A stretch of DNA of 64,000 nucleotides from Lepidurus packardi (taxonomy: Eukaryota; Arthropoda; Branchiopoda; Notostraca; Triopsidae). This document shows, piece by piece, positions 1 through 64,000 of the stretch. Both the position numbers and the translations under genes were made by a program. The stretch spans positions 9,072,565 through 9,136,564 of the forward strand of contig JAKZAN010000001.1 in assembly GCA_023053545.1 (NCBI GenBank), written 5' to 3'. The notes below the pieces were generated by a model. The model was not told the DNA's origin and searched no databases. It worked only from the letters and a program-made list of their open reading frames with translations. Each line of letters begins with the position of its first letter. Position 1 is the stretch's first letter.

Positions 1-294
1 ATTTCGAACGGTGCTTATATTAAGTAAAGTTTTAAGTTCTATGCATAGTGCTTCCACTATGTCTTTTTCCATGGGATTTTCGGGCTTCTGAACATATTTG
101 TTAAAGTTGCAGTAAATACATTTCTTCAAGCAATAGGGCCAATGAATGTAAACAGAGCTTTGTTGGTTGTAATTTGCTAAATTCGCGGCCTTTTCTGAAG
201 TTTCAATACTATTAAAAGCTTTTAAACATGTAAGGTAGTAAGACGCTTTCAAAACTTTTTGGCAGTTGAAAAGCTTGCTTGTGTATAATAACAT
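1..294 (-). CDS. RSAD1: RSAD1/HemW-like radical SAM protein, 5' exon, cut by window edge
   Basis: Seen: reading on the minus strand from an ATG at 294, 98 codons stay open to the window edge. Around residues 49-66 comes VYIHWPYCLKKCIYCNFNKY, which holds the C-x3-C-x2-C cluster that binds the [4Fe-4S] centre of radical SAM enzymes. The surrounding HWPYC...CNFNKY matches the RSAD1/HemW family, and a patch typical of its next helix (EALCIELKTLL) follows. The first ~45 residues are basic and hydroxylated with no acidic run at the start, as expected for a mitochondrial presequence; this is inference. Known of the family: HemW-type proteins bind haem and are thought to act as haem chaperones; RSAD1 is the animal member and is mitochondrial. 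The rest of the gene lies left of the window. Upstream, 305 bp separate it from the apolipophorin stop codon. Confidence 0.88.
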   Translation of the reverse strand, partial: MLLYTSKLFNCQKVLKASYYLTCLKAFNSIETSEKAANLANYNQQSSVYIHWPYCLKKCIYCNFNKYVQKPENPMEKDIVEALCIELKTLLNISTVRN

Positions 295-599
295 TTTAGT
301 CAACTTATAACTTTCTCTTGAAATCCGACCACGTTACCGTGGTTTTGTTTACTCTGTTAAGTACGCCCCTACAAGTAACACACTGCTACTAGCTACATAA
401 ACGATCACACTCTGAACTGTAGCAGAGTTAACCTAGAGGCCTGTCCATCTTTCCTTTATGGAGAACAAATTTGCAAGGTAAAATTAAGAAAGAATAAAGG
501 TTCAGTCCACGGTTCGATTAACACACTAAAATGTATTTGTAAGTAACCCATACAATGATGAATGTGCGGCATGCTAATTAATATTAAAGCAAAAAAAGA
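295..599. other. Intergenic gap between RSAD1 5' end and apolipophorin 3' end
   Basis: Both flanking genes are on the minus strand, so this stretch must hold the apolipophorin 3' UTR and the RSAD1 promoter. I see no AATAAA on the minus strand close to the apolipophorin stop and no clear core promoter motif. Confidence 0.6.
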
Positions 600-3500
600 T
601 TAATCCAATTCCTCGGACTCGTCTACATCGTCTTCTTCCGATACTGAATCTTTCCCTTTCTTCTTTTTCTCGCTTATCCCTCGTTTCTTGCCAAGTAACA
701 TCCGATCTTCTCTAGGTATTTCGTCCATCAAAAAGCTCTAAAGAAAGTTTAACAAAATCAAATTGAACTGAAGAGTATGCTTAAATATTCTTACGTAGTC
801 TACAGAAGGTAATGATTTGCGAACACAAGGACTGCACTGCCAGGCTGCTTCCACAGCACCCATATTGGAGGCACATGTGCAAGTTTGGCACACATTCATG
901 GCATTCTGAGTCACTCTTCGGCCCAGAACGCTAACCATCTTCTTTACATGCTCTTTCCTTCCTTCTTCCAAACGAGCTCCGGAAAATATGGATCCTAAAA
1001 ATAAAAAGGTTACACGAAATGCGTCTCCGACCCATTTGCATAATTTTTCTTCATTATTATTTTACCATTGGTGTTCAAAGCCAATGCCGCACAAGAGCCT
1101 AGTACAGATTTCGGCAATCGTACTTGATTTCTTAACGCCAAGTCGCCTACTAGGGTACTTTCTATCGGCCCATCAGCGTCTTTACGAGTAAATCCCGCAT
1201 TCGCATCAAAACCTTTTTTACAATAAAGTTACAAAATTAATTGTCTGCTTCATTAATAAAATTATCTCCGTCTTGAATTTAAAGAATCATTCGATACCTA
1301 AGAAAAGTTTGCCAATTTTAACTTTAGAGAAGCGGAACTCGTGATTCATGATTATATGCAGCGAAATATCGTTTTCCACTAACGTTCTCTGGACCGATCC
1401 CACGTCTGTAGCACTGGGGGCGGAGTCACAAGACGAGCAAAGTAAAGCGATCATGATGCGAGCAACGCCTGGACGGAATCTCACCTGCGCAGCTTCGCTT
1501 AATGCCGACAAAACGTCCCCACCACTGTTGGATCCGTTAACTATTCAAAGCACAATTATTTAATTAAAAGTCTACAGAAAACAGTCAAGAATAAATGTGA
1601 TACCAGTGGAAATATTCAGCAAGTTATCTACATCTTTAGCAGGAACAAGCTCTTGGCCTTGGTAGGTTCTCACCAAGGGATTTTTGAATACAACTTCACC
1701 GCCGAAGGCTACCACTGCGTATCTATAACCAAAATATAAATACTACAACCATTTATTTTTAGAATAACCACTACCTGTTCTTCGAGACTCGTTTGGCATT
1801 GAGTTCCTTATCCACCGTAGTGATCAGTAAGTTCAAGTTCCGTTTGCTCCTCGCCTTCTCATTGCAAGACTTAGCTTCAATTACAAGAACCACATCCGCG
1901 GAAGAGCGAGTGAATTTTTCCGTCCTAAACTCCTTGGTCTCTTCCTCTGCAACGCTTTGCCCATTATCCAGGACACACCTTCAAAAACAGAATTTAAAAA
2001 TATGTATTCCTACAAAAGTCTAAACGAAGTAAAGTCTAACCTCATGCAGTTGGAAGGCATCGGAACCGTAATTCCTTCGTTTTCACAAGCTTCCAAGTAC
2101 GCTGCAGCAGCGCCACAGCCTTCAGGCCAATTCTTCTTTCCACTGTTCAGGCAAATCGAATGATAAGGTCCAGTATCGACCTGAAATAAGAAAAGAGTTC
2201 TGTTTTACATCTTTTTAAAAACAAATCGCGGAATTCTTGCTTTATAACATTGATTATTATGAAAAGCAAAGAGGATTACTGTCGAAAAACAAGGCCGCAA
2301 GACAGACTGCGAACTTGAGAAGTAGTTTTTGCATCGGTAGGATAATTCAGGACTAGGCGTGGCCGGCGTTAAAGTAGGCAGGGCACAAGCTCCAGCGGGA
2401 GACACATTCCAAGCCTCCAGTAACTGTTTTTCGTTCGCTGCAGGACTGCGGTCTGGTAGCAATCTGTCGGTGATTGGCTCGTAATCGAAGATACCCATTA
2501 ATCCTCCCACACGGTTGAAATACCATCCTAATTATCCAACAAATATTTACGCAAAGGAAAATTCGAAGGGTTAATTTTAATGATAAGATTTAGTAGGCAA
2601 CGCGACACAATAACGACTCGGCAAAAGGACTCCGTATCCCCGACGCAAGGACGCCGGACCCCGATAGAAGGACGCCAGGTCCATAATCTATTAAGGGACC
2701 AATAGAATTTCGATTTCAAAAAGTCTATGCTCATTGGTTAAGTGCCAAGAGTTTACAAAGTGCTTAAGCCGCATTAAAAAAATACGTCACGGAGTTAGGT
2801 TAGGTTACGCGTCCCCTTCTGTTGGGGTCCAGAGTCCTTGTTAAACATCATAATCTTAGTTACGTTTGGATCAATGCTATAAATTCACAGTTAATTATAA
2901 AACATCTGAAATCACTGAAGTTATAATATACAAATGATAAAAATAAATGTAATAATAAAATAAAAATAATTACTACAAATAAATAGACCAATCGCTGAAA
3001 TTAATTATAAACATACCTGAAATAGTGAATGAGCAAGTTTCGTAAGTGGATCCACACGTCAGTACAATTCCTTTGGCATCTGATGCTACAACGACTTTCT
3101 TGTTGTCGTAAAACGCCACAGTTCCTCGTTCTTCCGTTGGAAGTACTCGCTCTATTCCGGCTACTCGAACGGTCTATAAGATATAGTAAAAATTGTAATG
3201 ATATTCATTAAAATTTACTTCCATAGGCATTAGGGTCTTTTTTTAACGCTTAATTTCACAACATTTAAAGATGTACCTGAGTAGATACGTCAACCTCCCA
3301 AGGTGCTTCATCGATGGTAAGCGTTAGAACTACGCCGTATCCTTTACCTTTGGCATTCACCACGTGTTTCATACTCAGGGTGTAAGAATCTCCCATGAAA
3401 TCGCGAGAAAGTATATACGAGCACGGAACAGGACTCGGAATTTGCAGTAATTCACCATCGAAGGTCAAAATGTGATTGGATCCCGAAATTATCGCAGAAC

Positions 3501-6500
3501 CTAGTTTTTCAATAAAAAAAAAGTCCAAATTTTATCGAAATTTTCTTTAAAAAATAAATAAAATAAAAACAATAATAAAAATAATTACCACCAAACGGAG
3601 GAAGAAGCTCGCGAAGAACATCTAACGAGTTCAAATCCAGATCAATCTCTGATAACGCATTGATATCCGCCCATAAGGAATTGACTTCTTTCCAGAGCGA
3701 AGTGTCATTACTGTCTTGGAACAGATTTCTAATTTCCAAAAGAGTTTTAATTTCTGGAATTTCCTACGCAAAATAAAATCATGATTTAATTTAAAGAATA
3801 ACAGTTGTTACTGATATACTAATCAGTATATCACTATTAACGAAATATACCTCCAAAATGGGTCTTTCATCTAACGCATGCCAAGGGAAGGGTAACTTTT
3901 GTTTGAGATCGATTATTCCTTTCCTGGGACTGACAATAAACTGGGTTTTCGCCTCGAGTTGTTTGTCAGACGCTTGCAGAACCGTTCGACCCCAAATTTC
4001 CTTAGCGTGGGACCGCAAGGAAGAAATTCCATTACTTACTCGACTCGTTAAGTCGAAATAATCCACTATCCATAACATCTGTTTTTAAAAAATTGGAATA
4101 TGAAACATTCTTAGAATTAATTCTTAGAAAACCTGAGCATGAACTGATTTTAACCCTTCTAAGGTTTGCTTGACATCGGGCTGGTTAACAATCTTCATTA
4201 AACAATTTTCCAAGAACTTTCCCACGCCTCCAGAAGATATTCCTAAAGGTTTAAGTTATTTTTCATATTTAAAGATAGTCCTGCTCTATTTTACCTGATT
4301 CTTGATATTTGATCTGCATGAAATCCAAGAAGTTAGCGTAATACTTGTTCCAAATCGTGGTCCAGTCATTCTGGACTAAATCATGGTAAAACACGTCCAA
4401 ATCTTCTTTAAACTGCATCAATTTCTGGTAGTACGGTGAAGTCACCATAGATTCGTTTTGGTTGTACAAGAAATCTAGTCATATGTATAAATTTTCATAC
4501 AAGGTTTCGAAAAACATGAAAAAGTAGCTTTGAGTACCTAACAGTTCCTGAACACTGTACCATACTGTCGTTTCAGCAAAGTCATAGAGTTGTAATAAGG
4601 TAGGGCGTACGATATCTACAAATCGTTGCAAGTTCGCATCGCAAAATCGCGCAAAGTTCGTCCAATACTCGTGTACAAGTTCTGTGAAAACCTGAGTGGT
4701 TTTTTCCCATGCCTACATCACAAAATTTGTAACGTAATTATAGTTAAAAAGTTTTATTTACTTGGCGATATTTATCCAAAACTTGGCTCACTGTCTCCCT
4801 CCATTCCGATTTCGTTAAAAACGACGGTCGATTCTTCCAAGCATTCATCGTAGTTTTAAACCATTGTAAAAACACATCGTATCCCTCTTTTACCTATTTT
4901 TTAACAATTCATTTATTATTTTTGATTAAGTATTTGTTATTAATTCATTTGCTCTTCTTTTAATCATAAATATTTCGCCAATACAAACAAAATTTACTTG
5001 ATCCCTAAACTCTTCAAACCAACGAGTAAACGCATCGCTGGAGCTTACAAAAATTCCCGCCATTTTATTTGCCGCCGTTTTAGCCCAAATCACTAGCTTA
5101 TCCACGTAAGTTCTAAGAAAATTAAAAAAAAATAAACCTGAAAACTCAACGGTCTTATTGTAGGAATTTTACCCAAACGGAATTTCCTTCATGAATTCTT
5201 TAGTCAAGTCAACGATGGTTTTCGCTAAGAATGCATTATCGTTGTACCCATCAACGACGTTCTGCTGCAACTTCCCGTAGTCTTCCACTAAAGAGCTCAG
5301 ATCAACTCTAATAATAAATTCCAATAATTAAAACTTGAAATTATTAGCAGTTTCTAGGTTTACTTCAGATGTTTTAAAGGTGATTCTAGGACGGAATAAA
5401 AGTCTTGCAAGAAGGCGTGGACTACTGCGCGACTTTCCTCAAAGAGACTGTCTCCCAAATCCCCCAACAGCAGCACAGACTGCTCTTTGCGGCTTTCCCA
5501 TGCTTGCGACCAGTACGCCCGCCCGTCCGAGTACAACGTTGTCCTCCACTGCGTACGTGAAGTTAGAAGCCGGGAATGGTTGAGTTTCAAGTAGAAAGTA
5601 AGCCAAGAATCTTTGAAATCTTGCTCTTGGTGAAACAAAGCCACGGAAACAGTCCGTTTGTCAGGCACTATAGCTTGCAAATGTACTCCGCGTACTGAAT
5701 CTAAGAGAACAATTACAAATTGAAACCAAACAACGAGAGTAACTTCTAATTACCCGGATCGTATTGCACTACCAATACTAAGTAAGGCATCTCGGTATCG
5801 AGTCTCAGTTCGGATTTCTGGGGCGCTAAGTTGTTAACCTGGTTTTCCAAAACGATTTTATATTGGGGCCCTAATAAATCCGCTCGCCCAGATTGGCTCA
5901 TATTACACCACGGACTTGTCGTCTACTCAAAAATAAAGAAAATAATAATCAGAAAATGAAAAGGGTAAAACCACGTAAAACGAAATTATTGCGTAAGTTA
6001 TACCAGAAAACTTACCAAAATTTGGAAACTGGGATCATCCAAGTCAAAATATGCAGAGTGTTCCACAACAAACTCCTCTTCTTGGCCTCTGGAGTAAAAT
6101 AACGTTACTTTGGAACTGGCCGACTCCGCTTCCACCGTTTGGATGCTGTTAAGCCTCACATTCCAACTACAAAGGAGGCCAACTGTGAATTCAAGATTTC
6201 TAAAAGACTAATAGATAACATTTACTTAGTGGCAGGATGGGAAACATTGGCGTAATTTTGAAGAACCCACGATCCATCAGCTTCAGTTTGCAAGTGAGAA
6301 GATCCTGCTAAAGTCAAATGACGACTCGGATCGGAGGTATATTTGACTATCATCTTGGGATCAGCAATAGAATATGGTTTTTGAACGTAAGTCGCTTCGA
6401 TAATCACATCCTATCGACAATAATCGTCACAAATATTTTATATTGGATCTTTAAACACTCATTTTTACTTGAAGTAGTTTGCCTTGGCCGAATCCCAACA

Positions 6501-9500
6501 CAATTTGACGCTTTGACTTGGGTAACTCGTCATACTGAAGCGAAGATTTGACGCTGCTGTCTGGCCGGCGTAAATCCCATACTGCTTCACCATGTGCGAT
6601 GACTGAGCGCAAAGCGGGCGAGGAGTCATTGTCTTTGTAGCTTCCCAAGAGTCCGAAATTCCTTACAGGTGTGAAAAAACTCGTGGTAACCAAGTACTCG
6701 GTTATGGAGTCCTAAAACAGAGTAAGAATTCAAAAAAATAAAATATGATAAACTCTATTTTAATACACTGAGTTTACTAAGCTATTTGTGCGAATGTTTT
6801 CGTTACGGGTTTTATGGTTAGTTATTACGTTGAAGTATATTAACTTACTGTGGTTTTGTTTTCGACGTCGATTTGGTAAGCGACACTCGCGTCAGGTCGC
6901 CAGCGGAATTCTGTCCTGTGTTTAAACCAGTTGTCAGGGAAATCATACTTGGTTTTCAGCGAAACTGTCCTCGAAGGGCTCGAAACTACCAGAAATTCGT
7001 TTTCCAATCAAATTTGCTTCTAACTAAAGTAAAACCTTACTTTGGATAGTGTTATCTTGTCCAGTTACAGTGCTGACTTCAATATACTCTCCCGTTAATT
7101 TTCGATTCCTGGATTCCAATGCAAACACGCTTCCACTTTTATGTAACTTAAAGGAAACGTTAGATTTGAAATCAGATTTTCGCATTAATGTTTTACTTTG
7201 GTGGGAAGATTGAGGCCATCTTCACCTCCACTGTAGTCAAAAGTGCGCGTGTAAGCCATGCCTACCGGATGGATGATGTTCTTAACTTCCACATTGAGAG
7301 CAAACTTGTCTTTTCCCGCAGACGACTGCTCTAAAGTGTTGTAGAGCGCGTTTACGATCTCTTTATCGTCGTAGATGAAAATTACGTTCGATTTACGCTC
7401 CGTTGGACTCAAATACTAAGACAGACCGAGGCAAACAGTTAATACTTTTATGTCTAAAGGCGCTAATAAGTTTACTTTATGGTTATACTGGAAGACAAGG
7501 GGAGGCAACTTGGACCAACTTGATGTTAACTTCATAAAACCTTGAATATCTTTGTTTATGGGGAGCATGAAACTTCTGCGCGTGGATTTATGCGAGATTT
7601 GCAGGCCCACATTATTTCCTCCATTCCATTCCACACCGTAAGTGCCATTTATACCACCACTATATTTAGGAGAAAGCCATTTAAAAATTCATTTTTTTTA
7701 CACAAAAGAAAAGAAAAGAAACAAATTAAGGAAACTTACGAAATTTCTTGCGTATCAAAATTCAACCCCAAATCCGCAATTGCTTCATGGGAGGTCGTTA
7801 CTTTGATGGAACCTTGCATTTTGAGCCATCCTTGGTAATGAACGTCAGCGTTTATAACACAAACATGTTGTAGCCAATCAATTTCCATTCTATATTGACA
7901 AAAAAGAAAGGTTTAAAGTCAACCTGAAACTATATATATTATATATTTAAATTTACTTGGAAACATATTTGGGATTACTTCCATCGTAATCCAAGTTTAC
8001 ACTAATGGGTAAATCGGACCATGGTGTCGTAAGTACTGCTTTACCGTGTAAAATGCGATCACGTAATTCTCCGTTGATCTGCAAATCAACCGGTACGGGA
8101 TTCTGAGCCCAAATTGTGCCGACTTTCCCGTTGAAAACGGCGTCGGTCCAATCGTACTAATTGATATCAGGATTTTCTACTTTAGCGGACTCGAAATGCT
8201 AAAAGGAAACTTACAGTGCCATAGGTATGGAATTTCACACCTTCGGATTTGATAGAATAATGCAAATCGTGCTTATAAAATGCTGAGAGATCCTTCGCGT
8301 CCATTAATCCTTTCAATGTCCACTCGTCGTCCAGATAAGGATCAACTCTGGCTGCTAACTTAGCTTGTCCTCCCACAAAGAACATTTTATTATCCCACTG
8401 TCGAATAGCCCATTCTGAATTGAGTTTTACACTGGAAACAAAATAAAACAAAACAAAAAATATAGGTGACGCCAAACAAAATCGAGATTTAAGCAAAATG
8501 AACGGAGGATTAGTAGCTTTTACTTGAAGTCATCATTCCAGAGGCCCAATACGTCCAAGGTTTTATCGTCATTATCTTCCTGGCCTTTATAGGCCAAATT
8601 TAGCTCGATATTATGCTTAATGTCATTCAGTTCGGATTCGAAAACCAATTTGCAAATGGCGCTGGCTACTTCCGGACCCCATTCGCCTCCCAATTCGCCA
8701 TGCATAACGAAGTTCAAAGTATCCACCGATAAGACCATTTTCGTCTCGTAATCCATCCATCTGACAAAGTCATCAATCCATCAGCAAACCAATTGCTGTC
8801 TTCTTACCGAATAAAATAACAGACAAACAAAAACTTACTTTAAACGACCTCGTCCACTCAAAGACGGCAATTCTGAAAATGGCGTCTTGAGACTTAAATG
8901 GGTGTAGTACTCTTCTTCCATCGAAAGCTGAATACTCGTTGCCCAGTTATCATAATTCTTAAATGGCGTGGTTAGCTGTTGCAGAAAAAGGTAAGTTTTC
9001 TAAAAAATTTCACTTCTAAGAATTTCCCAAAACTTACAGATAGTTCATAGAAATAGCTTGTGGAGTTCGTATTAGCTTGACCATTAACTTCAATCTGTTT
9101 TTCGTTCCAAGCGAGTGAACCGCTAAAGCTTTGAACGTTATTTTCGTTCAAATCTTCGACAGTTCGCTGCCAATACAAAGAAGCGTTCGTAATATCGTTC
9201 ATCGGTGTCAACAAGTTCGCTTGGACCTACCAATATTAGCTATTAGAAAGACATACTTCGGAAGAAATATGAAAAATATCGAAAGAAAATTGATTTTTGA
9301 TAACTTCGCACTTTTTTGGGAATCCAAGTTAACGCATCAGGGAGGACACTAGCTGAAACTTCTAAATTTTCCCCATTGACCATTCCGCTTGCAGAAGCCG
9401 TGTACTCTTCTTCATTCGTACTGTACACGATTCTCAAATCTCCACTCTTGAGAAGTGCAAAGGGACTCGACGCTATGAGGACCAATTCGCTTGGTTTTAA

Positions 9501-12500
9501 CTCAATGTTAAGTTTGCCCACAGCGGTCTGGGGAAATTTTACTTCAACGGTGACGGTTTTGCTCCAATTCTGGCTTTCTTCTGTTAGCACAGCCTCGCCG
9601 TAGTCTCCACTATCTGGAATTTCTTCCTGGTCACCTTGATATGCATCGTCTTCGCTTTTGCCCTCCTGGCTTGCGTAACTGACTGTCCACGGTAATTTTT
9701 TGTAGCCCCGGAAAGGAGTTTCGAGGCTGCCTTGCACCAAGATCGTATCATCTTCCCCGAAGTCCCATGTGGAATTCAAACGCAGTTGCTGTTTGGGGTT
9801 TTTCTTGTCCCAGTTCAAGCTCATGACTGCTTGGCCAGCTAACTAGATAAGAAGAAATAGGAAAATAACGTAAGAACATACTTGAGCAAATATAGTAAAA
9901 TAAATAATCAAGAATCAAAATTTAAATAATCATAATTTAATAAAAAATAATCAAAAATGTAAACAATCAAAATTTTATAATAAAGTAAATAATCAAGAAA
10001 GTTTACATCAACATCGCCTGCATAGTTTAGGTAGTAATCTTTAACGTAAGCCGTCCCCGACTGGATGATTTGCGAGTCCACCATGTGGTTGGAGATGACC
10101 ACGCCCCCATCCTTCAACCAAGCGAAGGGCGTTTTGACTTCAAACTCGGCTTCCAGGATCGACTTTGTTGAAAAGGTCTCAACGTCTTCTTCCACTGTAT
10201 TTCTATACAGGATATGCAAACCAGCCTAAAACAAATACCCCACAAATCATAAACAAATAAAATAAAGTAGTCTCTAAGATCAGATTTCAATGATTTAAGA
10301 GAAAGATTTGCTTACGCCTCCTTCTTCAAGGGAAGAATTCATCCATTTGGCACCGGCAGTGACAGAAAGGAAAGGGGTTTCTCCTAGTTTCAAAACGGAT
10401 TGAGCTTTAACGTAGATTTGCTTAAAGGATTCCATCGGCGTAAAGGCACTCAGCATGTACACCCTTTCTTCGCCCTGGAAAGCGAATTAAAATGCCTTCG
10501 TTAATCGCACCATTCAGTTAAAAAAAAATTCTAAGAATATATTACTTGCATGGACGATGTGCCCACAAGACGAACTTCTTGACCACCCCGCCTTCCGCTT
10601 GCTTCGAAAACAGTCTCAGACTCCTGTTTCAAAGTAGCTGCGAGGACCATAGCCGGACTTTGAGGATACTCCACGTTTAAAGATGCTCTGGATGTGGAAT
10701 CTTCTTTTTCTACCATTACCCCGAGCCCAAACTAAGCAAACAGAAAAAAATAGTATCCACTTTCCTAATAGGGCACTTATTTCTGTCTTCACTCTTTACC
10801 AGAAATAAATATCTGATATTTTTATATAGTTTTATACAAAAATCCAGTGTTTGGTATCATTTTGCTTACTTGGTTGTCTGACCAACGAGCTTGAGACAGT
10901 ACATTCAGTACTGGCAAGGATTGGTCTAATTCGAATTTGATTTCCCCACCGTAGGCTTCATGGTCGGGATAACTCGTCGTAATTAGTCCTCCAAAGCTGC
11001 AATTTTGCCAATGGGCAAATGCAGAGTGCCACGTCAAATGTAAGCTGTTATCCTCATTCCAAGCTACTCCTACTTTTTCCTAAAAATACGTAATCAGTCT
11101 ATAACTCTTGGACAAAATCTTGAACGATACTTTTAATTCATGTCCGTTCCAATGATGGCCTAGAGTCAAATAGCCCCTCTTGAAGGCTTCAAATGGGGTT
11201 GTCAAGTTAAAAGTGCCTTCGTACGCGTCTGGGATCAGGACTAATTTACCAACCAGAGCCATTTCTTTGCCTGGCCAGGCGAACTGCAGCTGGACCGCTG
11301 GACGGACTTCAACCGGCAAAATGTCCAAGATAACGCCCACAACTTCGTAACCCACATGCGGAGTGGTTACCGTAGCAATGATTTCACATCTTGGCAAAAC
11401 TTCAGAGGGCGCGTGACCTAGGATTGCGCAAATAATGTCAGTTACTAGTACACCAACAATGGGGGGGGGGGAAATGGAAAGACGAAAAACTCGCCGAAAA
11501 TCAGAAGTTTTAACAACGAATAACTGAGCCATGAATAACAAACTTATCAGAAAAAAAGACAACGGAAAAAAACTTAAGAATGAAAACCTAAAAATAAAAT
11601 TTTTAGATTGAAAAGTTAACATGAACTATAAACATAAGCTGCGTTCTTTTTGTACGTTCGACTTAAATTTAGACTAGCCAAACTTTCATTTTTTACCCTT
11701 ATAAACGTTCTTTTTTGTTTAAACTCCGAAGGTTTACGGAAGTCGACTTGGGAAGTCCAAAAACTTGGGACTCCAAACTTGGGAGTCCAAAACGAGACTT
11801 GGGAGTCCAAAACGAACGATTGTAAGGATAAGTTAACAATTGCTCCACCCATGGGGCGGTGCTTGTCGAAAATAAAAGATATACGAATTGTTCGTTTTTC
11901 GAGTATGGATTTCAATAGCAAATTATTGTTTTATTCTGTCGGGCAATTCATTTCTTCCATTCTTGAATCAGTTTTTAGTATTATCTGGGTAATTGAAGAT
12001 GTGGCTGAAGAAGGAAGATGTTGACAGGATAACTGTCTCCGGTTGGTTGTTTGCAACTTACGCTCGTGCTTCTTGTCCCACACATCAAAACCTCGGTGAA
12101 AAAGCGTTGATTGCCAATTGAAATAATAATACTTGAGTACTCGCTATAGACTTGCTCGCTATAGACTTCAGACCAAAACTAAAAATCGACTTTGAAAGTC
12201 TAAGTCGACTAGCTAAATAAAACGCTTATATGCCCGAAGTTTACCCATCTCGAACGCTAATCTGAGTAGACTTTTAAGCTGACTTAAAATTATGTCAAAA
12301 CGAACTCGGCTATTGCGTACTAATGAAATTATAATTAAATTCAAAGCTACCTTTAAGATTCAAGGCGTATTTCTGTTCATTTAAGTGGGTGATGAGTATA
12401 GTTTCGGTAGCCCAGTCTGCCGTTTTTGTGAAATGCCGCAATTCTAGACTGACTACGGACAAATGGGACGAAACGGACTCGAAGCTAAGGGTGGAATTGA

Positions 12501-15500
12501 AGCCTAGTCCATTCTCCAGTTCCCACTCGAAGCTTGTCATGACTTGAAACAACGGCTTCAGATCTTTCTGAAAATCCCACGCGCCACAAAATTATAAGTC
12601 AGAAACTACTCAAGAAAGACAGGAAAACAACATTACTTGGAATATGAAAAGGTTACTGAAGCCACCGTCTCTCAAGTCAGTCTTCCAAGTCATTTCAGCT
12701 TTGGAAAGCGCTTCAAACGACGACGTCATAATCATGTTGCCGTCCAATGTCCAAAAGGGATGCCGAGTTGTTAAGCCTCCTCCCACCATAAGAGTCAAAT
12801 TTCCATTTTTGCCCCAGTGGCTAGTCAACATAATTTTGCCCTGTTCTCCTGAACTCTGCTTCCTAATTAATCCCACGATAATCTAAGTGTGGGGCTAACT
12901 ACCGGTTAATGTAAGAAGTTTTACGTGAAAAGCGCTGTGTTCTTTTCAAAACCAGGGAAAGGCGTATCAAAGCTCACAGAGCTCACCATTCCATTTTCCA
13001 CATCTCCCGCCATTCCAAAGAACGTAACTGGCCCCTCCCCCCAGTCTACCACACTTAAAATGGTTTGATTCACACCTAAGAAATTCGAGTCAAATTTACT
13101 AAAATCAATTAGAAACAAGACAACAATACTACAAACACTACTACAATTTACCAGATCTTTGCAACGCCCAGTGGGATTTGACCACGTGACCAGGGTAAGT
13201 CAACACCGCCGTCCCATTTTGGTCTTTTCCATACAGTTCATACGTTCCTTTCAACGTTATGCGCTGCAAGGGATCACGATTTGCGTCCCATTTGAATTCC
13301 GTGAACCAATCTCTTCGATTGGCTGATTGCCACTTGGACCCAAATTCGCCATGAATGTCCCGTAACCTTAAAAAAAATTAAAATTGTATTTTACAACCTG
13401 GGTAATTCCCCAGCTCGCAATTTAAAATTTTTCCAGATTTATTTTTTTTTTACTTGTCGATGTGCAAATGAATCTGTCCAGAGGGATCTCCTTTCCAGTT
13501 AACGTGGCTAGTAAGGAAATGTATTCTGTTATAAAACCCAAGAGAGACGGTGAAATTATGCTCGAGACTATCATGATTTTCGTAATCGAAATTGGTCGAA
13601 AAACTGCTTTTCCCCAACTTAGCCTTACAGACGAAACAATTAGAACAAAAAATTTATTAAGATGTTGATAGTCGAATTACGAAAATGTACTTCTGAATTT
13701 AACAGCAAGCGACTAGGAGTTAGAATGCATTTCACCGAAGTATGAACGCGCTGGAAACTGGAACTGCTGATTTGAAATTCTAAAGCGTAGTCCATCGTTT
13801 GAGCCAAAATTCCTTCATTCGCAAACTTAGCTACGGCTGTGAAATCAGTTGAACCCAACCACACACCATGACTTCTAATCTACAAGAGCAAGCTATGTAG
13901 GAAAAACTCCTGAATCACAGAAAGTTTTTACTTGGTATTGTAATGGACGAGGTGAGTTCAAGGACCCCTTTAAGTTAAGGATCGAGCTTTCTGACGCAGA
14001 AATCTCTAAAGTCCCGTTCATATTATTCCATTTCTGTCCAGTACGTAAAAAGCTCACAAAAGTCTTAATATCCCGGCCTTGACAATGAAATTAAAAAAGT
14101 TCCAAATTAGTAGTAGCATAAACTTGGTGACGCGACACAAGGGCGACTCGAAAAATGGACTCCCTGTACCCGACACAAGAACGCCAGGACCCGACACAAG
14201 GGCGCCGGGACCAGACACAAGGACGCCGGGTTCTGACAGAAGGATGCCAGGTCATGAGAGAAGGACGCAGGTCATAATCTTTCAAGGGACCAATAGAATT
14301 TCGAATTTTAAAAGTCTGCCCATTGGCTAAGCACCAACGAGCTTAGGAAGTGCTTAGGAAGCCGAGCTTAGGAAGCCGTACTAGAAAATACGTCAGAAGG
14401 TTAGGTTAGGTTACGCGTCCTTCTGTCGGGATCCGGTGTCTTTGTGATTTCTTTTTTAATGCGAATTAAGCACCTTCTGATCTCGTTGGCGCTTAACCAA
14501 TGAGCAGAGACCTCTTAAACTCGAAATTATATTGGTCCCTTAAAAGATTATGGACTTGGCGTCCTTCTGTCGGGGCTCGGCGTCCTTGTGTCAGGTACAC
14601 GGGAGTCCTTTTATCGAGTTCGTAATTGTGTCTATTTCCCTTACACTTTGGTCTTTGAAATAAAAGTAAGCTCTTTTTCTAACACACCTGTAGCATAACG
14701 CAAATCCAGTTTCCCGTTCACAGCCTTATCATTTGTAAAATAACCGAACTGCAATTTGGTATCAAAATTCCTTGAAGGCAAACTCGCTTCCAGATGTACC
14801 GAAAACTGTTCATCTTGCATTCCCGACGCGTGTGATACATTCTGAAGTAAGAACAGCTGGTAACGAGGATCTTTCACCGTAAGGCCGGAATTTAACTTGA
14901 TTTCATTCTCAAAACGGCCATTTCCTTGCTTAAATTCACCCAAAATTAGACACAATTTTAGCAAAAGTCGATCCGAGTATTACCAAGTACTTCCATGTGC
15001 TGATAACGTTATATTGCGGATATGCCGAAAGTTCCACTTCGACGTGAACTTCGTAATTTTGAACGGAATCGAACGTTTGGTTACTTAATTTCATCTCCCA
15101 TTTCACTTTCTCTCGTTTTCCGACCCCCAAACGATAATCCACGAGAAAATCTGTCGTCAAAGACTTGTCGTCCACCATATAATATCCTTTTGTACCCACG
15201 AAGAGCTTATCAGTAAAAGCAAGCTGCAAATCTGTGTCATATCGCACGGTTCCCTTTTTATCCACTAACTTCACTTCTCCTGCAATTAATTTTTCTTTTT
15301 ATAAAATTTCCAAATTTCCCTCCAGGCTTATCTCTTACCTGTTAAGTTGCCAATTCGTTTGTCCATATAAACTATTACCGCACTCGGTTGGAAAATCGCT
15401 GTTTTCCCCTTAATTTGTTTTTTTAAATTCAAACTAGCACCGATAATCTTCTTTTTTCCTACAAACACTCCGGCCTCCAACTCTTGTAAAGTGTCTTTAT

Positions 15501-18500
15501 ACTTATAAGAACCTAAACCATGCCGGAAACCCAATTTATGAATAGAATCTTAAAAGAAATAGACTTATACCTTCGATTTTATAAGTTGTGCGCGGAAGAG
15601 CTAACGCTATTACACCTTGGCCGGTTTCTAAGTTCAGCTCAGATTTCACTCCAACACTTTTCGTTTCCTGCCCTTGACTTTCTACTAATAACGCCCAGGA
15701 TTTTAATTTCTAAAGAAAATTTTTTTTATAAATCATTGAAACAGACGAAATTGATCAACTTTTACTTCTGTGTTTTCCAGCTTCTGTAAGAAACGGTAAC
15801 CAGTGACTAAGTTGTTGGATTTCTCCACACTAAGATGGAATCGCGTAGGACCGGTTAAGGGAAACCAAGGGACGTGGCTCAGATGAGATGCGTTAGGAAA
15901 CGCCCATTCGCTGCACAACTGGAGGCCCAAAACTGTCTGAAGCGCTCCTTTAATGCAGCCCGTGTGACTAATTTGGTTCTCCTGAATGCCCTTTATTGGT
16001 ATCTCGTCTTGGTTATGCTTCAAAACCAGGTCTGACCTACGAAACGTAATTTTTAAAATAAGGAAGCTGGAAATTGAGACTTTTTACTTAATATTGACGA
16101 TTTCCAATTTCGCAAGTGGCAAATGAAACTGCAAATCAACCAAGCGAAAGCCATTTAACATTACACTGCCCTCGGTTGCTATGCTCGAGTGTAAAGTGAG
16201 GTTTAAAGCAACTCCGTTTTGGGCCATAGGGGTTTCGATGGTCATAGATCCTTCTACTTGGACAGCCGCACTTACAATTACAAAATTTTCGCATTAAAAC
16301 TTACTATTATGAATTATAATATAACATTTTAATTATAAATAATGATTATGTACAGAAGACGGTAAAGAGAGTATACCTGGGCTGAAATTTCCAGTTGCAA
16401 ACGCCTTCACCAGTAGAAAAAAGGCTGCTTAAACCCTTGCTATCGACTGAACCACTCCAATCCAGCAACGCATTGCCTTTGGCGGTTAAACGCAAAGGTA
16501 CACCAACACCCAGAGGAAGTGTATAAGTGGAGTCCAAAAACTGTTTAGCGCCACTCAACTGCGAAACCTAAAAAAATTAAAGATGAACACAAATTATTTT
16601 ATTCTTCAATATTACATACTTTATCCTTGAAAAAATCTTTGAAAAAGTGAAGACTGCTCAAATTCTTGACCATTTGACCCACTTCATCATCTCCTATCCA
16701 ATCTTTGTAAAGCAGTTCGTTGCCCAGAACTTTCAAAGACACGCCCACCTATGAAATACATGCCAGAATGTTAAACGCTTCCCTTCTCATTCTTAGAAAA
16801 TACTCGAGAATACTTTTGGAGATGGGGAAGCCGTATTTTCCTTGAAAATCTTGTCCAAAGCGTTCACTTTGCTGGAATCTACGTCATCTTTCCTAGCACG
16901 CCGTTTCGGCCTCAATAATTTCACCATTTTTTCTACAGTAGCCTCTTTGTACTCGCCTTCTGGTCCGAACAGTTTTTCCAAGGCAGTTTCTAATCCTTCA
17001 ACACGCCCACTCAACTTTAAGAAAAAAAAAATATGCCAGAGTACTAACAATTTTATCATGTGCGCAGAAGTACCTCAAAAAGATTCAAGGATCGGCCAAA
17101 AACATCTACGGACAAATCCAAAAGTCCCGAACGAGGCACGAATGACGTTTGCGAGAAGACCAACTGGCCCTCCAAGCCTAAACCTATGATTTTTTAAAAT
17201 GATCATGTGCGCCAAAAAGAAGAGATAAGTTGTGAATACCTGTATTAAGGCGATCTATAAGGAAAGACGACTCGTAATGCCCCGAAAACATGCTAAAATC
17301 GAGGTTGTCAACTTTGTTTTCCAATTTTATGTCCGCAATTAAGGCTTGAAGTTTGGCTCTGCCTGGTAAAGACGACTTCTGAGCGCTTTGGAGGTGACTG
17401 TACACGAAGGAAGCCACTGAAACCCGGAGATAGCTGTCAGCTTTAATAAAAAATTATGAAACGACGGTTTACCTTGTCTGACAGGCTCATTTGGTAGCAT
17501 TTTCAAGATGTGGCGTATCAGGGTGTAATCTGCGCACTGAATGATACCCAAATAGGCCTGGATCCTCAACTCCGAGTCGAAAGCTACGTTGGAGAACATT
17601 TGCAACCATTTGTGACGCCTTACTGAACAAGGAGCGTTCCTACAGCAAAAAAATAAATAAATAAATAAATAAATACAAAATTGCCATTAAAACCTTAAAC
17701 TTTGGAGAGCCGCAACACGAAGATCCATCGCCACCGCCTGGTTTGCAAAACACGCCTCCAATTTGGATATAACTTCCTCCAATTGGTATCCAATATTGCC
17801 CAAGCTTTTCAAAGCCAGCAGAACCTAAAATTAATTAACTTTTATTTACGTCTGATTAGGTAAATTAATTGAATTTACTTCTCCGTGGGTTTCGTTAGGA
17901 ACCTGACAGTTGGTCTTTAACACTGAACCAATTTTGTTTACCAAAATCCCGACTTCCTGAACTTCATCGCACGACTCGCGTTGGCAGAAAGAATGGACCA
18001 AATTAGACAAGGACAAAACGGCTTGCGAAGGACGAACTGAGTCTGGTAAGTCTAGTAAGGGTAAAGCAGCCAGTAAATGATCTCGAGTCGGGGAAGACAA
18101 AAATGCTAGCGATTTCTGCCAAGCTTGGACCATGTCGAGAGGCAAACTTCCGCTCGCTACTTCGTCCCTTAAAGCGGCAATGGAGGCACTGGTACCACTA
18201 GCAATCAATCCTTGCCAGAACCAACGCCTGTATTTAGAAATTTTATTTAGTTTTTAAATAGCCTACGAATGTTTTAGCCGTCTAAAGCAGATTCATGTAT
18301 AAGGAAGATAACGTACATGGCTTTCGTTGCGTCAGTCAATCCGTCAATTTTTCCAAACGATTGAGTGATTTCGGGATAAGTTAAGCCCTGGATTCGCTCA
18401 ACGAGCCCCATAAAGTGATGCGAGGCTTCCAAACTGACAGTTTCTCGAGTAGAATCAGACAACGCCTCCAAAGCGCGCAATGTGTTGGCCACCGTTGTGG

Positions 18501-20243
18501 TTTTAATAATGGACTTATGGTCGAAAAGCAAGGATCGCCGATTTTCGATAGGAACTGGGGTGGAAGAGGTGTAACGAGAGCAGAAGTTAAGATGTTATTT
18601 TACTTTTTGGGATTTCAATTTCTTCCGCTTCTAGAAAGGTTAGCCGCTGAACAGTCGTCGTTCTCACGCCATGATTTTCATAGCTAAAGGGTGTTAGTAT
18701 GTGTGTTTCATGACACTCAGATGCAACAAGGCGTTTTTGATCGATTTTTTGGGTGCAGTAGCTGGAGCTGTTGACTATGGGAGGGAAGTTGTAACCCTAC
18801 ATTTTAAGGAAAGAAATGGGATGTTCTTTTAGTATAAAACGGAGTAATTAATTTAATTAAAATTTACTCCTGGGAAGTTATACGGAACCCCATGTAAAGC
18901 TGTTCGGCGATCATAGCGATCCGAGCAAGAATTCAAGTTCTTGGTTTTGGAAATGACAACTGAGCTGCCTTGATTGCCAGCAAACTGGAAGTCATAATGC
19001 ACTTGACAAGTTCCGCTGACATCAGTCTGTAATATTAAATATTTAAATGGGTTTAATTCGTATTATTCGGCCTAATTTTAAACTGAAATAGTTATTCGAC
19101 CCTTTTAATTAAACTTAAAGCAGAAAACAAATAAATTACCTCGATAGCGAAATGACTAAGGTCGAAGCGGTGCATGGTATTTTGAAACATGGAAATAATG
19201 CCTCGTTTGATGTTAAGGCTCCACTCAGATTCTCCAGACGCTGGACAGATTTCATGAATTCGCCCATCGTAGAACGAAACCCTATGAAAGGAAGTTTAGC
19301 GCTTAAGTTTGTTCCCATGCTTTTTTTAAGACACAAGAGAATTTAATTTCAAATTAAAATAAAATTGTCTATATACCTTATGGGATATTTTGTTAAGAAA
19401 GATTCCCAATCTTCATGGTATTTCTTAGAATCAGATAAGACTTCTTTGGATTCTGATACGACGCTTGCAAAACTGGCATTTGTTATCTGAAAATATTGAA
19501 ATGTAATTGTTGCCACAGGAATGATACAATACAGTTACAGATAATGGTTTAGATTTACCTCCAAAGTTAAGTCACACAGCGAATGAAAACTAGCGGTCAC
19601 TTCCGCGGACAAAACGAACCTCGAGTCTCGTGTTGAGGTTCCATGCACCGCTGTTTTTGTTTCAAACTCATAGTTGTACTTGTAACTATGTTTTTCTTCG
19701 AAATTGAACTTTTTGAGGCCACCTGAGACATACTCACGTTAAAGAATTACTCTCAAGGGTTCAAAACCTGAGCACGTGTTGCGTGTTTTTATTTGCTAGA
19801 CGTTTTGATATCAATATTGGTACCGTTGTTAGCTAGCACAAGATTACACATTTTCGATTCTTAGCGCTAACTATGAAATTGGGAATTTATTTAAAAGAAA
19901 AAATATAGTAAGACAGTTTTATGGATAAATTACTTAAAGGATTACGAAACTTTACGTATTAAGACGTATACAACTATTTAATTATGATTTGCAGAGATTT
20001 TGTCTACCCTTCACTGTTATCTTATTTGAAAGATCCGTAAACAGTCATGTAACCACCAGATAAAATGTGTGCAAAATTTACCTTTGCAACCTGCTCTCCC
20101 ACATTGAAGATTATCCGAAGGGGAGGCTAGAAAAATATAGGTCAATCACTGAAACATTTCCGGTACGCTAATTGCCTACCTTGCATATACGTAAAAGCAG
20201 TGATCACAAAAACGGTCAAGCTCAAATACAATTTGATACGCAT
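600..20243 (-). CDS. apolpp: Apolipophorins precursor (apoLp-II/I), large lipid transfer protein
   Basis: Main protein of circulating lipoprotein (lipophorin), carrying diacylglycerol and other lipids in haemolymph. Seen: ATG at 20243 starts a signal peptide (MRIKLYLSLTVFVITAF), followed by CGRAGCKG and a vitellogenin/LPD_N-type domain (for example NIKRGIISMF) to about residue 600. A furin-like RPKRRARK lies at residues 718-725, where insect apolipophorins are cut. Long beta-rich and amphipathic-helix stretches follow, then a VWD domain (from about residue 3643) and a Cys-containing VWA-like end. The last residues are Lys-rich then acidic; the stop is at 600-602. I traced 68 coding exons with consistent phase, giving about 4,248 residues, longer than the ~3,350 of insect apolipophorins. 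Order of domains and the furin position favour apolipophorin over vitellogenin or MTP. A crustacean-type discoidal lipoprotein is a possible alternative. Confidence 0.93.
1066..1978 (-). other. apolpp: VWA-like C-terminal region of apolipophorin
   Basis: Four exons give SSADVVLVIEAKSCNE, then YAVVAFGGEV, then SGGDVLSALSEAAQVRFRPG and MIALLCSSCD. This alternates hydrophobic strands and helices in the order of a von Willebrand A fold, but the usual metal site DxSxS is replaced (IEAKS), so metal binding is unlikely. Similar tails follow the VWD domain in insect apolipophorins. Role unknown. Confidence 0.6.
2604..2842. repeat. Foldback-type repeat, copy 1 (in apolipophorin intron)
   Basis: In the intron between exons 60 and 61. 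Begins GACACAATAACGACTCGG, contains GGACGCC units, an AAGGGACCAATAGAATTTCG block, and GGTTAGGTTAGGTTACGCG, and ends in an inverted stretch (CCTTCTGTTGGGGTCC...GAGTCCTTG). It matches copy 2 at 14134-14632 in order and sequence but has only a short right arm. No open frame; non-autonomous DNA element. Confidence 0.8.
3017..3500 (-). other. apolpp: Von Willebrand factor type D domain of apolipophorin
   Basis: Two exons code ISGSNHILTFDGELLQIPS, then SYILSRDFMGDSYTLSMKH, then KKVVVASDAKGIVLTCG. The ILTFDG start and paired Cys residues are typical of VWD domains found near the C-terminus of apolipophorins and vitellogenins. The domain continues into 2280-2527 (GWYFNRVGGLMGIFDYE), which carries the conserved GLMGIFDYE stretch (usual form GLcGnyn/d). 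Confidence 0.87.
11637..12311. repeat. ~680-bp terminal-inverted-repeat element, copy A (apolipophorin intron)
   Basis: Fills most of the 933-bp intron between exons 29 and 30. Ends AGCTGCGTTCTTTTTG and ...CAAAACGAACTCGGCT, imperfect inverted repeats. The whole element matches 41190-41947 in reverse orientation, including CCGCCCCATGGGTGGAGCAA and GAAATCCATACTCGAAAAAC blocks. Near 11745-11815 it has several tandem CTTGGGAGTCCAAAA-like units that copy B lacks. No transposase frame; non-autonomous. Flanks are AT-rich and no target duplication can be fixed. Confidence 0.82.
14134..14632. repeat. Foldback-type repeat, copy 2, long inverted arms
   Basis: In the 610-bp intron between exons 22 and 23. 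The left arm (14134 to about 14400) and right arm (about 14415-14632) are imperfect reverse complements across nearly the whole element, starting GACACAA and ending TTGTGTC. The left arm holds about five tandem ~21-bp units (14172-14275) of the form GACACAAGGACGCCGGGACC. The middle holds GGTTAGGTTAGGTTACGCG. No open frame. Structure is that of a foldback element mobilised by a transposase elsewhere; family not assignable. Confidence 0.85.
16889..16912 (-). other. apolpp: Furin-like cleavage site between apoLp-II and apoLp-I
   Basis: Codons for RPKRRARK at residues ~718-725, inside exon 14, in a Lys/Arg-rich, charged linker just after the LPD_N module. Insect apolipophorins are cut by furin near residue 720 into the smaller apoLp-II (N-terminal) and larger apoLp-I. 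Motif and place are seen; cleavage is inference. Confidence 0.85.
17240..20126 (-). other. apolpp: Vitellogenin-type N-terminal lipid transfer domain (LPD_N)
   Basis: Exons 2-12 code residues ~22-646. After the first Cys-rich patch the sequence runs KKFNFEEKHSYKYNYEFET, the first beta strands of the LPD_N barrel, then EWSLNIKRGIISMFQ, a hallmark of the family, then a helix-rich stretch (YPEITQSFGKIDGL through PLLDLPDSVRPSQ) matching the superhelical part. In the family this module shapes the lipid pocket and binds the lipid-loading partner MTP. Confidence 0.85.
17646..17674. repeat. AAAT microsatellite in apolipophorin intron
   Basis: About seven AAAT units in the short intron between exons 10 and 11. 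Confidence 0.85.
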
Positions 20244-20937
20244 TTCCGTTAGAAGTTTTGCGTTTCAGAGTCAAATATTCAGAATAGCATTTTCACTTTT
20301 AAAATTTAAGTGCACAAGCCCCTCGTATCGGTTACTTTGTGAGCGTCCTGTCACACAGCACAGTCGAATATGAGGAAAGCGTAAATCCCAAGCGAACCCT
20401 TTCTGACCTCGTATCAGGTTGCAGATATACTAGATGGATGTTTTTGACAAGATGCCCGAAAACGGAGGAAATTCTGAAGCAACTGCATATAGAGCGCCTA
20501 CTCTGGACTCTTTTCTGGGGACTCTCTTTCTCTCAAGCATGAGGTGATTGGCCGGAAGAAAGCTCAGCAGTGTACTGATAAAAGGCTTAATCTTTGGACC
20601 TACGACGCGACGGTCAAAGAGCTCTTATCGGTAACAAAATTCCCTAAACAACTTTATTCTGTTGACGGAAATTGACATCAAGGAATCTGAAAAATTATTA
20701 AAGTATGATAGAGATACGAGTATAGTAGCGTGTAGAAAAAAGAAAATTGAATCCTTTAAATCAGCAAATCGCTTAAATCCCAAAAGAATATTTCGAAAAT
20801 CGAACTGTTCTCTGCGCCATCTAATAGTGAAATCTAAACTTCGTGGGTGACACATGCACATGGTTTGTTTTGGCTTTGCGCAGCCGGCAAGGCCAAAATA
20901 GTGTAATTAAAACAATTGAATGAATAGTTAGTTTAAG
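20244..20937. promoter_or_regulatory. Divergent promoter region of apolipophorin and INTS5
   Basis: The two start codons face away from each other 694 bp apart, so both promoters and 5' UTRs must fit here unless there are upstream non-coding exons. I see no strong TATA box for INTS5. A TTTTAAAAG on the minus strand about 55 bp before the apolipophorin ATG is only a weak TATA candidate. Confidence 0.5.
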
Positions 20938-23900
20938 ATGCCGCTAGAACTTAATAAAGAGGTTCGCGAATTCTTGGCTATAGCAGCGAAGGGGTTTGAC
21001 CCTAAATTAAGCTCCGACGAGGAAACGAGCAATGCCATACAAAAAGCATTGTTGATTTTAAAAAACCTTCCTGCAGCCCGGGATGCTGCTTTGGAATTCT
21101 TTAAAGAAATAATTTACTCCTCCGTGAATAAATACTGCCAACAAAATGAAGTTCGCTTTTTCTCAATTATTTTTTCGTTTTAAATAGATGTAATATTAAA
21201 TTACCGTATTTGTTTTACAGGGACTTGTAGACCGAGCTTCTGTTGGCACTTCTGCCAGCATTATTCGACAAGATGGTGAGGTAGTCGAAGAAGTATATGA
21301 GGCTCTTTTGTCGTTATTAACGGCTCAACCTCAAGCCTGGTCTCCAATTTTTGCCGTTTGGTCCCTAAGATTATTAGGTTTGTAAAAGTCTTCCACTCCT
21401 AAATTAGCTTTTCATTTTTTAATTCAAATGCAGGTCGAGTTTCGGTTCGCTTTTCGGACAAAATAGGCGTACCTGTTGCCGGAGAACTTCACGAAATCCT
21501 TCATGCTTGGATGTCTTGTCCCCCTACAAAAGCATTAGTGGATTTGACAATTCAGTGTATTACTTTTCTCAACGAACAAGATATAGAGACCTGCATTAAC
21601 GCGCTGTTAGGTAAATATGACCTGATTATGCATAAAATGAGATATTTTTAAGATATTCTTTAAGATATATAACTTTCTGAAATGTAGAAACATCAGTGGA
21701 ATCAAGTCCTTATTTTGATTGGGTTGTGGCGCACATCGGCGGCTGCTTTCCGCAGACTGTAATTCACCAAGTAATGTGGCACGGTTTGTTGGATTTCTCC
21801 AGCAGTAAACCTGAAGAAGCTGCAAGCTCCCGCTTCCAAGCCAAAAGTCCCAAATTAGTCTCCGTTGTGGGCATTTTGTCCCATTTGGCTGGAAGCTATG
21901 GCCAGCACGTCACTCGTTCAGCTCAAGAACTCTTTACGGTAAATCGACAAGAGATCTATCTCTACATTGTTTTTCAATGTAAATATAATTGTAATGGTAA
22001 ATTTTATAGTGGAGCATGTCGACGAATAAAGCGAGCGAAGAACAAATAGCAACCGTTCCTTTTTTACTCCATCTGTGCTGTTCTTCGCCCATTCTGCTCG
22101 TTACCATGACACGAAACGTGTCTGAATTAAGTAAGTTTGATTTCTTCCTCATTCTGTCTTTATTCGCGATTTTATTTCTCACTTGATGTATTTATCATAT
22201 ATGTATCGCACTTTAGTCACTCCTGAGATTTTGACTACATGCATGGAACGATTCCCCATCTGGCTTTCACGGTACTCCAACGAAAACGTGAATTTGATGC
22301 ATATGCTACTCCATGTTAGCCTCCGTAGTGAAACGAGAGGAGCCAAGGCTACACTAATAGCACTAAAATACGCATGCAATGGAGCAGAAGTACCAGTATC
22401 TCCCCAAGTCAAACAGCTCAGCGCAACTTACTTTGGTAAAAAAAAGTAAAGATCTAATTATCGTCTTTATTCGCTATTTCTTTTTTTTTTCTAGAAACGT
22501 TTTTATTCGAAATTGCTCACATGGAAAACTCATCAGGACGACATACTGACGTGGATATTCCCGTTCTAAGAGCTTTGACCGATTCGATTCCCCAACTGGT
22601 CAGTTTTTTGACCGAAAAGCCCTACAATTCCAGCTGGGAGCAACAAGCTGTCTTACGTCTCATTAATCTCATTACTATGCATGAAGGACCAGGTGTAGCT
22701 ACGCAAACTTTAGCCCAGATCTTATCCCAACCTAGTGTGAGCCACGTCCACGCCTTCCTCGAATTCGTACACATGATTCAACGATTTCAGCCGGAGGCTG
22801 TCACGGTATCCCTCCGCAAGCTCCTTCAGCCGTGCCAAGCCTTACTCCTACCCAACATCTCTGCCTATTTGGCTCGGAACGTTCGCTATATCCTCACTTG
22901 TGAGCAGAAACAAGCCAAAGCTCTTAGTTGGAGTACTTCTAGTTACCCTAGAGTGTCAAAACGGGCCAGTTTGAAGCGAGCGATCCGCGAAAACTTGACT
23001 GCGTTTGCCAACTTATTAAATACTCCCGAAATGGCCCAAGATGTTGCTGCCAGTCTACAGTTGGTACTGCAAGAAGGCGATATTTCGCCGTTGCACTTGT
23101 TTCAGATTTGCCAAAGCGCAGTTTCGCTTTTTTTCCTCACAATGGCGATTGTAGACCCGAAAATGAAGACTGATATGTGGCTACTTGCTCAGAATGTCTT
23201 AAAAGTCTTATGCGCAGACGAAAGTGGGCGGGCCATCGTTCTGCGCATGCTGTTAGAAACGGCGCTCAACTCCAAGTGGAGTAAACTTTTTGGTGGGAAA
23301 CCCAAATCTTCTACAGTGGAACATGAGACCCATGCTCGTAGCATGAGCTTGATTTTACACAACAGCAAATATGAATTAACTTCCACGTTGCCCCAGAAAC
23401 ATAATTCAGTTTTTCACGCCGGAATCATCGGTAAAGGCTTACGTCAGCACCGGAAGTCATGCCTCGCGTCTTCATCTCCCTCTGGTAATCACAAAGGAGA
23501 AGACTCCGGAGAAGTTGAAAGAAGGAGGAGCCTCAATTCCAAATTATTTGTGGAGATGTTAGCGACTGGCTGCGAAGATACGAGGAGTGTGACGTCATCC
23601 GAACCGAGTGTGAATAATGATCAGGTTTTCGCCGATAATGCAAGTCAAATTGCATTGTTATTGGTGGAACTGGTTTCGCCGGATGTCATGTTTAATGGAC
23701 TGCCTTGGCCGGATGAGGAATTTACCAAAGTAAGCCCTTTGGTTAAAAAAAAAATGGTTTATTTAATTATTGGAATCATAACACTTCATAGTTCTTAAAC
23801 AGGCTAGTACAAAACAAAAATAAATGCAAGCCATATGGAAAACAAAAAAGATACCCGAAACAAAATTAAGCAAAATACTAACCTCGAAAACAACGCGGAA

Positions 23901-24767
23901 AACACAAACAATTATAATTACAGACAAATTAGTAACAATTCCAGACAAATCGTTTTAAATGTAAAAGACAAGGAGAACAGGATGCAAGGAGCTTGGCTTA
24001 TTTTAGCAGCATATTAGCGTATTGTAGTTGAGTGGATTTCCGATATAACTTAGTGATAGGTATAACTTAACGTATAATTTAGCGAGAAGTTATCTTTTAG
24101 AGTTTTTTTTTTTTATTAAGAAAACTTCAATCAAATTCAGTGAATTGATGGGGCTTTGTTGCGTTGTAGGTCACAATGGAGCGAGATTTGCAAATATGGC
24201 GAAGTTTTGAGCAAAATTGCCTATTGTGGGATTTGCTCCAGTTTTTGGCGCGAAATCGACCTTCCCTGTGTTACTGCTCGGTGTTGTTGAGAGCATTATT
24301 AGCGGTATTGATTTCGTTTTGGGGAAATTGTCAAGAAACCAGTGCTGGGAATTGCCCCAAACAATTGGAAGTTTCGATGCGCTTGTTGCAAATCATGGCA
24401 AAGGGGCAAATCTTACCTCCGCCTTTGTCCTACGTGCCGGAAGTACTTCCAGTTCTGGCTCCACATGAAGTATGAAAATTTTCTCCTATTTAAGCTTCTT
24501 CATGTAAGTACATTTCTATTTCACTAGGTTTTAACGCTCCTGCGTGACATTTGGCTTTACGTTCGAGATCACGTGCCTAGCCCGTCATTATTCAACGCTG
24601 GGTGTGGTCACCGCACTTGGAGAGATTTGTCCAGTTTGACTATGGATATGCGTTATACTGAACGATTAAGACTAATTTTGCTTGCCAATATTCACACATT
24701 GGGTAGTGTTTACGCACGATTTTTCCCGACTGCAAATTCGACGCCCATGCCTGCGATTGTGTCGTGA
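20938..24767 (+). CDS. INTS5: Integrator complex subunit 5
   Basis: Core backbone subunit of Integrator, the nuclear complex that cleaves snRNA 3' ends and ends early RNA polymerase II transcription. Seen: nine exons in phase: 20938-21150, 21221-21377, 21434-21610, 21688-21938, 22010-22130, 22217-22435, 22495-23729, 24170-24469, 24528-24767, giving 970 residues (human INTS5 has 1,019). Diagnostic stretches are SPYFDWVVAHIGGCFP and VVGILSHLAGSYGQHVT near residues 115-190, and a helix-repeat C-terminal half ending RLRLILLANIHTLGSVYARFFP. The first donor (GAA|GTTCGC) is weak, but the frame requires it. The large exon includes a Ser/Glu-rich loop (about 23440-23640) likely to be disordered. Start: first ATG in frame, at the head of a helical segment. 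Head to head with apolipophorin. Confidence 0.88.
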
Positions 24768-26198
24768 AATTCTCGATTGTTTTTCTTTATGAAAACGATA
24801 CATTTTTATGCTACCCAGTTTCTCTTTTTTGGACAAGAAAAGTTTGGTAATTAGGGATACGAGAAAGCACAAAAGGGTTTGGTCAGTTTTAGCCACCAGA
24901 AAATCATGAAACCGATGTCTATTTCTGCATTTCGGGAGTTTAGAAATTCGAAAGTATTACTTTAACACGGTGAAATTCCTCTGCTGTCACCTGAGAATTG
25001 TACCAGTTTCTATAACTACGCAATATACATAATATAAACTAAGACATAAGTAATATAGAACTAATTGACTACAAACTAATGAACATAAATTCAAACTATT
25101 GGTAATTTTCAGGTACGTATTTTCAGGTGATCTTGCATTTTTGGATTTGGTCCAATTTGTGCGTATGCGACCTAGTAACCTTTTCTATATTGCATGCTAA
25201 CGTTACTTAAATAGTTCCTGTATATATGTTTGGGCATCATGAGGTAGGAGCATATATCATACACTTATCAAACATGAATAAAAGAAGATTTCGGTGGCGC
25301 TTTCTCTCTACGAAAGCTTTCGATTTTTCTCCTTCGACGGTGCTCAAGCGTCGTCGATGTGCATTGGTTTGGATTACGAGCGAGGATTAGACGCCCTTCT
25401 TCAATGCATTTTTCATGCTTTCGCAACGTTGCGCGTACGGGAAAAGTGTCTCTGGAACTCTACCGGAAATAACTCCTCCTTAATAGGTTAGAAAGGATCG
25501 AGAGATGCAGGGAGACATCCTTATTCTCATGTTATGTTAAAACTCGGGCAATGAAACAAGGAAGATGATAAGTGTCAAACTAAGCCGAGGACGTTTCCGT
25601 AATACTTCTTTTGACCCCAATTATACACATCCGAATGCAAAAAGAAGAGTTCTGCACTACTTGTTTAATATAATAGTCTCTTCCATAAACACTCCTTAAC
25701 AGCTCTGGATTGTTCAATATGACACCTTTTGCAATTAGAGCCACTTGCTTAGTATCTATTTTAACTACCCGATGAATCGAATTAATAAAACCAAATAGTT
25801 TTAACAGCTCCGGGACAGAACAATTACTCCCCAATTACACAAATGAATGTTGCAACCATGAAACTGCGTTCTTTAACAAATAATTGTAGCAGCAGATAAT
25901 GTAAACACAGTTTATTTACAAATCGAACAACATCATTTGATCAAATGGAAGTAAAATTAACCATCGCAATGAGTTAATTATAGTCACAGTGATCAAATCC
26001 AGAAAGGTGATATAGTTTTTAAACTTCTTAAATGCCCAAAATGTGTTTGACGGGAATATATCGTCACATACGGAGAAGTCCTAGAACATGAAAAAAGGAG
26101 AAATGTTTCATGATCTACGCATCGCTAGTCCCAAGTGGCAACTTCCATGTGCCACGTTACAGAGATCCCACCCTTCCGTGATTGAAAGTCCATAAACG
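24768..26198. other. Intergenic region after INTS5; no supported gene
   Basis: Holds the INTS5 3' UTR and the upstream region of the next gene. An AATAAA at 25277-25282 is a possible polyadenylation signal about 510 bp past the stop. Two short open frames (25294-25491 plus and 25580-25834 minus) have no recognisable domain or splice context and are not called. Confidence 0.55.
25277..25282 (+). terminator. Candidate poly(A) signal for INTS5
   Basis: AATAAA within ATGAATAAAAGAAG. The only clear hexamer seen on the plus strand soon after INTS5; distance of ~510 bp makes it tentative. Confidence 0.35.
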
Positions 26199-26236
26199 TA
26201 TAAAAGGACCATACAGTCCCAAACCTCCGTCACAGT
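26199..26236 (+). promoter_or_regulatory. TATA box and initiator of the Tyr/Ser-rich protein gene
   Basis: TATAAAAGG at 26199-26207, then CGTCACAGTTTT around 26229-26240, which fits an arthropod initiator about 31 bp downstream. The predicted start lies about 85 bp before the ATG. TATA promoters are common in tissue-specific structural genes. Confidence 0.65.
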
Positions 26237-26315
26237 TTTCCCATTTACTACAGCAGCCAGTGCTATATAATTTGTTGAGTTGCCGAGAAGTGCTGGGATC
26301 TAAGTAGAAATAGCA

Positions 26316-27813
26316 ATGGTAAGTTCAAACCATGATTGTGCAAAAAAGTTTAATTTCTTCAACTCTAACCTGAAAACTTCGCAGATACTATTCCGAACCT
26401 TGATATGGGCAGCTGTAATAGTTGCAGTTCTCACGGAAGAACTGGAGCTTCCCAAGAACAAAACCGAAGATAAACCTTTCACAACGCCGAAGCCCAAACC
26501 GGCGAAAGTAGGAAAGGTTAGCAAGAAAAAACCACGACAATACCAACCAGTCGAAAACATGGTCAAATTCGTGACCGCTGATGCCGTGCCTGTAGCTCAA
26601 AACCCCTATCCAGCCAACTACTTCGTAGAGCAACCAATATTGGCTCGCGATGGTCATGGCCATCACCACAATCACCACGAAGCGAACTCCTACCCTTCCA
26701 CCACGAGTACTTTATACTACACACCTACCAGTACTACTCCTAAATACTACTATGCTTCCTACGATAGTAAACCCATCCAGACCAGCAGCCAAAGTTATGA
26801 ACCCAAACCTTCCTACGATAGTAAACCTTACGAACCTAAACCTTCCTACGATACCAAGCCGTCCGAACCTCAATCTGCTTCCTATTCTAGCGCTAGTTCT
26901 GCTTACGAAGCTAAACCTTCTTATTCAAGTAGTAGTGACACTAAAGCAACTTCTTATTCTGCCGGAACCGAATACTCTTCTCCCGTCAGTGCGTCTTACT
27001 CTTCTGGATCATACAGTTCTCCTCCCGCTGCTACTTCTTACAGTTCCTATCCAGCTCCTAGTTATTCTCACAGTTCTTCCTACAATGCCCCTCAACAATC
27101 TTACGGAGCTCCTGCTAGTTCGTATGGTGCTCCTGCTAGTTCATACGGAGCTCCCTCTTACGATTCCCAACCTTATCCCGAAGCTCAATATTACTCCTAT
27201 TACCCCGCCTATCAACGCCCTCAAACTCTTTTTCCGCAATTACACGGCCGTAAGAAGGTCCTTTTACTCTTGATATTGGTTCCTATCGCTTTTATTTTCA
27301 TTGGACTCCCCATTTTGGGTTTACTATTCAGTGGCGTCTCTACTACGAACGGTCTTTTCGGTTTTGGTCGCTCTGTATCTGATCAGAAGAATAACGACAA
27401 CTGGCAAATATTGGATATCGTCAAACAAGAAATGTATAATTTCCTTCTTCATAACATCGAGAACCTTGAAGAAGAGAAATGTATGGAAAGAGTCATGTGC
27501 TACCTCGGAACTTATGCGTATGATGTGCCCGGCAAACCCTACGTCTTAAAGTACGTTACTTATTAACTTGAAAGTATTCCAAGTCTAGTTTCCATTATTT
27601 AATCTTCTTATAATTATGAACAGCGTGATGGAAACCATGATTCCTGACAATATGTCTGACCAATTCAAGGCCTTCAACAAAGCTGCGATATACGGGTCCA
27701 ACGACATGAAATGTGGCGAGTACACCTGCAAGGCCATTGACAAATCTTCTACGGACCAGAAGAAACGAAAAGACGAAAGTCCCAAATCCGAAGAAGAATC
27801 TAATTCCGTTTAG
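26316..27813 (+). CDS. Unrecognised secreted/membrane Tyr-Ser-Pro-rich protein with His cluster
   Basis: Three coding exons: 26316-26318 (the ATG alone), 26385-27550, 27624-27813; 452 residues. The first exon ends ATG|GTAAGT and the second starts ILFRTLIWAAVIVAVLT, giving a signal peptide. Then follow a basic Pro/Lys segment (KPFTTPKPKPAKVGKVSKKK), a His cluster (GHGHHHNHH), repeats of SYDSKPYEPKP and ASSYGAPASSYGAP, then at ~291-316 a basic-flanked hydrophobic helix (KKVLLLLILVPIAFIFIGLP). The C-terminal part is folded-looking with four Cys (CMERVMC near 367-373; CGEYTC) and an acidic/Lys tail. Tyr/Ser/Gly/Pro repeats resemble cuticle or adhesive matrix proteins; the helix suggests anchoring. 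Function unknown. The gene has its own TATA promoter and faces R3HDM4 tail to tail. Confidence 0.8.
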
Positions 27814-28170
27814 AAGTCAAGTTAGACGTTTTAGTTTTTAGTAAGAAACGGAAAGATTTAAAACCGCACCAAAGAAAGTTACAATTAGAACTATTTATGA
27901 ATTCAAATTATTTATAAACACACAGAAAAGCGAATGAAGTATACTAAACACCATGTTTTGAAGTTTATTAAACCACTACAATGTTTGTTAAATGTACATA
28001 GTGTAAATACACTACTATTAAATTTAACGCAACCAAAAGACCACACAAAAATAAAATCTGAAATTAAGATTTTGATTCGGAATACCGAAACCGTAACCGA
28101 TAAAAATTTTAAAACAAACGATAAACAAAATTTAAAGCTTGACAGCCTCACAAATTTTCTTTTCTGTTAA
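27814..28170. other. Shared 3' region of two convergent genes
   Basis: 357 bp between two stop codons. A plus-strand AATAAA at 28050-28055 could serve the Tyr/Ser-rich gene; a minus-strand AATAAA (TTTATT at 27964-27969) could serve R3HDM4. If both are used, the two transcripts overlap at their 3' ends. Confidence 0.45.
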
Positions 28171-29386
28171 CTAATTTCCGTTATGATATTGGCGCTTGAA
28201 AGCGAAACGCTTCTCGATGTACTGAGCCAGCGATAACTCTGGAGGGGCAAAACATGGGTAAAAGTTACGCACTAAGGTCTGTCGACGATCGAACTCACTC
28301 GAGCCTGTTTTACGCGCATTTAATAATATAGTAGGGTATTTTAAAAAAGTAATGACTTACTTTGCGAGTGTAGGCCATTGTAGGTGCATAGAGCGTGAAG
28401 CAAAAGACGTAAAAAACTGTCCTGCAACTCTTTGATGAAAACGCCATGGGGAGTGGCTTGGAAGAAGTCAGTCACTTCTTCCTCCAATTGGATCAAATTC
28501 CCCTTAAGAAGAAGATCACCAACAGAACTTGGCGAGATAATTACCCTTTCTAATTTACCAAAGGAAAATGTTTTCTTTTGAGGATGCTTTTCACTTTCGG
28601 GCATAGTATACGGTAAGCTTCCTCCGCATTGTAGCCGGGATGGACCCAGCGTCCATCTTTGCTAGTCTTTTTCCTGTTTCCATCCTCTTTCAAACCTAGA
28701 GAACTGTCCAGAGTGTATCGGAAGTTCTCAGCGAGCTCATCTATATCAACGTCTTCGTACAAAACACCTCTCTGTAGGATCAACAGTTGCTCCTCTTCAG
28801 GAAAAGCCAGGAAGGCGTTCCAAGCCTATTTTAACAGTACAAAAATGGATTTTAGTAAAGCGATTTTTAGAATTATACGAAAAACGAAGCAGCATTACTT
28901 GCATATTGGCTTCATCACGAAACAAAGGCGCAAATGAAGATTCCCCGTGTTCGGGAATTGACGGCAAGGGTTCACCATCTTCCGGAGCTAAGCTGAGCAA
29001 GAACTTGTGGTTCTCGAAGCGCTTTCGTTTTTTTAATCCGCGGGGACGGTTGTCATCGCCGGTTCCCAAGGACCAGCGCCTCTGGAGGCGATGCTGATTG
29101 CGAGCTCTGGGTGGGTTAGGCTGACTAAAATTCTGGGGAGTATTTCTTCCTCCTGGGGGAAGCAAAGATGGTAAATGCGTGACATTCTGTCCGCCTCCTT
29201 CTAATATAGTCTCCCGAGTTTCCAACAAACTGCAATAAACACAAGTTGTACATCGGCAGGCACAATAATTAATATAAATATGGACACACGATTTCATTAG
29301 TCTGTCATTTCACTTTTTCTTTACCTAATAACGTTATCATCTGCTCCAGATCTATGCTGATAGAAAGGACGTTTAATTACACCCAT
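28171..29386 (-). CDS. R3HDM4: R3H domain-containing protein 4-like
   Basis: Five exons in phase: 29325-29386, 28899-29229, 28559-28825, 28361-28502, 28171-28271; 300 residues (human R3HDM4 has 268). Seen: basic middle part (GLKKRKRFENHKFLLSLAP), matching the family's conserved ENxxYLLxLL segment; an AWNAFLAFPEEEQ segment; then a C-terminal R3H domain with DSFLRLLLHALCTYN, which holds the R-x3-H signature, and a final PPELSLAQYIEKRF. R3H domains bind single-stranded nucleic acid; the protein is expected to be nuclear, role not well known. Start: an upstream first exon MGVIKRPFYQHRS spliced at a strong GTAAAG donor. The identification rests on clear co-linear similarity with the vertebrate protein. 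Confidence 0.87.
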
Positions 29387-29568
29387 TGCAAATTCACGAG
29401 CGTGCCAAAGGATGCTTTTCGATTTCACTTCGCAGAAATTCACTTACCTAGTAAACAGCAGCTAGCTAAACCCCGCCTTTCTACTGATCCCGGAAAGCAT
29501 ATACACAAGTGTTGATATGCTTTCGTTTATGAACCACGGCAAGAACGTCAAAGCTTTAGTTTATTCTA

Positions 29569-29580
29569 CCAGATGGCGGC
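29569..29580 (+). promoter_or_regulatory. YY1/Pho-like motif upstream of R3HDM4
   Basis: CCAGATGGCGGC about 185 bp upstream of the R3HDM4 ATG. This fits the AAnATGGCGGC promoter element bound by YY1 (Pleiohomeotic in insects), often found just at transcription starts of housekeeping genes. Confidence 0.45.
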
Positions 29581-29587
29581 TACAGTC

Positions 29588-29696
29588 ACTTCACAACTAC
29601 AAAAATATTAGACTAAAGTCGCGAAATTTTTAAAACTTGCAATATTCAGCCGAAAAGGATACCTTGTATATATGCGCGTTTCTAAATATCTCAGTA
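29588..29696. repeat. 194-bp tandem repeat, copy 1, left part (split by the LTR element)
   Basis: Starts ACTTCACAACTACAAAAAT and runs to ...AAATATCTCAGTA. Its remaining 85 bp lie at 34426-34510, on the other side of the retrotransposon. 109 + 85 = 194 bp, the same as copy 2. Confidence 0.88.
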
Positions 29697-29920
29697 TGTG
29701 ATGGATCTAACTACACAGGTTTTGATTGCCGATGGATGCTTGTATTATGGATAATGCTCAGGTTAATTCACACGCTATGTTGGACTTCCTTTCTCCTTAG
29801 CTCTCTCTACTCGTTGTTGTTTATTCGCAATCCCCCTCCAAGGTCAGGTACCGCGATTGGCAATGTTGGTATCACTCAGGTACAAGGGTCATATTAAATA
29901 CTGAAACACAAGTCATTACA
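29697..29920 (-). repeat. 3' LTR of the Ty3/gypsy element
   Basis: 224 bp copy, apparently identical to the 5' LTR, following the polypurine tract on the minus strand. Confidence 0.93.
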
Positions 29921-29930
29921 TCCCTCCCTT
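29921..29930 (-). other. Polypurine tract
   Basis: AAGGGAGGGA on the minus strand directly before the 3' LTR, the expected plus-strand primer of reverse transcription. Confidence 0.8.
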
Positions 29931-30031
29931 GTTTAGTTAGAAAGAAAATTACATTTGTTCTTTTGGGAAAATTGAATAGTTTAACGAAACACATTAAATC
30001 AAATTGTTTTCTTTGCACTGACATGCATTGA

Positions 30032-33000
30032 TCACTTCGAGAGCACATAGTCTTTCAATCGACTTGGGACGTCTCTTGTGCGTTGTGGGCGTGGCCTCCT
30101 CTTATCCGGCGGCTTCTCCCCTTCTTCGCGAACTTCTTGTTCTTCATGTTCGATTTCTTCACGAGCTTCCGCGTTTTGCCTCCTCTCTTGCTGGATGGGT
30201 GTCTGCTGCTTTTGCCATTGTTGATCAGGCTGCTCATCAGACACTGCTTCAGTGGAAGGCTGGAGAGTTCCTACCGGTGTAAGGAACCTCTTGAAGCTAC
30301 TAGCGTTTCTCGTGACTACTTTGTCTTCTTTCTTTGCTGTGACCATCGTCCCTTTCACCGCTGTGACGCGGTACGGGTTGCTTTCGTACTCAGGTTTCAT
30401 CTTATTGCGCAGACGCTCTTTGTCTCGCAACAAAACCATTTCTCCAACCTCCAGGTTCTTCGGTTTGGCTTTGTTGGCACGGTCTGCGTGCAGCTTCATT
30501 TTTTCTTTTGCTCGTCGATCGTTCTGCAGCGCCTCTTCTGTCTTGCGACTGGTGTTGTCGCTGATCTTCACTTGCGGCAGCTTGGTGCTAATATTCCTTC
30601 CGAACATCAGCTGGGCCGGGCTGACACCTGTCGATGCGTGAGGAGTTGACCGATAGGCCAGTAAAAATGACGGGAGTCTTGTCTTCCAATCTACTCTGGC
30701 CGCTACAGACGTTCGCACTAATTTGTTGAGATTTCGCATGAATCTTTCTGCATCCCCATTGGCTGCAGGCCAATATGGTGTGATGCGGCGATGCTTTATG
30801 CCCTGCTTCTGAAAGTATGCTGACATCTCTTCGCTTTGAAATGGGGGACCGTTGTCGCTTGCCACAGATTGGGGAATTCCAAAACGAGCAAAAATGTTTT
30901 CGAGTGTTATTATTACGGCTGACGCACTGGTGCTCTTCAGTACCGCGACCTCTGGGAACCTCGAGTGCTTGTCCACAAGCACCAAGGCTTTCTCTCCATT
31001 CGATAATCCAAAGAAATCCATGCTTAACTCGCTCCAAGGTTGTTCAGGCATAGCTGTCGGAATAACGGGTTCCTTGCCCTGCTCCACGGTGTGCAGCTGG
31101 CATTCTGAGCATCTGCTCACAACTTGCTCGACCTTACGGTCTAGCCCAGGGAACCATACATTCGCTCTGAGCCGCTGTTTCGTTTTGGTTGCTCCTAGGT
31201 GTCCTTCGTGAGCGATTTGTGTGACACGGAGTTGAAGCGAGTCTGGTACGCAAATCTTGTTTCCTTTCAGCAGTACACCTTCTTCCAAGTTAAGGGCAAT
31301 CTCTGTTCGGCACTGGAAATAGACCTTGCTCTTCTTGTGGACGTTACTCCAATTGCCTGTCTTTACAGCTTGCTTAACCAGTCGAAGGATCACATCGCTG
31401 TTCGTTGCTTCAGCTATGGCTGTTACGCTGAGTGCTGACGGTGTTGCCTGGTGACTTACCATTCGGACAACAGTTTCAGCACTCTCCGCAGCAATGGTGC
31501 TTCTTGACGCAGGTGAGGGCTGTCGGGACATGTAGTCCGCGGGGTTGGTTGCGCCCGGTATGTGTTCAACGGTGGCATCGTATGGGAGGAGTCTGATTAA
31601 CCACCTTTCTATACGAACGTTGACGTTGGCGACGCGTTTTCGGAACAGCCCTACCAACGGCTTGTGATCGGTACGTATAGTTACTGGCTTTCCAAACACG
31701 TATAAGTGATAGTACTCGCAACCCCATACTACCGCTAGCCCCTCTCGCTCTAGTTGAGAATACCGTTTCTCGGTCTCTGACAAAGAACGACTAGCATAGG
31801 CTATCACCCGTTCAACTCCTTTAACTGTCTGAATTAGGATAGCTGCTATGCCTACTGGACTGGCGTCCGTTACAATGATTGTTGGGGCGTTGGGGTCGAA
31901 AAATGTTAATCTGTTTTCTCTGGTGAGTGCTTCTTTGAGGGCTGCTACCGCTCGGTCACATTCTTCTGACCAGATGTACGCCACTTCTTTTTTTAGCAGT
32001 CTGCGTAAGGGCGCTGTAATTGTCGAATATCCGTTGATAAACCGCGAAAGATAGTTGGTTAAACCCAAAAAACTTCGTAATTCTCCTTCGTTCGATGGAT
32101 TCGATGCGTGCAGGAGGGATTCAACTTTCCTTGGATCAGGCCTCATGCCTTGTTGGCTGAAAGTAAATCCAAAAAACGAGACCTCCTGGCGTTTTATCTT
32201 GGTTTTTTCCCAATTCACAGCTAAACCGTTTTCATGGAGGCGTTTCAAGACCGCATGAAGTCTCTCGTTATGCTCGCGTTCGTTGCGTCCAAATATGATG
32301 ATGTCATCACTTATGTTCAGTTGACCAATCAGGCCAATTAGTGTTTGTCGAATGGCTTCCTGGAATATCTCTGCTGCTGCATTGATCCCGAAGGATAGCC
32401 GTTTGTATCGACGTAAACCGCAGTGCGTTGCAAATGTTGTTATGCTTCTGCTCTCTTCTTCCAATTCGAGCTGATGGTAACCGTGTTTTAAGTCTATTAC
32501 TGAGAATAGTGCGGCACCATTCAACTCGGCCAGAATCTCGTCGAGAGTAGGCGTGATGTGGCGTTCTCGCGCAATCGCTTTATTGGCTTCGCGCATATCT
32601 ACGCAGATGCGTACTTGCCCCGGTGATTTGGGTTTAGGAACCACGACTATGGGTGAAACCCAGGGAGTCGGTCCGTGCACTTTCTCTATTATCCCTTGTC
32701 TCTCCATCTTTAGCAGTTCCTCTTCTACTTTTCTTCTTTGATGAAACGGGATTCTTCTGTGAGGCTGCGCTTTCGGCGGTACTGCTTCATCTACGTGTAG
32801 CTTTACTTGTTTTCCAACCAGCTTTCCCACATCGTCAAACAGCTTGGGGTACTTCTTCCTTAGTTGAACATCGCTTAGGCCATCATCTTCCGTTATGCTG
32901 TCGGATATTTCGATGAGCTTCAGTTCTTTGGACGTTTGAAAGGACAGAAGGTTCTCCTTTGCGTCATCGTAAACTAGGACTGTGGTGCTTGTTCGATTGT

Positions 33001-34096
33001 TTTTATGTTGTATGATTGCCGGAAAGCTTCCACGAATCTTCATTGGTTTGGTACCATCAAATGAGTATACCCGTTTGGCTGGCTGTTCCAGAACTGGGCA
33101 TCCCATTGCTTCGTACGTTGTCTTGTCGATGACGTTAACCGTCGACCCGGTGTCCACTATCACCCTGACTTCTTTCCCGTTTACCAACAGATCTACTTTC
33201 AGCGACGGCTCATCAGGATCGCGTATGATCCATACATACTCGTCGTCTTCACTAGAAACTGCTGGATCTTCGTCTACAACTCGGATCTGATCTTGCCGCT
33301 TTTTCTGGTGTTCTTGTTTTGCTGGCTTCGGCCCTTGCTTGGAAAGACAACATTTTTGGTAATGGTTCAGTTTTCCGCAGCCGTTACATTTCTTCCCTCG
33401 TGCTGGACAATTCTCCAATTTGTCGTGATAACGTTTGCCACAGAACTTGCATTGTTTGTTGGCATCGGCTGGCAGGGGCATGAGACGGTTGACCTGTTCT
33501 GCCTTGGGTGCTGACATCTGTTGGGCCTGTTGGGCGGCACTTTCCATCGCTCTTGCTTTGTCTAAAATTTTACTGAGCGGGATGTCGGGCTTTTCTAAGA
33601 GTCGCTCGCGGAACTTATCCGACGCGCAGTTTTGGATTATCTGCATCTTGATTTCTGTTTCCACATCAGCAAACTGACAATGCTTCGCCATTCTCCTTAT
33701 CCTTGTCTGAAATGCGTCCATAGACTCATCCGGTTTCTGTCTCTCTTGACGAAACATGTAGATCTGGTACGCCGTCTTCTTCCTAGGATTAAAGTAATTA
33801 TTGAGAGCTCGGCACAGTGCCTCATAAACCGTTTCCTTCTCAGCTTTCGTTGATGCTCCATCCGTCGCCGTAGACGATGTCTTCGGTAGTGGTGTTATAT
33901 CCAGGGTCTCCACTATGTCTTGAACATCCTCTCCTGCGTAGTGCAACAGCATGTTCTTCTTCCGCTTGTCGCTCTGGATATCAAACGCTGCCACGGCCGT
34001 GTTGAAACCTCTTAACCATCTCTCCCATCTTTGGCCGGCTGTTCGTTCGTCCGTATAGGGGTCAAATAATGTCAGTTGTGGCCGTAATTCTTCCAT
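30032..34096 (-). CDS. Gag-pol polyprotein of the Ty3/gypsy element
   Basis: One open frame of 1,354 codons with gag and pol fused. Parts in order, by approximate residue: capsid-like gag 1-200; two zinc knuckles (CKFCGKRYH...; CNGCGKLNH) near 215-250; aspartic protease (VDTGSTVN) near 314; reverse transcriptase with ISDDIIIFG near 597; RNase H (TDASPVGIAA) near 741; integrase with an HHCC zinc part near 960-1000 and a DDE core (MDFFG, SDNGPPF, NGDAERFM) near 1025-1115; a Lys/Arg-rich end. The single-frame layout and order protease-RT-RNase H-integrase define Ty3/gypsy. It looks whole. Confidence 0.95.
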   Translation of the reverse strand: MEELRPQLTLFDPYTDERTAGQRWERWLRGFNTAVAAFDIQSDKRKKNMLLHYAGEDVQDIVETLDITPLPKTSSTATDGASTKAEKETVYEALCRALNNYFNPRKKTAYQIYMFRQERQKPDESMDAFQTRIRRMAKHCQFADVETEIKMQIIQNCASDKFRERLLEKPDIPLSKILDKARAMESAAQQAQQMSAPKAEQVNRLMPLPADANKQCKFCGKRYHDKLENCPARGKKCNGCGKLNHYQKCCLSKQGPKPAKQEHQKKRQDQIRVVDEDPAVSSEDDEYVWIIRDPDEPSLKVDLLVNGKEVRVIVDTGSTVNVIDKTTYEAMGCPVLEQPAKRVYSFDGTKPMKIRGSFPAIIQHKNNRTSTTVLVYDDAKENLLSFQTSKELKLIEISDSITEDDGLSDVQLRKKYPKLFDDVGKLVGKQVKLHVDEAVPPKAQPHRRIPFHQRRKVEEELLKMERQGIIEKVHGPTPWVSPIVVVPKPKSPGQVRICVDMREANKAIARERHITPTLDEILAELNGAALFSVIDLKHGYHQLELEEESRSITTFATHCGLRRYKRLSFGINAAAEIFQEAIRQTLIGLIGQLNISDDIIIFGRNEREHNERLHAVLKRLHENGLAVNWEKTKIKRQEVSFFGFTFSQQGMRPDPRKVESLLHASNPSNEGELRSFLGLTNYLSRFINGYSTITAPLRRLLKKEVAYIWSEECDRAVAALKEALTRENRLTFFDPNAPTIIVTDASPVGIAAILIQTVKGVERVIAYASRSLSETEKRYSQLEREGLAVVWGCEYYHLYVFGKPVTIRTDHKPLVGLFRKRVANVNVRIERWLIRLLPYDATVEHIPGATNPADYMSRQPSPASRSTIAAESAETVVRMVSHQATPSALSVTAIAEATNSDVILRLVKQAVKTGNWSNVHKKSKVYFQCRTEIALNLEEGVLLKGNKICVPDSLQLRVTQIAHEGHLGATKTKQRLRANVWFPGLDRKVEQVVSRCSECQLHTVEQGKEPVIPTAMPEQPWSELSMDFFGLSNGEKALVLVDKHSRFPEVAVLKSTSASAVIITLENIFARFGIPQSVASDNGPPFQSEEMSAYFQKQGIKHRRITPYWPAANGDAERFMRNLNKLVRTSVAARVDWKTRLPSFLLAYRSTPHASTGVSPAQLMFGRNISTKLPQVKISDNTSRKTEEALQNDRRAKEKMKLHADRANKAKPKNLEVGEMVLLRDKERLRNKMKPEYESNPYRVTAVKGTMVTAKKEDKVVTRNASSFKRFLTPVGTLQPSTEAVSDEQPDQQWQKQQTPIQQERRQNAEAREEIEHEEQEVREEGEKPPDKRRPRPQRTRDVPSRLKDYVLSK

Positions 34097-34176
34097 CTTC
34101 TAACCGCTTGCCGTGTTCGTGCTTATTGGCAGGTTGGTATTTGCTTTTGCAGTGCACGCGTTGTTATTTTTCCACT

Positions 34177-34189
34177 ATCCTCGTCGCCA
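34177..34189 (-). other. Primer-binding site, tRNA-Ser(GCU) type
   Basis: Reading the minus strand, TGGCGACGAGGAT starts 6 bases after the 5' LTR. It is complementary to the 3' end (ATCCTCGTCG plus CCA) of arthropod tRNA-Ser(GCU) as I recall it from Drosophila. Serine primers are known in the Mag group of Ty3/gypsy elements. Confidence 0.7.
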
Positions 34190-34195
34190 GATTTA

Positions 34196-34419
34196 TGTGA
34201 TGGATCTAACTACACAGGTTTTGATTGCCGATGGATGCTTGTATTATGGATAATGCTCAGGTTAATTCACACGCTATGTTGGACTTCCTTTCTCCTTAGC
34301 TCTCTCTACTCGTTGTTGTTTATTCGCAATCCCCCTCCAAGGTCAGGTACCGCGATTGGCAATGTTGGTATCACTCAGGTACAAGGGTCATATTAAATAC
34401 TGAAACACAAGTCATTACA
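34196..34419 (-). repeat. 5' LTR of the Ty3/gypsy element
   Basis: 224 bp, TGTGATGG...GTCATTACA in plus orientation, with short inverted ends (TGTGATG/CATTACA). It is upstream of the minus-strand gag-pol frame, so it is the 5' LTR. Same sequence as 29697-29920. Confidence 0.93.
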
Positions 34420-34425
34420 TCAGTA

Positions 34426-34510
34426 GTAATTTTTTATTTTGTGTGTGAAATGTTATAAAAAAATTGCAATATTTCCGATGTAAAGTCTAAACATATGAAT
34501 CTACAAAGTT
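34426..34510. repeat. 194-bp tandem repeat, copy 1, right part
   Basis: Continues copy 1 after the LTR element: GTAATTTTTTATTTTGTGTG...CTACAAAGTT. Matches the second half of copy 2. Confidence 0.85.
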
Positions 34511-34704
34511 ACTTCACAACCACAAAAATATTAGACTAAAGTCGCGAATTTGCTAAAACTTGCAATATTCAGCCCAAAAAGGATACCTTGTATATATGCG
34601 CGTTTCTAAATATCTCAGTAGTAATTTCTTATTTTGTGTGTAATATGTTGTAAAAAATCGCAATATTTCCCACGTAAAGTATAAAAATATAAATCTATAA
34701 AGTT
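34511..34704. repeat. 194-bp tandem repeat, copy 2 (intact unit)
   Basis: ACTTCACAACCACAAAAAT...AATCTATAAAGTT, similar along its length to copy 1 with the retrotransposon removed. A few bases of a third unit (ACT) may follow. Confidence 0.85.
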
Positions 34705-36237
34705 ACTAATTTATAAACTTGATGTTTTCGTTTTTTATAAGGAACGTGTTCTATTTCGATTCCACGAAAAAGGGACAATAATGTACATGACAGTACAAGT
34801 GCATGCGTCCTAAAAACCTGCATAAAGACTTACAGTCTGGGGATAGCAAAGATGTTTCAAGGCAAAAAAAATGAAAAGGATAATTTTTCAACACAGAAAG
34901 GGTTCACATTCAGGAAAAGGGGATTTTTTTGTGCGCTAACCATTTTCTTGTAACAATTCGCCGATGGTATTGTTAGCCGTGTTTTAACGGGGTGGGGGAA
35001 GGGGATTTCGAGATCACCCAACTAGTAATTCAAGTGCACGTACACAGCACTTCCATGTGTAACCCGCTTTGCACACGATTTTAAATTCAACCCAAACTTT
35101 TCTGGGAATCGAAATGAAAGAAAATGCGCGTAACAAAGTTTCGGGGTCAGGTCACGTGATACGCACCTTTTTGGGATTCGGTGCGCATATTTCGGTTTTT
35201 TTGGATTGCATGATCAGGGGCGGGATTAAGGTTAAAGGGTGTGACATATGCAAAATTCTGTTTTCTTGAAACCTTGGGAGGAAATCGCTTTAATTAGAAT
35301 CTATAAGGGCATATAATGGGGAATCATAATAGCTGCACTTATTGCACACCACAACAGCATTAAAAACTCTGTTATAGGTTTGAAAAATCTCAGGCATGTA
35401 CCCTTGTGCACTTTAACTCGTTATTTGTCTCGCCTTTTTAACTTGTAATCGTAGAATAAGAAGGAAAATGAAAGTCGAAATTAAGTTTATAATGAACCAG
35501 TCCAATTTTTTAAGTACGCCATTTGCATCAACTTTGTTGCACTAAATGCTTAAGTAGTTACCAAATTAAGTAGATTCATTTCGTTCAGATTTTTGACACT
35601 CTAAACTGACTAGAAATCGAAGCTAAAATGAAAATCATGGGGACACACACACCAACATGAAACTAGAAGGGTTTTTCAACTTTTCCTTGCACATTTATAT
35701 CAAATAAGACCAGATAAAACGCAACATGGTGAAGTATTGCTTGATTAGGCCAAATATGGTTCCTATTTGACCCCATAAATTGTTTCTTTTCCATTCTCGT
35801 AATCTACGGGTTCCATTAATATCTTCTCCGTAAACACTTTGAGATCGAGATCCATTAGGATTTGACTAGTGCATAAATAGTTTGAGAGTTGAAATGACCG
35901 ACTATGTCCGCTTCAACGTTATGACTAAACTTCTACAATGTTTTTTTTGTTTTTCTTTTTTGGTATAGGGAACAACAAAGTGCGAGATCTCATGGAATGT
36001 TTCATTTCATAAGCAGTCGTTTCTTTTTTAGTGAGATCATTTGTTTTGTCACTGATTTTTGGTCTTTTCTTTTTCTTTCAATTGTCCTCAATCTCCATTG
36101 CACTGGATGTCATGGTTTTTGTTCATTTCTTCGAATAAGTTAGGTTGGACCGTAACCTCCCATAGGTTTTGAGACCGAAGTACTTTTTGTTAGTTTTAGT
36201 AATCAGTTTTGAGCCAAGGAGATCCGGTGGCAGTCTG
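34705..36237. other. Region downstream of onecut; no supported gene
   Basis: AT-rich with several T-runs. On the minus strand this should hold the onecut 3' UTR. No coding segment, RNA gene or clear poly(A) signal could be supported. Confidence 0.5.
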
Positions 36238-39200
36238 TCATAAGGAATCCGGACTACCCAAGTTGCCGGAATGTAAATTCATGGAATGATGATCAGAATT
36301 ATGCAGCGCGCTATTGGAGTTCATTGATACACTGGGGGATGGGCTATCCGTGGCAGGGGATTTACTTCGGCCGTCCTCGTCTTTCCATTTATCCATTGAC
36401 CTAAGGTAAATAGACATCATTATTGAGTTTCAAGTGAGCTTTCCATGTCTCTTGTTGCATGAATTTAGGGAGGTTACCTTCGCCTGGCGTTCATAAAGAA
36501 GTTGCCCACGGTTGTGGGCTCTAATCCTAGTTGTTTGGCAATGGTTACTTGCATTTCCTTGGACGGCCGCTTCGTCTCCTACAAAAAGTAAAACACGTAC
36601 ATTTTACACTCACTGAAATTTTGATTTCCATCTTAAGCCCCGATAAATCAATGATTTTCAGTTGAAAAGTGCGCGTAAAGCCGTATGGCGTCAGTATTCC
36701 GCCACTCCAACTCATAACGAGTTGCTTAGTGTAACCCGAACTGCTCTACACTACACGGAGTATGGTACATGTGTGCATGAAAACAAGACTGTAATTCTAT
36801 GAAAAAGTGTCATTAAATTTATAGTCTCGAAAAGTGATACTTAGCAAGTGCACGCGAACCTGCTTCTAATTTTATTGCATGGCGAAGAAATCAACAGGGA
36901 TATTTCTGGTTCATCCTTTGAAATATGACTGGTACGGTAAGTTGTTGCAAAAACATTTATTCTACTATATTTGAAGTTAAAATTGTGTCCAAGAAATGGC
37001 TTAAATCAACCCAAAAGTGTGTACATGAATGCTACGCATATCAGAGGGGTTTTTACTAGTACTTTTCCTAGGAAAAACTATTCGTTTTGAACCCCCTGAC
37101 CTCGGTTGTTAAAAAAGATTTTACAACTTTTAAGTAGAAAAATAAGATAGGTATAAAAAAGTTATGACGAATTTTTCACCCTTGGGTTCGCCTTCTTTAT
37201 ATCCTAGACTAGACTATCGAAACATGAATACACAAAAAGCTAGCGCGCGAAACCAAACCGCGCCAGATTTATATTATTCATTCTTAACTATTCGCTATTA
37301 GATGGCCTAGCAGTCTGTTTTTTCACGTACAGTGGATACCGTGTATTTCTTTCGCAATTTTAGAGTTTCGTTGGATTTTAGAGTACATTAGTGGAACTTG
37401 CGAGTCGAAGCAAATATAATTTAAATCTTCCACTGAAATCAGTACATTAATTTGAATTTGTACCTTAAAAATAGCCTGCAGTGTGCGCCGCTGCAAATCG
37501 GTGAAAACTAAACGCGGTTTCTTGGGGGCAGGGGCCGGTTCGCCAGTCGAAGTCTCTTCCTTGCGTTTGCAAGGCGCTAAAAAAGGCACATAGAAAATTC
37601 GAGGTCAAATTAGTTCACTTTTAGTACACATTTACTGAAAATTCTCTTATAAATGTAACTAATTCTCTTAAGTGCCAAGAGCAAAACTTTTACATCTTAC
37701 AGGAAGCTAATCCAAATAAGGGATTTATTTTTTTTTAAATAAATCGTTATATGGTTCACAGGGGATGATGGATGGCCAACTAAACAAGGTTTCCTTTCCT
37801 GGCACATGTTTCTTTCTCCTGAAAATTCCGGGGTGAGGTGGCAACCAGGCTGAAATTCTTGGAAGGTCTTTGGGGAGTTTAGGAAAGGAGGTTGACATAT
37901 GGAAATGAAAGCTCGTGTTTTCGGACACTGATTTCGTCCATTGTGCTTGTTCGACCCCGAGCAAGAACTTTTTCTTCTTATTTTAAACCCTCATCCCCCC
38001 AAAAAGTATAAGCAACAAAAAAGCTGTGGAGAAGATGGATGAGGAAAGGACACTTGCATTTATATAGGCAAAGACTTGTGGGGTTTTAGCGCCTCTATAT
38101 ACTCCCCAAGATGGATGTGGGAATCTACAGAAATCTCGGAGACAGGCAATCAAGACCTTTTCCACGCTCCCTGTCCACCCTATGGAAGACGTCTTGGGTC
38201 ATTTGGAGGCCTACTGTGAGCTAATTGGCATATCTTGTGTTAAAAAAAATGGTTTAAAGACAAACGTTTGGGAATTTCTGAGGGTAAAGACCAGCGCTAA
38301 AGAAGTTCGGAAGGAATGAGTGTTGCTGAAGGTGGGATATGTTTTTGCAGGGGAGTTAGTGAGTTACGTATGTTGGATCGGGAGTTTGTCGATTAATTGA
38401 TTAACTGATGAAATCTCATGTTCTTGACTATCGATTGATCGGAAATCGATAAAGTCGAATGACAAGGCTTCGCCTTGTGGCTCGTGATGGACTAGAATGT
38501 GAACTCGTCCTGAGCTGGGGTCATGCGAGGTCGCTTTTTTTTCCTTTTACGTGCAAGGGTAAAGGCGGGAAGTTATAATTGTTTGAATTTTTCTTGGAAT
38601 TTGTTCTTTTTTGTTGTATTTCAAAGAAAACTCACAAGGCAGTGGGCGTTGGAATTGAAGGTTTGCTAGTCCTGCTCATCCGACCTGATGCTGGACCTGA
38701 TGATGGCCCGGCCATTCTGCCCGTGCCCTTATGACCCTCTGCAAAAGGACAGAGAAAGAAACATAGACTCAGCGAGCATATTTTTGGGGGTGAGGATATT
38801 TTTTCTAATTTTTTTTCTTCTTATTGGGTGGAGGAGATGAGGTGGATTATGTGAGTGAGGATTTTAGAGGAAAAACAAAAACACAAGGATTTATGAAAAC
38901 AAATATATGGCGTCTTTTTGAGAAGTTTTATTGTCTATTTCACTACAAGATGGAAATGAAGTAGAATAGCTGAAACTTACAAATTTTGAAAATGTTTAAC
39001 TTTAAAGAAATCTGAGTTGTGGGTTGTTATGAGAAATTATAGATTTGAAAGGTGCTTACGCTGTTGCTGCTGTTGTTGTTGTTGTTGTTGTTGCTGGACG
39101 TCGCCCGCGTAGACTTGCTGTCCTCCCACTACATAAAGAAAAGAAGAAAAAAAATGAAAGAAATACACATATTAAGATATTTATAGACAGTAAACTCGAA

Positions 39201-42200
39201 ATTAAGTCAGGAATTATTGGGGCAAAATGACGTATTGTTAATTGTTAATGCTGTCATGTTTGGGTGGGATACATGTCTTATTTTATTGCTAAAAACCAAG
39301 GGGGAAATGGTAGTAATGTTTTTGGACCGACCGTTTTCCATTTTTTTTTAAGAAAGTGAACACACAGACTTAGTAAATGTGTGCATTGCAGGGAGAAAAT
39401 TACAGATGGTGTGGAGCAATAAACACTAGAGGCTCTGCGGTTAAATAGGCTTAGAAGGTATAATTTTTAATTGTTTTTAAATAGTTTTATCGGTCTATAA
39501 AATTATTAGAATAATATTACCTGATTAAGAAGCTTTCTACTAGAGAATAATGAGGTTTCGGAACGGAAACACATGACACGGGATCGAGTTTAATTTTTTT
39601 TTCTGGTCTTTTGGGGAATCTTTTGTGTGGTGAGGCGGGGGTAACAATACTTCGTTTTTGAGGTTTCCATGGCAACTTTGAAAGGCCGGTGGAAAAATTA
39701 GTCTAACGTAAAAGGATAGTAAAGTGGGGATAGGTGAAAAAAGGTGGGCTCATTAAGTGATCGCGATGCAAAAGCTCAGTGAAGAATGATAAATTACATA
39801 AAAAAATCAGTGAGACGTGCACATTTCTCTCGAATGTTCTATCGACAAAACCCCCGGGAACTGATATTCTCGTCCGATTTCACTAATAGGAGCGCAAAGT
39901 TCACTCTAAATGCTCCTATAAAACCCACCCACCCAACTCAGTCCCGAAAAACTTGACTGATATGAAAAGAAAGACCCCAAAAAATAAAAGGCCAGAAATT
40001 TCAACCAGAAATTTTGGCCTGACTTTAGGATTTCTTTTCCTGTGAACCAACTTTTTACAAAGGACAATTACCAAAACGTTGGATCATTGGGCTGTCACAT
40101 TATCCGAACATTCTTTCCTATATATGCGCCCTCAAAAATCCCAGCCTTTTCTACCCTTAAAATTTCGATTTTCCAATTATAAAAACTGCAAGTTATAAAA
40201 CTTTCAATTAAAAATTATACATTAAAGACTTATTTTCATTGCGATTGGCAATGGTTGAAAGTGAAACAGCCGCGTTAAGTAGCCAAAAAGAAGTATTGTT
40301 GTGGTAGAGCTTGGCGAAAGGAGGAATGTTATAGCGGTGTATATTGTTGGGGAGATTCCTAAGTGTAGCGCCATATATACGTGTACGAGCCATAAGGCGC
40401 AGGATGTGGAAGGGAAATGAAGCTATCACAAGATAAGTTGGGCAACAATGCGCTGTGGTGGGGCCAAACTTCTTCCCGAAGGGAAAATAAAAAAAAAATG
40501 AGTAACAAAGGAGAGAAGGGATTGGTTGATGTGTTTGGTGGGTTAGAATATGGAAGGGAGGTGGCAGATGATGAATTTTCGCACCTATATTTGTTATAGG
40601 GGCGGAGACGGGAAGCGCTCGCATCGAAATAAGTCTTGTTTTATTAAGAGAAAGAGTGTGGGTCTAAGCGTGAGGTTGAGGTGTATATTGCGAGCACTTA
40701 GTATGATTGGTGACGTTGTCGCTCGTGTTTTTACTGATGGCCTTTTTATCGGGCATAGTGATACAAGGGGGAAATGAGAAAAATCCAAGAGATTTTCCTT
40801 GGTCAATGCTTGGGGAAAATTTTCGTGGCTATCCTTGAAAGCTTGCAAATGCAGAAATCTTCCAACTGACTGTCTAAATAGAGCGATGCATGAAGACTTA
40901 GGACTTGCTGGCGGATTAGAAGCTATAAAGCGATTCGCGGGGGAATAATTGCAAGAATTCATTGTTGATAAACTTGGAAAAACGAGAGTAGAATTGAGTG
41001 TATTTTCATCATAATTACGTAAATAAGTTAAGACAGCGATTTAAGCAAGGTAGTTCCCCTCAAGTCTATTTTCCGGGAGCTTTTGAGGGTTTTCATGTCG
41101 TTTTCATGTCGTTGTCGCAAAGAATTTTCGTGCCTGGTCTGGTTGACGTTCAGTGTTTTGTTGGAATAAAAGTTTACTTGTTCTACAATAGCCGCGTTCG
41201 TTTTGACAAAAGTTTAAGTTGACTTAAAAGTCTACGCAAGACTTGCGCTTATAAGCGTTCGAGATGTGTAAGCTTCGGGCTTATAAGCGTTTTATTTAGC
41301 TAGTCAACTTAGAAATTGAAGCCGACTTCTAGTTTTGGTTTCAAGTCAGCAAGTCTATACCGAGTACTCATGTGCCCAGACTTAAACTTAACCCCGCCCC
41401 TTGCTTACTTATTTCCTTTGTTTATTACCCACATGACGAGGGACTGCGTACTTTTCATGAATACGCTAGTTTGAGTACATTTTAATTGGTTCTTTAATTA
41501 TTTTAATTGGCAATCAACGATTTTTTTCATCGAAATATTAAATATTGGGACAAGAGGCACGAGCGTAAGTAAGTTGCAAAAAAAACAATGGAAAAAATTA
41601 TCCAAAGCACATCTTCCTCAGTCACATCTTCAATTGTCAGGATAAGATTAAAAACTGATTCAAGAATGGAAGAAGTTTACTGCCCCACAGAACAAAACAA
41701 TAATTTACTATTGAAATCCATACTCGAAAAACGAACAATTCGTATATTGTTAATTTTTCGACAAGCACCGCCCTATGGGTGGAGCAAATGTAAACTTATG
41801 CTTATAACCGTTCGTTTGGGACTCAAGACTTCCCAAGTCGACTTCCGTAAACTTTCAAAGTTTGGACTAAAACGAACGCTTATAAGTGTAAATCAAGGAA
41901 ATTTGAGTAGTGTAATTTAAGCCGAACGTAACAAAACGAACGCGGCTTATGATTTGTGTTTGAACTGTTAAAGGTGTTCCAAATCGTACCGGGACCGGAC
42001 GCAAGATTATCAAACCCAAGCGCTATGTTATGGACTAAGAGATTTGAAATCACCGCTTGGAAGGTGACGCACACCTCGCAAGGGGGTGTGCGATCAAGGG
42101 GTCCATTACTTGCAAAGGGAAATTATCATTGTTGGAAAAAGCTTTTCATTGTTACAATGGATCTAGGAACTGTATTCCATGGTTGCAAATGGTGCTTTCA

Positions 42201-43153
42201 TTGTTGCGGTTAATAGTTTCGCAGTTTGCAGACGTTTATTTTTAGGTATGGTTTCCGAGTTTCATTGTTCGCAAGTTGATGTGCCATTCTCCCGGATATT
42301 CGCTCTTTGCATTGGCTAACAGAATAGTAATTTGCAACAACTGTTATGAAATTTCGATAGATAAATCCAGTCACAGTTCATATACATACTAAAACGGATA
42401 ATAATTTACCAAGTTATTGCACGTGAATAAACTAATAACAGTTATCTTTGCAGAGACTTTTTTCGAAAGCTTTTGCACGCGCATAAAACTGAAGCAGTAC
42501 TTATCCCATTTTTTTTGGCTAGATTACTAATAATGAAATCTGCTACCTAACGAGATTTGGGACGAATTTTGGGCTCCAGTAAGCCTGAAAAGCCGTCAGA
42601 AGTCTTTTCTTGCGTTCTCTTTTGAAAAGGACTTGGAAAAGGTAGATCGAGCTCAGAGAATCCGAGGTTCCAAGGGCCGAAAATTTCAAAAGGGTGAGTC
42701 CGAGTAGAGTAAAGAGATCTATTGAGTCTTTTCGGTCTGGAGTGTATCGAGGCCCATTCAAAGTTTGAGTTTTTCTAGGAGTCCTAGTCAGCAAAAATGA
42801 CCTCATTTGCCTATGCAAGTGGCAGCGGAGCAGCGGGTCAGTCTCCTCTTTTTTCTACATATTTTCTTTTTATAAAAAGCCCCCCCTCTCAAGGAAAAAA
42901 ACTGTCAGGCGTTGGTCAGAGCATATACATATGTATATGTAAGCCCAGCAACCGAGCTGAAAATAAGGCTACGAAAGAGATGAAAAAAAAGTAAGGGAAA
43001 AACGAGATGATTTCCATTCATCTTTTGCTTTGCTAGGGCGAAAAGTGGCTCTCGTTCCCTTCACACTCCTGTCGACTCCAGGCGTGACCTTTTCTCAGGT
43101 CAGTCTGTGCCAGTCCGTCTCGCGCCAAAGCTAATTTATCTCCATAATTTATT

Positions 43154-43184
<31 letters not shown>

Positions 43185-46100
43185 TTTTTTTATGGTTTGG
43201 CCCCTTCCCTGCCACTAGACTATTTATTTACGACCCTATCCGACACATTCGGAATATTTCTGCTAGTCTCAGCTCCTTTTTTTTTTTTATCAAATTTCCC
43301 TTTTCTAAGAAAAGCAAAATGTCTAAAAGAAGCTAATTCCAAGCTTTCTCCGTATCGACTTTCTCGAGGCACGTAGAGTTCGCAGAGTTCACGTTAACTT
43401 GATGTCCGTACCAAAAGTTGATTCGGAATAGCATAATTTAACTTTGTGCTGTGAAGAAATAAGAGCGAGGGGGAAGCAACGAGAGAAAAAAGGGTTATGG
43501 AAGTCTATAGGGGGAAGCACCGTTTTTATGGGTTTGTAGCGTGTAATATTTCTGTGCTCTTTTTTTGGGATCTAGGACGCCAGGTTGGGGGGGAGGAGGG
43601 GCAGAAGGTGAGGTTTTGAGTCAGGTTGGGTTGCCTTTGGGCGTGCCCTTTCTTTCGGTTAGGGTCCAGGAAAGGAGGGTAAATATTTCTGCTTAGTTGA
43701 GTGTCTTTTGATCGTATTTTAGTTTTGTAGCCACGCAATGAAAGACACAAACTTTTGGGCACCTTTTGGGTTGAAATGTCTGTCTGGTCAATGGTAGGAA
43801 TTAGTTTCAGAATTGAAAGCAATTCGGATATTACTGGCATGGGAAAGAAATGCAAATTGTGGATCGCTCGTTTCTCAGCCTTAATTTTAAATTTGGGGAA
43901 AAATAAGCCAACGCACTAAAACTGGCTCTAATTTGAATGGCAAATTCTGGATTGTGCATGTGACGTAATGCTTTATTCCGGCAACAGACTGATCAATTTA
44001 CGACCCTTTTTTATTCCTTTTTTTTTCTTCGGATGGGAAAAATTCAACATTTCTGTGCTCAGCGCATAAAAGAAAAAGAAAAGCCATAAAAATAGAAAAA
44101 GGAACAGGGTAGTCCTTCGTATTAGCGCGGTTTTACTTTCGTTTAGTTTTTATAGCGTTACTACGGCTAGAAAAAATAGGAAATATGGAAAATACGTCTA
44201 GTCGTCCTAACAAATTATTAAGCGGGCAAAAGTAGCAAAAGGAAGAAGCGTGACTCAGGTGAATAAAGTTTATAGGTATGAAAATTATTTTTTCCTCCAT
44301 TTTTATCTGGGGGTGGAAGGTGGGAGAGTCGTCTGGTAGCCCCTAATCCCTAATTGGCTATTGTTGCGGTTACAAGGTATAGTGTAACTGACCTAGTTGG
44401 ACTGTGACGAGCGCCTGGGGGGCATTTCTGGAGGAGACTCTACTCTGCCTGTTATTATTGTGGTAGCCTTGCTGCAGGGTTTTGGGTTCAGGGGTTCGAG
44501 GCGACAAGAAATGGCCATCGGAGCTGTCAGCAGTCCGACGCTGACATTGCTGATCTCCAGGAGCAATGTTTAAGGGTTGAAGCTTTTTGAAGGGGAGGGA
44601 AAAGACCCGTAAAGGGTTGGAGGCAAGGGAGGAAGGTATGGACGTGAGAACACTGAATTTGCTAAAAGCATCAGTTTCAGGATTTTATTTCAGGAGAGGA
44701 AACAAAGGCATAGGAGCTGTATTTTGTTTTACTGTATAGGACGGAAGGAAATAAGAATACTGCTAAAAATAAGAGTTTTACGGTCTTTACGATCAACTTA
44801 GCAAGCTTGGGAACGGCTATAAGGCAGTCTTGGGATTTTCTTTTCTTTCCAAGCGAGTCGTAAAGACTATTTGTTTGGGCCAAACCAAGCTGGCAAAGGT
44901 CCGAGCCCTGAGTTTTCTTTTTTTGTGTGACTAATCTATGCATTATTTTATATGATAACAAGACCATTGGGGAATAAAAGTGAGTAATTTTTGGAGATAG
45001 GAGAAGTATACGTGCGTCAATGTAGATACATTTTTTATTCACTTGAAAGTAAAAGTTAACACAACTAAGCTTTCTGCAGGAATATGTCCGATTTTAATGC
45101 CAGAAGTGCAAGACTTTTAAGGCCACGGTGTATTGCAAGTAGTTGATAATTTTTGTCAAAAGATGGCACTGATGTCATACCATTTCTCATTGTCATTTCA
45201 TAAGCTTCAAACAAGAAATTAAAATAAACATAAAGAGATAATTGAAAATGTTTTTTTAAATAAATATTTGAGTAATAATTCTTACTAATCTATGTGTGTA
45301 CCATTTTAATATATGATTTACTTAAAGTTTTCACAACTAGGAAGACAATATAAAAGTTTTTACGAAAAAATATATTAGAAAAGATGCACTTATTTTAAAA
45401 GACTTCTGTATCCCATGGATTGTTGTCAGAATACAATTTTATTCTATTGCAAAGAGTTAAACCAAAATTTACCATCCTGAAGCGCCAAGCGGGATTCCAG
45501 TACATTGTGGCCTTAAAAGTAGCCAAAAAAATTGTGATTTTTTAAAGCTTTTAACATATTATTACAAAAAGAAGTAAACTGTGTGAAAAACTCAATAGAA
45601 TGACACCTCATGTTGTGTTCTTACTTGAGTATTAGTCGAGATAGGAGGGCAGTAAATCTGCATCTCAAAACGCCCAGGGGACAGTAGGGACTCCGCCCCC
45701 ATCAGCGCCTGAGGCTACATAAAAAGTTCGCTCCCGATTATGTCGCAGAAAGAGGGGGCGAAATCTTTGTTCATCCGGAAAGCAACTCAGACTATTCTTA
45801 GAATATTTAGATTTTGTCGGCACTCCCTTCTCCCAAAAAAGTAAAAGAAATATGTTACTCTTTGGAGAGTGTGTTAGCTATAGAGTTATACAGTAACTGA
45901 TGTTGATTTTGTATGAGTTTGATTACGCAATTTCGATCTGCCCTGCCTGAACGAAAACAGCAAAGGGTTCTGAAAGATCCTTTCTTACTGGGCAACTGAA
46001 GAGATGGCCAGACGTTTTTCTTCCAGTTAAAGGATTAGCAAAAGCAAAGCTATTGGAACTTGGTGGTCTCCCCGTCTCTTTTTAGGGGAAGATTTCAGGT

Positions 46101-49100
46101 TGTGTTCGCGGACATTCTTGTCGTTGTCGTCTTTTCAGCTCCGGATTCTGAAAACGGGGTGGAGGTTAGGAGTTAATTTTGATACTAAAGCAGAAATGCT
46201 CGGGCTAACATAGAGGCAGGTCTATTGTGTTCCTGTGGAACTCCCGTCATCCCTGTTGTAATTGGGAGGAGAGGAGGGCAAGGCTGGAGGTTTTAGTAAT
46301 CATAGGGCTGACAGCAGAGTCAAGCCAAGCCAAAGGCCTTCTCTCTTTCTCCCTTTGAGTTGCTGGCTGCTTATATTTATATATATATACGACTTCCCCA
46401 CAGCAAAAGGTGGAATTCGGGTCGTGGGGGGTATACCCGGATGATGCCTATTGTCGACATGGCAATGAGACCACGACTTTTCATCTAGCATTTCGCCACA
46501 TTACTGCTGCAGAAAGGGAGAGAAAGGCTTTCATCAACCTCTGCTAGTCAGTCAGCCAAACCATTTGGGCAACTATTTTTCCTTTTGTTAGACTTTTTTT
46601 CATTAAAAATTCAACCTGGGGAAGAAATATTTTTATCCTTTTTTGCAGAAATATACAGATATATTTCTGCCGTCTGGCACAATTCTGACTTATATAAGCG
46701 TTTTTTCTTATTTTTTTACTTTTCGGAGATAAGACAGCTAGTCCAACGCGATCATGCATAAAGGACAAGATAACGTTCGTATTAGGGTGAAGGGTGGGAC
46801 GGGGTAGATGTGCTAAATGAAAAATCGGAAGTAATGCCAAGTTTGATAGCGATAAAAAATGTATTGCTTCGCATTTGGCTTCTGTTCCCTTCTTAGTTTC
46901 CCTCTCCTCACCCCCCGAAAATTGTTTAGGCATATAACCCGAAGTCTGAAGACGTTGACACCCGCGCTATTCTGGTTTGGGATCGTGCGTCCGTCTTGCC
47001 CGGGTTGGCCCCAGAGGGCGCGGCATATCTCGATATCTCTAAAAGTATAGGCCTCAGACAACTGGCTTTAAATATTTAGTACGTATGGAGTCTTCCGAAG
47101 CTGAACATGTAGTGTAAGAAACGGTTTTACTATTATTTTCTTTTTTAACATATATTTCTTCTCTTAGAAAAGTACGCGCTTTTTTACGTTTAGTTATAAG
47201 GGGTAACGGGGCGTAAGGGCTTTGGAAGAAAGTAAGACCTGGATCGCGCTGTTAAAACAAACTTCTAAAAAGGACCTAGGTCATTAAGCGTTTACTGGTT
47301 TTTAATTGCCACAGGTAGGTTATTAGTCTCGTAAAAGATTCGCACCTCTCCATCCTAGTTAGAATGGAAGCACCAGTGTTTAGCTGGGTTTTGCGGAGGA
47401 GAGGGGAGGAGATCATTATAGTAAGCGACGTAGAAAATTGGAGCCCATAATCAGCTTGAATTCGTTAGGTTTGGGGTTAATGTCAAAGAAAACGGTTTGA
47501 TTCGGGAACACAACCCCCACAGAAGTATAAAATGGGTTAAGCTGTCCCTTCACTACCCCAGTTTTGCTAGAATATTAAAAAGTACGTGTTTTTTTGTTGC
47601 TGTTTTGGCTGGGGTGTGGAGGGGAAAGAGTTTCATTTCTCAGCCATCAAATCTGGTTTATTAAAACACGCGCACGGGTGAGCCATAACTTTAGTTTAAA
47701 AAGCAAACACGTTTCGCTTTGAAGATTTTTCAATTGCTCGTTAATTCAAGAGATCGAGCTATTTGTGTTTATGGATCGTTTCAGCCTCCCCATGGATCCC
47801 TTTAAAATAAAGAAATAGATTAAGAACGACTAGCCTCGCTTTGAACCAACCCAGCATATAGTTAGTAAAAACCACAGTGGGTAAAACCTCTATACTGCGG
47901 TACAAAACAAAAACAAGTTCCTACAACGTCTTGTTCAAAATTGTTAGGTCTAGCAATGACACAGCAAGTGAAGGAAACCGGAAAGGTGCCCGGGGCTATA
48001 AGGATCTCTTATCCTTCGCGCCCGCAGGCAAAGGGATTCACCCCTCATGCAACCTTTAACTACAATTATTTCATGAACGGTTTGTCGTACAAATATGCAG
48101 TTAAAAGCAGTTATACGTGGCAATATTGCTTCAAGTTTTGTGCGCATTTTTTTTTTTAATTATTATTACGTGTAAATTACTTGAACGATAGAAATGGTAG
48201 GGAACTAACTTCCACTTTGGGAGGTTGTTGTAAAAGAATGTAAGGTACTTGGCGTCTGTACACAGCGTCACTCTCAATAACCCGGCATCTCTTGCGTTCG
48301 TTTGTTCTTGGGCAGCAAAGGCAAATGCCAGAACTCTTCAAGCTTTAATAACATAAAAGTAGGGGTGCATTGATGCTGCCAAGCACATAAAGTGGCTTGT
48401 CTTGTAATTTTTTCTTGCTGCACTGCACTGAATTATCTATATCTGCAGTCAGTCACTTCTGTTTTGGCTCCAAAATGCCAGAAAACGCTTCTTGTGGGTC
48501 TCTAACGAGCAAGTGTGCTATGGTTATTCCCTCGCGCTCACACCCTCATCACGTGCCAAGTTTGTCGCCCTCGCGGCAGCCCTCTCCCTCATTTGCTACC
48601 CCTCTTTGGCTCCCGGGGCCCGGACGGTCGCACACGCTGTATGCAACAACGCTGGGAACTCACACACTTGACGCCCTACTTCTGCCCGAGGGCTCCAACT
48701 CGGCACCCAGCTGCACCTATTGCACCCAAACTCCTCCAGCAACCACCCCTGTGCCTCTTCTTTTTAATAAGCCAGTTTGGCTAAATAGCTTTGGCTTGGG
48801 GTAAAGGCAGAAATTAGTCTTGATATGCATATTCAACGTCTAAAGGTTTCTGGGAACTGGAGTTTTTCTTTATTTTTTCCTTTTTTAGGAGATTATTATT
48901 GCTTTGTATGGAAAAGAGAAGACAAATAGTGCTTTGGAAAGACTTTGTGTGGTGTCAAAAGAAAGGAAATGAAAAAGAAAACAAGAGCGTGGACCTTGTA
49001 CCCTGACAAAAGAAAATCGGAACCAACTGGGGCTTTTTGTTAGCGTATAAAAGTCGACTCCTGTCGCCCAATTTTTCTTAGCTCCAAATGTAGCTACATG

Positions 49101-52100
49101 AAAGTATAACCAGGGCATTTTTCTGTTAGTAATGGTTCCTATAGAAGACTGATACAGGCTAAAGTTTACAAAAAAAGTTTTTCTCACATCCCAGTTTCGT
49201 CTAATAAAAGTAGAAACAGGAATTTTCTTAAAAACCGAGTCCGACGACACCTCAACTACTTCCTCGGACGACTACTAGCCGAGATACGACTGAAACAAAT
49301 CTAAGTCCCGGGACACTAGGTCACGGGACACTATGACACTTCTGGTCAAAAAACTTTTTTTGACCAGAGAACCACATGCCGCGTTTGTTAATATGGAAAT
49401 CAGTAACGCACATGTACACAGTGAGAAGATTACTTACCAGCAAAATTGTCAAGAGGGATGAGACTCAAATTTGGCCTAATGAAAAGACACAGCTATGAAG
49501 GAGGTTTCGAAACAGAATAGTTTTCATCTGCTGCTGCCAGCTTCATAGTTTTTCGAGTGGCCATTCTTGTGGCCCCCCTCTTCCCTATGTAGGCAATAAA
49601 CCTGGAGTTCTTTTTATCTGCTCTTCATTCTTTTTCATTAATATGGGAGGAGCAACGGGTCCTCTGCTTTTCCCGCTGTCCTTCAGGGACCACGGAGGCA
49701 AAAAAGGCTTGAAAAACAAAACGAAGCAGGCCTTTTTGTGTCCTACACCATCCAAGACGGAAGAAGAGCCAATATGAGGGAAAGGAATCAAAGCAAAATG
49801 CCTACTTGGCATCAAGGGCTGCTGCACCGTATACTTTTTATGGGAGAAAAGGGTGAGAGTGAAGGAAGGTGAGGGTGAAGGAGGGGAGAGGGGTAACAAA
49901 GCAAACAAATTTTTGGTCGCTTTTTTATTTTACAGTCATTGCAAAATGCTAATACCCACGCTCCTGTTTAATTAACAGCTTCTTAGACCCATCCTCACCC
50001 TGCACAATTTCGGAATGGATTCTATTTCTATTGTGTGGAAAATGATTTCTGAAAAGAGATACCTGGGATTTGGGTGATGCTGCGTATTTGATTCTTGACG
50101 TTTGTTCCATTGGATTAAAAAAAATTATATAAAAAGACGAAGGTTGCATTGTTGTTGGTGTTTTGGGAGAAACGCGTCGAAAAAATAAAAAAGAAGTTAA
50201 GCAAAAGGAAGATGAAGGAAAATAGAAAAGCTGCGTGTATGTCTATGTGTGTGTGTGTGGCGATATGTGCTCATATAGAATTTATTAGTGGCATAGCTCG
50301 TTTTTCCCATTTCCTTCAGACTGGCACGTTAACGACAAATGACAATCGAAGCAGAGCAATAAGCAGCACAGAAACTCGCTCGAGGGTAATATATAAAAAA
50401 TATCCAGGTGTCTGTCGGGTATGTAGCGGAGGGCTAAGAGCTAAAGAGTTGCATCATAGCCCCACAGACCCAATTTAGGGAGACCTTTTGCTTTTTTATT
50501 TATTTTTTGTTGCGCTTTTTCGTCTTCTTTTTTTGTGCGGAAAAGTGCTGATGGAAAAAACTGTATTGTTCTGTGATATGGAAACAGTATATCGGATTTA
50601 GCAGCTTATTAAGCCCATAAGTATGTTGAGTCTATTTTAATGACTTTTTTCGTCTGTTTCCTTTTTGTTGTTTTCTAAAAGAAGTTTCACCAGATTTTCT
50701 CTAAAAGTATTTGTTTTTTAAATATTACTTATATTGTAAGTACTTTATTACTTTTAGGGAGGTAGTTCCCTAAGCAATACTTTAATTAACATTCTAATTT
50801 GAGTGAATGGATCATACTGGAAGTTTATTACTGCAGAACTATCTTGACTTACTCAATACTCTTGACTTGACTTACTTCCGTATATACTACGTATTGTATC
50901 ATTTGTTTAGGGATATAAATTTCGGTAGTATTGTTGACAGCGCCAGTTTGGAATGGCTATTGGTAGTAGTTTTTTACATGTAAACTTTTGTTCTAAGACT
51001 ACGAGTATTAACTATCGGCAGTTCTTGAATGTAACTGAGAGCATATTACTCTGGCTATGTACAGTACCAAAGGTATACGAGTTAAGTCCAGGGATTTCCC
51101 GCTTCTAGTATGTGTGGTACGGAAAAAATATAAATGGAGAGAAAACCCATCTTGATTTTTTTTCTCATTCAAGTGTTATGAAGCAATGCTACACCCCCAC
51201 TAGGCTGTTCTGACAAGCATGTTCAGCAAGATTTTTACATTCGGAATGATTTTTTGTCGGCTCAGAAGAATCAGCAAGTAACTATAGCCTCCCGATAGAG
51301 CACGTTATTTCTTTTTCTTCCTTGATGCTTCGACATTTCGACTGCTCAGGTCGGGCTGGAGTATGGGTTAGAAAGGCGTCAAGTTGCTAACCACCAGAAA
51401 AGTGGCCTTCGCCTTGGTTTTCCTTTCCATCCGACCTGCTTTAGGGCTATGGAAGGTTCTTGTCTTGCAGAAATGTAAAAGAAAACAGACGTGGTAGCCT
51501 TTATTTTAGTTTTTATTTCTTTCTTTTACCCTCTGGTAGAAAGGGGGCGTGGCTTATAGCGTAAGCTCGTAATAGCTTTTCAGCTTTTGAGATCGGAGAT
51601 CCCAACAAGGGAAAAAAGGACGGTTATTGAAGAAAGAGGAGTTGCGAAGGACGAGAGGATCCCAGGGAAAGACAGTTCGAAGTAGAAATAGAAGAACCCG
51701 AAGAAAGAATCCAAATCACTAAGTCTGTTGTTAGCTTTACTTCTGTGTGTATGATGGCTGCTGTGGCTCGGGGGTTTAGTTGTTGACTTATCTTTTGTGC
51801 TCTGTGCCAGCCTGCATCCTCTATAGCAGCTTTGATGACGTCTTCATCATCTCCATCTACGTGCTGTCCAAGCAACTTTTCTCAGGCTTACAAAAAAGAT
51901 TAGCAAGGCAAGAGACCACACCAAGAATTTTCTGAACAGATTCTATAGGGCCAGTTTTTCGAGAAAAAAACCAAGACAACCAAGCGCTATAGGGGCAGAA
52001 ATAGACAGAAATAAAAATAAAATGCTAGGACACGGAGGAATGAGTGTCAAGTAGTACTGAAAGCAAGGGAGGCAGGACGTAGAGGGGGTGAAGGGATTTT

Positions 52101-55100
52101 CGAGTACGTGTATAAGGGTACAAGATGGGATAGAAGGAAGATAATAATACTAAACTCAAATATTTCTGTTTGCTTCTCCCTCGCAGAAGTGTTTAACCAC
52201 GTCTCGTATATTTTTCCCTCGTTTTCTATTTTTCAAGTCATTATATACCGGGCAGTAATTCCAAGTTTTAATTTAGGAGATAATGAATTTAATTAACTTA
52301 GTGTTAGTCACACTTTGGGCACAAGTTTCTGCGATTCAGTTTATTTTTCAAACTTAATGACACAAATTCAGTTTATTTTTCAAACTTAATGACACGATCT
52401 ACTTGAACCCCTTATGGCGCTACAGCATGCAGCAAATTCTGATTCCAAAATTATAATTCTATGTGCATTATAATGCAATTGTACTGTGACAGTAACCCAT
52501 GGGAGGTAATGCATCTAGTGAAAGGTCTGCGTCTCTCTTAACATCATTTCCGTACATTTTTTACATATTGTTCCAAGTTTTGACAATTTTCCATAAATCA
52601 TATATCAAGATAAATCGCAGACGGTTCTCTAGGTTTAATTATTAAGATATTTAAGAAGTAAGTTTAAATTATCTCTTTCTGTTTTAGCTAATTTTAAGTT
52701 TTCCGTTTACGAAATAATGATAAGGAATTGCATATAGTACAGGATATATGGGGCCTGTCATCAGTGCCATCTATCGACCAAAATTATCAACTATTTGCAG
52801 TATATGGTGGCCTTAAGTTCCGTAGTAATTCTTTAAAGAGGTTTAGTTAGTGTGACGGCGAAGTTGTGCCGTCAAAATCGGCTGCAAGTTGTATGAGTGA
52901 TGGCACTGACTGTAAGAAGAGGTGGGTGTTAACTATGGAATAATATGGAAAATTGAGTTGAATGTGGAAGAATATTGGGGGAGTGTGAGAGCTTTCGGGG
53001 AAGAAGTTAGCTTACGTCTTATTATATGTTAACTTATGCTTATTTTCTGTTAAAGGAAGCGCAGGATAAATCTGTTTTGTTTGGAGTTTGTCGTTTGATA
53101 GACAATCGCTTAAGTCGTGAAAGTTTTACTACTCCATGCGCCAAAAAACCACAGCTGCTGCCACATTAAGGGACTCATTAAGAAACCATATGTGAAAGGA
53201 AAAGACAACAGCTACAAAAAAAAGGTCCTTAAGGGCAGCCAGGACTATGCTGTAAAATATTACTGAGTTAAGTGTAGTTTTTTAGGGATAGGAGGGTGGG
53301 GCAAACACTACGGAATTTCGCTTGACGTTGGTTTGGTTTGAGGTGTGCTGCAGGGTAGGAGAGACCTGATAAGGCGAGTCTAAAGAGCTGGCATAAGGAG
53401 GTCAGATCGGTCGTCTCGCAGTAATGTAAAGCAAACAGTGTAGCCCAAGAAAAGCTGTCCTCTATATGCTTGCCTTAGGGATGATTTGGGGGGGAGGGAG
53501 GGGAATCGTTGACGTAGAACCATCTTCCAGGAGGGTGGGATAGGCGATGTAATATTTCCCTAGCACAGTGTGACGAACTCAAACTTTGCACAAGGAATGA
53601 AATTGTCTTTGAAGTAACACCAGTTTGTCCCCAGGTCGTTTCGAAGAAACCCCTTAAACGGGAGTTAGGCTATCCAGAAGGCCGTAACCAGCGGAAAGTG
53701 TGACGTCTGACGGGACTCAAAGCGCTACTCCATGCCTCGTTTGCTTGTCAGTTCAAAAGCTAGTTACACAACAAGTCATAAAGGTTTCGAAAAGCGAAGG
53801 CTGGGAGGGTTCTGGCTGGCCGACATTCCTTGGGCTACTCCCGCCTATCCTTTGTAGCTCAAAAGCGAACGGATAGGAACCCGTTGAAAAGTACGCCTGG
53901 CCGGGGCTCATAGCATTGGTCCGGGTTGCCATTACTTCGTTCGGTTACTATTTTGTTTTGACACTTGTCAAGAACGAAAAGGAGTACGGAGCTTTATTGT
54001 AGACGTTGAAAACATTTTCATTTGTGAAATTGTAAAAGTGGTAAAATTGCTTTAAAAAGAACCATGGTTGGTTCTCGACTTTTGAGAAAGAACGCTAAAA
54101 GAGCGTTTCCCAGTAAAAGAAGAAATTTATAAGTGAAGTGGTAGAACTTTGAGAAATTTTTTAGGGCCGGGGACCTGGCTCTTTAGCTTTTATTGGTACA
54201 AGGAAAAAGAAGAAAGGAAGAGAACACCTGGATAGGGAAGGTGTGAAAATGAACGTAGACTGTACGTGTGAGGGGCCGAGGCTGGCTTAGGTGGGTTGGG
54301 TGACCACTGCGAAGCTCTTGGAGCTGCGTTTTGACGGTTGCTATGACAACTTTTGGGTCAACTGTACCATCACAGGGGACTCTTGGAGACCTGCGCCAGG
54401 CACGAGGGCAACCGCCGAACGAGCCTCAACTTGATATATTAACATAAGTTACAGTCGAATTACGAAATAACTCTCGCATATTTATCCTCTTAACCCAAGA
54501 AGTGATAAATTAGCGGCCTGAATGGCCAAGTGGTGCATGTTTCTGCCTCAAGAGGCTGCTGCACTATTTTGGCATAAAAGGGTTTCGAAAAATAAATATA
54601 CATAGGAATAGAAAAACTGCGGAAACAAACCTAAAAGTCCTGTGACCACAGCATAGGGAACATACAAGTTAAGTTTAAGCTTGAGTTAGGGGGAGGAGAA
54701 GGGGATGATAAAAGGTGAGCAGAGGCTCATTTGGCGTCCTGAGCGATGCCATTATCAGCGTCGTTAGGGAAATTTATGTCGTTCTTTCCCCTTAGTTGGT
54801 AGATCATATTTTTTTTTCTTTGGAAAAAATTTAATATGGAAGGAATCTCCCCGCTTGCTTTAAGAAAATTTTGTAAGGTGCAAAGCGAAAAAAAAAGTTT
54901 GGAGTTGAGGTCTTTTACTTAATGGCGTAGCTTTGCTCTCACGTAATTAGCATGGGTTTTTGTGAGGGTGCCATTTTCTATCTTGTCAGTTTTTTGTGCC
55001 TTTATGACCAGATTTCTTACATAGGAGGGTTACTTAGAGGGGTGGTAGAAAAGACACGAGTCAATATGGTGTTTTCCAAGGTGTCACACACAAAAGGCCC

Positions 55101-58100
55101 AAGTTTCTTAAACTTAGACAAGAATTCCTTCAGTTTAACCTAACTGTAGCAGTTAGTTTAAAAAAAGAGCAAGTTTGAAACGTCTCCAAGTTTTTCGCCT
55201 TAGTAAAGAAAGGGAAGTTGAAACGTTTCTTTCCACGTCATTAGAGAAAAAAGCTTGTATTTTTTTAAGGGATATAAAGTATGCAAATGAATGCTAATGT
55301 TCGGGACAACTGATGTGAATTTAGGCAGGGGGTTGGGGTGGGATGGAAAGAGGACAGGAAGGTGGTAAAGTTTAAGTATTAGGAATAGTGAAAAAAGTGG
55401 GGGCTGTTGAGGTCGTAAAAAGCAGATTAGAAGAGGTGCTCTTATTATAGAAGCAACATAGAAGCATATAGGAGTCTAGCGGAAGAGAAAAGAGGGGGGA
55501 GAATGGAGAAATATGCGTGGTATATAATATTGTGTATTTCTGTGTCTTTTTTACCCCCACAGGGAAAGATTCAACGCTTTGATACGTTTTTACTATATCG
55601 CTGATGACATGAATCTAGAGCATGTGGACGCCACATTAGGACAAATAAGGTACGCTAGATGTAGTCTTTCTACTTCAACTGCCAAATGGATTCGGGTGTG
55701 TATGTGTGTGGAGCAATATGTGCCCGCTTTCGCGCTCAAGGGTGGATTATGATCATCTCCGTCATGTTTTCATAAAGACTTTAGTGATTGGCATTGGTCA
55801 TGCGAATCTTCGGAGAATTATTACACCCCTTCTACAAAAACTTCGCCGGGGAGATTTAATTACAGGTGTACCTTTCAAAGATATTAAGGCGTTAGGGTGG
55901 GTCCGAAACTTCGAGGTCATGTATTACTTGACTTCTAGAAATCCATTGTTGTAGTCCAGCTGCAACATGATTGCAGTTGAATGCGAAAACTATGCTTACT
56001 ACAACACGATTTCAGAGTTGATCGTTGCAACTGATTGTTAGGCCTTTTCAGTTCCGTTGCTCAACCTTTCTTTGTTTATTGTTAGAATTCAGTGTTCAAA
56101 GTTGCCATGCGTTTTCGCAATTTACTGTTGCAATTTAATTGAACTTATTATTAAACCTTCCATAATTCAGTGTTGCTATTAACTGCTACTATTCTTTGTT
56201 ATAATTCATGTAATGTACGTTGTTAGGCCTCGTGTTCATTGTTGTAACTTGTTAAGGGCCCTCTGAAAGGAATTGTAGAAATTGTACCCTCGTTGTTGGA
56301 AATGGTTGTTGAAAATGGACCTAAGACTTAGATGTCCATTGTCAGGCCAGCTTAAATTTGAAATACTATATGACAGTTGTAACAGATTTGGCCAGAATTC
56401 CTAAATCAAGGTTGTCCTTCTAGTTCTCCGGCTGAAAAGGGGATATGATTCTAAAAATCAAAGCTACGATGTACTATACATAGAGCATTCTGACGTAAAT
56501 AAAGCCGATTTGAAAGTCTCTGCACGAGAAACACGTGAAAAATAATCTTTGTACCATAGTAGATGCCGCTTATTGTGATCACGTTTGTCAAGTGAATATT
56601 GATTCTATTAAGCAGAGATTCTAACAACTGAAAATCGGAAATATGCAATAGAATACAACAGTTAATCGATGCGTGAAATCACGAATATGTGCCTACAGTT
56701 TAGATTTAATGCACACATTATTGTTTATTTTGTAACGATTTTCAACAATTTTGATAGATGATTGAGGAATTCCTAATTTCACGGCCGCTTCCCTGTGTGG
56801 CAAATCTTTTAAATTTGAATTGTCATAAGTTTCAATGAGTCGCAACTCATCTTTTACATTTAATCAAACTCACTTCTTGTTCGTCCATTTTTGTATAACC
56901 ACATGTCTAAAACACAAGTAATACTGCGCCTTTGAAGCCTGCTCCTACGCCTAGGTAGGTTTGTCAACACGATATTCCTTCTAATTTTCCCGGTCCATTA
57001 AAGGAACTGGTCATCCAATTGCCTTCTCATTTAATTGACTGGGGAGTTTAGAAGGAATTTCCCACTAAAAGCAGTAGTAAGCTGAAAATGACAGGATTAG
57101 TCAAAACGACGTATAACAATGTCATTGGTCAATTTGCAAAGTCTATGTAGCAATCACTACTGTAGTTTCGTAACTGTACATGTGACAATTCTTTTGTAAG
57201 TGATTCTGATATCCAAAAGTTTGATACTAATAACCGATTAAAATTTTATCCCATGAAAGCGGTTAATTCTAATAATCAGTGATCACAATTAGCGTCATAT
57301 AATATATAAGGATGCACAGCCCACGTTATAATTAGAATAGAGAAAGTATGGGTGCAATCATTCTTGAGTCTCTCGGATGTATTCCGGACAGGACGGTGTC
57401 TGGAATTTGGGAGAGGTCGCTGAGACCAAGCAGTGGTTAGTGGGACCGCTAGGACGAAGGGTCCTAGCTAAACCCTTCAAATCCCCCGAACAATGTAGAG
57501 GGCGTAAATGGGAAGCAAATTTTTCTTTTCATTTTTGTAGTTTTCTTATAATGGAAAGTAAGTTTATATGACTTGGGTTGGTTGTGATGGATGGACTAGC
57601 TGTATAAGACAAAACAGACTTAACGAAAGATATGACAGAGCCTTCCACAGGCAAACGCCATTGTTTTATGATGTTGTTTACACCAAACTTTACAAGTTTG
57701 GGTGAAGGAGGTGGCTAAGAATTAGAGGGTTTTGGGGTGAAGCCTGTTGTTGCTTGCTTTGGGCTCCCTCTAGGAGGCCAAATCTAATGACGAACCAAAC
57801 TCCAAACTTTCTGTCATCGAGTGTTATTCGACAAAACTACTACTACGCTCCTTTTCACTTTAGCCCGTTCTCTCAAATCGTGGTCACTTTACACGTCTTT
57901 TTTGCAGTATTGGAAAGCTCTAAATCACTTTGGAGGAGAAGAGGATGAAAAGGGCTAAAAAAAAGTACAGAAGTTTGTTGTTTACGCCAGCTGTGTAAGT
58001 TTACGCCTCCCCTGATCTTGGAAAATACATTTTTGAGACGCTCGATTGTGAAAAATAGCAAGTCAAACTTCTCCTTCCTAGGATAGGGGGGTAGGAGATG

Positions 58101-61100
58101 GTTCTGAAGCCGATACTTTAGCGCAGTAATTTTGGGGGGCATCTACAGAAGCTTGGAAATGTGTTAAACAGAAATATAGTGGGACATAATTTCGGAAGCA
58201 TTGGAGAGGAGCGGAATAGCAAAGCCTTAGGTTAAGCCTTGTTCAGATTAGACTTTCGCCAGCTGGGCCCTGGATTTCTCTCTCTTACAGAATTCCTCTC
58301 AGGCTACGGCTGGGCTCATCCATTACTGGTTCTTTATAGCTATATCTACGGTTATACCTGCAAGCTCTTACTATAGCTAGAGGCCTCGTTGAACTTTTTT
58401 TTTTATCAAAGTCGCTGTGTCTTGGTTGTAATCCGTAACAAAAGACCATCATCATTACCACTGGGGGACTATAGGACCTTCGGATCGCTCTCATAGATAA
58501 ATAGCTTAGAAAGTTTGATGGGTATATATAGGTCAGTTGTGAATTGTTATACGGTGCATTTTATATATGTGTGCTCCTTAGGGGGTCCCGAAAGGCTTGC
58601 CCAAAGGAAAGAAAGCGGCAAGTCGATTTTATGTCTTGCAGCGCGTCCTGACACCCGGGTGAGATTGTCACCTTGTCCTCTTATAAACTATTTAGATTTA
58701 TATACTACTTGGGTTTACTACCTGAGTTGATCGCGGCCCAAAATTAGTCATTATCTACCAAGAATTGTCTGCAGTTCAAATTCGGGACAGTAGGCCCATA
58801 AATTACCGGTTTATCCGTTGCCGATAGTCCCAGTACCTCGAAGTAATGACCCCTACCCCTTTCTTACCTGGTTGTCAGCTTCCTCTTAACTGTTTCTACC
58901 TGCTTTTTGTTCGAAATATTAATACAAGCTTCAAATTGTCATAGGGTTGACTGTTTTACTGGTACTATTATCAACTGACCTTTCTTACCATCAAATCCAG
59001 CTTGCCTTATAGCAGAACTGTTTCGAAAGAATGGCAGAAATTCCTAGTCAGTCAAATAAACATGGGTGGATTATCTCGATTTTCTCTTAATCTTTATACC
59101 GATTTCTACTCAGAAAGTGTTTTAGATGTGGGGAGTAGTAAGTCCGCAGAAGTTTTCGAGTACGCGGCAGAATCACCGTAGGTTATTCTTATTTCACCCG
59201 TAATTCCACTGCAGGCTTACTTGCATTGGGAAGTACTAGTTAATTTAGCAAGAAATTTAAGGGCCGTTCCATAGAAGTAGGATTGCCAGTCTTTTCTCTC
59301 ATCCATATAAATGACAAGCTCACGTGAGAAAAATTGTTGCCTTTTTTTGTAGGCAAGGGCAAAAAACTTAATTTGTGCTATCCCGCAGAAATATAGCATG
59401 TTTGGTCGGGGTTACGTAATTTCAGTCCACTAGCGTGGCTCTTGGACAAGGTCTTGCCGTTACGGGATCACAAGCCTCGACTCAAGTCCGGGTTGTCTGT
59501 CGACTGTAGCTAATGAGGCTCTTGCCAGGCTCCTCGCATGAGTCGCCACGGAAGAAAATTGATCTTAACGTGACAAAAACGTCTTGTACGCCTTACATCA
59601 TGCCCAAGTTTTTTCTTAACTCATACCTTTTTTAAAAGAAAAGTCCAAACCTCGACCAAAAATAAGAAAAGAACTTCCTAAGGATTTAGGCTTTGCATGA
59701 TTAATAATCTAAATAGTTGGCATTGTTAATTACTGGCAGAGTAATTTGATTAGCAGGATGCTTGGGTCCCCCGTTTTGAAAAGTTTTGTATGAAAGGGGT
59801 TTATAAATGCTTCTAGCAAAACGGAGTTGAAAGAAATCCCGGAGAGGGAAGTAGAAATAGGACTCGCGCTATGCGAATTAGAACTGTTGCCTGGGTAACC
59901 TTCCCAGGTTTGGGGTTCCATATTTATACTGAACTTTCCAAACTTTCATTTCTCGACATGCGCCAGTTTTTATATTTATTATTATTTTTTAATGTCAGGG
60001 CTTCCTCACATAAGGGAAACTCATTAGACTTATTATGATCAATTCACAGTAATAATTCCGTCTATTGGTCATCGCTGGTAAATGGCGTGGGATTCCATTG
60101 GATCTTTTAAATTTGAAGGGACTGGAATCCAGCTGCTAGGGATTGACATTTCCAATTTTAAGTTGGGAAATTGACCGCGGGAGTATTGGAAGAAAGTATT
60201 GGTCTAAAATGAGGAACCAACAGAAAAACAGTAGAGGGTTCGGGGGTTGTGGGGCTGAAAATGTGTGGAAAGGCTTACCTGCCAATCTGAGGGCGGACAT
60301 CCGTTGAAATTCAGGTTCTTGGAGCCATTTCCACATACGGCGGAAGGTTTCCCTTCCGGACTTGAGCTTGGACCAGGGCTTAGGATTGCGTAGGAGATCC
60401 GACAAAGTGCCTTGTGATCGGCATAAAACGCGTTGGGCGAAAATAGCTTGAGGAATGCTGTACCGTTTCAATTCGGCGCTAATCCGCTGAGCCAGTTCCT
60501 TGGTGTTAATCTCCTCGCCGTCGTTCGTCGCCCCGGAGCTGGAATGCCCGCCATGGGACCCCGTCGAGGAGGTGGAGGAGACGGGAGAAGGCTTGGTGGT
60601 CGCCGTCGATTGGGACAAGACGCCTGGTGTTCCGCCCGCGGAAACGGTAGTAAGGAGGCCGCCGGAGGGGTGATTGTGTTGTAAGAGGTGATGGTGCTGG
60701 TGATGGTGTGGAGGGGTTCCGCAGTGTTGTTGTTGCTGATGTTGCTGGTGTAAATGGCCGCTCAGGTTGAGGGTGGACATGTTATTCATGGAGGTGGATA
60801 AGGACACCATCATTTCGCGGGTCATCGCCGGGACCGAATCGGGTGGCGACGGCGGGGACGCGGATAATAGGTCCCGGCCGCTGCCCATCGGATCGGTGGG
60901 TGAAACCGTATGAGGAGAAACGGCGTGCGGACTGAGAGGACCTAAACCATTAAGCGAGCTGAGGACCCCGCCGGTCGAACTTAAGGAGGCGACGACATTG
61001 TAGCCTGAGACCAGACTGTGATGCGAGGGAGGAGAATGGAGAGACCCAGATTGCGGACTTAAGTTGGGACTTTGGGGTTGGATCAGGCAGCCGTTGTTGG

Positions 61101-62958
61101 AGGGAGCCCGGACGGGGGTGTAATCGTATCCTGTAGGTGACAAGGACTTGGAAGGGGAATGAAGGCCGTTGTGGCTGTAAGCAGACGGGGATAGCGGTGA
61201 AGTGGACTGTAAATTACTAGATACAGCCAAGTTGGTATGTTGTCCATAGTGTGAAGAAGGAGGTGGTGGCGAAATGGCCATCGGGGGTAGTTTGTCGTAC
61301 GAGTAGGGTGAACCGTGGCTGTGCATCATCCCCAGGCCGAGCTGACCCAATTGACCGAGTTGAGGCGGGAGTTGGGAAGTTAACTGGTTTTGCATGACGG
61401 TAAAGGACCCGGAGACGTTTCCACCCCCACCCCCACCATGCTGATGCAGGTGGTGTTGATGCTGAGGGACATGGTTATTGGCGTGGTGATGCTGATTGTG
61501 AGGATGCATGTGTTGATGGGCCGCCGCATGGTGGTGGTGATGGTGATGATGATGGTGGCTGTACACAAACTTATCTGAAACGGTAGAGATGGGAGGTAGT
61601 GGTTGCAGGGGGGTTAAGGTAGCGTACGAAGAATTTCCGTAGCCTTGAGGCGACATTCTACCGTTGACCGACAGCGACTGCAAAGTCTGGTAGTTGGGTT
61701 CGTGGATGCTTCGGTAATCACTCGCGTCCAACATGGCTAAGCTGGAAACTCGTGAGGGTGACAGTTCGCCAGGACTCAGCAAGCCAGATTCGGCTGATCC
61801 TAACGGCGATTCGTGATCGCCGTCCTGCGCGACGCTTACCGAGAGGGGTTCGTTTAAGGGTATATGTGGATCAGAATCGTCCGGATCGTCCGGGTGATGG
61901 TGGTGACCTAACTCGTTATGGTCGTCAACCGTATGCTGATCCGGTAAATCCGAGTCCTCGTCCTGATCCGCTAATATTTCGCCTTTGATATTCACGCGGT
62001 GGTGCACGATTGGCCGGTGTTGCACTAAACGTAAATCCTGTGGGTCACTGTCATGCTTAAAGTCTTCTACTGTCCCGTTAAGCTCAGAGCCTTTGAGGTG
62101 ATCGTCGGATTGATCGTCGGATTCTCCAAATATTCCAATTCTGCTTGCGTTTCGTTCGTCTTGGCTATTTACTACGTGATGTAACCGTAGTGCACGATGA
62201 TGGTGGTGCACGTAATGCGTAACATTGTTGTCCTCGCGATGGTGCGTAGAAGTAGGTCCTTGCGAAGGGTAGTCGAGACCGGGACTAGAGTAAACGCGAC
62301 TAGAACGTTGCAGGTTGTCCTGGTGATGTTGGTGATGATGCAAAGCTTCGGCACTGCTGGCCTGCTGCTGCTGCTCGTCGACCAAGTCCTGACACACACT
62401 GTCTGTTTCACCTGCTTCTGCTCCCATCACACCAACGTGCAATGACTCCGCCCTTTCTCGCAACAACCGAACGTTGAGGTCAGCCACCAGCATCACCTCG
62501 GCTCGGGACGCCTCGATCGGGTGGTGATGGTGGTTATGACGGTGGGGGGTATGATGGTACAAGACCCGACTTTCGTCATAGGCATTATTCGAGCTTGGCG
62601 AACCCAAGCGTTCCTCCTCCCCGTCCCCACCACCTAAGAGATCGTCGTCGCGCGCGTCGTGTTCCCCAGCGTCTTCGGAACCGCAGCGCAGGTCCTCCGG
62701 GCCCAGGCCTGAACTTGCAAGGTGGAGCGACAGGGGTGACTCTGCCGGAGGGGAATTCAAACTCATTTCGCCCGGCGAACCTGGCTTTACGGCCACCGAA
62801 GGTGACGTAGCTTGCGCATGCGCGTTTCCCAATTCACGATTCCGCTCCCGTTCTCCACTTTGTTCGTTATCCGTACGAGCACGCCTCGGCAATGGCGTCC
62901 GACTCGGTAGAGAAGATTTGTTGTACCGCGATGAACTATGCATGGATCTATGCTCCAT
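36238..62958 (-). CDS. onecut: Onecut (CUT plus homeodomain) transcription factor
   Basis: Nuclear DNA-binding regulator of the HNF6 class; in animals it acts in neurons and sensory cells. Four coding exons in phase: 60279-62958, 37464-37576, 36478-36578, 36238-36400; 1,018 residues. Exon 1 holds a long low-complexity N-terminus (His, Ser, Pro, Gln), including SHHHHHHHHHH around residues 465-475, and ends with the CUT domain at ~815-893 (KELAQRISAELKRYSIPQAI ... EPEFQRMSALRLA). Exon 2 starts APCKRKEE and KKPRLVFTDLQRRTLQAIFK; exon 3 gives ETKRPSKEMQ and VGNFFMNARR, with the Phe48/Met50 pair that marks ONECUT homeodomains; exon 4 completes RRSMDKWKDE and ends NLGSPDSL. An in-frame TAA three codons before the ATG fixes the start. 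Intron 1 is 22.7 kb and may hold cassette exons. Confidence 0.95.
38636..38738 (-). CDS. Candidate exon X4 in onecut intron 1
   Basis: 103 bp. Acceptor TTTCTCTGTCCTTTTGCAG has a strong pyrimidine tract and the donor is CTT|GTGAGT. In the chain's frame it reads GHKGTGRMAGPSSGPASGR, then MSRTSKPSIPTPTA, a basic Ser/Pro-rich stretch. It leaves in phase 2, so joining it to the homeodomain exon would shift the frame and reach a stop at the end of that exon. It may therefore end in another exon not found, or make a form without homeodomain. Confidence 0.45.
39060..39128 (-). CDS. Candidate cassette exon X3 (poly-Gln) in onecut intron 1
   Basis: 69 bp, a multiple of three with phase 1 on both sides. 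Acceptor TTTATGTAG and donor CAGC|GTAAGC are good. Reads VGGQQVYAGDV followed by 12 Gln codons. It can be inserted between onecut exons 1 and 2 without breaking the frame, and it joins X2 and X4 in frame. The CAA/CAG run could instead be a plain trinucleotide repeat, but the two fitting splice sites argue for an exon. Confidence 0.5.
41190..41947. repeat. ~760-bp terminal-inverted-repeat element, copy B (onecut intron)
   Basis: Ends AGCCGCGTTCGTTTTG and CAAAACGAACGCGGCT, a clean 16-bp inverted pair. The body matches 11637-12311 in reverse orientation, with shared blocks such as GGCAATCAACG, CACGAGCGTAAG and GAAATCCATACTCGAAAAAC. No transposase frame. Better ends than copy A. Confidence 0.85.
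43155..43180. repeat. Poly-T run of about 26
   Basis: Uninterrupted T run (poly-A on the minus strand). No LINE or SINE body is visible next to it, so it is called only as a homopolymer. Confidence 0.8.
44393..44582 (-). CDS. Candidate cassette exon X2 in onecut intron 1
   Basis: 190 bp, 63 codons plus one base. Donor CTAG|GTCAGT is strong. The acceptor is best placed after CCCTCCCCTTCAAAAAG; other AG choices near 44547 keep the same frame. Reads LQPLNIAPGDQQCQRR, then DGHFLSPRTPEPKTLQQ, then SRVSSRNAPQALVTVQL. Low-complexity, Ser/Pro/Gln-rich linker style with possible SP/TP phosphorylation sites. In phase with X1 and X3. Confidence 0.5.
45114..45519. repeat. ~410-bp terminal-inverted-repeat element, copy C
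   Basis: Left end CTTTTAAGGCCACGGTGTA; right end ...TACATTGTGGCCTTAAAAG; inverted repeats of about 20 bp. AT-rich body without open frame, containing AGTTGATAATTTTTGTC and AGATGGCACTGATGTCA, which recur in copy D. MITE-like. Confidence 0.78.
48500..48760. other. GC-rich patch inside onecut intron 1
   Basis: About 260 bp, clearly richer in G+C and CpG than the surrounding AT-rich intron, with an E-box (TCACGTGC). No splice-bounded coding segment was found on the minus strand. A long plus-strand frame is likely a by-product of few stop codons. Could be an internal promoter or enhancer; inference only. Confidence 0.35.
51741..51880 (-). CDS. Candidate cassette exon X1 in onecut intron 1
   Basis: 140 bp. 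Minus-strand acceptor CCTGAG and donor GAA|GTAAAG. In the frame that accepts one base from the previous exon it reads KLLGQHVDGDDEDVIKAAIE, then DAGWHRAQKISQQLNPRATA and AIIHTE, with no stop. Composition looks coding: mixed charge, Trp, and little AT bias. Its incoming phase (1) equals the outgoing phase of onecut exon 1, and its outgoing phase (0) equals the incoming phase of X2. No family recognised. The acceptor has a weak pyrimidine tract. It could also belong to a nested gene. Confidence 0.45.
52334..52395. repeat. 32-bp tandem duplication
   Basis: Two head-to-tail copies of ATTCAGTTTATTTTTCAAAC...TTAATGACAC, identical over 30 bp. The second copy overlaps the left end of copy D. Confidence 0.85.
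52385..52817. repeat. ~430-bp terminal-inverted-repeat element, copy D
   Basis: Reverse-orientation, diverged relative of 45114-45519. Ends CTTAATGACACGATCTAC and ...GTATATGGTGGCCTTAAG. Shared interior blocks include ATGGCACTGATGACA-like and CCTCCCATGGGTTACTGTC. No open frame. Confidence 0.72.
56693..56887 (-). pseudogene. Decayed pogo/Tigger-like transposase N-terminus (HTH)
   Basis: On the minus strand an ATG at 56887 starts MDEQEVSLI; one base out of frame, the sequence goes on as KDELRLIETYDNSNL, then REAAVKLGIPQSSIKIVENR and a stop at 56693-56695. REAA-x-KLGIPQSSI fits the psq/CENP-B-type helix-turn-helix at the start of pogo-family transposases. The frameshift and the early stop mean it is a dead fragment. 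No DDE catalytic part was found to its left. Confidence 0.55.
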
Positions 62959-64000
62959 CCTGGCTTACTTAACATACCGTCCTTTTTTGGGATAAATTAA
63001 TCACACTAAAGCAATAACATTCTAGAAGAGGTAAATCGATACTAAAGTTAGTAATGCCACTGAAATGAACTATAATGACTAAAGAATTTCACTGTTAGGA
63101 ATGAATGTTAGATATTTTCATTGTTGGACTGATTGGAAGAATTTTACTGGCCGACTTTGACTAGAAGCTGGTTCATTTTGAGCGTTACTTTCCATGTCAC
63201 AGCAATGGATTTTTTTCCTTATTTTTTTTCTTTGCACTGGCACTATTCTGTTTGGGTAAACTTGGGCGAAGGAATGTATTGGCAGAAAAGGAATCAATAT
63301 TTTCTTACGTTCCACGGCCGCATGGTTTCGCAGGCCAGAATTTTGGGGTTTGAACTACCATACACCTTCTACGTAGGGCGAGAGAGAGAGAGAAAGCGCG
63401 AGAGTGAGGTGCGGGAGGTTTCGATCAGCAAGCCACTAGGTCATTGTTAAACCAGTTCGATTGTTCGATCGCCGGGGTGAAGCTGCTGTGCTGCCTGGCT
63501 AGGCTCGGTTCGGCTCGGCTCGCGTTGCCTTCGCCTGGTGGTCGTTGAGGTCGCGTTATCGTAGAAAATGAAGCGATGCACACACGCTGACTGCTACGTT
63601 TCGGCGCATGGCAAAATCAGACCCTCAACCTTCTGCTTCTTCTTCCTCTCTCCCCTCTTTTCTTTTGCTTGTCTGTTACACCTCTTTTTCCTTGCTAGAG
63701 TGTGCAGTATGTGTCGGTCCCAGAGTTTTCTTCATACATTTGTATTGCTTTAATTCCTATGTTATGAACCCACGCTCCCCTATAGACACGTCCAAATACC
63801 GCCTTCCGAACCGTCACACAACTTTAAGTTTTGCTATTTTTTTACTCATATTGAGTAACACTGAGACGAATTCATGGCTATTTTAGCCCTATAATGTTTT
63901 AATTAAAAGCTTTGAAAGTTCTAATCCCACAAGCGTGGCAAGAAGTCGCAATCGTCGCACGTTTTGAAAGAACTTTGGGACATTGGATGTGACTAACACG
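62959..64000. promoter_or_regulatory. onecut: Upstream region of onecut
   Basis: Should hold the 5' UTR and promoter of onecut (minus strand). Visible: a (GA)7 run at 63380-63393 with further GCGAGAG near it, fitting GAGA-factor sites, and a GC-rich patch with repeated CTCGGTTCGGCTCGG at about 63500. No TATA box is evident. No gene is supported on the plus strand here. Confidence 0.5.
63380..63393. promoter_or_regulatory. GAGA repeat about 420 bp upstream of onecut ATG
   Basis: GAGAGAGAGAGAGA; in insects such runs bind GAGA factor/Pipsqueak at developmental promoters. Position fits a promoter-proximal element; binding is inference. Confidence 0.5.

Follow-up and report, generated by a model that had tools for sequence, protein, structure and literature searches.

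Two candidate linker exons near the 3' end of the long onecut intron in the notostracan Lepidurus packardi

What is contained in the 22.7-kb intron that separates the CUT exon from the first homeodomain exon of onecut in Lepidurus packardi, and could its content change the linker between both domains, or the presence of the homeodomain itself? The onecut gene is described as broadly neural, with a single copy in Drosophila (PMC10515288). As judged by its sequence, the window (i.e., the whole stretch of DNA analysed, 64,000 nt of contig JAKZAN010000001.1, positions 9,072,565 to 9,136,564) carries the onecut gene of a crustacean, whose nearest onecut among the matches listed is that of Artemia. 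No Rfam match was obtained at gathering score across the window. The coding exons assigned to this gene are the following:

E1, 60279..62958, minus strand: starting at the frame's first ATG and ending at the donor CAG/gtaagc, with the CUT domain inside (Pfam match) and one base (G) left over
HD1, 37464..37576, minus strand: first homeodomain exon, with a second reading frame that stops at TAA 37467-37465
HD2, 36478..36578, minus strand: second homeodomain exon, 101 nt
HD3, 36238..36400, minus strand: last coding exon, running to the stop TGA

The gene encodes one CUT domain followed by a homeodomain and thus belongs to the onecut family; the product of E1, the candidate exon X3 (see below) and the homeodomain exons scored 119.8 bits for CUT and 46.2 bits for Homeodomain in Pfam, both over the cut-offs. 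Joined directly, E1 and HD1 give a normal onecut protein of 1018 residues, and non-coding exons may lie further upstream of E1.

Candidate exons were defined as AG..GT stretches of 30-250 nt that are open in phase 1 within the intron, from the CUT exon to HD1, which yielded 296 candidates for the gene's strand, while the opposite strand, used as control, gave 407; the corresponding phase-0 sets, used for ranking X2, included 350 and 433. Splice scores were obtained with a generic splice-site matrix, which ranks candidates and is uncalibrated. Matrices were also derived from the L. packardi genome itself, using 20 genomic segments of 10 kb each and a further 26 kb from the window as the training set. 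The first one drifted into coding sequence, placing the HD1-HD3 acceptors at percentile 0, and was dropped; the second was too impure (323 intron-like pairs vs 273 in reversed sequence before retraining, 201 vs 106 after). With that doubtful quality, the second matrix gave sums of 14.5 for both X3 and X4, above those of X1 (8.5) and X2 (6.3), and its retrained version, equally doubtful, placed the X3 and X4 donors below the 10th percentile.

A first-pass annotation had proposed that three hidden exons, spread through the intron and matched in phase, insert 133 codons between the CUT domain and the homeodomain:

X1, 51741..51880, minus strand: 140 nt, with a G preceding the acceptor AG; splice rank 167 of 296
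X2, 44393..44582, minus strand: 190 nt; splice rank 14 of 350 in phase 0
X3, 39060..39128, minus strand: 69 nt, encoding VGGQQVYAGDV and a glutamine run, and keeping the frame

The arithmetic of this proposal is exact: each stretch is open in the phase given, with AG before and GT after, the three add up to 399 nt (133 codons) and leave the homeodomain in frame, as does X3 alone with its 69 nt. The homeodomain frame is lost with X1 alone, and likewise with X2 alone, which fits the frame only via X1. Counting the phase-matched three-exon chains whose members score no lower than X1 gives 303,140 for the gene's strand and 729,153 for the control strand, and the phase match of X1-X2-X3 is no more than chance. 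The splice score of X1, whose acceptor is poor, is equalled or beaten by 230 of the 407 control-strand candidates, and that of X2 by 22 of 433. Neither matched the retrieved linkers beyond shuffled sequences (fractions of 0.10 and 0.065, respectively). On the other side, X2 lies at the 98.7th percentile of GC and its codon score exceeded all 20 null stretches (20/20). Repeats were ruled out as the origin of X1 and X2, each having one genome copy. Most likely, X1 is not an exon, and X2 is not an exon of onecut; a 133-codon spacer made through the full chain is very improbable, and that part of the proposal is not supported.

X3 behaves differently from the other two members of the chain, and it is probably a real exon, as its sequence suggests. 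Its splice score ranks 5 of 296, with 14 of the 407 control-strand candidates as good. Compared with the linker of the Artemia franciscana onecut (database model P0091), X3 obtained a score of 27.5, the best of the 296, followed by 20.0 for the next one and by 25.0 for the best on the control strand; this local score was reached by 0.26% of 5000 shuffles. Among the 703 candidates of both strands, only X3 starts with VGG. In P0091, VGGQQ likewise opens the linker after LRLA, and both sequences contain QQVY, then an acidic and an aliphatic residue, and then Q; the Artemia linker differs by twelve more residues between the two shared pieces. This resemblance, located directly behind LRLA in both cases, is consistent with X3 being a branchiopod linker exon shared with Artemia, from which a single onecut model is present among the matches listed (best 120 of 1320, best 120 of 364). 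No Daphnia protein was found among the matches listed (the same best 120 of 1320 and best 120 of 364, and a third list). When the comparison was widened to the 125 linkers of at least 10 residues, taken from 180 onecut proteins among the matches listed (non-arthropods included), the best score of X3 was matched by 16% of 200 shuffles. Pattern searches in viral contigs and genome contigs, where near relatives may be missing, returned 15 and 100 matches, respectively, with none confirmed as onecut relatives. The X3-X4 stretch is present as a single genome copy, the glutamine run aside.

A longer CUT-homeodomain linker is thus supported through X3, and not through X1-X2-X3: the Artemia model carries a linker resembling it, and linker length can vary between database models of the same species, as in Homalodisca (P0005/P0033), Onthophagus (P0055/P0067), Panulirus (P0080/P0084) and Euwallacea fornicatus (P0018/P0020/P0037). 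The alpha and beta isoforms of mammalian HNF6 differ in the spacer between CUT and homeodomain; X3, which fits the frame, could make a spacer difference of that kind if it is included. As for the claim that no such form had been described in arthropods, no publication was found in the literature searched, although automatically predicted isoform models of this type are already present in protein databases.

The highest splice score among the 296 candidates belongs to a different one, located between X3 and HD1:

X4, 38636..38738, minus strand: 103 nt, possible exon with the outer donor CTT/gtgagt, its frame being open after either E1 or X3
X4 with the inner donor CAG/gtcgga, 38685..38738, minus strand: 54 nt, leaving the homeodomain in frame and adding 18 codons to the linker

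The outer-donor version ranks first of 296 with a splice score of 18.8, reached by none of the 407 control-strand candidates, and the inner-donor version ranks second. Joined to either E1 or X3, X4 puts HD1 in the frame that stops at TAA, one base before the exon end; the predicted product would so keep CUT and lose the homeodomain. X4 would consequently be an exon before HD1 that shifts it to the frame ending in ..YF-stop. The first-pass annotation overlooked both this top-scoring candidate and homeodomain loss as an outcome; its span starts at 38636, the last base of X4, and its reasoning does not include X4. Starting X4 from the next AG (38736) was discarded, as a stop closes it from E1. 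An open second frame of HD1 with a stop at its end appears in 14.8% of random recodings.

Database models from other arthropods contain an arrangement comparable to that of X4. Seven onecut models (Ischnura, Rhodnius, Cotesia, Cylas, Euwallacea, Diorhabda and Eriocheir; i.e., an odonate, a bug, a wasp, three beetles and a crab) keep CUT, have no homeodomain and end in ..YF like the predicted X4 product, a count that leaves out 13 of 20 homeodomain-less models with other ends, some of which look like intron read-through or partial models. As with X4, HD1 is preceded in these models by an exon that shifts the phase in the same way, and is translated in the alternative frame. For every species in which both forms were retrieved (4 of 4), and for 6 of 6 model pairs, a single DNA sequence could specify the homeodomain peptide as well as the CUT-only tail, and such dual encoding was possible for 0 of 20,000 shuffled Rhodnius tails. 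The exon peptide of these models, DCQ[MT]RNVNVR.VN.KRRK, is common to five insects, diverged in Rhodnius, and conserved only at its start in Eriocheir; it is missing from X4, which is therefore not classed as the same exon. When this peptide was compared with the intron, X4 ranked 13th or lower of the 114 candidates of its length class, with no other match. No publication describing a CUT-only onecut form was found in the literature searched. A homeodomain-less isoform is described for MEIS1, also a homeobox gene although other than onecut (PMC3157405, PMC13379096). Dual coding by non-triplet splicing, in which an exon of non-triplet length makes a shared sequence coding in two frames, has been described for C. 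elegans and human, in a source whose available text does not name onecut (PMC13247117).

How much of this reflects splicing in L. packardi can be weighed against three other readings. It is somewhat doubtful that X3 is the sole real exon, possibly a constitutive one, with X4 a chance splice-like stretch: two control-strand scores (18.6 and 18.4) come close to that of X4, the codon signal of X4 is weak (of 172 null stretches, 8.7% equalled its codon score, and its synonymous score was equalled by 67%), and no sequence relatives of X4 were found among the matches listed or the linkers compared; against it stand the first rank of X4, its GC at the 98.7th percentile and the exons of same phase effect at this intron position in other arthropods. 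A gene that joins E1 straight to HD1 and uses no candidate exon is quite improbable, given the resemblance of X3 to the Artemia linker, even though the direct product is a normal onecut and 14 of the 180 proteins among the matches listed have direct-type linkers (0-1 residue before CKRKE).

X4 might alternatively act as a poison exon, so that the mRNA is destroyed after its inclusion and no CUT-only protein matters, a reading that we regard as unlikely. The stop in HD1 lies 102 nt upstream of the last exon junction, and under the mammalian distance rule a stop so placed marks the mRNA for decay, but the decay rules of arthropods differ. Both C. elegans and human provide described cases of non-triplet splicing accompanied by decay (PMC13247117). 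The exon that precedes HD1 in insects is, however, conserved as a peptide, as expected if it is translated, and conserved poison exons exist too (PMC11357089).

With modest confidence, we lean towards a linker-exon cluster formed by X3 and X4 in the last 1.6 kb of the intron, instead of the spread X1-X2-X3 chain. From sequence we infer that both are spliced in L. packardi, with effects that would depend on the exon and donor used. Inclusion of X3 would yield a longer, probably more flexible CUT-homeodomain linker; the outer donor of X4 would place HD1 in its second frame, giving CUT without the homeodomain, or less onecut product, should the frame-shifted mRNA be degraded; and the inner donor would just extend the linker by 18 residues. 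The outcome of splicing would then be either a factor that grips DNA by both domains or one with CUT alone. More tentatively, and short of an even chance, this may correspond to an old onecut switch of insects and crustaceans, in which a frame-shifting exon in the CUT-homeodomain intron lets HD1 be read in two frames, giving a full and a CUT-only factor; X4 would do the same job with an unrelated peptide, its two donors choosing between a longer linker and no homeodomain.

For ONECUT2, the CUT domain by itself is reported to bind its DNA about 290-fold less strongly than the whole protein does, with hardly any improvement when the homeodomain is supplied in trans (PMC11490551). Therefore, alternative splicing that drops the homeodomain or alters the linker should change what the factor can bind. 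If HD1 is indeed read in two frames across odonates, bugs, wasps, beetles and a crab, it would represent dual coding retained over long periods within a highly conserved domain.

The onecut gene lies on the minus strand of the window, a 22.7-kb intron separating its CUT exon from the first homeodomain exon:

62958-60279, minus strand: E1, the exon holding the CUT domain
37576-37464, minus strand: HD1, the first homeodomain exon
36578-36478, minus strand: HD2, a homeodomain exon
36400-36238, minus strand: HD3, the last coding exon, containing the stop

Joined directly, these encode a product of 1018 residues, and Artemia franciscana onecut was the top protein match over the queried region (51% identity over 98%). 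The 108.6-Mb genome displayed four CUT matches, one at onecut and three grouped on another contig; these three neighbouring CUT-domain exons, at C5:7488979-7500341, probably represent the cut/Cux gene. Directly downstream of onecut is a gypsy-like LTR retrotransposon (30032-34096, minus strand; a single long open frame of 1354 codons), assigned to its family by eye, flanked at both ends by similar stretches (near 29696-29920 and 34195-34419) and seemingly nested in an older repeat. A 416-codon open frame with Tyr/Ser/Pro-rich repeats (SYGAPAS; 26316-27566, plus strand) possibly encodes a structural or secreted protein. The many interrupted COX1-like fragments on large contigs C1, C2, C4, C5, C6, C21 and C38 are probably nuclear mitochondrial-DNA copies, and a bacterial origin is possible for three uninterrupted COX1 matches, located on the small contigs C52, C214 and C43.

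Mammalian HNF6 alpha and beta differ in the length of the CUT-homeodomain spacer, and the first-pass annotation had proposed a 133-codon spacer here from three phase-matched intronic exons, X1 (51880-51741), X2 (44582-44393) and X3 (39128-39060), whose coordinates, flanks, open frames and phases were all confirmed. Phase match alone is no evidence: AG..GT candidates open in phase 1 numbered 296 on the gene strand vs 407 on the opposite (control) strand, and comparable three-exon chains, with members scoring at least as well as X1 in an uncalibrated splice matrix used for ranking, 303,140 vs 729,153. X1 ranked 167th of 296, with a G preceding its acceptor AG, and X2 14th of 350 within its phase; without X1 upstream, X2 loses the frame. 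X2 is favoured by its GC content (98.7th percentile), its codon score (above 20 of 20 null stretches) and its synonymous score (above 18 of 20). Neither exon matched the retrieved linkers above shuffles (fractions 0.10 for X1 and 0.065 for X2, of 200 shuffles). X1 and X2 are probably not exons of onecut; the idea of a hidden linker exon probably holds for X3.

X3 reads VGGQQVYAGDVQQ, comparable to the Artemia linker, where VGGQQ directly follows LRLA and QQVYHQEIQ lies further on. With glutamine runs masked, X3 was the best of the 296 candidates against this linker (27.5; runner-up, 20.0), and it alone among 703 candidates from both strands starts with VGG. Its local score was equalled by 0.26% of 5000 X3 shuffles, and its codon score, inflated by the glutamine run, by 0.2% of 488 null stretches; the X3-containing product matched both Pfam CUT and Homeodomain. 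Against X3, one control-strand candidate scored 25.0 with the Artemia linker, 14 of 407 had equal or better splice scores, and its top score across all 125 linkers was equalled in 16% of 200 shuffles. We consider X3 probably a real linker exon, which may be constitutive, since there is one Artemia onecut model among the matches listed. Among the 180 retrieved proteins, the spacer before CKRKE spans at least 10 residues in 81, 2-9 in 36 and 0-1 in 14; 29 bear a homeodomain without this motif.

A more surprising possibility than X3, judged from sequence, is X4 (38738-38636), passed over in the first-pass annotation. Its splice score is the highest of the 296 (sum 18.8) and was reached by no control-strand candidate (nearest two, 18.6 and 18.4); its frame opens from E1 or from X3. 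At 103 nt, X4 shifts HD1 to a second frame (...PQETAFSFHRFAAAHTAGYF) ending at a TAA (37467-37465) one base short of the HD1 end, and this outer-donor product is predicted to have no homeodomain; an inner donor at 38685 (splice rank 2) yields a 54-nt exon with the homeodomain kept. Under random synonymous recoding with E1 codon use, the second frame was open in 22.3% and stopped exactly at the end in 14.8%, therefore the HD1 frame alone proves little here. Null stretches (172) equalled the X4 codon score in 8.7% and its synonymous score in 67%.

A tail-piece search recovered seven proteins at E <= 1, three of them query sources, from Ischnura (odonate), Rhodnius (bug), Cotesia (wasp), Cylas, Euwallacea and Diorhabda (beetles) and Eriocheir (crab), all with CUT, no homeodomain match and a C-terminal ..YF. 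Same-species homeodomain-bearing models, located on contigs equal in length to those of the CUT-only models, were compared for Rhodnius, Eriocheir, Cotesia and Euwallacea, and in 4/4 species (6/6 model pairs) a single DNA could encode both HD1 peptide and CUT-only tail, a compatibility found in 0/20,000 shuffled Rhodnius tails. The Ischnura tail was compatible with one of 133 HD1 peptides, from another odonate, and those of Cylas and Diorhabda fitted none at full length (same-species forms not being among these); all seven fitted the conserved core. Immediately upstream, five insect models carry DCQ[MT]RNVNVR.VN.KRRK, Rhodnius a diverged form and Eriocheir its start only. Twenty of the 180 retrieved proteins lack a homeodomain downstream of CUT, 13 of them ending otherwise than ..YF. 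X4 bears no likeness to the insect exon peptide, and searches of the E1-HD1 intron revealed no other matching stretch; from its sequence, a spliced X4 would act like the arthropod frame-shifting exon, but the two cannot be equated.

In the listed titles and abstract starts of open-licence PMC papers, we found no description of arthropod onecut linker isoforms or CUT-only onecut; a CUT-gene review, in the portion available, treats CUX isoforms (PMC10515288). Non-triplet splicing in C. elegans and human has decay-sensitive, C-terminal and dual-coding outcomes, in an account whose available portion leaves onecut unmentioned (PMC13247117). The frame-shifted mRNA, in which the stop falls 102 nt upstream of the final junction, might be removed instead of yielding a CUT-only product. 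For ONECUT2, the accessible text reports a linker not visible and judged flexible, and binding at 7 nM for the intact protein, 2030 nM for CUT alone and 1380 nM for CUT plus homeodomain in trans (PMC11490551). A CUT-only onecut, if produced, would be a weak binder or modulator, and X3 may alter the coupling between CUT and homeodomain.
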